Positions 1 through 64,000 of a DNA stretch of 64,000 bases are shown piece by piece. Both the position numbers and the translations under genes were made by a program. Within the stretch, counting starts at the first letter, position 1. Every line of letters starts with the position of its first letter. Below the pieces are notes generated by a model, which saw only the letters and a list, made by a program, of their open reading frames with translations, made no database searches and was not told the origin of the DNA. The DNA is from Argopecten irradians (lineage: Eukaryota > Mollusca > Bivalvia > Pectinida > Pectinidae): contig NC_091142.1 of the NCBI RefSeq assembly GCF_041381155.1, positions 9,171,340 through 9,235,339 on the forward strand. Direction: 5' to 3'.

Positions 1-3000
1 GACATGACAGTATACAGTGACCTAGACAGTATACAGTGTTACACAGTAGGGACATAGACAGTATACAGTGTTACACAGTAGGGACATAGACAGTATACAG
101 TGTTACACAGTAGGGACCATAGACAGTATACAGTGTTACACAGTAGGGACATAGACAGTATACAGTGTTACACAGTAGGGACATAGACAGTATACAGTGT
201 TACACAGTAGGGACCTAGACAGTATACAGTGTTACACAGTAGGGACATAGACAGTATACAGTGTTACACAGTAGGGACATAGACAGTATACAGTGTTACA
301 CAGTAGGGACCTAGACAGTATACAGTGTTACACAGTAGGGACCTAGACAGTATACAGTGTTACACAGTAGGGACATAGACAGTATACAGTGTTACACAGT
401 AGGGACCTAGACAGTATACAGTGTTACACACAGTAGGGACCTAGACAGTATACAGTGTTACACAGTAGGGACATAGACAGTATACAGTGTTACACAGTAG
501 GGACATAGACAGTATACAGTGTTACACAGTAGGGACATAGACAGTATACAGTGTTACACAGTAGGGACATAGACAGTATACAGTGTTACACAGTAGGGAC
601 ATAGACAGTATACAGTGTTACACAGTAGGGACATAGACAGTATACAGTGTTACACAGTAGGGACATAGACAGTATACAGTGTTACACAGTAGGGACTAGA
701 CAGTATACAGTGTTACACAGTAGGGACATAGACAGTATACAGTGTTACACAGTAGGGACATAGACAGTATACAGTGTTACACAGTAGGGACCATAGACAG
801 TATACAGTGTTACACAGTAGGGACATAGACAGTATACAGTGTTACACAGTAGGGACATAGACAGTATACAGTGTTACACAGTAGGGACATAGACAGTATA
901 CAGTGTTACACAGTAGGGACATAGACAGTATACAGTGTTACACAGTAGGGACATAGACAGTATACAGTGTTACACAGTAGGGACATAGACAGTATACAGT
1001 GTTACACAGTAGGGACATAGACAGTATACAGTGTTACACAGTAGGGACATAGACAGTATACAGTGTTACACAGTAGGGACATAGACAGTATACAGTGTTA
1101 CACAGTAGGGACATAGACAGTATACAGTGTTACACAGTAGGGACATAGACAGTATACAGTGTTACACAGTAGGGACATAGACAGTATACAGTGTTACACA
1201 GTAGGGACATAGACAGTATACAGTGTTACACAGTAGGGACATAGACAGTATACAGTGTTACACAGTAGGGACTAGACAGTATACAGTGTTACACAGTAGG
1301 GACTAGACAGTATACAGTGTTACACAGTAGGGACCTAGACAGTATACAGTGTTACACAGTAGGGACATAGACAGTATACAGTGTTACACAGTAGGGACAT
1401 AGACAGTATACAGTGTTACACGTAGGGACAGTAGGGACAGTAGGACAGACATACAGTGTTACACAGTAGGGACCTAGACAGTATACAGTGTTACACAGTA
1501 GGGACATAGACAGTATACAGTGTTACACAGTAGGGACATAGACAGTATACAGTGTTACACAGTAGGGACATAGACAGTATACAGTGTTACACAGTAGGGA
1601 CATAGACAGTATACAGTGTTACACAGTAGGGACATAGACAGTATACAGTGTTACACAGTAGGGACCTAGACAGTATACAGTGTTACACAGTAGGGACATA
1701 GACAGTATACAGTGTTACACAGTAGGGACATAGACAGTATACAGTGTTACACAGTAGGGACCTAGACAGTATACAGTGTTACACAGTAGGGACATAGACA
1801 GTATACAGTGTTACACAGTAGGGACCTAGACAGTATACAGTGTTACACAGTAGGGACCTAGACAGTATACAGTGTTACACAGTAGGGACCATAGACAGTA
1901 TACAGTGTTACACAGTAGGGACATAGACAGTATACAGTGTTACACAGTAGGGACCTAGACAGTATACAGTGTTACACAGTAGGGACATAGACAGTATACA
2001 GTGTTACACAGTAGGGACCTAGACAGTATACAGTGTTACACAGTAGGGACCTAGACAGTATACAGTGTTACACAGTAGGGACATAGACAGTATACAGTGT
2101 TACACAGTAGGGACATAGACAGTATACAGTGTTACACAGTAGGGACCTAGACAGTATACAGTGTTACACAGTAGGGACCTAGACAGTATACAGTGTTACA
2201 CAGTAGGGACATAGACAGTATACAGTGTTACACAGTAGGGACATAGACAGTATACAGTGTTACACAGTAGGGACATAGACAGTATACAGTGTTACACAGT
2301 AGGGACCTAGACAGTATACAGTGTTACACAGTAGGGACATAGACAGTATACAGTGTTACACAGTAGGGACCTAGACAGTATACAGTGTTACACAGTAGGG
2401 ACATAGACAGTATACAGTGTTACACAGTAGGGACATAGACAGTATACAGTGTTACACAGTAGGGACATAGACAGTATACAGTGTTACACAGTAGGGACAT
2501 AGACAGTATACAGTGTTACACAGTAGGGACCTAGACAGTATACAGTGTTACACAGTAGGGACATAGACAGTATACAGTGTTACACAGTAGGGACCTAGAC
2601 AGTATACAGTGTTACACAGTAGGGACCTAGACAGTATACAGTGTTACACAGTAGGGACATAGACAGTATACAGTGTTACACAGTAGGGACATAGACAGTA
2701 TACAGTGTTACACAGTAGGGACTAGACAGTTACAGTGTTACACAGTAGGGACATAGACAGTATACAGTGTTACACAGTAGGGACATAGACAGTATACAGT
2801 AGTGTTACACAGTAGGGACATAGACAGTATACAGTGTTACACAGTAGGGACATAGACAGTATACAGTGTTACACAGTAGGGACCTAGACAGTATACAGTG
2901 TTACACAGTAGGGACCTAGACAGTATACAGTGTTACACAGTAGGGACATAGACAGTATACAGTGTTACACAGTAGGGACCTAGACAGTATACAGTGTTAC

Positions 3001-4123
3001 ACAGTAGGGACCTAGACAGTATACAGTGTTACACAGTAGGGACATAGACAGTATACAGTGTTACACAGTAGGGACATAGACAGTATACAGTGTTACACAG
3101 TAGGGACCTAGACAGTATACAGTGTTACACAGTAGGGACTAGACAGTATACAGTGTTACACAGTAGGGACATAGACAGTATACAGTGTTACACAGTAGGG
3201 ACATAGACAGTATACAGTGGTACACAGTAGGGACATAGACAGTATACAGTGTTACACAGTAGGGACCTAGACAGTATACAGTGTTACACAGTAGGGACAT
3301 AGACAGTATACAGTGTTACACAGTAGGGACATAGACAGTATACAGTGTTACACAGTAGGGACTAGACAGTATACAGTGTTACACAGTAGGGACATAGACA
3401 GTATACAGTGTTACACAGTAGGGACATAGACAGTATACAGTGTTACACAGTAGGGACATAGACAGTATACAGTGTTACACAGTAGGGACATAGACAGTAT
3501 ACAGTGTTACACAGTAGGGACCTAGACAGTATACAGTGTTACACAGTAGGGACATAGACAGTATACAGTGTTACACAGTAGGGACCTAGACAGTATACAG
3601 TGTTACACAGTAGGGACCTAGACAGTATACAGTGTTACACAGTAGGGACATAGACAGTATACAGTGTTACACAGTAGGGACCTAGACAGTATACAGTGTT
3701 ACACAGTAGGGACCTAGACAGTATACAGTGTTACACAGTAGGGACATAGACAGTATACAGTGTTTACACAGTAGGGACCTAGACAGTATACAGTGTATAC
3801 ATTAACAGTAGGGACATAGACAGTATACAGTGTTACACAGTAGGGACCTAGACAGTATACAGTGTTACACAGTAGGGACATAGACAGTATACAGTGTTAC
3901 ACAGTAGGGACATAGACAGTATACAGTGTTACACAGTAGGGACTAGACAGTATACAGTGTTACACAGTAGGGACATAGACAGTATACAGTGTTACACAGT
4001 AGGGACATAGACAGTATACAGTTTTACACAGTAGGGACTAGACAGTATACAGTGTTACACAGTAGGGACATAGACAGTATACAGTGTTACACAGTAGGGA
4101 CATAGACAGTATACAGTGTTACA
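1..4123. repeat. 32-bp minisatellite array
   Basis: About 128 head-to-tail units (array length divided by unit length). The core is CAGTATACAGTGTTACACAG followed by TAGGGAC and a variable joint. The joint occurs as ATAG or CTAG (32-bp units), CATAG (33 bp) or TAG (31 bp), so units can be typed by it. Local damage is visible at about 1421-1450, 2722-2740, 2795-2805 and 3785-3805. The array starts at the window edge, so its full length is unknown. It has no spacers and no reading frame. Because gene 1 enters the window in mid-protein at 4381, the array probably lies in an intron of that gene. Confidence 0.97.
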
Positions 4124-4380
4124 AACATCATTTTATCTCGTCCTGCTGCATCCCACTTTGTTATAAGGCAATCATCAATCTCATTTCTTAAGACTGGCCG
4201 GCCCTCAATAATTATAATTATTTTTGATCCTTAGACATGAGGCTTATACCAGCTGCTCGTAATTCTGCACAGCTTCCTCTTAGAATGCATTGAAAGAATC
4301 TGATTTAGAAACTTTGAATAATACATGAATTGATTACATGTTTATTTGATTAATATGTGCTCTCTACTCATTTTTTTCAG
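4124..4380 (+). other. Intron segment before the first visible exon
   Basis: AT-rich, non-repetitive sequence ending in a polypyrimidine tract and CAG acceptor at 4371-4380. I see no further exon in it. Confidence 0.6.
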
Positions 4381-4417
4381 AAACTCACATTTTAAGACCA
4401 TCTCCATATTTCCAAAG
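4381..4417 (+). CDS. Gene 1 exon 1 (first visible)
   Basis: Acceptor TTTTTTTCAG, donor AAAG/GTATGG. Enters with two bases of a split codon and leaves with AG of a Ser codon. Encodes the THILRPSPYFQ stretch, which matches the ESYILIPVEEHFQ region remembered from vertebrate ANKRD27. Confidence 0.75.
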
Positions 4418-7400
4418 GTATGGTACTAACTGAGATACTGGTTCCTGGTTTATCATCTTGATGTAGCCATGTATGATTTGAAAAAATATGTGAAAGTTAT
4501 GGGTTTTTTTATACATTTTGTATGATATTAATTAATATTAAATGATTAATATTCTGTTAATTAATGTTTCTTTTACTGTTAACCAACTTATTTTGTTATG
4601 CAGTTAAATTTCACATTTTTCATGGGTGATTAAAAAATCATAGAAATATTTTGCCACCAAAACATTTCAAATACAGGTTAAGTAGACACAAATAGGTCTA
4701 AGAGAGTAATCAATTAAATCAGTGGGAAAATTGTGAGGCGTGAAAACACAATATTAAGTTGCTGTAAAAGTAAGTTAGTTTACAGAACATATTATGCTAT
4801 TAAGAAGTTTCACTAAACAAACCATACTGGATGAATGAAATGTAAGGATCATAATGAGAAGGTATATATATGTTTTTTTTCTGTGTTACAGTGAATTCCT
4901 CACACTCAAATCCAGTGAAAAGATCGTCCATCTTGAAGAAAGTGGAAAGGAACTTCGAACAGGAGATGGCAAGTCATTTTTGTAGGGTTGTACAGTCATT
5001 GTATAAATAACGACCTTGACCTTCATTCAAAGTCATATGTGTCAAATAGGCTAAAATCTTATTAGAACTTTTGTTAGAAACTAAGAGACCTGATATTGGG
5101 CCTTTTTCAAGATCTCAGAGGTCAAATACTTAAAGATGAAGATCTTTAAATACCTAGATTATTCAGAAATTGGGTTGTAGCATGCTGGACGAAGCATTTT
5201 AAATTTGGTAATTAGAATGACCTTGACCTACTTGCTGAAAATAAGAAAAAATAAAACTAACAATTTCATTTTGAAAATTACTTTTATTATATAGTCAGGT
5301 GACCGTTAAGGCCCGTTGGGCCTCTTTTTTTTCAGGATTTACGTGCCCATGTACTGTGAAAATTCTGACAGAAGAGTTGGGCTACAATAAGGTAAGATGT
5401 ATAGTCAAACCTGTCTATAAAGACCACCCAAGAGTCAAACCTGTATATAAAGACCACCCCACAGTCCAAGAAGAGATGGTCTTTATATTCATTTGGTCTT
5501 TATAACACAGGTCAAATTGTGTTGAATTTGACAATTTAGGACCCTGTAAAGAGGTCTTATTACGCAGGCGGGCTTCATACAGAGGTGGTTCATAAGGAAG
5601 GTTTGACTATTTTACATAATACATGTAGTGTTAATACTCAGTTTAATAGAATACTGTTAACGTGGACATTTTTGGAAGTGTTGATTTTACAATTATTCAT
5701 GTTAATTTGTGCTAATTTGAAAAGAAAAGAAAAATCATTAAGAGTTGTCTCCCTTGAATTTTACTTGGTTCAGATTCTGACCTGTTTATCATTGACTAGC
5801 TATTAGATGATACCTATTATCATATATTGATCTGTTAGACACACAATTTTCATTAAATCCCAACTATCATGTACAGCGTATATGTAATTGAATACTCCTC
5901 AATACCGATCATATTTTCATGCTAACCTGCCATGCAATGGCCGGTGAACAACTGTCTGTCATGCTGTCAAACTTTTGTTTTTTTAAAAGTATTAGATATT
6001 TTTGAAGTGTGTAAACATCAACCTTTTTGTTCAACAACTAGAGTGTGGTATCAATTTTAGCTGTTCAAGAGGTTATGTCGTGCAAAGTCATAATTACTGT
6101 ATTTTCAGCTTACTTATTTTAAGACAGCCTTTAAGTGCCACTACGTATACCTTTCCGAAACGGCTTTTAATTTTTAAAATAGGAATGTAAAACGAGATCA
6201 ATAATTTTGTAGAGTCGCAGAAGTTATTAACTATACGTTTACTAGCACACTTATCATCACCTTCAGAACTATTTAATTAGAATAAATAAAATGTTAATTT
6301 TCATAACGCGGGTCTTTTTATGTTTCCCGTCGTCGTCCTAAATGCCGCGCGGTAGTTGAATATCACTGCGCCAGACGACAAAACAGCGAAATGAATCTTC
6401 ACTGTTATCGTACATTAGACAGGAAATCTTGCATATTTTTGGTGTTGTAACCTCATCTTAAGCCATCGATATATATCTTCTTTTGTTATTAATGTTTTTT
6501 AAGAAACCTATAAATTTTGCTCCGGAAAGGTAGTTATTTTAAGACAGCCTTTAAGTGAAAATAAAAAAAAATGTAAATTATCATTTATAAACGCTGATTT
6601 AAAATGTGCAATTCTGTAGTTCAGTAGCTGCTGAGAAATAAACTTTGCAAAAGTTAGTGCTGTACATGAATGTTTCAAAGATAGTGTAAAAAGTACAAAA
6701 ATAAAACTACCACTAAAATAAGTATTTTAACAGTATATGAAGTTCCAAGATTCAATCTGGATCACATGACAATTTTTTTCATGTATACATATATATATAT
6801 GTATATATACTGTATAAACTGAAAAAAAGCTAGTTTCAAACCAGTAGAAAATCAGGTGTTATAATATGGCATTTTGTTTTTATTTTTCAAAACCAGGACT
6901 ATAAGCCATTCAAAATCTTGGTGATAGAAAAACCGCTAGACATTTTCAATCCAGTGACATCTTCACAGGTAAGATTAATGTCTTCACAGGTAAGATTCAT
7001 TTCTTCACAGGTTAGATTTATTTATTCACATGTAAGATTATTTTCTTCGCAGATTAGATTCATTTTTTCACAGGCTAGATTTATTTCTTAACTATAGTCA
7101 AGAAACACAAGTAGTCATAACTGGGTTTTTTTTCTCTATATATTCTATGCATGCAATTATTTTCTTTGAATTTTCCTAATCTCATCTATGGATGGATTTT
7201 AACCAAATATGACATACTTATATATGTAGGACATTGTCTACACTTTGAGCATATTTTTTCATTTCATATCCTTCTTTGTTCTATCCAAAATTGCAACAGA
7301 AAAGTTTTGCTTGTGAGATATGTTTTTCTCAAAAAGAACATAATGGAAAATTGTGTAAATATTGTAAGCTGAAAGCATTAACAATTTTCTACAACCTTTG

Positions 7401-10400
7401 ATTAAAATTCATCAATAGATGAAATCAGGAAAATTTAGAAGAAAAAAAAAGTAAAAATACAAAGAATATGTAGAAAAAACAGTAATGAATACCTTTGTTC
7501 CTCGACTGTAAGTCAAATTGCTGTTCAGACATTTTTTATTCCCACCATGAGCTCCATTTAATATGTAAACATAGGTTGAATTACCTCCCTTTAAGAGTCT
7601 GTACCATATGTTTACAACCGATTAAATATGATATACAAAAGTGCGTACATAACAAGTGAAAATAATTACTTTTCAAATACAGCTGAAATTTAATACAGTA
7701 TGTTGTAATGCATGGGACCATTGAAAATATTTCAATTAATCTGAAATTTGACGCAAATTGTCAAAATTATGTTTGATTGGTGATTGATTGATGGGGCTTA
7801 ACGTTCTTGTTCCGGTTATAACCGAGCCTAGGACACCTAAAAATTGTGATTGACTTTCCTGTTTTCATTATATGTTTTAATTATGGCAATGAATTTTGTT
7901 TAACAAATTTTTGCATACACATCCTTAATAAATATCATAATTAATTGTTATCTAAGACATGCTACTAATATAAGTACAGATAATATTAACTCATTCACCC
8001 CTGAAATTACAAAATGGACTAATCCAATCTTTGAACTAGAAGAACTTGAAAAGGTCTTCATGGGTAAATTTTTTAAAACAAAAGATAAAGGGAGATAATT
8101 CAAACTCTATTGTTGACAGCATGTTATTGTTGACACTCTGCAAATGATATTGAAATATCAATGCAAGTGTGTGCTCTTCATTCCAGACGAGAGTTAGAAC
8201 AGGAAGTGAGAGGATTTCAGAAAAAGATGCTGTGTTGTCTGTGTCGGAGTAAGTGATTTATTTACAGAAGTAACAAATGAAAATCAAATTGAATATAATG
8301 ATAAAACAATGAACCCAACCATTGAAGGGTATCAGGAACTACAACAAACAATAGAGTATTTTTTAATGTGCAGAATGACTCCAATATAATTCTTTCCACA
8401 TTTTTTTTTATTCAGATGCCGTGAGATTTTATCAGAAGAGTATGGCCAGGTGAGATTAACTTTATCACAATAATTATGGCCAGCTGGGATTAACTTTATT
8501 TCAATAATTATGCCAGGTTAGACTAACTTAATCCACAATAATTATGGACACACTAAAAAATAAAATCAAAGTGATTAATTCATTCTTCTACTTTTTTTAG
8601 TTAATTGGTAAAATAATAAATAATAAATGATAGATTGTGTCCTGTACTGCTTCGATCACATTTATATGCTGTAAAATAAATTTTCAACATCTCTGTGACC
8701 CTGGTAATCAGTAAATATTTACTGTTTGATGAATGAACATGTGTACAGGTGATGAAGATCTTTGTGTACAATATCTTTCAAGCTGCCAAAATGTCATAGG
8801 GAAGTAGCCCAGCAGACCGCCTGTCATATTCCAGCCATGTGCATGTTTAGTTGAGGAAGATAAAATATGCTTAAATATCTGCAAATTCAGTACCAAAATT
8901 TACTAGAATGCAGGAAATTGCATCTAGGAATTGAAAATCCCTGTACCTCTTACATAATATAATGCTCGCACCTTCAGCACACGTGTCTGTTGGTCCCCAT
9001 AACATAATTAGGGCTTCCAAGGATAACAGCATGATATCCCTATGATTTGCTGTGAAGAAGATTTTAATGAACTTTTGTACAGGCGATGAAGACTTTAAAG
9101 AACAATGAACTTTTTTTTCTACAGGTGATGAAGACTTTTAAAGAACATTGAACTTTTTTTCTACAGGTGATGAAGACTTTAGACGACAGTATACGAGTGT
9201 TTGAGGCTAATTATATGATCCTAACAGAGTATATGGACGATGCTTGTCGGCGCCTCCAGGAAATAAGCCACGCGGCAGTAGAGGTATGATAATTAGTGAT
9301 CTATGTGAGGGAACAAATGGATGTATCTCTTTAAAGATAGGTCACTGCAGCCTTATTTTCAATGACCTCTTTAGAATAGGTAAAAAAAATTACATTAGTA
9401 CTTGAATTTATTTTGCTGTTCCATTTAATTTTTATGTATTACAGAGAGTTATCTTCCTTGCAGGTAGGTATTGATTGTGATGTCATTACTGTGTGAGCAC
9501 AAACTACATGTACGTCGTTTACTCTGAAAAGTATGATGTTACACTCAACATATATGACGTCACAATCAATACCTACCAGCAAGGGTAGATCTATAGCTCT
9601 GTAATATGCAAATGCAAAAAATGGTATTTGGATATCTCAATTAAAAAAAATGATTTCTTGTGTCTCACTTTGTAACAGAAATGTCTTAAATGTGGAAAGA
9701 GACAGCAGAAAGGAAAGTCACATCTGAGCAGGGAAGAGTTGGATACCGTCATAGAAAGGTTGGTTTGTTGTTTGAGGTGTATTAGCTGGTTTCTTTATCC
9801 AGACATCCTCAATACTCCAAGGGTTACTATCAATTACCAATCACATGCCAGAGAGAGCGACACCCAACTTCAAAGCAACACAGTCAACCACAGTGTACCA
9901 TTATACAATTCTTTTGATGAACATCAAAGGACCAAATAACCTGTGTTGTCTCCAGTTTTACTTTGAGATAGTCCAGGGGTGGATATAGCGTCAGTGATAG
10001 TAACCCCTTGAGTATCGAGGATGTCATCCTGAAGTCAATTAACCACATAAGCACAGACCAGTAGGATTACAAGCTTTAGACACTATAATGTGGTGACTGC
10101 ATTGTATCGTTGACCCCTGAAAATTCATAATGAATTCTTCCAGACTTTAAATTGAAAGAATTCAAATGTGTCTTCAGGGGTGATTGAGTGAAGATTAGGT
10201 TTCAAGTGATTATGACACAAAAATTCTGCACAATAGATGGTGTGGCACGAGGAAAAATTTTCATTAAAAATTATGCATAAGGTTATTAACATTACAATGT
10301 GTGTACATCCAAACCTGTCTATAATGACCACACAAAGGACTGAGACAATGGTCTTTATAGCCAGGTGGTCTTTATAGTCAGGTGGTCTTTATACACAGGT

Positions 10401-13400
10401 GGTCTTTATAGCCAGGTGGTCTTTATACACAGGTCACATTGTGTTGAAATGGTCATTTGTGACCCTAAGAAAGCGGTCTTATTAAGCAGGTGGTCTTTAT
10501 ACAGAGGTGGTCGCTAAGGCAGGTTTTGCTATATTTGCCAGTTTGTGATTTCACAAAGATAGTATTAAATAGGGGAACTATATGAAAAAATATCAAGTGC
10601 TTAACTTGAAGTTTACCTGAAAATGACATCAAAAGTGACCAGAAAACAAGGTCAATTTCACAAAAAAAGTACATCTAATAAATTTCAATTTCAGGTAAAT
10701 TCAGCTTAAATTGACCCATAAAATTTTCAAGTAAATTCATGGAGTTCAATTCTTTTTCACCTGAATGTACCACAACTTTTGATTTTTCATGTTAATGGAC
10801 ATTTTTGGGCTTAAATGTAAAATTTAATCTGAATTTGACCAAAAACCTGAAGATAATTTGCCTGTGTACATATTTTTCCCAATCCCATTATTTGACGTCG
10901 TTTCCTTCAAGAGATGAAAAGAATTACACCTTGTGTTCTGCATCACATGTGTTTAAACTCATTCACCCCTTAGGACATATTTAGACTCTCCTAAATCAAG
11001 GACTAGAACAGTCCATTATGAAATAAAAGGGGTCAATGTATTGTAACTTTTTTTTTCTGTAGTTACGTGGTTGGGAGTGTCCACACAAAGTTATTCTGTG
11101 CCATTCGTGACAAATTAACGACCGATGACGAGTGTTTGTTGCAGAAATGTAAACAACTAGAAGGTGTGACCCCGGACAAGTTGAAGGTCAGACGTGACTT
11201 TACCTGTCCCTTACCAGCAGCTGTAAGTACCCAAGCTAAGGGCCACTTAAAGGAATGCTGAATGGAATTATTTTCAAAAACCTCCATTACCACGATGAAA
11301 ACAAATTAAAGGGATAATTTTAGAGAGTTCAGTGAAAATTATTTGAGAGTGCATTGAAAGTTATGTTTTGGTAATAAACTGGTTCTAAATAATGGAGTAA
11401 TTGCTATCACTGTGACCTGCCGGCAAATGTCTACTGTATCAAGTTTCTGCAATGTGAGGAATTGCTTGCTTGCTGCCATTACAAATTGGTGGTAGTGACA
11501 TCTTGTATGCTGAAACCAAACCTACACCTGTAGAGTAAAGCACTTTATGCCTGGCACTACTCAAATCACACTTATAGTACTGTAGGGTGTTTCCTATTTC
11601 AGATGCATGATGTTTGACTTTTTTTTTCTAATAATAATAAAAGACGTTTCCAAGAATCGTTTTCTATACCAGTCGTGAATCTTGCTTGGGTGTAGGCATA
11701 TCCATCCTCGATACTCCAGGGGATCTGATCACTTACGATCTCTACACCCCTGAACTATCCCGTTGTAAAAATGATGGCAGCACAGAGGAAAACCTCTGAA
11801 CCAACCACTGTGAGGACTGCAGCGACTTACTTTGAAGACTACAGAAAGAGGGAAGCCCAACTTCAAAGCCACACAGTCAATCACAGTGTATCGTTATATG
11901 GATCGACTCTTTTGATGTGCATGTACATCAAGCGACTTAATTGCCTGTTCTGTTCTATTGCCTCCAGTTTTACTATGAGATAGTCCAGGGTTGTAAAAAC
12001 GTAAGTGATCGGAACCCATTGAGTATCAAGGATGAGGTACATTGTACACATTGTACCTGCAAGATTATATAGCTGTATGATTAGGAATTTCTTAAATAGT
12101 TTCACTGAATAATCTCTTTAAAATAATTGCAATGGAAACATTCAGCCCGTATTTCTCATTTATTGTTAAGGCCGCTTAAATTTGTTATAACTCGACTTTG
12201 TAAAAAAAAGGTTAAATATTTGTTTTGATTCTAGGTTGTGGAGCTTGCTAATGTTGATGGATTGAAGACGCCTCTGGAGAAGCTACATTGTCTTAAGACA
12301 ACCATTGTACGTACCATTTGTAGAATGTTTTATTTATTAGATTAGTGAGCTTTAGCAATGGTGTCCATTGTCTGTCCTGTCAACATTTCTTTTAAATCAC
12401 AGAGTTCTGAATGGATTATAAACAAATCTGTCAAAAAACAAAAACAATTTCAGGGAAGATTTTATAAATATTGGCTCTGACTCCCAGGGACAGTAGGGGA
12501 GAGGCTGGTAGAGAGAAATTAGGCATAATTCTTTAAATTCCTTGAGGAAAACACACTTAACCTATTGCTTGGCTTAACAAACCAGATGAATACAAGTCCT
12601 CTGGGTCTCTTGTTAATAAGTAATGATTATAATATCATTTATTATGATATTCGATTTTAAACTAGATAATTGATATATCCAATTTAAACGGTAATAATAT
12701 TTTTTTCAGGATTGTATAACAGATACAATAATGTCACATGTGATTGATACCCACAACAGTTCCGTGTCACTGTCACCCTCACAAGGTAGGTACAAGTCTG
12801 CCCTCACAACGTAGGTACAAGTCTGCCCTCACAACATAGGTACAAGTCTGCCTTCACAAGGTAGGTACAAGTCTGTCCTCACAAGGCAGGTACAAGTCTG
12901 CCCTCACAACGTAGGTACAAGTCTGCCCTCACAACGTAGGTACAAGTCTGCCCTCACAACGTAGGTACAAGTCTGCCCTCACAAGGTAGGTACAAGTCTG
13001 CCCTCACAAGGTAGGTACAAGTCTGCCCTCACAACGTAGGTACAAGTCTGCCCTCACAACGTAGGTACAAGTCTGCCCTCACAAGGTAGGTACAAGTCTG
13101 CCCTCACAACGTAGGTTCAAGTCTGCCCTCACAAGGCAGGTACAGGTCTGCCCTCACAAGGCAGGTACAAGTCTGCCCTCACAAGGCAGGTACAAGTCTG
13201 CCCTCACAATGTAGGTACAAGTCTGCCCTCACATAGCAGGTACAAGTCTGCCCTCACAAGGCAGGTACAAGTCTGCCTTCACAAGGCAGGTACAAGTCTG
13301 CCCTCACAACATAGGTACAAGTCTGCCCTCACAAGGTAGGTACAAGTCTGCCCTCACAACATAGGTACAAGTCTGCCCTCACAACATAGGTACAAGTCTG

Positions 13401-16400
13401 CCCTCACAAGACAGGTACAAGTCTGCCCTTACAAGGCAGGTACAAGTATGCCCTTACCAGGCAGGTACAAGTCTGCCCTCACAACATATGAACAGTTAAG
13501 TCTGCCCTCACAACATAGGTACAAGTCTGCCCTCACAAGGCAGGTACAAGTCTGCCCTCACAAGGTAGGTAAAAGTCTGCCCTCTAAATGTAGGTACAAA
13601 TCTGCCCTCACAAGGTAGGTAAAAGTCTGACTTCTCATTTGATGGCTCTCAAGGTAGGTACTAGTCTGCTTTATTCTTTTGTAATTTACTCAAGATAATG
13701 CCTTCCTCAGTACTTACAGTATTTTAATTCTTTTGTAATCTACTCAATGTAATGTCTTCCTCAGTACTTACAGTACTTTGATTCTTTTGTAATCTACTCA
13801 ATATAATGCCTTCCTCAGTACTTACATTACTTTGATTCTGTTGTAGATATCCCGCGTCTTACCTCAGATGATCTTATCCCCATACTCGTAAGTATTAACA
13901 ATAAACTTAGCCAAGACACCAGTCTGTTCGCCTCACTGTAGGTATTGTTCACCAACAAATATTACCAGCATCATATTAGAATTATATTACTTACAATGCA
14001 TAGGTTTTAATTTTACAAGTACTGATAAAAGCTGAGAATGATTTTTGACAGTACTGCCAAAATTCTTTACATTTACATCTACAGTGCAGTGAAAAGAGTA
14101 CATGTATACGGTCAGACCAAGTTGTGGTCTATAATTTCATTTCATATTTGTACATTACTATTTGTAATTGCAAAGTGATTCCTGCAGGTATGTTTCCATC
14201 TAAGCATACATAAGGCATAAAGATAAGATTTTTTCAGTGCATACATTCTATGATGTAACTAATGTTGACTGTTTGTCAGTCCATTTAAATGATGTTCGCA
14301 GCTTAAGTCATCAATCCTTGATATTTGGTTTCTTCTGCAACAACAGTTGCTTACTTTACACCATTACCATCATTGAAAAGTTTCTGATTCTTTTTCTACT
14401 TCAAAATAAAAGTATTTAAAATTAATTAATTGCATCCCAGGGAAAAATCCATGGCACTATAAGCCTTATATGGAATGAGGTACTCATTGCACATATGACA
14501 AAGCAAATTTTTTTTTATATGACTTTTTATTTTTGTATTAATTAGACACTTATATAATATATACACATGCACTTAAACACCAATTATTGTCCAAATGATA
14601 CATATTGTTTATCAATCATAAAAGTTTAATAATTATTGTAGAAAATTATAATAATTTCTTGTGAAGGTAAATATATTAAAGAACAAAAGGTAAAACTTTC
14701 AGTTGTATACATGTGTATGTTGATGCTATTTATTTATTTTTATTTTTTTTGGGGAGGGGGGGGGGATTTTAGCCGTAGTGACCACCTCTTTATAAAGACC
14801 ATCTTTGGTGGGTCCCTAAAGGCTCATTTCAACTCAATCTGACTCTTGACCCAATTATGTTTGGCTTTAAAACCATTTTAATTTGTTCATTCGTTATCAT
14901 CCTTCTGTATCATCCCTAAACGTTTTAATTCTTACAGACATCTTCAACTAATCGTGTCTATTTCAGGTGACTGTCATCGCCCAGTCCAGGTGTACACATC
15001 TTGCTAGTAACATGTTTTACATTGAGACGTTTCATTGGTCGACTGAGATCAACGATCGAGACAACCTAAGGTATGAAAGTAAATCATCTGAAAACATCTT
15101 TATATTTCTGATTCTAACCCTACATAGATTATCCAAATTAACTTTAATGGTAGGCTATATGTTAAGGTCAAGTTTTGGCGCTATATGAACATTATTTACA
15201 TATAGCAGTTATCTGCCCATGACCGTAAGTATTAATTTTGTGACATCATGTATAATATGTAATGTCATATAGAAAATAATGTCAGTTTCACTCACAAAGT
15301 ATTGATGTCAAAAAAGATACCGTAACTGTGATGTAAAATTTTCACGATCGTAGCAAAGTAATCGAAAAAATGTTTTTTTGAGAGTTTGCGTTAAAGTTAG
15401 CTTTTGACAAAGCTAATCACATCAAATTGAATTTAAACTTCGTCAAGTAACTCCGTCACAACACATGGAAAAGATCAAGATCAATATTTAAATTGGTTTG
15501 GGTATTCTTAGGATGAAAACTCTAATTTTTAGTGGATTTTGAGACTTTTAAGTTTAATCAACTACACGCAGACTGATCAAAAATGATACTCTTTGCATCA
15601 CTATGATAGAGTACATTGGACCCTTGATAATCTGGACACCTTCGTTCCCAGCCTAAACCGTCCAGAATCTGAATTTCCGGACGAGTGAGCATAAATAAAG
15701 TTACGGAAATCCGTTTCCTGACATTTCCTTCCGGATTGCGAGTTTTCCGGACTATCAGCATCCAAATTATTGCAGGTCAACTGTACAAAATTTGTCTTGA
15801 CAAAATTTACATAAATTTAATCTTACTGAGACTTGGTCAGTCGCCATACTACTATTCAATGGGGGCGCATATTTAATAGTTTTGAGAATGGAATATATTA
15901 AATTTGTGCAGTTTTTATTTTGTGGTACACCATTTCTTCTTTATGCACTTTTGCATAACAGTTGTAAAATTCAAAATATTTTGTTGCTGTTTTGAATATG
16001 TGGATTTCAGGAAAACTGCGAATATATAGCATAAATACACCCTCTTCCGAGAAATATTTTTCCTGTTCTCTTTTGTCATACAGAACTTTATATGTCATGT
16101 TGAATTTTACAGCTACTGTATGGTCACATTCAAAGCTGCAGTCCAGTACATGATCAACACAGACTTTTCTTACCTTCAGGGTCAAAAGTCAAAGGTTAAA
16201 CGGGAGGTCAGTAAACTTTTATTTAAATTCAAGTATTGATCATTGTAATTTTGGCGATAGTAATTTAATTAATGTCAAATATATATTTATGTTTCCCTAT
16301 AAAAAGAAAAAGTAATAGTGTGACCCAAGGTTTTATGTAGATATAAATCTTGAATCCAATACAGATGAGTATTGATGAGTTGATGAGAGCTACCAAAGAT

Positions 16401-19354
16401 GTGACACTACACAGAGAGGATAACGGAAAGTTTCCTACCGGGGGCACCGCCACTAACAGGAGGGACCAACAGCTTCAGAACATATCCAGACTCATACAGG
16501 AAACTGAGGACGAATGGACCAAACCAAAGTCGGCCACAATAGAACAAAAAAGTGTATTTGGGGGTAAGGTCACTTAAGTTACTACGTAAGCGAAATCATC
16601 AAAGTTGTATGGTCTGTGACTCGCGTATCATCAAAGTTGTATGGTCTGTAACTTGTTGTATTTTTGGCATAGAAAAAGTATTTAAAGTGTTCTACATATT
16701 TTTCTCTTCCTCTCTAAGTTTTAAACTTTCCATATTTACTGACTTTAGTATAGTTCGTATTCGCAAAGTTATTAAACAAGTAAATTAGAATATTGATTTT
16801 TAACGTGTACATGTTTAAAATAGCTTGGAAGTATCTGAACTGTTCCGATCTATTCTGATCTGTACAGGTATTGTCGATATTGACCATGTGATATGGCTCG
16901 GAAGGTTCCGATCTATACGGATATCGCCGATGTCGGTCACATGATGCAACTCGGTTTTCCTATATTACCTGAAAGTTTGAAACATGGCGTTGACTCTAGC
17001 GGTTCTTTCAAAATAGTAGTATGTTTGTGCTTTGAATTCATGGATCTGAACCATCATAAGCATCCGTATTCACACATTGTATGTTTTATGAGAGTTTGTA
17101 ATGGTGAAAATTGCAAGAAATACAACTTTAAATTTGACCATAAAAATACCTTCAATCTACACACACTCTGTGGTTTTGATAAAGAATATTTTGTTTTTGT
17201 TATTTTTTCTGTATATAGATGTATAGCTACAAATATCAGGGGCTTAGGAAGCGGGGGGGGAAGGGGGGGGCAACTGCCCCCCCCGTTCCCCAGGACGGGG
17301 GGGGGGGCAAACATGTCTTTTTGCCCCCCCCATTTTCGCCGACTGAAATTTTCTAAAAATGCTTATTTGAAAGAAAAAAGGGTCCTCCTACACATTTTTC
17401 GTACTTCATTCTAGAAAATATTTTCCGCTGCGCGGCGCATTTCCTAAAACGTTCAAGCACATAATGTCAAACCTTAAATAGTGAAAATTCAATACACACA
17501 AACTAGACTAAAAATGGCCATCAAGGGATTCTATGTGCTATTTAAAAAATGTCTCTTAAAAGATCAATTTTAGCGAGACAATTAATTCATTTTTTCATGT
17601 TACACAACAATGTGCCGATGGTGTGAAGTCGGTATATTCAGATCGAGTAGGGTTGCATAATGTTATGACGACACAATTATCATTTCTAAATGCAGGTAGC
17701 TTTAAATCGAAAAATTACCATGTTAAGAACGCTTTATAATCATTAAACTTTATCGTAAAACTCATCTCAGCCATTCTAAATCGTAATTTTTTTTCCCCGG
17801 GGGAGACCCCCGGACCCCCCTAACACCAAATTCTCACGCCTTTGGGCGCTCGCAAATTCATCAAAATGCATCGTAAAAATCATCTAAGCCATTCTAAATC
17901 GTAATTTTTTCCCGGGGGAGACCCCCGGACCCCCCAAACACCAAAATCTCGCGCTGTCGGGCGATCGCAAAATCATCAAAATACATAAAACTAATCCCGG
18001 GGGTCACCGTCAGACCCTAATAAAACACCAAAATCTCGCGCCTTCGACGCTCACACGCTAATTCGGCCAATTTGCGTATTCGTTAATTTCCTTTTAGCGA
18101 CCCCACTGTCTATAAATGTGTACAAGGATTAAATTTAGTGATATATGAAAAATGAACATAAAGCATATATTATATGGTTGGGAGTTGAAATAATCTCCTC
18201 CTGTAGGTGTGGCGGGGGGGGGGTTTACAAAATATTGAGGACCTTTGCCCCCCCATGACGTTTCATCTTCCTACGCCACAAATATGATAGCTCTATAAGA
18301 CTTTTATATTGTTGTTGTCTTTAGAAAGATACAGTAGGACAGATTAGATTTATTTGTTAAATGAACAGACATGCACTCTGTTTATTTTACAGACCGGTAC
18401 CAGCAGTCACTTTTAAGTCCAGACATCAGCCAATCCCGGTCTTCCGACAAAAAATCTGCTCCACAGTTCGGGTAAGTTACCATGCCCCACCTGTGTAAAC
18501 AACTCTCAAAATGAGATTTCCTCAAAGGAAGAGTGTCAATTTGGGCCCTTTGGCGGCCATGACCGATAAGCATTATTTTTTGTTTGCAGATACATGGGGG
18601 TTGGGACATGATATGACATGGTTAAGCTCAGGTCGGAGTCCCTTGAGAGTTATGGGGATTGTTAAACAGAAGGGGAAATTTTCTCTTTTGTCCAGTTTTG
18701 CTGGAACTATTTGATATTTTTAAATGATTTTTCGTGAATTATGATATATTGATAGGTTGAAAATAAAATAAATTGGAAAATATAACTTTAGACAGCTTGA
18801 GATGTTTCATACAAGCATAGCCATGCCACATGATCATCAATCTTCAACACAGGGATGTGATACTTAGTAATGTACAGTCTAACAACAGAAAGGGGCTCAG
18901 TTTTGTCTATTTCGTTTTCTTTTACACAAGTAAGTTGTTAAGAAGAAATACGTTCAAATTTTTCTTCCTCTTTTCAAAGTAGGTGTATTGTCATTTCACT
19001 TATTTAAAGTAATTTCAGTTTAAGTGAAATGACATTACATCTATCTGGAAAAAAGGAAGAAAACATAATTCTGCTTGGCAATCTAATTAAAATAAGACTT
19101 GTAATTAGGCTTCACTATGATGTGCTGCATTGTATGTTACGCTCCAATACAAGATTGTTCTTCGTGGCAAATTACTTAATTATTAATATTCTTTTCCATT
19201 TTTTCTGGGGTTGCTATTCTTAAAGATGATATGAATTACTTACAATTATTTTCCTGTTAGACTATCATATCCATGATATTATTTTTCCGTTTTCAGGGGT
19301 TTTGGATCTTTAGAAGATGACATCTTTGAGCAATCATTTGGGAAGCAAACCTGA
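4381..19354 (+). CDS. ANKRD27-like: VPS9-domain Rab exchange factor, ANKRD27/VARP-like, lacking ankyrin repeats (5' partial, 17 exons)
   Basis: Seventeen segments join in consistent phase to give 472 residues and a TGA stop; the 5' end is outside the window. Residues 1-81 align by eye with the N-terminal domain of vertebrate ANKRD27 as I remember it (FLTL, GFTC, KILTEE and FKILVI blocks in the same order). Residues 153-159 carry a CLKC pair. A VPS9 domain spans about 180-355: SDDLIPIL near 288-295, SNMFYIETF near 309-317, SYCMVTFKAAVQY at 330-342. The Asp, Pro, Asn, Tyr and Thr positions that matter for Rab5-family exchange in VPS9 proteins are present. In the known family the protein acts on Rab21 on endosomal membranes. 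A 110-residue hydrophilic tail follows and the frame stops, whereas vertebrate ANKRD27 continues into ankyrin repeats. Family assignment is strong for VPS9, good for ANKRD27; the ankyrin-less form is seen directly but could be one isoform. Confidence 0.88.
4892..4968 (+). CDS. Gene 1 exon 2, with GC donor
   Basis: Acceptor GTGTTACAG; donor GATG/GCAAGT, a GC-AG donor in its usual context. This is the only donor that keeps phase with exon 3. Encodes FLTLKSSEKIVHLEESGKEL and the GDG join. Confidence 0.75.
5294..5326 (+). mobile_element. Terminal fragment of the 325-bp-core repeat element
   Basis: Matches the reverse complement of the left end of the element at 37975-39710 (GGTGACCGTTAAGGCCC then GGGCCTCTT) with about three differences. 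It lies directly upstream of the exon 3 acceptor and provides its pyrimidine tract. Confidence 0.8.
5336..5391 (+). CDS. Gene 1 exon 3
   Basis: Acceptor GGCCTCTTTTTTTTCAG, donor AATAAG/GTAAGA. Encodes FTCPCTVKILTEELGYNK. The polypyrimidine tract comes from the end of a dispersed repeat (see 5294-5326). Confidence 0.82.
5402..5609. mobile_element. Tigger/pogo-like MITE, copy A
   Basis: Inverted ends TAGTCAAACCTGTC at the left and the complement of CCTTCCTTATG..., with TA at both borders. The interior repeats ATAAAGACCACC motifs. Related to the element at 10304-10531. Sits in intron 3 of gene 1. Family name is from resemblance of ends only. Confidence 0.7.
6114..6557. mobile_element. Inverted-repeat element flanked by a 24-bp direct repeat
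   Basis: TTATTTTAAGACAGCCTTTAAGTG occurs exactly at 6114-6137 and 6534-6557. The sequence between begins CTACGTATACCTTTCCG and ends with the complement of CTACCTTTCCGGAG, so it has imperfect inverted ends. Part of the interior is similar to 60050-60240 (CATAACGCGGGTC, CGTCGTCCTAAAT). Confidence 0.65.
6897..6968 (+). CDS. Gene 1 exon 4
   Basis: Phase 0 at both ends, 24 codons, DYKPFKILVIEKPLDIF and on to SSQ. The donor CACAG/GTAAGA is the first unit of a 21-bp tandem repeat. Confidence 0.85.
6961..7086 (+). repeat. 21-bp tandem repeat seeded on the exon 4 donor
   Basis: TCTTCACAG/GTAAGATTAATG and five degrading copies. Intact or near-intact GT donors fall at 6969, 6990, 7011 and 7032, each 21 bp apart. 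Later units have lost the GT. Confidence 0.9.
7755..7835 (-). mobile_element. Candidate SINE 3' tail fragment
   Basis: GATTGATTGATGGGGCTTAACGTTC resembles, in complement, the tail and 3' end of tRNA-derived SINEs seen elsewhere in the window. Too short for firm assignment. Confidence 0.35.
8187..8248 (+). CDS. Gene 1 exon 5
   Basis: Acceptor TTCATTCCAG, donor TCGGA/GTAAGT. Encodes TRVRTGSERISEKDAVLSVS and two bases of the next codon. Confidence 0.85.
8416..8449 (+). CDS. Gene 1 exon 6
   Basis: A 34-nt micro-exon encoding CREILSEEYGQ. Acceptor TTTTATTCAG, donor GCCAG/GTGAGA. Its 3' end and donor are repeated downstream in tandem. Confidence 0.83.
8442..8545 (+). repeat. About 34-bp tandem repeat seeded on the exon 6 donor
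   Basis: ATGGCCAG/GTGAGATTAACTT recurs at 8476 with the donor changed to CTGGGA, and at 8509 with GTTAGA. Copies end in AATAATT. Confidence 0.85.
9040..9180 (+). repeat. 42-bp tandem repeat carrying the exon 7 acceptor
   Basis: Three acceptors with the same context end at 9082, 9124 and 9166, each followed by G(C/T)GATGAAGACTTTA. A weaker fourth unit may precede at about 9043. Only the last reads into open coding sequence. Confidence 0.9.
9167..9283 (+). CDS. Gene 1 exon 7
   Basis: 39 codons, phase 0, starting VMKTLDDSIRVFEANYM; likely helical. Two upstream copies of acceptor plus exon start exist (about 9068-9166), but the copy beginning at 9125 runs into TGA, so the third acceptor is the coding one. 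Confidence 0.87.
9439..9604. mobile_element. MITE with ends TTACAGAGAGTTATC, copy 1
   Basis: Near-palindromic element: left arm with CAGGTAGGTATTGATTGTGA, right arm its complement. Contains a full CRE palindrome TGACGTCA at 9555-9562. Similar copy at about 61682-61810. In intron 7 of gene 1. Confidence 0.75.
9679..9758 (+). CDS. Gene 1 exon 8
   Basis: Acceptor TTTGTAACAG, donor GAAAG/GTTGGT. Encodes KCLKCGKRQQKGKSHLSREE and LDTVIE, ending with AG of a Ser codon. The CxxC pair is visible here. Confidence 0.85.
9803..10023. mobile_element. CTCCAGGGG-family MITE, copy 1
   Basis: Inverted ends CATCCTC(A/G)ATACTCCA(A)GGGTTACTATCA at left and the complement at right (AACCCCTTGAGTATCGAGGATG type). 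The right end continues into TGAGATAGTCCAGGGGTGGATATA. Same family as 11703-12034, 52705-52998 and 53909-54210, and source of the array at 23275-24020. Confidence 0.8.
10304..10531. mobile_element. Tigger/pogo-like MITE, copy B
   Basis: Left end CCAAACCTGTCTATAATGACC, right end the complement of AGCAAAACCTGCC, TA at both borders. The interior has about five short copies of GGTGGTCTTTATA (10365-10435). A further fragment of the family lies at about 14770-14835. Confidence 0.7.
11063..11222 (+). CDS. Gene 1 exon 9, start of the VPS9 domain
   Basis: 53 codons beginning YVVGSVHTKLFCAIRDKL. Acceptor TTTTTTCTGTAG, donor GCAGCT/GTAAGT. Corresponds to the helical first part of a VPS9 domain. Confidence 0.92.
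11703..12034. mobile_element. CTCCAGGGG-family MITE, copy 2
   Basis: Left end CATCCTCGATACTCCAGGGG, right end complement (GAGTATCAAGGATG). The interior shares ACTTCAAAG(C/A)(A/C)ACACAGTCAA with copy 1. In intron 9 of gene 1. Confidence 0.8.
12235..12306 (+). CDS. Gene 1 exon 10
   Basis: 24 codons, VVELANVDGLKTPLEKLHCL and KTTI; the PLEKLHCLKTTI block is typical of the VPS9 helix before the catalytic core. Donor ACCATT/GTACGT. Confidence 0.92.
12710..12785 (+). CDS. Gene 1 exon 11
   Basis: Acceptor TTTTTTCAG, donor ACAAG/GTAGGT. Encodes DCITDTIMSHVIDTHNSSVS and LSPSQ. The donor is unit one of a 25-bp array of more than 30 copies. Confidence 0.9.
12779..13650 (+). repeat. 25-bp array seeded on the exon 11 donor
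   Basis: The first unit spans the exon 11 end: TCACAAG/GTAGGTACAAG. About 34 units follow. Variants are CAAGGTAGG (donor intact), CAACGTAGG, CAAGGCAGG and CAACATAGG (donor weakened or lost). Confidence 0.95.
13690..13846 (+). repeat. 54-bp tandem repeat ending at the exon 12 acceptor
   Basis: Three units containing CCTTCCTCAGTACTTACA start near 13702, 13756 and 13810. The first two end in CTTTTGTAATCTACTC, the last becomes CTGTTGTAG, the used acceptor. The same intron carries the 25-bp donor array at its other end. Confidence 0.85.
13847..13887 (+). CDS. Gene 1 exon 12, VPS9 catalytic motif
   Basis: A 41-nt exon encoding IPRLTSDDLIPIL; the DD and P match the conserved VPS9 core. The acceptor CTGTTGTAG closes a 54-bp tandem repeat. 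Confidence 0.93.
13888..14966 (+). other. Gene 1 intron 12, no exon seen
   Basis: AT-rich intron with a G-rich homopolymer (GGGGAGGGGGGGGG) near 14750 and a Tigger-like fragment at 14770-14835. Nothing else recognisable. Confidence 0.6.
14967..15070 (+). CDS. Gene 1 exon 13
   Basis: Encodes VTVIAQSRCTHLASNMFYIE and TFHWSTEINDRDNL, the conserved Asn and aromatic segment of VPS9. Acceptor TATTTCAG, donor CTAAG/GTATGA. Confidence 0.93.
15612..15785. mobile_element. Pogo-like MITE in intron 13
   Basis: Ends TACATTGGACCCTTGATAAT and, in complement, TACAGTTGACCTGCAATAAT; TA at each border; interior with TCCGGA repeats. Typical length for a non-autonomous element. Confidence 0.65.
16113..16206 (+). 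CDS. Gene 1 exon 14, end of the VPS9 domain
   Basis: Encodes YCMVTFKAAVQYMINTDFSY and LQGQKSKVKRE. The Tyr and Thr expected at the VPS9 nucleotide-release surface are present. Donor GGGAG/GTCAGT. Confidence 0.92.
16365..16563 (+). CDS. Gene 1 exon 15
   Basis: 66 codons of hydrophilic tail starting MSIDELMRATKDVTLHRED, with RLIQETEDEW. Acceptor CCAATACAG, donor TTTGGGG/GTAAGG. Confidence 0.88.
16590..16652 (+). repeat. 32-bp tandem duplication just inside intron 15
   Basis: ATCATCAAAGTTGTATGGTC occurs at 16595 and 16627. It is 30 nt from the donor but does not include it. Confidence 0.8.
17234..18283. mobile_element. Poly-G/C-ended inverted-repeat element
   Basis: Left end CAGGGGCTTAGGAAGCGGGG, right end complement of GTGGCGTAGGAAGATG, with G8 to G12 and C7 to C9 runs just inside both ends. 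The interior has about 118-bp repeats at 17752-18060 with CCCGGGGGAGACCCCCGGAC. In intron 15 of gene 1; no coding frame seen. Confidence 0.65.
18393..18471 (+). CDS. Gene 1 exon 16
   Basis: Encodes RYQQSLLSPDISQSRSSDKK and SAPQF; Ser-rich tail. Acceptor TTTATTTTACAG, donor TTCGG/GTAAGT. Confidence 0.85.
18472..19296 (+). other. Gene 1 intron 16
   Basis: AT-rich intron; no repeat or exon recognised apart from an imperfect short inverted stretch near 18990-19035. Confidence 0.55.
19297..19354 (+). CDS. Gene 1 exon 17, terminal
   Basis: Acceptor CCGTTTTCAG; encodes GFGSLEDDIFEQSFGKQT then TGA at 19352-19354. Acidic C-terminus. Phase agrees with exon 16 (GG/G). Confidence 0.82.
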
Positions 19355-19851
19355 CGATAGGTTGTCATGATAATGGAAAATATGAAAAAGAGACATAGGA
19401 GCATAAGATGACAAGTTTTTAGACAGAACTGGTAACTGAAAATTAATCTTATTATTTCGTGTGTGGCTAAATTTCATTAATTTCGTGGGCAACATGGATT
19501 TACAAGTGATAAGGATTCGTCAGTCTCTTTACACTATTATACATTACACAAGACGCCTATGATTCAGCCATTACTCAAAATTTTGTGGATCAAATTTTGG
19601 CGATCATAGCAATGTCCCGCAAAAATATCTGACCCATGACAACAGCCGGATATATGGTATTTGGTATGTCCTTCTCTATCTCCAGGGGTTATTATCACTG
19701 CCATTATATCTGTCAATGAAGGCTCTGTGTGCGACAAGTTGTGTGCAGGATGAGAGAGTATAGTTTGGTCGTATGATGTACAATGAAAAATATAGAAAAA
19801 CGATTCACTGTATATTCTTGAAGTTCACGACAATGATTCACTTCACTTTTT
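19355..19851 (+). other. 3' untranslated and intergenic stretch
   Basis: Follows the gene 1 stop. No clear AATAAA close to the stop. A fragment of the CTCCAGGGG MITE end lies at about 19681-19712. Confidence 0.5.
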
Positions 19852-21835
19852 AGGTCACCTGAGAGTCTCAAGTGACCTATTCTAATCGCCTTTTGTCCGT
19901 CGTCATGCGTTGTGCGTCGTATGTCTGTAAACAATTTACATTTTCGACTTCTTCTCCAAAACTGCTGAAGCAATTTCAATAAAATTTTGCACAAACCTTC
20001 TAAGGCATAAGGCCAATCAAAATTGTGAATTATATGGTCCCCACACCCCAGGGAGCTATGGGAGGGGCCAAAAGGGGTAAAATTGACTAAAATTTAAAAA
20101 AATCTTCTTCTCCACTCACAGATGTGATGGAATTAAATACTCTTCATAGATAGAAAGGTCCTAAGGTCCTTGACAAAAATGTGAATTATATGACCCTGGG
20201 GTCTCAGGTTTCCCCCTGGGGAGGGGGTTAAGTTTACTATAGTTTATATAGGGAAAACACATTTTTGAGTAATATTTGATCATTTGTAATAGGAAATGAG
20301 TCAAATATTGTCAGAATTATCAGTATGAGATGGCCATTGAATCCTATTAACCAATTTTCCATGACTGACCCCCAGGGGCCTTAGGGGCGGGGTCAAAAGG
20401 GGTCAAATAGTCTATAACTTCAAAAATCTTCTTCTGAAATTCTGGAAATGGTAGAATCACATACTCTTCATAGATGGAAAGGTCTTGAGGTCCTTTACAA
20501 AAATTGTGAATTATATGACCCTGGGGTCTCAGGTTTCCCCCTGGGGAGGGGGTTAAGTTTACTATAGTTTATATAGGGAAAACACATTTTTGAGTATTAT
20601 TTGATCATTTGTAATAGGAAATGAGTCAAATATTGTCAGAATTATCAGTATGAGATGGCCGTTGAATTCTATTAACCAATTTTCCATGATTGACCCCCAG
20701 GGGCCTTAGGGGCGGGGTCAAAAGGGGTCAAATAGTCTATAACTTCAAAAATCTTCTTCTGAAATTCTGGAAATGGTAGAATCAAATACTTTTCATAGAT
20801 GGAAAGGTTTTGAGGTCCTTTACAAAAATTGTGAATTATATGACCCTGGGGTCTCACGTTTCCCCCTGGGGAGGGGGTCAAGTTTACTAAAGTTTATATA
20901 GGGAAAACACATTTATGAGCATTTTTGCTCAATTTTCATAGGAAATGAGTCAATTGTCATTAGAATTATTAGCCTGAGATAACATTTTAATATTATATCT
21001 ATGTTGGTCCTGGTCAACCCCCTCGGGGCAGAGGTGTGGGGCCAAAAGGGGCAAATAGGCTAAAACTTTAAAAATCTTCTTCTTAAATACTGGAAATGGT
21101 AGAGATGGAAAGGTTTTGAGGTCCTTTACAAAAATTGTGAATTATATGACCCTGGGGTCTCACGTTTCCCCCTGGGGAGGGGGTCAAGTTTACTAAAGTT
21201 TATATAGGGAAAACACATTTATGAGCATTTTTGCTCAATTTTCATAGGAAATGAGTCAATTGTCATCAGAATTATCCCTATGTGATGGCCATTGAATCTT
21301 ATTAACAAATTTTCCATGACTTATCCCCAGGGGCCTTAGGGGCGGGGCCAAAACGGGTCAAATAGGCTAAAATTTCAAAAATCTTCTTCTGAAATTCTGG
21401 AACTGGTAGAATCAAATACTCTGCATAGATGGAAAGGTTTTAAAGTCCTTTACAAAAATTGTGAATTATATGACCCTGGGGTCTCGGGTTTCCCCCTGGA
21501 GAGGGGGTCAAGTTTACTTTAGTTTACATAGGAAAAACACATTTATGAACATTATTTGCCTATTTTTCATAGGAAATTAGTCAAACTGGGTTAGAATTAT
21601 TAGCCTGAGATAGCATTTTAACATTATATCCATATTGGTCCTGGCTGACCCCCAGGGACCAGAGGGGCGGAGCCAAAAGGGGTCAAAATGGTAATTTCAA
21701 AAATCTTCTTTTTGAATTCACAGATTTGATGGAACCAGATACTCTTGATAGATTGGAAGGTCTAACACTCTTTACAAAAAATTGTGAATTTCAATGCCCT
21801 GGGATCTCAGATTTTCCCCTGGAGAGGGGTCTCTT
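19852..21835 (+). mobile_element. Mobile element with 325-bp tandem core, copy 1
   Basis: Starts AGGTCACCTGAGAGTCTC and a GTCGT-rich segment (19905-19925), then about six copies of a roughly 325-bp unit; GTGAATTATATGACCCTGGG recurs at 20181, 20506, 20831, 21137 and 21461, with a diverged unit at 21784. The left end is the complement of the right end of 37975-39710. No protein frame. Such tandem-core elements are known in bivalves; the class is inferred. Confidence 0.8.
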
Positions 21836-22727
21836 GTTACATATGAAAGAATGTTTAGAAATTGAGAGCAAAATACTTATCGATTGGTTTAATTCAAACG
21901 GCATGAAGGCAAACCTGGAAAAGTTTCAGGCATTTTGTTTTGGTAACAAGACCAGCAGAGTTTTAAAATCTTTTAATAATTTTGCGTCACAGAGAAGTTT
22001 CTTACCTTTCTCTTTATATTATTCTATAGTGGGTCTTTGACTTATCAGCGTGCCGATTATAAACACCTATGGAAAGAGTGGTTTAAAAATTTTACGGGGG
22101 GAAAATCTGTCCATTCTGAGGGGTTGACGATCTATGAATGTTGAAGTACCGCTCTGTTAATGGTAGCCTTTTATATAATAAAAGCTATTGATGATTGTAA
22201 AAACAATGCCTCACCTACTACAGTTGATTATCTAAAGCTAATTAAAGTGTTAAGTTATGACCACGATGTCTTGATTTCCATTTGACCCGAGAATTCAATG
22301 GCGACTGACTGAGAGCATGGCTTCTACCGACAGCAAGTACTTTTAATATACATGTATACTATGTTAGTGTTTATTCTGTCAATTTTTACTTTTTGCCATA
22401 TTGGCATATATGTATATTACACTCTTGCAGTGTCTTAATACTCTATAGTAACACCAGTGTGATATACTAGTGTTCAATATTAACTTACTTTTTTACTCCA
22501 AGTGACTATGCTTACTTCAAATGTTATAATATTTTCTGTGTCATTGTCATTGTAAAGTCTATCAGTGTATAATTATGTCTGTGATATTTTGCCAGCCATT
22601 TCATAGTTAAATTACAATATACTTATGTTTGTCACGAGAATAGCACTATACACAGTGCTCATGTTGTATTTGTTTCTGATATGCGACGCAAAATAAAATT
22701 TCTTGAATCTTGAACCTTGAATCTTAG
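21836..22727 (+). pseudogene. Fragment of a LINE reverse transcriptase with 3' tail
   Basis: About 21857-21970 encodes IDWFNSNGMKANLEKFQAF followed by CFGN, the WF..N.MKAN..KFQ signature of non-LTR reverse transcriptases (CR1/jockey-like). The frame ends at 22040 and the upstream part is replaced by the 325-bp-core element. The stretch ends in TTGAATC-type short repeats (22700-22727), a common LINE tail. Confidence 0.65.
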
Positions 22728-23274
22728 AGGGGCACGTATTGGGTCAAATACGGTCCGTCTTATCCCATATCTGTTACTTTGTGTATATAGTAAAATATGG
22801 ACCGAAGCTCTGTGGACTGACAACAGTGATTCGTTATGAACATCATACATATTACAAAAATATTATAGTAACATTGATGGGCAATGAAAATATTTCTATG
22901 TTATAACCATGCATTCATTATAAATGTGTTTTAATGTAGATTTAATTTGCTTGGTATAAGTTATAACATCAAACCTTTTTTTGAACTAATACGCAACTGA
23001 AAATGTGTTCACATGTAAATCTTTCGCAAAATTTTGTTTATTTTAATTTTATTCACAATTTTGTAATGTATCAGGTCAGTAATCATGATTACCTCATTGA
23101 TTTCATCTGATTTTGGCGCTTAAAAGTACAAAGCCTGGTAATAATCATGTTATATAGAGAAATGTCTACTAAAACCTCGGCAGTTATCACCCCCTCTCCA
23201 CTACAAATGAACTCATTTTCCAAGTATGTTTCTATCACTGTTGTTATAACCACTCCAGAACTATCCTACATTGT
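22728..23274. other. Unassigned intergenic sequence
   Basis: AT-rich; no gene, RNA or repeat recognised. Confidence 0.5.
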
Positions 23275-24020
23275 AGATGCTACAAGGGTTACTATCACTG
23301 TCATTATATCCTCTCTGGACCATCCTCACTGCTCAGGGGTTACTATCACTGTCGTTATATCCACCCCTGGACCATCCTCACTGCTCAGGGGTTACTATCA
23401 CTGTCGTTATATCCACCCCTGGACCATCCTCACTGCTCAGGGGTTACTATCACTGTCGTTATATCCACCCCTGGACCATCCTCACTGCTCAGGGGTTACT
23501 ATCACTGTCGTTATATCCACCCCTGGACCATCCTCACTGTTCAGGGGTTATTATCACTGTCATTTAATCCTCCTCTGGACCATCACCCAGTCTCCAGGGG
23601 TTACTATCACTGTCGTTATATCCACCCCTGGGCCATCCTCACTGCTCAGGGGTTACTATCACGCTCGTTATATCCACCCCTGGACCATCCTCACTGCTCA
23701 GGGGTTACTATCACTGTCGTTATATCCACCCCTGGACCATCCTCACTGCTCAGGGGTTACTATCACTGTCGTTATATCCACCCCTGGACCATCCTCACTG
23801 CTCAGGGGTTATTATCACTGTCATTTAATCCTCCTCTGGACCATCACCAAGTCTCCAGGGGCTACTATCACTATCGTTATAGCCAACCCGGGAACATTTT
23901 CGATACTCCAGAGGCTATTATCACTGTCATTTTATCCACCCCTGGACCATCCTCGTTGCTACAGGGGTTTCTCTTACTGTCTTTAAATCAACCCTTGGAA
24001 CATCTTCAATACTCCAGGGG
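23275..24020 (+). repeat. 52-bp array derived from a MITE end
   Basis: About 13 units built on GGGGTTACTATCACTGTCGT, TATATCCACCCCTGGACC and ATCCTCACTGCTCA. The unit equals the terminal sequence of the CTCCAGGGG MITE family. A 279-codon open frame across it exists because 52 bp shifts frame each unit and none of the frames meets a stop; it is not a credible protein. Confidence 0.92.
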
Positions 24021-24312
24021 TTACAATCACTATATCCACGCGTTACATTTCCTTTCATCAACAGTCAATTATCATTTTATAAGAAAAAATAATAAATTGG
24101 AATAAAGTATGACATTTTTGCTATTTTTTTATTCTTTTTTTTTTAATACAATTCTACATTAAAACTTATTTACAAAAAAATATCTGCATCAGCGTACAAT
24201 ATAGTGAAATTTTTGGAACAAAACCTCAAGTTTTTGATCTATTGAACTATAAAAAATGATGTCTAAATCCTGCAAAACTAACAACAGTTTATGAATTACA
24301 GTTGGGAGCAAA
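24021..24312. other. AT-rich spacer
   Basis: No feature recognised. Confidence 0.5.
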
Positions 24313-24530
24313 CTAAACTTGGTATCTAGTGCACTTTGTAGTGCACACGTAGTGAACAACGTAGTGCACTAGACTAAACATTGTAGTGCACTAGAGTGCA
24401 CTACGATGTGAACTCCAGTTCACTACAGAGTTAACTCTAGTGCACTTCAATGTTAACTCTTGTGCACTACAATGTTAACTCTTGTGCACTACAATGTTAA
24501 CTCTAGTGCACTACGTAGTGCACTTCAGTT

Positions 24531-26341
24531 TTACAGTGTCTGTACGTGATACGCACATGTTCCAGTTTAACCTTACAAATACAAGTATATTCAAATTTGT
24601 GGTATAACTTGTATTCATTTTGAATTAAATAAATGAATTAATTTTCCGGATACCATATGGATCCTTACAATTATTAACATTGAATTGTAATGCGGGATGA
24701 AAGTAATCCCAACAGTGTGCATGGACAATTAAAATTGTCAATTAAATAACTTGCATTTTTAGATACAGTGTTCATGAAGCTACATTTATTCTAGCTAGAT
24801 TATAGGTTTTACCAGAAATTTATACAGTATATTATCTAAATATCTGATTTTACATACGTTCATTCATGTAATCACATCCTTTTCTTGGACTAGTATTTGT
24901 ATGATGGTCGTATGTATACCTGAGCCAGCATGTTAGTTAAATTGCAGGTAAAACAATTCATGTCCAGAGGACAGAATAAGTGTCAGAGTGGCGAAATACA
25001 CATACAATATAGCTACATTGTAGGTAGGTTTGGGGTGGGGCTGGGGTATAAAGGAGCCAAAGGGGTATTGTCCCGAAGCATGTTTGGAATACACATATAT
25101 ACATGTACATGTCCATGTACACATGTAGTATAAATTTAAATATATAGTACATAATTAATAACCCCCTCTCCATCTCCTCAAAAATATAAATAAAATAAAA
25201 ACAAGATACAAAACAATACATTATCTTCATTTTGAGGGAAAAAATATTATAACAATTATTCTCAATTGAAAGAATAGCGTATTTTGATAAAAAGAAGCTA
25301 TAAGTTTATTTTTATTATATGAAACAAAACCAAATGGGGTCAAGTAGACAGTTAGACTTTACTAAACTTATCAGGTACAGAGGCTGTCACAGCATGCTAT
25401 ATATCTATTGAATTGAATGCCATAATGGACCCCCTGGGGTTAAAGAAAATAGGTATACCTTACCTGTGACGCCTGACTGATCATCTCAGGTAAGGTGTCA
25501 CCTCTGGTGGTGGGATGGGGAAATAGGGAGAAAAGGGCCCTAGGCCTAGTGACCATATATAACGACAGACCTGTGTGCCTAGAGTTTACAGTATACAAGT
25601 CATATATGCGGGTACAGTGTATACCTGTATCCCCATGTACAATGTACAGTACATGTATATCAGTGTATGTGACAGACTTTTGTACCAATTACACATCAAT
25701 AAAATATGATAACAATTAAATAATTAATATGTACACGTATGTAGTTAGAAATCCTTGATATGAATATGTATTTTATGTGTATGTGTAAACACTAAAACAC
25801 AACATGAACTATATGCGACACTTACATTATTTTAATGTACATGCAGGTCGATGATCATCACTTGAAGTTATTAATCTTTTAATAAATATACACAACTTTT
25901 GCTGCTTAATTTTGATATAGATTTCATATGTTTATATATACATAGATATATATAGAAATAAATCAAAATTTAATATATCAATCAAAATATATTTCAGATA
26001 TTATGATGTAATATAACATGTGTAGAAATATATGTTTAAACAGAAATAAGGATTTGATTTAAATGATTAGACTCATCAACGTGGTCCGTTTATCATATGG
26101 AATGATTTCGCAAATTTTATTGACTTATCGTACCAATCGCACAGCTGTTCAATAAATATATAAATTTCTTGCTAGAATTAATTAACAGAGTTAGAGACAT
26201 ATAAAATATATATTTGTATGTCTCTGACAGAGTTATTTGGGTACAAAGGTAGCTGATAATAAGAATTTTTTAATAAATTTCAATTTAATTTATTTCAGTT
26301 AAATTGTTGACTCTTGACAAAATACAAAGTTCTGTAACTTT
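24531..26341. other. Interior of the candidate element, left part
   Basis: Very AT-rich with short CATGTAC repeats. No frame or RNA gene recognised. Confidence 0.5.
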
Positions 26342-26411
26342 TCAAAAATCAAAACTCATAGGGGACCTGTTCACCTGTATTTTCAGGAATCACAATATGT
26401 GTGTTAATTGA
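26342..26411. repeat. Left copy of a 70-bp direct repeat
   Basis: Identical to 28750-28819 except three positions; flanks the LINE insertion, so a long target-site duplication is likely. Confidence 0.8.
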
Positions 26412-26954
26412 CCAATTTATTCAACATTGGAATAACGATATTGATACTTCATCTCGTGGTAAAACTTATTCAATCTTTAAAAGTAAGTGGGAACTAGAAA
26501 TTTATCTCCAAAAATTGTATCCAGAAGAACGAAAAACTTTATGTAAATTTAGAACTTCGAATATTAAGCTACCAATTGAAACAGGTCGGTGGGGCGGGTG
26601 TGAGTAGAGAAAATAGGATTTGAACATTACATGTATGTTATCTAGACATTGGTGATGAGTTTCATTATTTATATAAATGTGAAAATGATTTAGTAAAGGA
26701 AATTCGACACAAACATATTCCGGAATATTATTACAATTGCCCTAGTGAATGAAAAATGAAAGGTATGTTTTCAATATGTAATGTTGCACTTCTGAAAAAA
26801 CTTGTCAAATTCATATCTAAATTGGAAACCCTATTAGTCTCCTAATGATGTATACTTTTTTTTTTTCTATATATTTCTTACTTTTATGTGTTTTGGTATG
26901 GATATATGTACGGGTATATGCATATCACATACTTATATAAATATATCCATGTAT

Positions 26955-27255
26955 GTGTGTTTGTACGTATATGTAAGTGTTTATACTTATTTCATACTTA
27001 TATACATGTATGTGTGTTTGTACGAATGTGTACGTGTTTATACTTATTTCATACTTATATACATGTATGTGTGTTTGTACGTATGTGTACGTGTTTATAC
27101 TTATTTCATACTTATATACATGTATGTGTGTTTGTACGTATGTGTACGTGTTTATACTTATTTATTATTTCATACTTATATACATGTATGTGAGTTTGTA
27201 CGTATATGTACGTGTGTTTATACTTATTTCATACTTATATACATGTATGTGTGCG
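26955..27255 (+). repeat. 57-bp tandem repeat
   Basis: About five units containing TTTATACTTATTTCATACTT and ACATGTATGTGTGTTTGTAC. 57 is a multiple of three, hence the spurious open frames. Confidence 0.92.
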
Positions 27256-27315
27256 TGGGGATATGAACAGTGTATATAGGTGTATGTATGCATTGTATAT
27301 AGGCAATTGAGTGTA

Positions 27316-28090
27316 GGACAAAAGCCCCCCTGGACAAAAGCCCCTCCGGACATAAGCCCCTAGGACAAAAGCCCCTCCGGACAAAAGCCCCTTAGGATAA
27401 AAGCCCCTCCGGACAAAAGCCCCTTCTTTATAAAATAATGTATTTTTTCTTATTTCTATTTTTTTAGATATTTATTTGCTATTTGATACATTTGGGTATT
27501 ATCAGAGAAGAGTGTCAAACATAATAAAAAAGCATAATTATGATGTGATCATTTGAATTCTTTTAATTTTTGAGTTATTGATATCAAAGAAAGAATAAAA
27601 AAACATGTATACATAGACATTAGAATGTTATATATACAAGAAACCATTAATGTTTACTTTATCATAACACACCTACCAGGCTAACAGCTTGATGTTTGCA
27701 TTGATTATATATAGATAATTAGGAAAGTATGTTTAATTACAAAATATTTCTATCATATAGTGTCATAATTAGATTAACATCAATATAATTTTTTACATTT
27801 TTTTCTATAAATCATGAAATCAATTTATCAAATTTTTAGTAAAATCCCAATAATCCAGTAAATTATTACATTGTGTCTTATTTTGAACTACATGTATATT
27901 TGAAGAAAAAAAAACTGATATAAGAAAATATTTTATATTTTTTTTTTACTATATTTTTGAATTTAATTTTTTTGAAAAATGAAGGGGCTTTTGTCCTCTT
28001 TTCCATTAGTATGGAGGGGCTTTTGTCCAAGGGGCTTTTGTCCTAGGGGCTTATGTCCTAAGGGGCTTTTGTCCGGGGGGGCTTTTGTCC
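27316..28090. mobile_element. MITE with GGACAAAAGCCCC subterminal repeats
   Basis: Six copies of GGACAAAAGCCCC-type motif at the left end and five in reverse orientation at the right end (27984-28090). AT-rich unstructured interior. Nested in the LINE insertion. Confidence 0.75.
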
Positions 28091-28099
28091 GTACCCCGC

Positions 28100-28640
28100 A
28101 GTTGTATATAGGCCTATGTATCGTTCGGTAATGTAATGTGACATATGTATGTAATGTCTTTATGTATAAAAAGTGTGAATTGTAATGTAATGTATGCAAG
28201 TACCTTAATAAATGTAATGTTTGTAATGTATTTATGTAGAATAATGTATGTATATGTAATGTGTATAATATATGTAATGTAATGGATTTATGTATTTATG
28301 TAGAATAGTGTATGTATGTAATGTGTATAATACATGTATGTAATGTGTATAATATATGTATGTAATGTGTATAATATATGTATGTAATGTATTTATGTAG
28401 TTGTATTTATGTAGTTATGTAGAATAATGTATGAATGTAATGTGTATAATGTATGTAATGTAATGTATTTATGTAGTTATGTAGAATAATGTACGTATGT
28501 AATGTGTATAATATATGTAATGTAATATAATGTATTTACACAGGTATGTAAAGTATGTACGAAAATATATTACATGTTAATGTAAGGATGTATGTAAGGA
28601 TGTGTAATGTATGTATTATTGCTAAACTTGTAGAACATTA
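28100..28640. repeat. TGTAATGTAT-rich simple repeat
   Basis: Degenerate repeats of ATGTATGTAATGTGTATAAT. Probably the expanded 3' region of the LINE. Confidence 0.75.
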
Positions 28641-28749
28641 TTATGTAATTGATGTATCTCTGTTCTGTCATCTCTATATGTATTTGTTTGATTGACCTCC
28701 TGTTACACACAGCTCGTGTGTCTGGAGTGAATAAAATGAATTGTTCTAA

Positions 28750-28819
28750 TCAAAAATCAAAACCCATAGGGCACCTGTTCACCTGTATTTTCAGGAATCA
28801 CAATTTGTGTGTTAATTGA
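28750..28819. repeat. Right copy of a 70-bp direct repeat
   Basis: Partner of 26342-26411; both contain CCTGTATTTTCAGGAATCAC. Confidence 0.8.
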
Positions 28820-29583
28820 ACTGGCTTCATAGGTAATTACAGGATTAGGGGAAGGACAGTCATGCATGACAAGACAGGTGACTCCTAGCTTAGTTTCTTG
28901 CCCTGGGGCCTGGCCAGTACAGGTAAAATTCACCAAGCGACTTATGAGGGTATAATAAAAGTGTAATAGCCAAAACTGCTAAATGTACAAAATCTGACAT
29001 TCTAAATGTGAAATACAAGTATATATAGCTGTTAATTTCTAGAATGGCAAAAACGAAGATATATGATTCAAATAAATAAATAATAAAATCAAATAAAAAA
29101 ATAAATTTAATACATGAAATAAATTAAAAATAGATATAGCTATTTATATCTAGAATACCTAATATTTGATCTGAGTAATAAATGTAGCTATTAGTAAATG
29201 TATAATAACAAGTATAAAGTATTTGATCCTAATAAATAAATAAATTCATTTATTTTCTGAAAAAAAAATATCTATAGAAAAGGTGCATGTGGTCAAGTCA
29301 TATCGCATCTTACGGTATATTCTTTACTTTAATATTAAAACTCATATAAGGCTAAATCACTCAGACGAAACCATATTTGTACACCAATAAAAGTAACCAT
29401 TTTATTTAATAAATTAATTATTTACATACTAACTTAGTTATGCTAAGTTTTGATTACAGAGTACATTTGGTAATTCATCTAAAATAATTGAAATATATTT
29501 AAAACCTTTCAATAAAATATATACATGAACAGATTGTACATGTACAATTTATGCAATAAGTAGGAATATCAGGCTCATTTATC
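28820..29583. other. AT-rich spacer
   Basis: Long runs of AATAAATAAAT type. No gene recognised. Confidence 0.5.
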
Positions 29584-29953
29584 TTGTGCACTACGATGTG
29601 AACTCTAGTGCACTACAGTGTTAACTCTAGTGCACTACGTTGTTAACTCTAGTGCACTACAATGTTAACTCTAGTGCACTACGATGTGAACTCTAGTGCA
29701 CTACGATGTTAACTCTAGTGCACTAGCTAGTGAACCGGAGTTAAATTTACTTGTGCACTCCAGTGCACTTCACTACCAAGTTTAGCAATTAAGTACATTG
29801 GAACCCTAATGGATAACTAGGCTCACTACCTTTATGGAGAAAAATCTAAAGGTTTATATTATAATATTATATTTGCTCAAGTCAAAAGTGCTTCTGATTC
29901 TAGATCAGAAGGTACTGGTCAAAAAATATAACTAATTATAAGAACAGCCTTAT

Positions 29954-30598
29954 TTATATAGATGGTCTAATGTCTCTTAAGATTTTTCCGATGTCCAGTC
30001 CTAGTTCCATTTTCCAGCATGACTGCAGTTGTCCTCTCTCCTGGTCACTCAGGACCGGCTTCCCTTCGTTGTCCTTGTCATAGTACATCCCGGGATAACC
30101 TCGCCTATACATGGAGTCCACCACGAAGTGTCCTGATTGGTCAAAAAAGCCGCCGACGCCACCGGATCCGCCATGTTTTGATGTCACTAAGCAACGGTAC
30201 ACTTCCATTCTTTTTATGCAGATGAGCTTGGCCAAAAGGAGCTTCACCTTTTATGTGGGAGAACATCGCCATCACTTTCAAATTGGCGTTTTCCAGATGC
30301 TTATCAAATGTATCGTCCTTTAGCCTAAGTGTACCACAGTCCACGTTAAGCTCGCTCTCTCCAGCAAAATTTTTCTGGAAACATACAAGATAAACGAGAT
30401 ATTCGTTGGTCCCGTCTGCGGAAGATGGATTCCTGAACTTGTTAAAGGCAGGCGGGAATCCAGCGCCGTCATCATGAAGTTTGAGAACAGCAAAGTCCAA
30501 AACCTTGTCATGGAATTGTTCTGTCATACTGTATAAGATTGTGTTCTTTTCGTCTTCTCCCTGGTTATAGAATTCCACTTTGATTTCATGGCCCTCGG
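29954..30598 (-). CDS. Gene 2 exon 7, peptidase domain with frameshift
   Basis: Acceptor ATTGTTGCAG at 30599 and upward; reads [17 protein letters not shown], then LDFAVLKL. The frame changes at the A run (30176-30179 on the plus strand shows TTTT) into [20 protein letters not shown] and ends RPSI then TAA at 29954-29956. Confidence 0.85.
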
Positions 30599-33500
30599 CT
30601 GCAACAATGACAAAATGCATCATTTCACACTTTTAAAACAATGTATTAACTCACTAACTAAGACAAGGCAATAGAAGTAAACTGTCGAAATATTACTCCA
30701 ATTAAAAAAGAAAGAAAGGAAGAAACATTGACATCACAGCGTAATTCGTTCCCGCATATCCGATCAATGCTTTTAGCCGATTTTTTCTTCTAAACTGGTT
30801 CAGACGCAGAGTGAAAGTGGTTTTACATCTTACTGTATATGTTAAATTACAGCGACCAACAAACAGCTTTAAATAGCAAATATGGATATTTTTGCGTGAT
30901 TATATCTTCGCTTAAAAGTGCACCACCTTTCACACTTTTAAAACAATGTGACATTTTTCGCATTGTACATTATGATATTGACAGTTTTCACATATTTCAT
31001 CTTTTTGGTTGACTTGTGATAAATGAAAGCGTCATACTATTAACAAACTGATTTTACTGTTAACAAACTTATTTTACTGTAAATAAATTTATTTTACTGT
31101 AAAACAAACTTATTTAACTTTAACAAACTTATTTAACTTGAACAAAGTTATTTTACTATAAACAAATTTATTTTAACCTAAATAAATTTATTTTACTGTA
31201 AACAAACTTATATTACTGTAAATAAATTTATTTTACCGTAAACAAACTTATTTAACTTTAAACAAAGTTATTTTACTATAAACAAACTGATTTTACTGTA
31301 AATAAACTTATTTTATTGTAAACAAACTTATTTTACTGTAAATAAATTTATTTTACTGTAAACAAACTTATTAACTTTAACAAACTTTTTTAACTTTAAC
31401 AAAGTTATTTACTATAAACAAAATTATTTTACTGTAAATAAATTTATTTTACTGTAAACAAACTTATATTACTGTAAATAAATTTATTTTACCGTAAACA
31501 AACTTATTTAACTTTAAACAAAGTTATTTTACTATACACAAACTTATTTTACTGTAAATAAATTTATTTTACTGTAAACAAACTTATATATAAACTTGTA
31601 AATAAATTTATTTTACTGTAAATGAATTTATTTTACTGTAAACAATTAACAAACTTATTTTACTTGTAAACAAACAAAATAATTATTTTATTTACTATTT
31701 TATTGTAAACAAACTTATTTTACTGTAAATAAATTTATTTTACTGTAAACAAACTTATTTTTTAAACAATGTAATTTTACTATAAACAAATGATTTTACT
31801 GTAAACAAACTTATTTTACTGTAAATAAAATTTATTTTACTGTAAACAAACTTATATTACTGTAAAAAATGTATTTTACTGTAAACAAACTTATTTAACT
31901 TTAAACAAATTATTTTACTTATAAACAAACTGATTTTACTGTAAACAAACTTATTTTACTGTAAATAAATTTATTTTACTGTAAACAAACTTATTTAACT
32001 TTAACAAACTTATATAACTTTAAAAGTTATTTTACTAGAAACAATTTATTTTGCTGTAAATAAATTTATTTTACTGTAAACAAACTTATATTACTGTAAA
32101 TAAATTTATTTTACGTAAACAAACTTATTTAACTTTTAATACTTATAAAAATTATTTACTGTAAACAAATTTATTAACTGTAAACAATTATTTTTATTAA
32201 ACAAACTATTTAAAAATTATTTTATTGTAAACAAACTTATTTTACTGTAAATAAATTTATTTTACTGTAAACAAACTTATTTGTTAAACAAATTTATTTT
32301 ACTGTAAACAAACTTATTTTATAAACAATATTTTGTAAACAAACTTATTTTACTGTAAATAAATTTATTTTACTGTAAACAAACTTATTTACTTTAACAA
32401 GTATTTTACTAAACAAATTTATTTAACCTAAATAAATTTATTTTACTGTAAACAAACTTATATTACTGTAAATAAATGTATTTTACTGTAAACAAACTTA
32501 TTCAACTTTAAACAAAGTAATTTTACTATAAACAAACTGATTTTACTGTAAACAAACTTATTTTACTGTAAATAAATTTATTTTACTGTAAACAAACTTA
32601 TTTAACTTTAACAAACTTATTTAACTTTAAAAGTTATTTTACTAGAAACAAATTTATTTTGCTGTAAATAAATTTATTTTACTGTAAACAAACTTATATT
32701 ACTGTAAATAAATTTATTTTACCGTAAACAAACTTATTTTACTTTAACAAAGTTATTTTACTATAAACAATTATTTTACTGTAAATAAATTTATTTTACT
32801 GTAAACAAACTTATTTAACTTTAAACAATGTAATTTTACTATAAACAAACTGATTTTACTGTAAACAAAACTGTAAATAAATTTATTTTACTGTAAACAA
32901 ACTTATTTTACTGTAAATAAATTTATTTTATTGTAAACAAACTTATTTAACTTTAAACAAAGTATTTTACTATAAACAAACTGATTTTACTGTAAACAAA
33001 CTTATTTTACTGTAAATAAATTTATTTTACTGTAAACAAACTTATTTACTTTAACAAACTTATAAACTTAAATTTTATTTTAAACAAATTATTTTACTGT
33101 AAATAAATTTATTTTTGTAAACAAACTTATATTACTGTAAATAAATTTATTTTACGTAAACAAACTTATTTAACTTTAAACAAAGTTATTTTACTATAAA
33201 CAAATTTACTTTTAACAAACTTTTTATTGTAAACTTTGTTTGTTTGTTTGTTTGTTTGTTTTAGTTTGTACGTCCTATTTATAGCCAGGTCATGTAAATG
33301 CCATGTTTGTTGGTGGAGGAAAGCCGGAGTGAAAAACCACCTGCCACGGTTACCTGGCACTGCCCCACATGGGATTCGAACCGCATCCCAAAGGTGGAGG
33401 GCTTGTGGTAATATACATCTTAACCACTCGGCCACCGCGGCCCTTATTGTAAACAAACTTATTTTACTGTAAATAAATTTATTTTATTGTAAACAAACTT

Positions 33501-36500
33501 ATTTTTATGTAAAAACTTTATTTATGTAAACAAACTTATTTTACTGTAAATAAATTTATTTTACTGTAAACAAACTTATTTTACTATAAACAAACTTATT
33601 TTATTGTAAACAAACTTATTTTACTGTAAATAAATTTATTTTACTGTAAACAAACTTATTTAACTTTAACAAAGTTATTTTACTATAAACAAACTGATTT
33701 TACTGTAAACAAACTTATTTTACTGTAAATAAATTTATTTTACTGTAAACAAAACTTTAACTTTAACAAACTTATTTAACTTTAAAAGTTATTTTACTAG
33801 AAACAAATTTATTTTGCTGTAAATAAATTTATTTTACTGTAAACAAACTCATATTACTGTAAATAGATTTATTTTACCGTAAACAAACTTATTTACTTTA
33901 AACAAAGTTATTTTACTATAAACAAATTTATTTTACTGTAAATAAATTTATTTTACTGTAAACAAACTTATTTAACTTTAAACAATGTAATTTTACTATA
34001 AACAAACTGATTTTACTGTAAACAAACTTATTTTACTGTAAATAAATTTATTTTACTGTAAACAAACTTATATTACTGTAAATAAATTTATTTTACCGTA
34101 AACAAACTTATTTAACTTTAAACAAAGTTATTTTACTATAAACAAACTGATTTTACTGTAAACAAACTTATATTACTGTAAATAAATTTATTTTACTGTA
34201 AACAAACTTATTTAACTTTAACAAACTTATTTAACCTTAACAAAGTTATTTTACTATAAACAAATTTATTTTACTGTAAACAAACTTATATTACTGTAAA
34301 CAAACTTATTTTACTGTAAATAAATTTATTTTACCGTAAACAAACTTATTTAACTTTAAACAAAGTTATTTTACTATACACAAACTTATTTTACTGTAAA
34401 CAAACTTATTTTATTGTAAACTTTGTTTGTTTGTTTGTTTGTTTGTTTTAGTTTTACGTCCTATTAACAGCCAGGGTCATGTAAGGACGTGCCAGGTTTG
34501 TTGGTGGAGGAAAGCCGGAGTACCCGGAGAAAAACCACCTGCCAGCGGTCAGTACCTGGCAACTGCCCCACATGGGATTCGAACCCGCATCCCAGAGGTG
34601 GAGGGCTTGTGGTAATATGTCGGGACATCTTAACCACTCGGCCACCGCGGCCCTTATTGTAAACAAACTTATTTTACTGTAAATAAATTTATTTTATTGT
34701 AAATAAATTTATTTTATTGTAAACAGACTTATTTTATTGTAAACAAACTTATTTTACTATAAATAAATTTATTTTACTGTAAACAAACTTATTTTACTAT
34801 AAACAAACTTATTTTACTATAAACAAACTTATTTTACTGTAAATAAATTTATTTTACTGTAAACAAACTTATTTAACTTTAACAAAGTTATTTTACTATA
34901 AACAAATTTATTTTAACCTAAATAAATTTATTTTACTGTAAACAAACTTATATTACTGTAAATAAATTTATTTTACCGTAAACAAACTTATTTAACTTTA
35001 AACAAAGTTATTTTACTATAAACAAACTGATTTTACTGTAAACAAACTTATTTTACTGTAAATAAATTTATTTTACTGTAAACAAACTTATTTAACTTTA
35101 ACAAACTTATTTAACTTTAACAAAGTTATTTTACTATAAACAAATTTATTTTACTATAAACAAATTTATTTTACTGTAAACAAACTTATATTACTGTAAA
35201 TAAATTTATTTTACCGTAAACAAACTTATTTAACTTTAAACAAAGTTATTTTACTATAAACAAATTTATTTTACTGTAAATGAATTTATTTTACTGTAAA
35301 CAAACTTATTTTACTATAAACAAACTTATTTTACTGTAAACAAACTTATTTTATTGTAAACAAACTTATTTTACTGTAAACAAATTTATTTTACTGTATA
35401 TAAATTTATTTTCGAGTGCAATAAAGTTTCAAGTATTTCGAGGGCGATTAAGAACCGCGAAAATATATCGGCACGAAAAAAAATCAAATAAAGGTAAAAT
35501 AGAACAAAAGATGTCTCTATCATCACGAAATGAAATCATTGTTAAAAATTCGTTATGCGTGAAAACATGAAATAAGTTCACCGCAAAAATAAGTTGGTTT
35601 ACAGTAATCGAAAATATCCACTTTTCTTTCATACCGACGGGTGTAATACTGGCTGGTCCAGGGCAATAAACTCATGCCGCCTGAGGCTGTATTGCATGGC
35701 TACTCATGCAATAAAGCCTTGTGACGTCACAGCGTCAACAAAATTTCTATTTCCTCGGTAAAATTTTAACATTTTTCACAAACTTGATTAGTTTTACTAT
35801 AAAAGATGCAAACAACGGAATTTTTGTTGAAAATATCACGTTATTTTTCATGTATGAGAAATTGACCTCTAGCAGTGGATTTCTTCGAATTTGTTTCAAA
35901 ATGGCGGGATATTATAGTTGTAAAATTGCAATAAAACGTCGAGGTATGAAAGAAAAATACTCTTTCATAAGTGGATATGAAGGATAGGGATATTCTAACC
36001 TCGGGATCACAAAATGTTGCAAAACCCTCGACAAGCCTCGGGTTTTACTACATTTTGTGACCCTCGGTCAGAAGATCCCTATCCTTCATATCCACATATG
36101 AAGGAGTCTTATATTACGGTACCAGTCACCATGTCACTCACCCATACATGCTTTTATGACATGGACACATGTTACCACGTCACATGTGCGAATACGGAAA
36201 CTGGTGCCAAGATAACCACATCGCGAGCACTTGACATGACCAACACTCTGGCGACACAATTTCAACACAGCTTTCCTTCTCTGTTTGTGCAAGTCAAAAT
36301 TATGCGCGATGGTTGGATGGAAACCTTTTCCGTGACAATTTGGGCATTTATCCCTGACAACCAGTCTTTGCTATGGAAAAAAAGAATAATAAAAATTAGA
36401 CAATAAGTTAACTGATATATCGGTCTAGATCTAAACACCACTAACGTATTTTGCAATTATTTATAGAAATATCGGAAAAGTAGCCTGATGTGATAAAAAG

Positions 36501-39500
36501 ATTTTAGCGGTCATTGAGTGAAACAATTTATGGAAGTAGCACATTTGGTAGGTGACCACGGAGAGTGATATTGGTGTAGGGCGCCATTTTTTTCCGAGGA
36601 AGATAGTTAATCACTAAAGGCCGAACAAAAACCGAAAAAACCATTTGGGTAAATGAAGTCATGGAAAAAAACATTTTTTCTGTCTACTTCATAATCCAAA
36701 TATTATGTTGAGAATAATGTTTAAAATTTAATTTGAATAATTTATTGAGATACATGTACTTATTAGGCATCATTTTTTTTTTTTTTTTACTTTTGATTTT
36801 AAATTTTCCTTGTCATGTATGACGTTATGATATTCAACGGACAATTCTTTCAGGCTATGCACAATTGACCTTAAATGACCTTAAACTTACTAACCAATGG
36901 AAATGGACGTCACATATGAAACTAAATTATTAATACATACCTCCTCGTGGATTCCTCTAGTGGGTTGAACACTGGCTTCTTCTCTTAATGGGATACCTGG
37001 ATAAAGACAGGGGTAACTTGGTAAGTACAGTATATACCACGACCAGAGAACCAGAACTCAGGTTCATGAATTAGACTTAAGCTTAATTATCTTGTAGTTT
37101 AGATTTAGACAATCCAAGAGGACGTTACAAAAAATTACATCATTTATGATTGGCTAAGTCAAAACTTAATTCGAAGATTATTTGATGATCCTGCAGCATT
37201 TTTTCAGACAATTACCCAAATTTATTGGTATAGCTTTATAAACGATCGTTAGCATGTTTAAATGATAAAGTTAATCGTCGACGATTATTATTGTGAAAGG
37301 TTGTCTATATAGAATATCGAGTCTATCAATTAAATAAGGTGTTCGAGCTATACGTTATCGAATTAACGAAATAAAGTTTTTGATTTAAAGAACGTCGAGT
37401 TAACGAACATTCAAATTAACGATGTTCAACTGTATGTAAAGCAATATCAATGGAATCAATTATTTACCACATCTATCCTTAGAGCTTGGGAGAAGATTGT
37501 CGATATTCTGTGATTTGTGTTGGGCGCTTACGACCGGGACGAGATCACCATGTGCTGCAATAAAACAAATCATTTACAGATGTATTCAGATATTCAAAGT
37601 CATAAGAAATTTATGCAGCCAACAAACGAAGAAAATGAAGTTATTGATTGGATTTTTAACACTAAAAACATATGAACATTTAAAATCAATAAAGCTTTGG
37701 TATACGAGTACTTGGATACCGTATAGTCGGTTATTTTCGCGGTGATGATACTTCCTTGGTTTCGCAGGATAGTGCTATGGCCGTGAACATTTGATCCACG
37801 AAAAAAATGGAAGAATTACATATACCGTTATGGCCAAATTACGAACTTTTATAACCATTAAAATCTATTCTCTTGTTCTTTTTATTTTAAATCGAAAAAA
37901 AATGAAAATAACCATTATAGATGTTTAACATGTTCCTCGGTTTCCTTAGAAACGGTATGAAACAGAAATCCTAAAACAAGAGGCCCATGGGCCTTAACGG
38001 TCACCTGAGTTAGAATATATAATGAAACAAATTAAAGACATTAAAACACTATATGTTGGGCCTTGAAGTTGGTCAGTGATTTATAATTTGACTTTTTAGA
38101 CTATGAAGAGTATTTGCTTCCATCAAACCTGTGAACTTAGAGGTATTTTTTTTTAATTTTAATCATTTTGACCCTGTTTGGTCCTGTCCCTCTGGTCCCC
38201 CAGGGGGTCATCGAGGACTGATATGGATGTTAAAATGCTATATCTTAGGCTAATAATTCTAACCAAGTTTGACTCATTTCCTATGAAAATTGATCAAAAA
38301 ATGCTCATTAATGTGTTTTTCCTATATAAACTATAGTAAACTTGACCCCCTCCCGAAGGGGAAACATGAGACCCCAGGGTCATATAATTCACAATTTTTA
38401 TAAAACACCTTAAGACCTTTCCATCTATAATCATTTGATTCTACTATTTCCAGAATTTTAGAAGAATATTTTTGAAGTTTTAGCCTATTTGACCCTTTTT
38501 TAGCCCCACCCCTCTACCCCCAGGGGGTCGACCAGGACCAATATTGATATGATATTAAAATGCTATCTCAGGCTAATAATTATAACCAAGTTTGACTCAT
38601 TTCCTATGAAACTTGAGCAAAAAATGCTCATAAATGTGTTTTTTCCTACATAAACTATAGTAAACTTGACCCCCTCCCGACGGGGAAACATGAGGCCCCA
38701 GGGTCATATAATTCACAATTTTTATAAAACACACTTTAAGAACTTTTCATCTATAAAGTGTATTTGATTATACCATTTCAGAATTTTAGAAGAATATTTT
38801 TGAAGTTTTAGCCTATTTGACACTTTTTGGCCCCGCCCCTCTGCCCCAAGGGGGCCGGCCTGGACCAATATGGATATGATGTTAAAATGCTATCTCAGGC
38901 TAATAATTCTAACCAAGTTTGACTCGTTTCCAATGAAAATTGAGCAAAAAATGCTCATAAATGTGTTTTCCCTATATAAACTATAGTAAACTTGACCCAC
39001 TCCCCTGGGGGAAACGGGAGACCCCAGGGTCATATAATTCACATTTTTTGTAAAGGACCTTAGGACCTTTCTATCTATGAAAAGAATTGAATTCTACCAT
39101 TTCCAGAATTTCAGAAGAAGATTTTTGAAGTTATAGCCTATTTAACCCCTTTTGACCCCACCCCTAAGACCCCTGGGGGTCAGTCATAGAAAATTTGTCA
39201 ATAGGATTTAATGCCGATCTCATACTGACAATTCTGACAATATTTGACTCATTTTCTATTACAAATGACCAAATAATGCTCAAAAATGTGTTTTACCTAT
39301 GTAAACTATAGTAAACTTAACCCCCTCCCCAGGGGAAAACTAGAGACCCCAGGGTCATATAATTCACAATTTTTGTAAAGGACCTTTCTATCTATGAAGA
39401 GTATTTGATTCTACCACATCTGTGAGTAGAGAAGAAGATTTTTGAAATTTTACTCAATTTTACCCCTTTTGGCCCCTCCCGCAGCTCCCTGGGGGTGGGG

Positions 39501-41779
39501 ACCATATAATTCACAATTTTGATTGGCCTTATGCCTTAGAAGCTTTGTGCAAAATTTCATTGAAATTGCTTCAGCAGTTTTGGAGAAGAAGTCGAAAATG
39601 TAAATTGTTTACGGACATACGACGGACGACGCACGACGGACGACGCACGACGGACGACGACGGACAAAAGGCGATTAGAATAGGTCACTTGACTTCGTCT
39701 CAGGTGACCTAATAAATGTTTAAACAACAAATTATAGTCTACATATATTTTTATCCTATCTACATGATTATGCATTTTACCTGGTCCCTCGGTTTCCTCA
39801 AAAACTATGGTAGTCTCCCTGTTTACCGCTCCGCTTAGCTCTGGATGTATCTTTTCATACTGAGGAAATCACAATAACGTTAGGAGATAAGTCAATGTTC
39901 GAAACCAGTCGAGAAAACAAGGGTTTATGAAATAGTGAACTGACCCTTTAAAACAAGGGTTATGAGATGTTGAACATTGAAGCAAGAGTTTATAAGATGT
40001 TGAACTAAGACTATAAAACTAAAATTAATGAAATATTAGTACATCACGTGACAAAATACAGGATTCTGATTGGCAACAGAGTTTGCAAGATGTTGAACTG
40101 AGGCTTCACAACTAGAATTGATGAAATATTAGTACATCACGTGACAAATAACAGGACTCTGATTGGTTACACACATGGGTACTATTTGCAATAGTGCCCG
40201 GGCAAGCGGGCACTATTGAACGTAAATCTATTGTGACGTCACCATTACATACAATCATTATAACGTTGCGCTTCGACCAAGACGTCAAGATGGCGGTTAG
40301 GCTGTTGCATTTGTGCGGGGACGGAAGCAAATGTTGCTTTTCTATTGAAGACAGATCACTATATTGTTCTATATTGATCTACTTTAAATCCTCATGAAAC
40401 TGAATCTCTTTTAAAGAAGAACAGATTTCTGCGACAATTTATAAGTTGAAATTGTTGAAATTTATAAAGCCTATTAATGTAACAACTTGGTGTGGAAATG
40501 AAGATAGCGTTGCGAGTTGTCCCTTGACATGCATCTGTATGTCATGGTGATGTACTAAACCCATTATGGCCTGTTTGAGCCACTATATTGTCTCATAGTA
40601 TTGTCACGTGATGGGATAGTGCCCTTCGGTTCTGGCACTATTACATCCCTTGACAATGCTACGAGGCAATAGTGCCCTCTCAATCAGGCCATACTAGATA
40701 GATATATCAAAGCAGATTGATTTACAAATATCGCTTAAAACAAATGATACTAAGTCTGAAAGAATCCGAATTTTAGACTAAGTTGTTCAAAGATTGTGTT
40801 ATAAAAGGTTACGTTATTTATGAATATCTAAGTCAAAACTTAAGTCTAAGATTTTCCATGATCCTGGAGCCTGGTGAAATACTTACATCAGGTACAGAAG
40901 GTGTAGTGTCCTCTGGCCAAGGCTGGGTGTCTTCATTTCCATTACTGAATACCCTCTTCTGTGAAATATAACATTTGATGAAAAGACCCATAAGAATGCA
41001 GTTTTAGGACAATAATTCAGCTACATTCTTACCAGAACATAAAAAGTGATTTAATCATGACACTTTATTATCCTATAATCATTAATATTAACTTAATGAA
41101 ATATGGCACAATGTACAGAAATACAGATTTGATAAAAGTCATGTAAATGAACAAAGAGAAAATTATATTATAATGAACATCATCGAATAAAGAACTGATA
41201 TTATTTTAGATAAAGTATGGATTTATTTAAGTTTGACAAGAAATGCCTAAATGAGTAGCGATGATAAACATGTTATCGGCCTTGTATTGTACCTACCGAT
41301 CTGTCTGCATCCCAAACTGATGGAACTTCGTCTTGATGAGAAGATCCACCAGAGGGAAGAACCTTTTCTTGTGAGTCAGAAACTTTGTAACGATATCCCG
41401 AGTCTGTTTCCAAATCGTTTTGTGACTTTGAATTCCTTATGGCAAGTACGTCATCTTCCTGACAATTGGCAGTACATGTCCACGACAGTTTACTGGGGTC
41501 AATTTTGTCACTGAGCCCTCCGACAGCGCCATACACATAATGACCATTGACACACAGAGCGGACTCGGGTATATGTTCGCTAGAGGAAAGATCATCTTCT
41601 TTTGTTTTTGAATCATTAGATCTATCTTTCGAATCTATCGCCAACAGTTCGCTGGGGTCTTTGCTGTTGCTGCCACTGCTGGGCCCCCCGTCAGTACCAT
41701 GCACATCGCGACTGGACTTCTCGTGAACGCGAGTCCATGGTTTATAAGTCTTCGATTTATATTTATTGCCGTTAGCCAT
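29954..41779 (-). CDS. FAM111-like trypsin-fold peptidase with N-terminal Cys-pair segment (7 exons, frameshifted)
   Basis: Seven minus-strand exons join in phase into 1651 nt; removing one base gives 549 codons plus stop. Residues 1-260 are hydrophilic and Ser/Asp rich. Exon 6 carries CPNC and CSRC pairs (268-271 and 308-311), which could bind zinc. The peptidase domain runs from about 314: GTSFRI, TCVHVI with His329, LDFAVLKL with Asp370, HGGSGG with Ser480. Triad spacing and the [11 protein letters not shown] context resemble FAM111 serine proteases. One extra A in the run at 30176-30179 separates the serine motif from the rest. It may be an assembly error, a polymorphism or an inactive allele. 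Intron 6 holds the 20-bp array. Peptidase fold: confident. FAM111 relationship: likely, by memory of the family. Confidence 0.8.
30599..31019 (-). other. Gene 2 intron 6, part next to exon 7
   Basis: AT-rich; CACACTTTTAAAACAATG occurs twice (about 30625 and 30930). Nothing else recognised. Confidence 0.55.
33235..33443 (-). mobile_element. tRNA-derived SINE, copy 1
   Basis: On the minus strand: GGGCCGCGGTGGCCGAGTGG (box A), GGTTCGAATCC-like box B (here one base short), then body and (CAAA)n tail. Flanked by TTATTGTAAAC at 33224-33234 and 33444-33454. Several small deletions compared with copy 2. Confidence 0.9.
34422..34653 (-). mobile_element. tRNA-derived SINE, copy 2
   Basis: Same SINE with intact GGGTTCGAATCCC box B and a Leu/Ser-like tRNA head. 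Flanked by TTATTGTAAAC at 34411-34421 and 34654-34664, the same flanks as copy 1. Confidence 0.93.
35412..35640. mobile_element. Element end adjoining the 20-bp array
   Basis: Contains AAGAACCGCGAAAATATATC and CACCGCAAAAATAAGTTGGT with TTACAGTAATCG, a CG-spaced pattern typical of MITE interiors. Its complement carries the 20-bp array unit. Confidence 0.55.
35641..35959. other. Dispersed-repeat-like sequence with CRE palindrome
   Basis: GTGACGTCAC at 35721-35730 next to CATGCAATAAAGCCTT; CATGCAATA motifs recur in both orientations (about 35690-35715). No exon seen. Confidence 0.4.
35960..36107. repeat. Long imperfect palindrome
   Basis: Arms with GGATATGAAGGATAGGGAT and its complement, continuing through TCACAAAATGT; centre CTCGACAAGCCTCGG. 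It ends 35 nt from exon 6 of gene 2, on the side of its donor. Confidence 0.85.
36142..36370 (-). CDS. Gene 2 exon 6, Cys pairs and catalytic His
   Basis: 76 codons with [24 protein letters not shown] and [10 protein letters not shown]. Acceptor CTTTTTTTCCATAG, donor ATGG/GTGAGT. An open frame on the opposite strand is its shadow. Confidence 0.85.
36941..36996 (-). CDS. Gene 2 exon 5
   Basis: [18 protein letters not shown]. Acceptor TCTTTATCCAG, donor GAGGAG/GTATGT. Confidence 0.75.
37468..37554 (-). CDS. Gene 2 exon 4
   Basis: [20 protein letters not shown] and LPSSKDRC; phases 1 and 1 agree with neighbours. Acceptor TTTTATTGCAG, donor TGTG/GTAAAT. Confidence 0.75.
37920..37962 (-). pseudogene. 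Possible relic of the gene 2 exon 3 end
   Basis: Minus strand reads TTTCTAAGGAAACCGAGGAA, close to the exon 3 end TTTTTGAGGAAACCGAGGGA, with the donor GT replaced. The 325-bp-core element lies between the two. Confidence 0.4.
37975..39710 (-). mobile_element. Mobile element with 325-bp tandem core, copy 2 (inverted)
   Basis: Ends AACAAGAGGCCCATGGGCC and CTTCGTCTCAGGTGACCT. Core units marked by TAAACTTGAC at 38337, 38661, 38987 and 39312. The right part carries GACGGACGACGCAC repeats (39612-39665). Lies in intron 3 of gene 2, so it probably has been spliced out without harm. Confidence 0.85.
39781..39859 (-). CDS. Gene 2 exon 3
   Basis: [20 protein letters not shown] and EETEGP, ends with one base. 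Acceptor TTTCCTCAG, donor ACCAG/GTAAAA. Confidence 0.75.
40003..40180 (+). repeat. Tandem duplication of about 90 bp
   Basis: Two copies of GATGTTGAACT followed by TATTAGTACATCACGTGAC and CTGATTGG. Intron 2 of gene 2. Confidence 0.8.
40189..40678. mobile_element. Candidate dispersed element with CAATAGTGCCC ends
   Basis: Hairpin CAATAGTGCCC/GGGCACTATTG at 40189-40218 and GGCAATAGTGCCCT near 40666. Contains CRE palindrome GTGACGTCAC (40233-40242) and AAGATGGCGG (40287-40296). Borders uncertain. Confidence 0.4.
40887..40958 (-). CDS. Gene 2 exon 2
   Basis: Phase 0, 24 codons, [20 protein letters not shown]. Acceptor TATTTCACAG, donor CTGAT/GTAAGT. Confidence 0.8.
41297..41779 (-). CDS. Gene 2 exon 1 with start codon
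   Basis: 161 codons from ATG at 41779 (context GAAAATGG), beginning [20 protein letters not shown]; donor TCG/GTAGGT. Disordered, with [16 protein letters not shown] and TCTANCQ. No better upstream start in frame was seen; 5' untranslated exons are possible. Confidence 0.8.
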
Positions 41780-43507
41780 TTTCCATAAGAGTATCCATGT
41801 TTATCTTGAGGATTGAGAAAAAGACACAAATTTTATTAAAACAATAAATAGACAAAATATAGACATACAGGATTATGGATTATGACTCATTTATGGTATT
41901 GAGTACGAGAGCACATTGGGCTCATTTTGGTAAAAGAAAAAAAAATTCTTTTACCAAAATGAGCCCAATTGGCTTTCTTAATTGGGGACCGAATTATTCA
42001 TGACATCAATGATTCATATATATATGTATTTACATCCTTGTTAATATAACATAATAACAAAAACAAGAATATACATAACCAATAAAATCATTAATATTAG
42101 ATAGTTTCAATCAGGATATTAGATGACTATGATACTTTTTCAACTTCCCGTATCAAAGATCAAGCCAGAAATTAAAAAAAGAAATGTTTGTATTTTCAAG
42201 AAATTTACAAACTTGTATCTATATACTGTATATTTATTTTAATATAATGTAAATATACAAGACAAATAAAACATTAAATATTTTTCCACTTAGATATCTT
42301 TAAATATATTATCATTATATGTTGAATTATGTTAGTTTTTTTAAATATGAAATCAATAAAGATATATGTATTAGTCAAAAATAAGGAGAAATTGTACTTA
42401 CGTCTTAATTGTATGTTCAGTCAAAAAATTCTAGTGGTCAACAGCTGTTAGCAATTTCGGTCAACCTTTATAACAAAAAAAACATAGGGATTTCCATTAC
42501 AGGAATATAAAAAGGTGATGTAAAATGAAAGTAGATCCACGACACCACCTGTAAAGTAATGTCAGTTGACATGGGTGAATAAGAAGAACGGAAGATCCTG
42601 TTAGAATGAAGGTTCTGTTAGGGTATTTCTTTATTTGATTTGGTCATCTGAGGAGTCAGAGATTACCAAAAGCATGTTTGCCAAATATTGTCATATCTTT
42701 GTAAAAAATGCGTTTTTAATTCAGCAAGATCTTTTTAGAGGATTTAATTACAGATGATTAATTGTCATCCGAGCAAAGGAATTACCAAAGTAACATTTAT
42801 AACGAAATATGGTCATTTCTTTGAAAAGGTGATGTGTTTTTTTTATATGTAGAATCACCTCATCGAATCACGTGAAATATTTACACTAGGTCTATATTTA
42901 AAACGCGTTCTTATCTGTGATATACCCGTAAGTAATCTGTATTTATTATATATCCCAAATAGTATTTGATGTCTCACAGGATTAATTCAATATTGTTTAT
43001 ACTAATCTATATATTGATGAATGAGTAATATCTTGTAAATATTATCAATACGTCAAAGGTCCTGTCACAAAACTAAGATGGTTGTTACTATAAATAGCTT
43101 TTGAAATATATTCTATTACTAGTAAAAATAATCCTAACGTGCCGTTCGTTAATTGTATTGTACAGTTGTTCAAACAAAGAACGATAAATAAATTGGAATA
43201 CCCCAGTATACATGTACACGTATCTATAAATAAATCTTATGTAACATCAAATTTTATATTTGTACATTACATTGATTCTCTGGGTTAATATCTTTGTATG
43301 TAAAGTTGTAAATGCTATCTATCAATCAGAGTTTTGGTTAAAGGCCCACTACCCGAAACAAAAAATAATTTTCTTAAATACAACAATAATATATAAATTG
43401 ATGACCTAGGATGAGGTTATAACACTAACTATATGTAGGATTCACTCCGGAACCTATGTTAACAAGTGCCGAATGTTCCGAATTGATTTGTCATGTCAGT
43501 TTTTAGG
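41780..43507 (-). other. Region upstream of gene 2
   Basis: Expected promoter side of gene 2. No TATA-type core promoter could be assigned. A GTAAGT donor on the minus strand near 42400 could end a 5' untranslated exon. Otherwise AT-rich and empty. Confidence 0.4.
41915..41969. repeat. Perfect 24-bp palindrome, A-rich loop
   Basis: ATTGGGCTCATTTTGGTAAA and GAA on the left arm, exact complement on the right, seven-A loop. 136 nt upstream of the gene 2 start codon. Confidence 0.95.
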
Positions 43508-44450
43508 TAACCTGAGAACACATTTTTGAGCATTATTTGGTCATTTATAATAGGAAATTAGTCAAATGTTGTCAGAATTATCCCTATGAGATGGCCATTC
43601 AATCCTATTAACAAATTTTTCATTTATAATAGGAAATTAGTCAAATGTTGTCAGAATTATCCCTATGAGATGGCCATTCAATCCTATTAACAAATTTTCC
43701 ATGACTGACTCCCAAGGACCTTAGGGATGGAGCCAAACTGGGTCAAATAGGCTAAAACTTCAAAAATCTTCTTCTGAAATTCTGGAACTGGTAGAATCAA
43801 ATACTCTTCCTTCATAGATTGGAAAGTCTTAAGGCCCTTTACAAAAATTGTGAATTTCATGGCCCTGGGATCTCAGTTTTTCCCCTGGGGAGGGGGTAAA
43901 ATTCAGTATAGTTTATATAGGAAAAACTCATTTTTGAACATGAATTGCTTAGTTTTCAAAGGAAATTAGCTAATCTTGATTAGAATTATTCGCCTGAGCA
44001 TTTTAACGTCATATACATATTGGTCATGGCCGACCCCAAGGGGCCAGAGAGCCGGGGCCAAAAATTGGCTATATAGATTTTCAAAAAATTTTCTTCTGAA
44101 TTCACAGATTCGATGGAACCAAATACTCTTCATAGATTGAAAGGTCTTAAGGCCCTTTACAAAATGTGTGAATTTCATGGCCCTGGGATCTCAGATTTTC
44201 CCCTGGGGAGGGAGTCAAATTTACAATAGTTTATATAGGGAAAACACATTCATGAACATTATTTGCTTAGTTTTAATAGGAAATGAGTCAAACTGGGTTA
44301 GAATTTTAGCCTGAGATAGCATTTTACCACCATATCGGTCCTGGCCGACCCCCAGGGACCAGAGGGACAGGGCCAAAATGGGTCAAAATGGCTAAAATTT
44401 GAAAAATCTTCTTCTGAATTCACAGGTTTGATGGAACCAAATAATCTTCA
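43508..44450 (+). mobile_element. 325-bp-core element, degraded copy 3
   Basis: Same unit sequence (GTCAGAATTATCCCTATGAG, CCCCTGGGGAGGGGG) in about three units, with a local 79-bp duplication at 43542-43699. No intact ends. Confidence 0.8.
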
Positions 44451-45370
44451 TAAATAAGACCATGATACAATGACGTTCAGACAGCTAGACAAGGTCAAAT
44501 AATCCCGACAAACAAAGGTTTACATTTAAATGTGATACATTTTTGTAGAATTAGAAAGGGACAATAAAGTGGTCTGTTTCCGATATATGTGCAAGTTTTT
44601 TAATGTTCTCTTAGACTGATTATATATTAAATTTAGAAATATTATTTTGTAAGACCTAGCATGTTTAAATTTGTAGATCTTACGAATACAAAAAGAACTC
44701 ACAAATTTATCAAAATAGCTGATTTTAGTAACAGGGACAAAAAACTTCATTATTAGTAAACAATCATAATGACGGTTACCTCTACACTGTCTGCCAGGTG
44801 ATGAGTGGATGGGTGAGATAGTTTGTGTTCCCTTTGTTTCACACCTGTATTTTATGATTGGAAATTTTCGTTTTTTTAAAGTTTCCCTTTGAAATTCCAA
44901 ACTACATGTAGCTGTATCATCCTGGATATAAATGGTTCGAACACTAAATTAGTATCTTACGTCATTTTTACTATATTTAGACATAACAGGACGACAGTAA
45001 TTTATATAATTTTGTAATTCGAATTGATTTTATATTCACTATTTTTTCTATATGACTATTTTAGAAGTTGTTCCAGATCTACATTACATAATACAATGTA
45101 TATCCACATATCTACGTCGTACGTAGTTTGTCTATATTTTATGCTCACATTTGGTGACTGTCCACAACCGTATTGCTGTGTTAATCCGTGTCCCGAAGAA
45201 GAGGTTGTTTGAACGTTCTACCAGTAGTAGGCCTAACACATTTAATTTGACATTTCTTATATCACCATAAACTTAAACAACTCAGTTTTATATAAAATTC
45301 ATAAGGGTGCATCACAGACAAAAATGGCGGTCACACTTTCTACCCGGAAGTCGCTCATTTCTAACAATTA
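44451..45370. other. Intergenic, nothing recognised
   Basis: AT-rich; open frames here show no family signature or splice consistency. Confidence 0.5.
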
Positions 45371-45712
45371 TACCGCCATCGTTAATTAGACAGTATACTT
45401 ACATAAGTATTATTTGACAGATATTTAGGCTAAGTTTTTGTCAGAGTTTACGATTATATATCCACCACCATCATAATAAATAGTCAAACGAAACGGCAGA
45501 CATAGATCTAGATAGATTTCGGATTTTCTAATGGTGGTCTATACCGCCATTGTTAATTAGGCAGTATACTTACATAAGTATTAAATATATATTCAGATAT
45601 TTACGCTAAGATTGTGTCAGTGTTAACATTTATATATACGCCACAATCATACCAAATAATCAAGTAAAATGACTGACACAGATCTATATAGATAAATAAA
45701 AAAGATTGAAGA
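45371..45712 (+). repeat. 171-bp tandem duplication
   Basis: TACCGCCAT(C/T)GTTAATTAG at 45371 and 45542, followed in both by CAGTATACTTACATAAGTAT and the same order of motifs. Confidence 0.85.
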
Positions 45713-46527
45713 CTTACGTTAAAGTAAACAATAGCTGTATAGCTGTGTCCACCGTCCAAATTTATAATTGTATACGTAACATGTGATCAACGCATGCGAC
45801 ATGTGTGCATCCGACGTATTGAGATTAAAGTCTGATTGACATTTAAACTGTTTTAATAAAACAAATACAATAACGTTATCTTAACTTACCATGTTTGAGT
45901 TGGACAGGTATTTTAACTGTCCTGTATACGTTCAATCATTATTAATTTGTTTGTGTTAGGTTTTTAGTATTTACATTCTCCATTTTTCCCCGAATAATAA
46001 CATTGATATTTTTTTCTTTCCCTGTAAATTTACTAAGAAACTCTACTAACATCTACAAACTGATTTACATGCAATCCGTTCCTAACCAATACTTTACTCG
46101 AGTGTTAATGATTTTAAACCTGCTTAATAATATCCAATATAACTATTTATTTCATTTTTTCAGAACGAAATATAATCTATAGTGGTGAAAATATATGTAA
46201 ATAACACTTTTGATATTTTCATTCAATATTGACCAAACAGAACACAGCATTTACAGTGAAAATATCGTTTTGGTGGGAATATCTTTTCCCCCCAAATATC
46301 CAACCAAAAGTACATATTACGTGCATATTTCCTATTTATGCTTCATTTTAATTGTTTGGGCATAAATGTCTAAATATTTTGCATTAGATTATTTTATGTT
46401 ATTTTTCCTCGAAATTTGTGTCCAATGTGTGAAACTAAATTGGTATGCGGGACACTCGCGACTGATTGAAATACATGTACTGGTGTCAATTGGTCTAATT
46501 TAGAACTAAAATAGCGATGTAAAATGT
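45713..46527. other. Intergenic, nothing recognised
   Basis: AT-rich sequence without repeat or gene signal I can name. Confidence 0.5.
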
Positions 46528-46675
46528 AATAAGAAGAATATTCCTTGTTTCTTGATGAAAGTAAAATTTCATTTCGTGAGGTGGAAACGTTGGTATTTTT
46601 CACTCGTGCTTTCCACCTCACTCGATAAAATATACCCGATATTCATCAAGAAACAAGGTATATCCTTTGCTTATT
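46528..46675. repeat. Long imperfect palindrome
   Basis: Outer arms CCTTGTTTCTTGATGAA and complement; inner arms GTGAGGTGGAAA and complement; centre near 46590-46605. Confidence 0.8.
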
Positions 46676-47914
46676 GAAAAGTTTGTATGAAAAAATCTTT
46701 GTATATAGAAACCGTAATTCAAACCCGATGATATCAAAATTAACATTATGATCACAAATGTCAATCCAATATGAAGAAAATACAATGACTTATCTCTGTT
46801 GCTTTTTCAAATTTATGGAATGACATGCTAAAGATAACTTGAAAAATATTTTATTCTCTTACCTAAGTGAAGAGAGAGGGTTTCGCCTGGTGACGTATTC
46901 AGGAAATAATTCCATGGAGAGGAGATTACGTAGGAGGGGGAGGGGATGGTCACGCGAGTGGGCCAAGGCCTAACCGGGGACTCTGACGAATATTTTAGAA
47001 GAAAACGCATTCTTGGCTTTTTAAAACCATATTCCATCATTTTTTCAGAATTTAATTTCTGTGTGTTATTTAAAACAGATAACTTGGGCCCGCAAATTAG
47101 GATAAATCACAACCATAAATATAACCGAACGCTTTAACAGAAAGACAACATTTTAAAATATGTCACTCCCAACTTAGCCAAACCTACGCCAATAACGTGT
47201 CGGTGTTAAACAAATCGTCATAACTCTCTTACTTCAGGAGCTTTTGAGATATTGATTATACCTGCTAAAACTAGAGATAACAAATCATATTTTGTGTTCG
47301 TACAAGATTTTCATTTAATAATGCATTTTTCCGTAATTTATATTTTGGTTGCCATGATAACATTTTTACGCAACAAAAATAATTATTTGATACCAATTCT
47401 GGCCACGTCCTCTTTTGAAATTAATATGAAAGCTAAAAGATTACTAAGTCTGTTTCTAAATTAAACTTTCTGTAGTTGAAGCAAGACAGGTGAAACACGA
47501 ATTTTAGCATTTTCAAAAATCATCGGTTTTTAATGTTGTTGGTTACCATGGTAACATTCAAAATTGAATTGAAAGTATGGCATTCAATAAAAATTTTAAC
47601 CCTTCTGCAATAATAGACTTGATGATCAGGTTGATAAATGGACATCTAATAACTTTCGATTTCTTAAGTTTTCTTAAGAAACTTTAACTTTTCAATTCAT
47701 GTGAAAACATTATTTTTCTTACACAATTTGAAAAGGTTGTAATCTGAAGTTTTTAAATATATATGTGTTGATTACCACAAAAGCAAAAGGGTGAAAAATC
47801 ACTTTGAAAGAAAATGTCGGATTTTCGGAACTCTGCTAAAAATTCTTGGGAGTTAAGGGGTTAAAGAATATGTTTATTTTCGAAAAAGGTCCCTTCCAAA
47901 TACCGTAATTATTT
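46676..47914. other. Intergenic, nothing recognised
   Basis: AT-rich; no supported gene. Confidence 0.5.
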
Positions 47915-48071
47915 AAGGATTAAAGTCTCTTTCTGGTGGTTCTATCGAAGGATAAAGTTGAGTAGGGTATCGATATTTGGAATGGACCGCGAAGCGGTCC
48001 ATGAAACAAATATCGATACCCTACTCAACTTTATCCTTCGATAGAACCACCAGAAAGAGACTTTAATCCTT
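47915..48071. repeat. Perfect palindrome with 64-bp arms and nested hairpin
   Basis: Arms 47915-47978 and 48008-48071 are exact complements (AAGGATTAAAGTCTCTTTCT at the outer end). The 29-nt loop contains a second hairpin TGGACCGC-GAA-GCGGTCCA. A related fragment is at about 49340-49375. Confidence 0.95.
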
Positions 48072-49600
48072 ATATTTACAGTCTTAACTATTATTTTCAC
48101 AGCACAAAATTTACACTTAATAGTGTTTATGGCATTTATAAGACTAAAATTGGATTATATCGTTTGGTTCCGACAGGCATTTAGAACAGCCACTCGAAGT
48201 GGCGGAAATTCCCGCCAATTTATCAATGAACATACAAATAAAATGAGTTCCGTCTGATGAAGCATATATCTGGGGTTTTCCCGGTATGAAACTATAAATC
48301 GTTTTATTTATCTGTTGTTAAAAACACCATGGTGCAAAGCAGTTTGGTTTTAATCTTTTACTTCGTATGATTACACACGCTTACACAATTCATAACGTGG
48401 CAGGATATTTAACGTAGTTGTGACGCGGCGTCCGATTCAAACTGCCTGTGTCAAGGAGGTGTGACAAACAGAGAGTTTCTTCAATTTTGGGATCACTTGA
48501 GTTCTACTTAATCAGTTCACGTTTGAAATTACTTGAATACACGGATGTTTACATAGTTCCATGTCATCATTTCCGGATTTTGGAGATTTTCAAATGTATC
48601 GTACGTCGTTTCGAGGAACATGTACAAACACAGGTAGGCCCACTACTGCAAACGTTTACCGCTCTCAAAATGTTAGCTTATATTTATATTGTTGTTTCAA
48701 ACACTTCAATAAATATTAGAGATATCTATTACAAGTATTGTAAAGCTACAATTGTAGGATTCAGTTTCATTGATATTTCGAAACACCCAAACGTACATTC
48801 AATGTGTATGTTAGGCCTACTCTCGCCGATTCACAGTAGATAACGTACAGGACTTGTCTGTCCACCGAGATGAACAAAAATGCATTGTCGTGCTAGGTCG
48901 TTTTGGTTAAACTTATCCAACTCAAAGACTGATGTTGTCCTGACATATCTTATCTATTTGCGTACAACCAAAGCTGTTAAAAATACAAATAGATGTATAC
49001 TACATATTGTAGCGAACAACACAGACTCACCGTCACACACTCACCGACACACAACATGTAAACATTGCGACGTCATCAGAATGTGCAAAACTGTACATTG
49101 TACAACATTGTTTATTTATCATACGCACGGAAGCATTGCTCAAAGAGGTACGGTAGTAACATAAACAATGGAACTTTTCTACATTTGTATTTACACACGT
49201 ACATGTATGTGTTCAAACCTATTTTGATACCTGTACATGTTCATCGAACGTACGTTCGGTACTGAAAACACCAAAAGTTTCTGATTTGGACCATCATAAA
49301 TTAATCCGCGCGGCTCCAAATCGCGCGTGACATACTCAATCTATCGAGAAATAAAGTTGAGTAGCCTTTGGTTGAAATCAACGGGTTTTATACTATCAAT
49401 TCACCACTGACTGTAAATATTAAAGAATTAATCAATAAAATACAATTACAAAGAATATCAACATCAACGAACCCTTCAGAGATCGTTATTATAGATAAAA
49501 TACAGGACACATTCATATGAAATCATTATTATTTAACTCTTTAGTGATCGTCATTATCTACAAAAAAGAAGACAATTCCAAAGAAAATTATTATCACCAG
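48072..49600. other. Intergenic with unassigned open frames
   Basis: Open frames of 131 and 94 codons (48448-48843, 48880-49164) lack a recognisable domain or splice partners. CAATCTATCGAGAAATAAAG near 49335 is related to the palindrome at 47915. Confidence 0.4.
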
Positions 49601-49601
49601 A

Positions 49602-49795
49602 GCCGCGGTGGCCGAGTGCTTGATGCTCCTACATATTGCCACAAATCCTCCACCTCTGGGTCGCAAGTTCAAATCCAATGTGGAGAAGCTGCCAGTTACT
49701 GATAGAAGGAGGAGGGTTTTTCTCCGGATACTCTGGATTTTCTACATCTTCCTTGATGTCCTTGGTTGTTAATAGAACGTTAAACCAACCAATCA
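49602..49795 (+). mobile_element. tRNA-derived SINE, diverged copy 3
   Basis: GCCGCGGTGGCCGAGTGCTT head, CAAGTTCAAATCC box B, body with GGGTTTTTCTCCGG and AGAACGTTAAACC end. Plus orientation. Confidence 0.85.
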
Positions 49796-51565
49796 AACTG
49801 TTTGAACACGTGAACTCCGAAATGATAGGCTAACAGTGCCTTTAATAAAATGTCCTCGTAGGAAAAACTCCCAGTTATCTTCGTACATTTATGGGGGAAT
49901 GCCAAGTGTCTGCTGTGCTGTTAACAGATGATTTACCATACCTGTCTTGCCCGGCCTGATGTTTGGTACAGACATTTACACATTGAAGGCAATGAAAAGA
50001 CCATCGATCTCACCAAACGGAGAAGTCTTTCACAGATATATAACAGATTTACAGCCTCCATTTCATTTTGCTGTTAAATGTTTTTAACCTAATGGAGCGC
50101 AAAAACTCTGCCATACCGCACAATAATGCCCTGGAAGTAGAGTGTAAAAGGTAACATATAAAACATAGGTGGAGGTTGTGTCTACTCCGAATAACCACGA
50201 ATATTACTACATGCAGCACCAATAGAGATTATTTCATTCTTCAAATGTTATTTCGACCATTTTATTTGAACTCTTCTTTTTTAATATAGTATTGTATGTA
50301 TTTGAGCAAAGGCCTGAACCCAGTATTACAACATTCTGTAGTAACTTTAAGGAGGTAAGCATTACAGAAGGTACTGAAACATCTTAAGTTAAGTAACTTT
50401 CCTTGAAATCTTTAATGGTTTCCTATGGAGAACTTTAAGATAAGAAATTATTGAAATTGAAGGAATGTTCGTGAAACTGGGCCCTAGTCAGTTACAATAA
50501 AAAGGAAAATATCATAGGAAAATTTACAAAAATGTGTATTTCCATTTTTTTCGCGTTGGATCGTCAAATGTCAAACCTCAAATCTGATGTTTACCACAAT
50601 GAGATTGTAAGTATAACCTATGAATACATGTCTGATGGATATGACATTAGACTGATAATGCATTATAATTACCACCACGCTCGAGGCTTTCGTCACTTTG
50701 TAAGAGTTAAGTAACTATGACTATCTAATATAAACCCTAAGATGACTTGGATTCCTTGTCAGAGTACTGTGACGACACGTACCTGGTTATCTAGACATAT
50801 TGATATCTCTTTCAGTGCCGTTAAGTGGTTTTAAAGGCCGACCAGCATATCTTGTGAATGTCCTTTACCATCCTTTGGGTTTAAAAACTTCAGTTAGAGA
50901 TGTGTTCATTGGTAATTTTCATTCTTCACGAAAAACATTTCTTTTTTTTATAATATATTTTCATATTGGAATAAGATCTTAGCATTAGACAATGTTGTTT
51001 TTTTTCTTCAAATAAATACAAATGATTGATAATTCATTACTTAAACTACAAATGTTCTTGAAAATTTTGGTAATCAACGAAAACTTCTTATACAACCCCA
51101 GAAAATAACAAAAGTAATTATATTTTCGAAGTTAGTAAATTGGGGTTAGTATGCAGGAATACATCTTTAAATAAAAAAATCATATCTCATGAAAATAAAT
51201 AAATTATTATTTTCTTGCTCATGACGAAATGTCCGTTTCCTCAAATAAAAAAATTGGAGTGCTGCCTTGGGCGAAATTTTGATATAAGTATTCATAGTGT
51301 TGGACATCTTAAAATTATTCATTGATTCTTTTTTAATGTGTGCGTCCCGGATGCAGCCTGGACCCCCGTCGAGTGCCTCTTTATGACATATGTATATAAC
51401 AAGGCCTAGACCTATTGGTGATAACATTACTAGTGGATGGGCCTTCCTCAAAGGTAACGTATATTGAACACTTTATTGATGATAGTAGCATTAAATAGCT
51501 GTGTAGTTTCTTGATGACATTGATACATACCTGAACTTCTTACCGTGATAACAGTGTAAACAAAC
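49796..51565. other. Intergenic, nothing recognised
   Basis: AT-rich; no gene or named repeat. Confidence 0.5.
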
Positions 51566-51584
51566 ATGGCCGATGGATATTATG
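51566..51584 (+). CDS. Candidate orphan first coding exon
   Basis: ATGGCCGATGGATATTATG followed by GTAAGT, in good start context (AAACATGG). An acceptor TTTTCATTACAG at 51778-51789 is in matching phase and opens about 47 codons, but nothing recognisable follows. Confidence 0.25.
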
Positions 51585-51589
51585 GTAAG

Positions 51590-52704
51590 TAACTGATGTT
51601 GTTAACTTGTTTTTATAATAATTTCATTTTTCAAATGTTTTATACATAGAGTAAGTTGGAACACATATGGAGTACATATACATGTTAAAAAACACATATT
51701 CCTACATGCACGGACACAGCTAATTCAGTCTTCTTGTACTTCATCACTTCGATGACAACACACTATTGACACATTTATTTTCATTACAGATGGTATTATC
51801 AAGTTGACCAATATAGTTTGTATCCCATCAATTCTCTTAATAACGTCAATGACGAACATTTCAAGTCAAAACTACCTCATGGAGGGTTGTTTTTGTTTGG
51901 TTCCGTCTTAATCGAGAGTGATGATCCTTTAAATAACTGCTGAATTTTAGTAGTTGAGGAAATTGTGGATTCTGAAGAAATTCTATTGTGGAAAGTCATA
52001 ATCCTGAACCAGGTATAGCAAAAGTACTCAAACAAGATGGTAGCCAAATGATGACTTGATCAGTTCATTTCCCAGACGAAAGCTTTGTAGCCGAAAATTT
52101 AGAGCAGAGTTAGTTAAAATTATGAATAGTGTAAAGTACTATCGTATTCGTAAATGTAGTAAAAATGCCTGTCTAAAAGGAATTATGTTTCAATTCTTCA
52201 ACCTCAGAGCATATACAAGCATGATATATCGCATTGTGTCGTTATATAAGACGCAATAGAAAAATGTTTTTGTAAGACACGGAGCAGAGTGAAATGATAA
52301 ATGATAATTTTACTTAAAGCAAGTGGGAGATAGAAGTATCTACTAAACAATCTAGATGAGGGCTCAATCGTAACTGGTTTTCATAATCAGGCCTCAGCAA
52401 ACATTGGCGCAATGTAACATTAAAAGAAAAGTTTTATCCTAGTTTTTGTGTCTTAACCAGAATTGCATTAAGTGTAAAAATGACAAATTGCAGTTGTGAT
52501 AATTCTAGTCTGTTAACCATGCCTATGCATAATTTTTTTTCCAGTTTGCCTATGATATAGCGAGAATCCATGACTCCCTAGCGTGATTATATAGTGTTCG
52601 ATCCCATTGTTTCCTTGTCTCACGTATTGTTTTATTTTTTAATTCTACGACTCTTTATTATGATGGTCTGATCTCCCTTTTAGACGACTTTAATCTTGCT
52701 ATAT
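51590..52704. other. Intergenic, nothing firm
   Basis: Apart from the possible acceptor at 51789, no supported feature. Confidence 0.4.
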
Positions 52705-52998
52705 TTGAGTACTCCAAGGGTTCCAATCACTTATGATCTCTACACCCTTAGACTATCTCATTTTAAAATTGGAGACAACAGAACAGGTAATTTAGTCGTT
52801 TGATGTACATCAAAAGAGCCGTATAGGTTGGCTGTGTATCTTTGATGTCGGGCGTCGCTCTATCTGTAATCTCCAAAGGACTTTGCAGGCCTTTGATTGG
52901 TTCAGCTGTTTTCCGCTGAGCTGCATCCAATTTTGCTATGAGATAGTCCAGGGACGTAGAAATTGTAAGTGATCGGAACCCTTGGAGTATCGAGGATG
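52705..52998. mobile_element. CTCCAGGGG-family MITE, copy 3
   Basis: Left end GAGTACTCCAAGGGTTCCAA, right end complement (CTTGGAGTATCGAGGATG). The interior is inverted relative to copy 2 (TGATGTACATCAAAAGAG). Confidence 0.75.
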
Positions 52999-53908
52999 AT
53001 TTGACTATATAATTCAACTATAGACACATTTTATATAATCTACGTAATCTTACATTTTAATTTAGGTTGAACGATTGTTATAGTGGTCTTAGGAACGTGG
53101 ATTGATTACAATCGATTTTCTTGTTGTTCCAATAAATGTAACACCATCGTCCATTTTTTATTTGATGAATTTAGACAACTTAGAAGAAAAAAACTTTGTG
53201 TTTCCTTGTGATAGCGAATCTTTACCTAAATGGATGTAATGAGTTACTATCAATGTGCTTTTATTGCCATTGTTGTAACAAAACATGGATATCCATGCAC
53301 TACAGCGATGCATCTTTTAGAGAAAACAGATTTTAAAATACAACTGTATACAATTGTCGAAAATTCAGTTATATAAAATTTCTAATAAATGTGTAAATAT
53401 GTCTCCAAAATAACACAGTATATTTTATGAAGGCTGTACAAAATTCAACATGAAGCATTATCGGTTATATTCTTTTGAAATTGGGGACAATAAATAAGTC
53501 ATTAATTTTATCACCTTGAGAAAGTTAGACCTTGTATCTAAAGCCGCCATAAAACATATACCTGTAAACACCTGTACAGTGTCGTAGGATAGGGCGGCTA
53601 AACCGACCCAGGTTTACACAGAAAACAAATTTGCACCGATCAATAAAAATGGAGGATGTCTTTTATATGGTAACTGTGTATCAAATTGATCAAAAGAACT
53701 GTAATATATAAGTGTCATACGTCAGTATAGAAACGTCCCATTAGCACGACGATAAAAACTGAATACACTGGGCTAGACATATTGTAGATGTAATACATAC
53801 CTAAAGTATGCATAGTTTCTCAACTTCATTGAATAAAAGATGGCGATGGAATTCGAAGCATCTGGTCAGTATTAAACATACATGTCACTCATGTCTTCTT
53901 ATAAACCT
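52999..53908. other. Intergenic, nothing recognised
   Basis: AT-rich; no supported feature. Confidence 0.5.
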
Positions 53909-54210
53909 CATCCTTGATAATCCAGGGGTTACTGTTACTGTCGTTATATCCACCCCTTGGATCATAGGTACCTGGCTCGTTTTAAAAAAAAAATGACATG
54001 TTGTAGTACATAATATCTCATATAAAATATGAACTACAACATGTCATCTTTTAAACGAGACAGGTTCCTATGCCTGGATTGTCTCATAATAAAACTGAAG
54101 GCATTTCCAGAGAACAAATATTAATGTACATCAAAGGACTAAATGACCGGTTCTGTTGCCTCCTGTTTAACTATGAGATATTAATAGTAACCCCTGGAGT
54201 ATCGAGGATG
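53909..54210. mobile_element. CTCCAGGGG-family MITE, copy 4, with nested palindrome
   Basis: Ends CATCCTTGATAATCCAGGGG and complement (CCCCTGGAGTATCGAGGATG). A foldback at 53964-54071 with arms ATGACATGTTGTAGT and complement sits inside. Confidence 0.8.
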
Positions 54211-55038
54211 GATGAAATTGAAGCCAATGCCATGCTGTTTCGTGAACGTCATTCAGAAATAAAAATTTTTACAGGGGGTGATAAAATACGATCGGTAGAG
54301 TAATAGTTATTGATCTCGACTAAAAAACACACATTCCACATTTGTAGTTATTTATGACGGCATAGGTGTTTTTCTAAAGGGTTGGATATATTCCAAAATC
54401 ACGAAGCGTTTTAAAAAGATGATGTCAGACTCGCATACAGTAATGCATATTTTCTGAATGCTTACAACATTACTGACAAAATGTTGTGTTAATAATAGAT
54501 CAGTGTTTATAATTAATTTAAGTTGAAACTGATACATCCCTACCATGACAAGTTCACTTGACTGGTTTTATATATTGATTGATAATACAATGATGATATA
54601 TATAATTAGATTGAGATTGACCGTTTTATTACAAGCTATATGCATGTTACTATGTATAAAACAATAGCTTTTATTTTACGTGTACGTAATACAATACTTA
54701 CACTAAAACAAATCAAATATTGGTATACAAATGTATCACATAAATATTGTTTCACTTTTTTGTTCAGCATTACAAATGAGAAGCGACTAAGGTGCGGTAC
54801 AAATCTTGCCATCTTGTCCTAACATTAGTTCCGTATTTGTCGATGACATTTGTATAGTACATCATCCGTCAAAGAGGTGAATACTCTTTTAAATTTCATA
54901 CCTTAGCAAAAGATAACTGTAGCGGGAAAGCAACGGGATAATTATTTAAATTCATTTAAGTGCAATTCAAAATTCAATGACAGGAAATAATCTACTTAAA
55001 CATGTTTGCTTTCTGGAAAAAATGTAAATAGTTATGTC
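54211..55038. other. Intergenic, nothing recognised
   Basis: AT-rich; no supported feature. Confidence 0.5.
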
Positions 55039-55110
55039 TTTGTTTGTTTGTTTGTGTTTTACGGTTCATCGACAGCTAAAGTCATTTAGGGTCATCCTAC
55101 ACGTCATGTA
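55039..55110 (-). mobile_element. SINE 3' fragment
   Basis: TTTGTTTGTTTGTGTTTTACG followed by CAGCTAAAGTCATTTAGGGTC and CACGTCATGTAG, matching the tail and 3' body of the SINEs at 33235 and 34422. Confidence 0.6.
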
Positions 55111-55481
55111 GCAGTTTAAACGTTTAAAATACAGAAGATAAGTAATGATTGTATCTAAATGATTAGGATAAGACATAGGCAAGTAGGAACTAAAAAACAC
55201 AGATTGTAAATTTTGATTTTATAAAATAGATATAAAAAATTGTATTGGATAAAATAGTAAAACACATGAGAAAACTCATGCACAATATTGTTGTAACGAT
55301 AAAAATATTGAGTTGATACGATAATAAAATCGGAAAACATTTATATCTTACTAAAAATACCGATTTCCTTGAGATAATAGTTATGTAACTGTGGTTTGTA
55401 GTCACTTATTAATTGAGTAGCTGCGCTCTTCACAGAATTTGTCGTACATTCACTCAGAGAGATCATTTTGCATTTCATGCA

Positions 55482-55519
55482 TGGTTTTTTTTTTGTTTTT
55501 TTTTTTTTTTTTTTTTTTA
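55482..55519. repeat. Poly-T tract
   Basis: Nearly uninterrupted T run. Confidence 0.9.
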
Positions 55520-56104
55520 AATAAAACTTAATTTAAGAGAACATCAGTATAAGAAACACAATTCGCTATCAGTCTATTATGTGATATTATGGCTGATATC
55601 ATCTTGAACCTTATTTATCCTGTGTTTAGTTGATAGGAGGTGTTGTTTCTATGCATATTCTGAATTCATTAAATGTACCATTGCTCCCTAAATATAGCTT
55701 TGGATTCTAAACCATTCGTAGTGAACGATTCCGATACCTGTTTTAAAAACAGAATCACATCTAACCCGTAATATCAATTAAGTTCACACTTTATTAATAT
55801 CGCCATTACATGTCGACATCTATCAAAACATACAAAGTAAAACTGCTCAATTCTTAATAATCACGTATTTTGTAATGGAATATTGATCTTAATAAGCTAA
55901 ATTGACTTCTCTCCAACCATAAGCCCTCTTGTGTAGCGACAGTTTGGATTGCTTCCTTTTCTTTTTTCCCCGATTTGGCATGGACAATTCTGAAAGGGGG
56001 GAAGGGGCAGAGTTTGTTTGTTTATTTGTTTCATTAAATTAATGCCCTATGTCATATGGTGTGAATCGTGTATAAAGTGCGTGGTGCGTGTTTTGGGAGA
56101 CTGT

Positions 56105-56309
56105 GGTATATTCGTGACATGTCTTCTTGTATAGTGGAACTACTGAAGCATACTGTCAAAGATACCAAGCAACGCAACCCACTCGGTCACATTATACTGA
56201 CAATGGTCGAACAAGTCGTCCTAGAGTACTATTTGCTCTTTTGGTGCAACAGGAGTGGAGTTATTCTCTCCCATTGCTGACATATGTCAGGAGACCAGTT
56301 TATCTGTAA
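56105..56309 (+). pseudogene. Possible Tc1-like transposase helix-turn-helix fragment
   Basis: One frame reads CQRYQATQPTRSHYTDNGRT then SRPRV, close to the RYQAT...GR..RPRV pattern of Tc1-type DNA-binding domains. The frame is short and the rest of the transposase is missing. Confidence 0.35.
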
Positions 56310-56468
56310 ATAGGTATCCAAAATCGTAACATATCATCATCTCATTTTAACTCAATTATGCTCCTATCAATGCTTGATTTATCATTACATGAGTAATGAA
56401 ATTGGTTTCATTTTTTTATTTATAAAATACTTTCATTGTTTAGAAATGTGAAGACATGAGAAACCAGA

Positions 56469-56715
56469 ATGGCCTTCTTGCCTGCTATTTTGGTAGTACT
56501 AATCGTGTCAGGGGAGGTAACTCCGTACACAAGGTGTGGAAACGAAACCCAGAACTTTGTGGGCTACACATACCTGACAGATACTGTGACGTCAGAGAAA
56601 TTATGGTCTCACTGTAAGTTTCCTAATCCAAAGTATGACGCGGCGTTGTGTGGGATAGATCGATCCACCGATCAGCATTACGTGTGTGATCCAGACAGAC
56701 TTATTACGTCACAAG
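56469..56715 (+). CDS. Gene 3 exon 1 (signal peptide)
   Basis: 82 codons plus one base; donor ACAAG/GTAGGT, duplicated 24 nt downstream. Confidence 0.87.
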
Positions 56716-59700
56716 GTAGGTCACTAGTTACGTCACAAGGTAGGTCACTAATGACGTCATTACTTATAATTGGATAAAGTTTTGTCTTTTTGTATTTTGA
56801 ATGTACGAGCATGTTATCATTTGACTAATTATTCATTTAAAATTCCAACTAGGCTAGTTACAACATTAGGTCTAGGATAATCATACTGTGTTACTGTATG
56901 TAGGATACGATTTCTTATTTTACGGAATGGAGTACTAAGCATAAGAGAATGTATCTTATTTATGTCAATCTGAATCTGTTTATATATGTTTGAAGTCGAA
57001 GATGATTATTTCAACGGAGAACAAACTATACATTTAATTGATTGTGTGATATGGAGCTACAGGTATAATGGAGTACATGTAGGCCCTACATGTATGCAAA
57101 TTACAAACACACACGCACCGGGTGTATGTAATAATAGCGTGAAGTGCATCAATTGAAACTGTTCTCATATGTTGTTTTTAAAGCTGCTCCACCGTCGACA
57201 AAGCATAAATGATATTCATCAGTTGAACAATAATTGGTGTTTGATCATGTATATATATGTCTAATTAACACAAAAATGATATAACATAATTTATTTCGCA
57301 TTTGGTGCATGCGCAATCAGTACTTCCTTCTATATAGGATATAGTGCCACAGAATTTTTTCGGGATGCAATTATTTTTCATATTTTTAACTTGAAGTAAA
57401 GTTAGAAGCTCAAACTTTTCAATGGTGGTAATGATGGAAAGTAAGTAAATTTTGTAACTGAAGAAAAATACTAAATCGTCTGCTCCTGTTTTTGATAGTG
57501 AAAAAATACCATTTGTCAGCGGTGGAGCATCTTTAAATTAAACTTGTTACAAAATCATAAGATTATAACTGTCATTACGAAGCAGAATTTACAATGCGAT
57601 GCCTATTTAGTTTCACACTTACTTCAAAATGTCAAAAATCCGGAAAAATAATAAAACAATTATAGCATTTTGATTTCGGTCAATACATGGTTATATCGAC
57701 CACAGAAAAAATATCGACCTCGGACGAATATTTTTTCTTTGGTCGATATAACCATATATCCTACCATTATTCCGCTATATCCTACCATTATCTCGCTTTA
57801 TCCTATCAATATTCCGCTATATCTTACCATGATCTCTCTTTATCCTACCAATATTCCGCTATATCCTACCAATATTCCGTATTATCCTACCATTATCTCA
57901 CTACATCCTACCATTATTCCGCTATATCCTACCATTATCTCGCTTTTTACTACCAATATGTATAGGAGAAAAACCGAAAACTGTGGAATAGTCAAGATAA
58001 TGAATTGTTCGAGGCCGAGAACTTTTCATTATCTTTACTATTCCACAGTTTGAGGTGTTTCTCATACTTAAAACATGGCACTGAATGTCATTGGTACTCT
58101 CCACTATTACACTGGGTATTGTTTAACTATTCCACAGCTCCAGGTAAACCCTTACTACCTATTTAAACCTTGAGACCTAATCATGATTCAATTCATTCCC
58201 TCATTCGGAGAACAAGAATCATAATTTGCATGATTTTTTTTGAAAGATCCATGCACAGGTACTATATGGTACTTACTGAAACATTAACTCAGTTTAGTTT
58301 TCACTGTTCAACATGGAGGGCAATATATATGTAGCTCTGTATGCAGATTGGAACACAGTAATGATGATTTTTGGATATACATTTGAACTATTTTGGGCAA
58401 TAGTCTTTTCCCATACAGCACAACCTTAGTGGGAGCCAATCAAAATTTAGAGAGAAAAAAACCCCAAAATATTCCCTAATATATTGGATCATAATACTAT
58501 CGGTACATTTACACAAAAAAGTGAAATTATGTGGCAAAATAGTGTGGTTTTGAAAAGTATTCCTTGGGAATCATTATCTTCATGAAAGGTGTTGGGATAT
58601 TATTTCGTTTGATAGATGCCATTTTTATGGAATATGAAGAGATTTGGATAACGAAATATGGAACAATCATGTGAAGCATCTGTAATTTCATTTTAGCAGA
58701 CAATTTTGCATTTGTCTCATGGAATTTAATCTTGATATCTCTCCTCTGGATTTATTAATGTGAATTCTTTTCTGGATTATGGATACAGTGGCTGTGAAAG
58801 AAATGATTTATTTTGAAATGAAGTGATGAAAATTGTATATATCAGTATTATGAAAATAAGTTTACAAATACATCACGACAACGTTGACAAGTACCTGGGT
58901 TAATCTGTAATCCATCTCTCCTTGGATTTAATGAATGAGGATGTATTTCTGACTTCATGCTAGGCTATATTTACCAGTCTATACACTTCCCTTCAACTGT
59001 GGAATATTTACCTTTTTTCTTGGAATAGTTCACAAACTATTCCACAGCAGAAGGTAACTATTTCACAGTAGTAGGTGATAATAGTAGACTTTGCTACAAC
59101 TATACCACAAGCTATAACAATAGATGACATCACAGCCATGTTTTAATACGCTTTATCCGACAAATATTTTCTTATATCCTACCATTATTACGCTACATCC
59201 TACCATAATTTGCTATATCCTGTCATTATTTGGCTATATCTTAATGTAAAGTAGAATCATACAATGGTAAAAGAGAATAAAATGAAGATGAAATCAAATA
59301 AATTAAAGATGAAATCAAATAAATTTAAGATGAAATCAAATAATATAACGATAAATGAAAATAATATAATGATAACACCGAAAAAATCAATGATAGATGT
59401 AAATCAAATATATATGTCACCAAATCAAATAATGATGAAATCGAGAGATATAACGACAAAAGAAAAAAATACCATGACAAAGGAAAATAAAATTATAGTA
59501 GTAGAAGCAAATGATATTAGTAAAATCAAATTAATTATTGATGAAATTATACCTTATATTGATAAAATGAAATCATATTATGATAAAACCATATCAAAGA
59601 ATGAAAACACAAATTCATATAATATACAACAGCTGTGGCGTTCCATAATTGACAAAGGGAAATAACTCCTGCATCCTCGAAAGAAATTAGACGATTTACA

Positions 59701-62700
59701 TGTACATTACCATATACGGGGTTCTTTTTGGCTAAATCTTTGAATTAAGACTTATAAATTCTTTTGAAGCAAAGATCAAACTTAGCGAGATAATAATCTA
59801 AATTACTGTAGGTCCATGATTGTCTGTCACGTGACGTAATGTAAATTGACTCATACTTTAGGCATTTAAATGGATTTGTTCACGTGAAATCGTTTAAAAG
59901 TAATTTACCTTTTTCATATCGAAGTAAACAGTTTTTTTAATAACACAATAAGTGGGATATATGCCAGCGGCGGCCTGTTAATGAACCAATAAATGTTGAA
60001 AATGCAGAATGTAATTCGATACCCTGTCGCTATGTGGAAAAGCTGTTTTAATAACTACGTCTCCGAAACAGCTTTTAATTTTAAAATTTAGTTGTAGAAG
60101 GAATTTGAGTCCCAAAAGTCATTAGCTTACTTTTAATACTCCACTTTAAACCGAGATATGTCTCGAATGTTTCATTTCCATAACGCGGGTCGTCTTATGC
60201 TTCCCAGCGTCGTCCTAAATACTGTCCAATAGCTGGCTTATGATATGCTAGTCCGCTAAACCTTCCTACATTATTAGGCAATTTTCAATTTGCCTTATAT
60301 ATAGGCAAAAATGGGATAACAATATAGACAGGTTTAGCGAACTAATAATATGCATGACCTAACTTTCGTTTTGCTGTAACATAGTCCAAGGGTGAGGAGA
60401 TCTGAAGTTATGGTGAACCCTGGAAATCGAGGATGTTTCCTCTATGGAATCATTACACCATTTTATCGCACCTCGGACAAAAATGTCCCCAAATGATTGG
60501 CGGAGAGCCGTCACGTGGTGACCCCCTAACACTTTATAGGGGGTCAGTAAATTTTATTATGGTCCAAGATGGCGGCTGTCCTCGCCCCCTATAAATCTTA
60601 CTGACCCTCTATGCCTTTATAGGGGGTCAGTAACTGACTATATAACTAATATTATCGCACCTCGGACAGAAATGTTCCCAAATGATTGGCGGAGAGCCGT
60701 CACGTGGTGACCTTCTAATACTTTATAGGGGGTCAGTAAATTTTATTATGGTGCAAGATGGCGGCTGTCGCCCTCGCTTCAAAATTTTAACACATTCTCT
60801 TCAAATTAATATACCATTTCTTTACCGTAAACATATATTTTAGTTATTTATTTTTTTGTAAAATTCATTTAAATCGTTTTAATACTTCAAATTAAATGAA
60901 ACGCATTTTTTAAATACGAGTTGCTTCCCCTACGCCAGTTCGAAAGTTGATGACGCGCTGAAAGTCAAACGTAAGAATTCAAGCGTTTTCTTGACTGCGA
61001 CCATAAACAAATGGAGGGGTTCGTATCTTAAGATCTATCAACCCTCACTCTACAGCTAATTTATCGGCATTACTTTAAGTGATTATCTCAGCGAGAATGC
61101 AGAGATGATCATGAGTCTGCGCTATAAATGTTGGATGGATGTTTGTGTCACTTTTGTTTGTGATGCTTTCAATATGCAACCGGTCTGATGTCGCATTGAG
61201 GTAGGCCTATTGTGCACCTGGAATTATTGTTGATTTATGAGTTACTCAGTATTGTTCTTCGGGTTCCTTATACAGTTATTTGCAGATTCCGGAAAGAAAT
61301 ACATAAATAAATATGCAGGCCTACTGTAGGCCAAATACTTCGCCAGCATGGTTCAGGTTTGATACAACGGATTCTTGAGAAAACAAATAGGAAGAAAAGA
61401 TCTAATGAAACAAATAAATGGTCCTCGATGCGATAAATTCGTTATATAGTCAGTTACTATAGTCTGCTACGCCCTCGCCCCCTATAAATCTTACTGACCC
61501 TCTATGCCTTTATAGGGGGTCAGTAACTGACTGTATAACTAATAATATTAGCCAATCAGAGGGGACGTTACAGAAGATACCGACACTTTATTTACGTTAT
61601 GAAATGATAGTTCCGTCTTTGCAGGTTAGTTCCCTTGTGGATCAACACTCGGAACTGTTTTACATCCGAGGAGTTTCGATTGTAGGTATCGATTGTTACG
61701 TCATTATTTTGTGAGAGCAAATCACGTCGTTTTCTCCGAAATGTATGACGTTACACTCGCAGACACATGACGTCAATTAATACCTAGCCGCAAGGGCAGA
61801 TAACTCTGTAATATGCAAATACAGAATATTAATTTGCAAACTAACGGAAAGATCATTACGTGCTTATGTAGGCCTATTATCCTTATTGTTCATCATCCAC
61901 ATAACAAGGAAATAAAATTATTTGTTTCACGTTATGTATTTTTATTGTAGTCCTTGCCGTAGACCGGGCTTTGAAGGCTATACAAGAACAGACGACTACA
62001 CAGTGTACAGCACCACATGGAGAGGTCCAGAGTTTTATCGTCGCCATGGCACTCATCGACAGAATTCGTATTCCAGACTTCACAAGTGAAAACCTGTACG
62101 CACCTTCATTCTAAATTTCAGGCAAAATAAAGGTTCTGGTGGCGATTTAGAACGTGTAAATTAGAATCAATCTAAAGTAGTTTTAGAGGTGATTACCCAT
62201 CCGTCCTCGGGTGATATTTTGTTGGTATTCGCAATATATCGATCGGTTAACCTCGGTTAATTCCGTGAGTTAACGACCATTTCCGAAGTTGATGGCCCTT
62301 ATATATCTCTACAACATTAACAATTTAAAATACTTTTAATCTTTATATTTTAGCTGCATCAATAACTGTGGCCAAATACAGCCCGACGCCACAACCTCAC
62401 AAGGGGGTATAACCGCGGATCAAAAGAACGCCATAATGGAAAACTTCGCCATTCACCTCAGAGCAGAATGGGGTATGGGGGCGTGTGGAAATGACGTCAT
62501 AATGTTGTATTGCCAGGAGTTCGACATGGTAAGATCCTCTCGTAGTGTGTACGAGTCAATCGCTAACCTTCGGCACTTTCCGTAAACGAGAACGGAAAGT
62601 GTCGAAGGTTCCCGAAGCCGTACGTGAATCAGATTCAATATTTATATATATATTTATTGCTTACAGATATGCTTGATTTTTTGAAGTTAAACAGATATTG

Positions 62701-63665
62701 GAAATGCTTAAAAAGTTAAGGTTCCAGAAAACCTGATTTTATTACCTCTAATGGTATGTAATTTTATGAACATGATGAAATTGCAAATAACTTGAAATGT
62801 ATTTTTAACAATATTGTCAAAGTGTAATAATGAATAAAATAGAGTTAAAATTTATTAAAGTTCAGAAGAGCTATATGCACATCGGCAATCTATCATACTT
62901 AACGCATGGTTAAACCAGACAATTTATATATCAGCCCCTAGCTATATAGTTTGGGTACTGCTGTCGGATACATAGAGTGAATGAGGATTTAATCGATATT
63001 TTTGTACTATGTAAATGACAACATTTGATAAAATATCTAGACCAGCCATCTTTACTTTGCTGTCGGGCTGTTATCTACATTTTCACGAATAAAGCTAACG
63101 AGTTTTTGTTTATATATATGTGAGATCCGTTACTGTCGTATTTGATTGGTTGTAATGGATATGACCTTGACCTTTATTTCAGCTCTACGTGACTGCAGGT
63201 TATGCGGCCGGAAGCCTCGTAACCGACGCCGTCATCGCCGATATCGCATCTACATTTTCCTCTTATAAGTCCGCTGGTAACATCGCCGAGGGACTACTTA
63301 TTATATCAGAAAAGCTCCGCGTCACACTGCGGAGTATTACACCAGCCCACGTACTACTTATCCTCAATATGATCGGTCTCCTTGCCCTTGGGGTCGGACT
63401 GTTCTTCTTCCTCTATCACCGTGACCTTGAACACAACGTGTGGGGTCGGGAAGGTATCTGGCGCGTGGTGGGAGTCATCGTCTATTGCCTCTCTGGTGTG
63501 TGGCTCGTCAAGGCTCTCCTCTATGTTGTCGTTTACACGTCGGTGAAGACGCCATATGCTGGGATCATCGCCGCCCTTATGGCCGCGAGTGTGATGGTAG
63601 CCATAGTTGTTTACGATGAAGCATTTGTAAATAATTCTTTAGTTTCTTCTAATTCTACTGGTTAG
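56469..63665 (+). CDS. MOLO1-like secreted/membrane protein (4 exons, 349 aa)
   Basis: Four exons join in phase from ATG (56469) to TAG (63663-63665). An N-terminal signal peptide is clear (FLPAILVVLIVSG). The ectodomain has YVCDPDRLI (71-79), a CAPHG-like Cys segment, then IHLRAEWGMGACGNDVIMLY and YVTAGY, the order of blocks in the MOLO1/TPM family (Caenorhabditis elegans MOLO-1 is an auxiliary subunit of a levamisole-sensitive acetylcholine receptor). About residue 245 a strong membrane segment begins (HVLLILNMIGLLALGVGLFF), followed by two more hydrophobic stretches (VVGVIVYCLSGVWLVKALLY and AGIIAALMAASVMVAIVVY). The C-terminus is Ser/Asn rich. The biological role in this animal is not inferable. 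A hairpin lies 36 nt after the exon 3 donor. Confidence 0.85.
56704..56755 (+). repeat. 24-bp duplication on the gene 3 exon 1 donor
   Basis: TACGTCACAAG/GTAGGTCACTA occurs twice, donors at 56716 and 56740; a third partial unit (ATGACGTCAT) follows. Confidence 0.9.
57177..57537. mobile_element. MITE with ends TTTAAAG(C/A)TGCTCCACCG
   Basis: Left TTTAAAGCTGCTCCACCGTC, right complement (TCAGCGGTGGAGCATCTTTA). AT-rich interior, no frame. In intron 1 of gene 3. Confidence 0.8.
57687..59245. mobile_element. Candidate composite element with hairpins and 21-bp repeats
   Basis: Hairpin at 57687-57752 (TATCGACCACAGAAAAAATA arms), ten 21-bp units CTATATCCTACCATTATTCC(G) at 57755-57960, hairpin at 57972-58056 (AAACTGTGGAATAGT arms), unique interior, GTGGAATA-type motifs at 58998-59045, and four more 21-bp units at 59165-59242. 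Related parts at both sides suggest one element, borders uncertain. Confidence 0.5.
59264..59665 (+). CDS. Lys/Asn-rich open frame, doubtful
   Basis: 133 codons, starting MVKENKMKMKSNKLK, with three 24-bp repeats of ATGAAATCAAATAA. Very AT-rich. No family recognised. Immediately follows the 21-bp repeats. It may be chance in low-complexity sequence or part of the neighbouring element. Confidence 0.2.
   Translation: MVKENKMKMKSNKLKMKSNKFKMKSNNITINENNIMITPKKSMIDVNQIYMSPNQIMMKSRDITTKEKNTMTKENKIIVVEANDISKIKLIIDEIIPYIDKMKSYYDKTISKNENTNSYNIQQLWRSIIDKGK
60040..60250. mobile_element. Dispersed repeat related to 6138-6533
   Basis: Shares CCGAAAC(G/A)GCTTTTAATTT, CATAACGCGGGTC and GTCGTCCTAAAT in the same order with the element in intron 3 of gene 1. 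Confidence 0.6.
60372..60435. mobile_element. CTCCAGGGG-family MITE end
   Basis: ATAGTCCAAGGG to TGGAAATCGAGGATG matches one terminus of the family; the other end is absent. Confidence 0.55.
60462..60775 (+). repeat. 190-bp direct repeats with YY1-like motifs
   Basis: TTATCGCACCTCGGACA at 60462 and 60652, with CACGTGGTGACC, TTTATAGGGGGTCAGTAA and AAGATGGCGGC (60566-60576 and 60755-60765) in both. Confidence 0.8.
60776..61467. other. Intron 1 of gene 3, unassigned part
   Basis: No exon or named repeat recognised. Confidence 0.5.
61468..61550 (+). repeat. Third copy of the GGGGGTCAGTAA segment
   Basis: Near-identical to 60586-60650 (CCCCCTATAAATCTTACTGA, then TTTATAGGGGGTCAGTAACT). Confidence 0.8.
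61682..61810. mobile_element. MITE with CRE-like motifs, copy 2
   Basis: TAGGTATCGATTGTTACGTCA and complement end with GCAGATAACTCTGTAATATGC, matching 9439-9604. Confidence 0.65.
61951..62095 (+). CDS. Gene 3 exon 2
   Basis: Acceptor TTTTTATTGTAG, encodes LAVDRALKAIQEQTTTQCTA and ALIDRIRIPDF; donor AACCT/GTACGC. Confidence 0.9.
62354..62528 (+). CDS. Gene 3 exon 3, MOLO1 core
   Basis: CINNCGQIQPDATTS to GACGNDVIMLYCQEFDM. Acceptor TTATATTTTAG, donor GACATG/GTAAGA. Confidence 0.92.
62565..62610. repeat. 19-bp hairpin after the gene 3 exon 3 donor
   Basis: AACCTTCGGCACTTTCCGT and its complement with one mismatch, 8-nt loop, starting 36 nt inside intron 3. Confidence 0.9.
62611..63182 (+). 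other. Gene 3 intron 3, remainder
   Basis: AT-rich with acceptor GACCTTTATTTCAG. Nothing else. Confidence 0.6.
63183..63665 (+). CDS. Gene 3 exon 4, terminal, membrane region
   Basis: 161 codons including stop, starting LYVTAGYAAGSLVTDAV; phase 0. Richer in G+C than surrounding sequence, as expected of coding DNA here. Confidence 0.93.
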   Translation, partial: LYVTAGYAAGSLVTDAVIADIASTFSSYKSAGNIAEGLLIISEKLRVTLRSITPAHVLLILNMIGLLALGVGLFFFLYHRDLEHNVWGREGIWRVVGVIVYCLSGVWLVKALLYVVVYTSVKTPYAGIIAALMAASVMVAIVVYDEAFVNNSLVSSNSTG

Positions 63666-64000
63666 TAAAGTAAGTTGTGGCAACTATGATATTGATAGTC
63701 CCAACAATTATTTCGTTGGTCGATAGTCGTTTTGTGCCATATCAATTTAAAGTTAAAACTGTTTTCCCGTTGTGTTGGTACCGACCGTACCGACCATATC
63801 AAAAATTTCCAATGGGAACATGCCACAGAAAAAGTGATAGATTTATCAATGAATTTCATTTCTAGTGAATGAAACACTTCTTAAAGGCAAAAAAACACAT
63901 AAGTTTTTGCAGCCATTTTGATATTGACGTCAAATATGTCTTCACAACCGCCGGAAAGTGGGACTAATCGACGTTAAATTGTACCTTACCAACACCGTTT
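63666..64000 (+). other. 3' untranslated or downstream region of gene 3
   Basis: No AATAAA and no further frame recognised before the window ends. Confidence 0.5.

Follow-up and report, generated by a model that had tools for sequence, protein, structure and literature searches.

The window, i.e., the whole stretch of 64,000 nucleotides of Argopecten irradians DNA analyzed here, raises the question of why tandem repeats lie at so many of its splice junctions. The first-pass annotation had claimed six such arrays in two genes (gene 1 and gene 3) and had proposed that junctions are hot spots of tandem duplication; its milder reading was survivorship, in which a duplication across a junction leaves one junction intact and is tolerated.

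Exon Structure and Products of the Two Genes

Gene 1 was modelled from exon 4 onward using splice signals and frame. Exons 4–15 (6897–16563, + strand) comprise 12 exons in one frame without a stop codon and encode 370 aa; at each junction used, GT follows the exon and AG precedes it. In Pfam, residues 175–289 of the product correspond to the VPS9 domain (PF02204, E = 2.9e-19); the Pfam scans of the window covered its + strand at positions 5001–24802 and 34201–64000. In addition, the product matches a solved VPS9 protein (E = 1.6e-7). For gene 3, exon 1 was modelled. Its match to MOLO1 had an E-value of 2.3e-6 in one scan and of 6.6e-5 in another, the latter below the Pfam cut-off. The exons that adjoin arrays are as follows:

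6897..6968, + strand: gene 1 exon 4 (DYKPFKILVIEKPLDIFNPVTSSQ); splice signals, frame
8416..8449, + strand: gene 1 exon 6; splice signals, frame
9167..9283, + strand: gene 1 exon 7; splice signals, frame
12710..12785, + strand: gene 1 exon 11; splice signals, frame; inside the VPS9 match
13847..13887, + strand: gene 1 exon 12; splice signals, frame; VPS9 domain
56469..56715, + strand: gene 3 exon 1, coding part from the proposed ATG, MOLO1-like; Pfam

Tandem Arrays at Splice Junctions

All six claimed junction arrays were found by TRF, which also detected two mid-intron arrays in gene 1:

6960..7089, + strand: 21-bp array, 6.2 copies, over the exon 4 donor (exon end 6968); 9 exon bp (7 in the 63-bp row of TRF)
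8441..8547, + strand: 34-bp array, 3.1 copies, over the exon 6 donor (exon end 8449); 9 exon bp
9073..9180, + strand: 42-bp array, 2.6 copies, over the exon 7 acceptor (exon start 9167); 14 exon bp
10349..10434, + strand: 17/34-bp array, mid-intron, away from junctions
11316..11364, + strand: 22-bp array, mid-intron, away from junctions
12776..13629, + strand: 25-bp array, 34 copies, over the exon 11 donor (exon end 12785); 10 exon bp
13669..13845, + strand: 54-bp array, 3.3 copies, adjoining the exon 12 acceptor (exon start 13847); 0 exon bp
56699..56759, + strand: 24-bp array, 2.5 copies, over the gene 3 exon 1 donor (exon end 56715); 17 exon bp

The further claim that the repeats contain the exon edge together with the splice signal holds for exons 4, 6, 7 and 11 of gene 1 and for exon 1 of gene 3 (7–17 exon bp) and fails for exon 12 (0 exon bp). 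In gene 1, 4 of the 23 junctions examined sit within an array whose units take in 7–14 exon bases and the splice signal; both boundary types are affected, three donors and one acceptor being spanned. With spanning defined as at least 3 bp of array on each side of a junction, four of the seven arrays of gene 1 are junction-spanning, compared with 0.48 expected under uniform placement (P = 6e-4), in a post hoc test for a gene picked after the fact. Donor sites scoring at least 9.5 bits (authentic site counted) numbered eight in the 25-bp array, two each in the 21-bp and 24-bp arrays and one in the 34-bp array. Cryptic splice signals are present in the inner copies, except in the 34-bp array, where the authentic site alone reaches this score.

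The array at exon 12 takes in the A of the acceptor AG, leaves out the G and consists of intron sequence only; with 0 exon bp, it does not span the boundary. Its unit bears the dispersed core AGTACTTWCAGTACTTTGATT. With up to two mismatches allowed, the genome contains 1,475 copies of the core AGTACTTWCAGTACTTTGATTCT of this array, compared with 0 of the reversed core, and the array was therefore rejected as an exon-edge duplicate. Inspection by eye of 20 exact-match places of AGTACTTWCAGTACTTTGATTCT revealed, at 15 of them, three kinds of longer repeat with this end in common. The array may have grown from intron DNA including the end of the dispersed repeat, its last partial unit reaching the acceptor. 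Adding it to the gene 1 test as a fifth array gives P = 2e-5, though it does not satisfy the spanning rule of that test.

Array Load and Junction Arrays Elsewhere in the Genome

The genome is unusually rich in short tandem repeats: 20 fixed-coordinate 10-kb stretches (200 kb) contained 71 tandem arrays, which make up 23% of the sequence. A donor score of at least 9 bits was reached by 4 of the 71 array units in this sample and by 0 of the 71 reversed units, the numbers being small. Strong-donor junction arrays accounted for 4 of 35 arrays within the window vs. 1 of 95 outside it.

Individual junction arrays were located in several ways. The donor-word search led to a guanylate-cyclase-like exon (locus L056) whose donor carries an array with a 48-bp unit. 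Within the fixed-coordinate sample, a probable donor array was located by donor score at L026:2272–2431; its exon, with a length of 53 bp, carries little weight, since 76% of random stretches that long are open in some frame. Resemblance to the exon 12 array led to two further loci, L002 and L006, where acceptor arrays lie beside open exon-like stretches.

Probable Boundary Minisatellites Tolerated by Splicing

The junction arrays are probably (with a probability of about 0.75) “mirages”, i.e., minisatellites lying across exon–intron boundaries, a kind of array already known from lancelets, and the pile-up in gene 1 looks like mostly tolerated repeat growth. Directly observed are the arrays themselves, the junctions and the sample's heavy load of arrays. 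A stretch of about 20–55 bp covering a boundary by chance would be duplicated in tandem, and the duplicated stretch would be expanded by slippage or unequal exchange. The outermost copy beside the exon, the first at a donor and the last at an acceptor, would be the one that splices, and the inner copies would turn into intron. Such arrays may persist because splicing needs just the outermost copy. With the tandem-array load described above, boundary arrays would be expected in many genes, gene 1 representing a dense case and its exon 12 array a variant.

Use of the outer copies as splice sites keeps gene 1 in one frame across its 12 exons and yields a VPS9 protein, which argues for mirages, as do the array load of the sample, the junction arrays located at other loci and the rarity of strong-donor junction arrays outside the window. 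Survivorship fits the data best, although in its plain form it predicts neither the excess of spanning arrays in gene 1 over uniform placement (P = 6e-4) nor the approximately 3-fold excess per locus of donor words over pooled comparison words, seen among the matches listed; both observations count against the mirage reading. If boundary arrays are common beyond lancelets, they would generally accompany a high minisatellite load as a by-product, supplying decoy splice sites and adding to intron length.

Internal tandem repeats have reportedly altered gene structure in recently duplicated human genes; exon–intron structure is affected by tandem repeats in both cases, the difference being that the human genes are recent duplicates. 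According to two papers on lancelets (PMC3087553, PMC3902484), boundary arrays in Adh3, TnC, globin and PGBD5 do not disturb splicing. The mirages described there resemble the present arrays in that tandem repeats with units of 10–160 bp occur at both 5' and 3' splice junctions and in that many inner copies contain cryptic AG/GT while the authentic boundary is kept. Gene 1 differs from them in that five junctions of a single gene are involved and one array is intron-only and bears the end of a dispersed repeat. The Drosophila cases (PMC2891723) likewise include a short duplication that crosses an exon–intron boundary or holds AG/GT, whereas no new intron is evident here and the arrays would lengthen existing ones. 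The C. elegans minisatellite CeRep25B, which lies near alternative splicing regions according to PMC4039745, is also an intronic minisatellite tied to splicing, but it represents one dispersed family, whereas the junction arrays here have mostly unrelated units.

Splice Donors as Possible Hot Spots of Duplication

Alternatively, splice donors could be true tandem-duplication hot spots that give rise to arrays at a higher rate than the rest of the intron does, AGGT slippage and DNA structures formed during transcription being conceivable mechanisms; we consider this unlikely. The junction-spanning excess in gene 1 speaks for it, as does the comparison of words across the genome. Among the matches listed, in which distinct arrays were counted by eye, two donor 9-mers had 20 distinct tandem arrays at approximately 790 estimated loci (2.4–2.5%; 19 arrays without an inverted duplicate), compared with 36 arrays at approximately 4,680 loci (0.77%) for three pooled comparison words, an approximately 3-fold difference (P from 6e-5 to 1.6e-4). 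In this count, the CAGGTGAGT arrays at 30.13 and 30.36 Mb of C1 resemble inverted copies of one array, and a cluster at 62.37 Mb was taken as one. In the first 6.5 and 17 Mb of C1, nine pooled non-donor words gave 0.56 and 1.1 arrays per word vs. 4 and 5 for donor words, with the singles of those nine words uncounted and donor words commoner as singles.

However, the near-cognate non-donor word CAGGTCAGT had arrays at 1.2% of loci, and the difference between donor words and this word alone had a P of 0.08–0.10 (among the matches listed); by copy-weighted pairs, it exceeded the donor words (22.8% vs. 16.4% and 18.7%). The acceptor word TTTCTACAG was at background, with arrays at 0.76% of loci among the matches listed and pairs at 4.2%, compared with 5.5% for the reversed word. 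Two of the three CAGGTAAGT arrays inspected (L054 and L055) had no evident coding-exon start, and genic regions may simply contain more arrays.

Tandem CAGGTAAGT pairs numbered 3,179 vs. 120 for the reversed word. This difference favours a hot spot at first sight and was rejected as proof of one, the reversed control being poor and pair counts being driven by large arrays, as CAGGTCAGT and the nine pooled non-donor words (4,783 pairs; 3,247 for the reversed forms) show. By distinct arrays, a two- to three-fold donor excess per locus remains among the matches listed.

Taken together, the evidence for a genome-wide hot spot is mixed. The proposal that junctions are such hot spots draws some support from the donor words and gene 1; CAGGTCAGT, the acceptor word and the single strong-donor junction array among 95 arrays outside the window speak against it, so that a hot spot at junctions throughout the genome has yet to be established. 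Repeat growth may be drawn to splice donors, the indication being modest. It is doubtful that donors, and not acceptors, are favoured birthplaces of minisatellites, with boundary arrays at a small percentage of strong donors and introns lengthened steadily from their 5' ends.

Unlikely Readings (Regulatory Role, Intron Birth) and Variation of Units

It is very unlikely that the arrays have a regulatory role, whether by tuning splice choice through their multiple donors or acceptors or by adding in-frame peptide repeats. At L056, the exon frame continues without a stop through the first two 48-bp units past the donor, and CAGGTAAGT is exact in 18 copies of that array, but the third and fourth units read contain stops, the unit lengths 34, 25, 53 and 49 are not divisible by three, and the donor GGT core is lost in 25 of the 33 full units of the 25-bp array. 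Least credible of all is that the arrays are a step of intron birth via tandem duplication of AGGT-containing exon sequence (the Rogers model), an origin raised in the first-pass annotation: the donor-side units do contain the AG/GT boundary and intron 6 has arrays at both ends, but the repeated exon pieces in the window are just 7–17 bp, and at intron 6, the only intron tested, no shared duplicated segment was supported at its two sides, the end units not clearly exceeding in likeness shuffled units with CAGGT retained (50 of 300 as good).

The likeness between the 25-bp and 24-bp units (TCACAAGGTAGGT), assessed post hoc, was equalled by 16 of 500 shuffles keeping AAGGTAGGT. Selection against decoy donors was rejected as a general rule, since 18 copies of the L056 array retain their donor word exactly. 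In the 33 full units of the 25-bp array, 32 of the 47 base differences fall on three columns, namely donor positions −1, +1 and +2. The changes of CGT to CAT or TGT in this array fit CpG decay that may have been spread by array turnover.

Exon-boundary arrays in gene 1 and gene 3

Gene 1 (6897-16563) was resolved into 12 exons (4-15) that share one frame without a stop and have GT and AG at their junctions. Their product, 370 aa long, has a VPS9 match (PF02204, E 2.9e-19) over a region that takes in the exon 11-12 join, and also matches a solved VPS9 protein, 2efc (E 1.6e-7). Arrays repeating exon bases hold 4 of the 23 gene 1 junctions between the exon 4 donor and the exon 15 donor, and two more arrays are mid-intron. 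Gene 3 has a MOLO1 match in its first coding exon, and its exon 1 donor is crossed by a 24-bp array. All six junction arrays of the first-pass annotation were found, with one correction: the exon 12 array, described there as containing the exon edge, adjoins the acceptor and repeats no exon base.

Arrays in the window (G000:C9:9171340-9235339)
Exon 4 donor, gene 1: inside an exon-repeating array
Exon 6 donor, gene 1: inside an exon-repeating array
Exon 7 acceptor, gene 1: inside an exon-repeating array
12776-13629: 25-bp exon-repeating array, exon 11 donor, gene 1
13669-13845: 54-bp units, adjoining the exon 12 acceptor, gene 1
56699-56759: 24-bp array, exon 1 donor, gene 3
19-4123: very long array, 32 bp x 128
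31042-35412: second very long array, about 20 bp x 220

For comparison with chance in gene 1, each array was represented by a single founding unit placed with uniform probability over 6897-16563, never wholly inside exons; a unit was counted if it had at least 3 bp on each side of a junction. Four of the seven arrays span a junction versus 0.48 expected (P 6e-4 for four or more; P 2.3e-5 for five or more, were the abutting exon 12 array allowed), and these P values are too small because the gene was picked for showing the pattern.

The 25-bp array has 33 full units; of the 47 differences among them, 32 lie in donor columns -1, +1 and +2, a clustering that CpG decay may explain in part. The sequence TCACAAGGTAGGT is common to the 25-bp and 24-bp donor arrays of the two unrelated genes; among 500 core-keeping shuffles, 16 equalled this likeness. 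Outside the array, at 8741-8765, stands a solitary copy of the exon 7 start, CAGGTGATGAAGA, about 420 bp upstream of that exon. By eye, an inverted repeat (TCCTTGCAGGTAGGTATTGATTGTGATGTCAT / ATGACGTCACAATCAATACCTACCAGCAAGG) flanks donor-like sequence at 9455-9585.

Probable origin and comparison with lancelet mirages

In the simplest account, a short segment straddling an exon-intron boundary would be duplicated; the duplicate would be tolerated, we propose, because the outer copy still splices, and would then expand as any minisatellite does. The boundary-spanning minisatellites of lancelets called mirages are reported to occur at both boundary types, carry cryptic AG/GT signals and leave splicing undisturbed (PMC3087553, PMC3902484), and their genomic mechanism is called unclear (PMC3087553). 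The account given here fits these descriptions. The arrays described here are a further case of boundary arrays already known from lancelets. In the portions of the literature found, the term is applied to lancelet genes only, which does not prove that other animals lack reports of such arrays. Intron birth by tandem duplication of AGGT, raised in the first-pass annotation, is unsupported.

Junction arrays in the rest of the genome

The assembly comprises 845.8 Mb in 1,508 contigs, with C1-C16 of 34.5-75.5 Mb each. Twenty 10-kb stretches at fixed coordinates contained 71 arrays of period at least 10, occupying 23% of bases. In total, 130 arrays were compared: 35 from the window and 95 from outside (the 71, plus 24 from 60 kb next to the window). 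Strong donors alone being scored, with weak donors and acceptors left out, a strong donor stood at an apparent exon end in 4 of 35 window arrays versus 1 of 95 outside (Fisher P 0.019). The window is thus richer in strong-donor junction arrays than the other DNA sampled, and this speaks against taking its rate as that of the genome. The single outside case, L026, is a 53-bp x3 array with a strong donor and an exon-like stretch of 53 bp; the open frame of this stretch says little, since 76% of random 53-bp stretches are open in some frame. Donor-like motifs at L009, L016 and window 49019 had no evident exon.

Exact 9-mers were searched in the whole genome, a pair being a second copy starting 18-48 bp downstream. 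Distinct arrays were counted by eye over the stretch spanned by the first 100 places of each word.

Pairs and singles of 9-mer words, with those of the reversed control; distinct arrays are among the matches listed
Donor CAGGTAAGT: 3,179 pairs, 19,404 singles; reversed 120, 5,409; 4 arrays in 6.5 Mb
Donor CAGGTGAGT: 1,823 pairs, 9,737 singles; reversed 258, 2,883; 16 arrays in 71 Mb
Near-cognate CAGGTCAGT: 1,782 pairs, 7,815 singles; reversed 406, 4,571; 5 arrays in 60 Mb
Acceptor TTTCTACAG: 570 pairs, 13,415 singles; reversed 686, 12,415; 8 arrays in 70 Mb
Reversed word TGAATGGAC: 23 arrays in 511 Mb

Across 9-mer positions of the twenty stretches, the mean was 4.7%. By pairs relative to singles, the near-cognate word ranks above the donor words, and pairs therefore prove nothing on donors. 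With loci estimated from genome-wide singles, and among the matches listed, donor words were in arrays at 2.5% of loci (2.4% without an inverted duplicate), pooled comparison words at 0.77% (P versus donors 6e-5, or 1.6e-4) and the near-cognate word alone at 1.2% (P versus donors 0.08, or 0.10). Over 6.5 Mb and 17 Mb of C1, nine pooled non-donor words gave 5 and 10 arrays, an average of 0.56 and 1.1 per word, and the two donor words 4 and 5 in the same stretches, with Poisson P values of 0.003 and 0.006 that are uncorrected for donor singles being commoner than those of the nine words. A modest donor excess over comparison words is likely; it may reflect a greater number of arrays in genes than elsewhere in the genome. 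That splice junctions attract tandem duplication, as first proposed, is not established, though this modest donor signal speaks for it.

Among three array starts, L056 is a coding exon and neither of the others evidently is.
L056, G000:C1:5149050-5149600: guanylate-cyclase-like exon; its donor begins a series of 18 exact CAGGTAAGT copies, most of them at 48-bp spacing
This exon matches PF00211 (E 1.4e-6) and a natriuretic peptide receptor chain (E 1.8e-11), and its frame stays open through the first two units.

A dispersed repeat end in acceptor-side arrays

A genome search with the exon 12 array matched arrays at three other places, all sharing CAGTACTTWCAGTACTTTGATT with it: those on C12 (L002) and C13 (L006) adjoin an exon acceptor and that on C16 (L003-L005, L007) is mid-intron. 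The L002 and L006 arrays adjoin exon-like stretches that are open over 164 and 191 bp; by chance 12% of 161-bp and 7% of 190-bp stretches are open; about 11 exon bases are repeated in the L002 array, and the L006 array repeats the core only. The core, as a 23-mer with at most 2 mismatches, occurs at 1,475 genome places (none for its reversed form). Of 20 exact matches, 15 form the end of a longer repeat, of three kinds in all, beyond which the flanks diverge. A dispersed element thus has its end in three acceptor-side arrays. The sequence AGTACTTWCAGTACTTTGATT, in which dispersed repeats of at least three kinds end (window 13669-13845; L002, L006, L003-L005, L034-L053), stops 9-11 bp short of the exon in three genes that are unrelated. 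After the core at L051 (G000:C6:30722020-30722420) come CTGTTTTAG, 98 bp that by eye show stops in all three frames, and a strong donor; this stretch is possibly a non-coding exon made at the repeat end.
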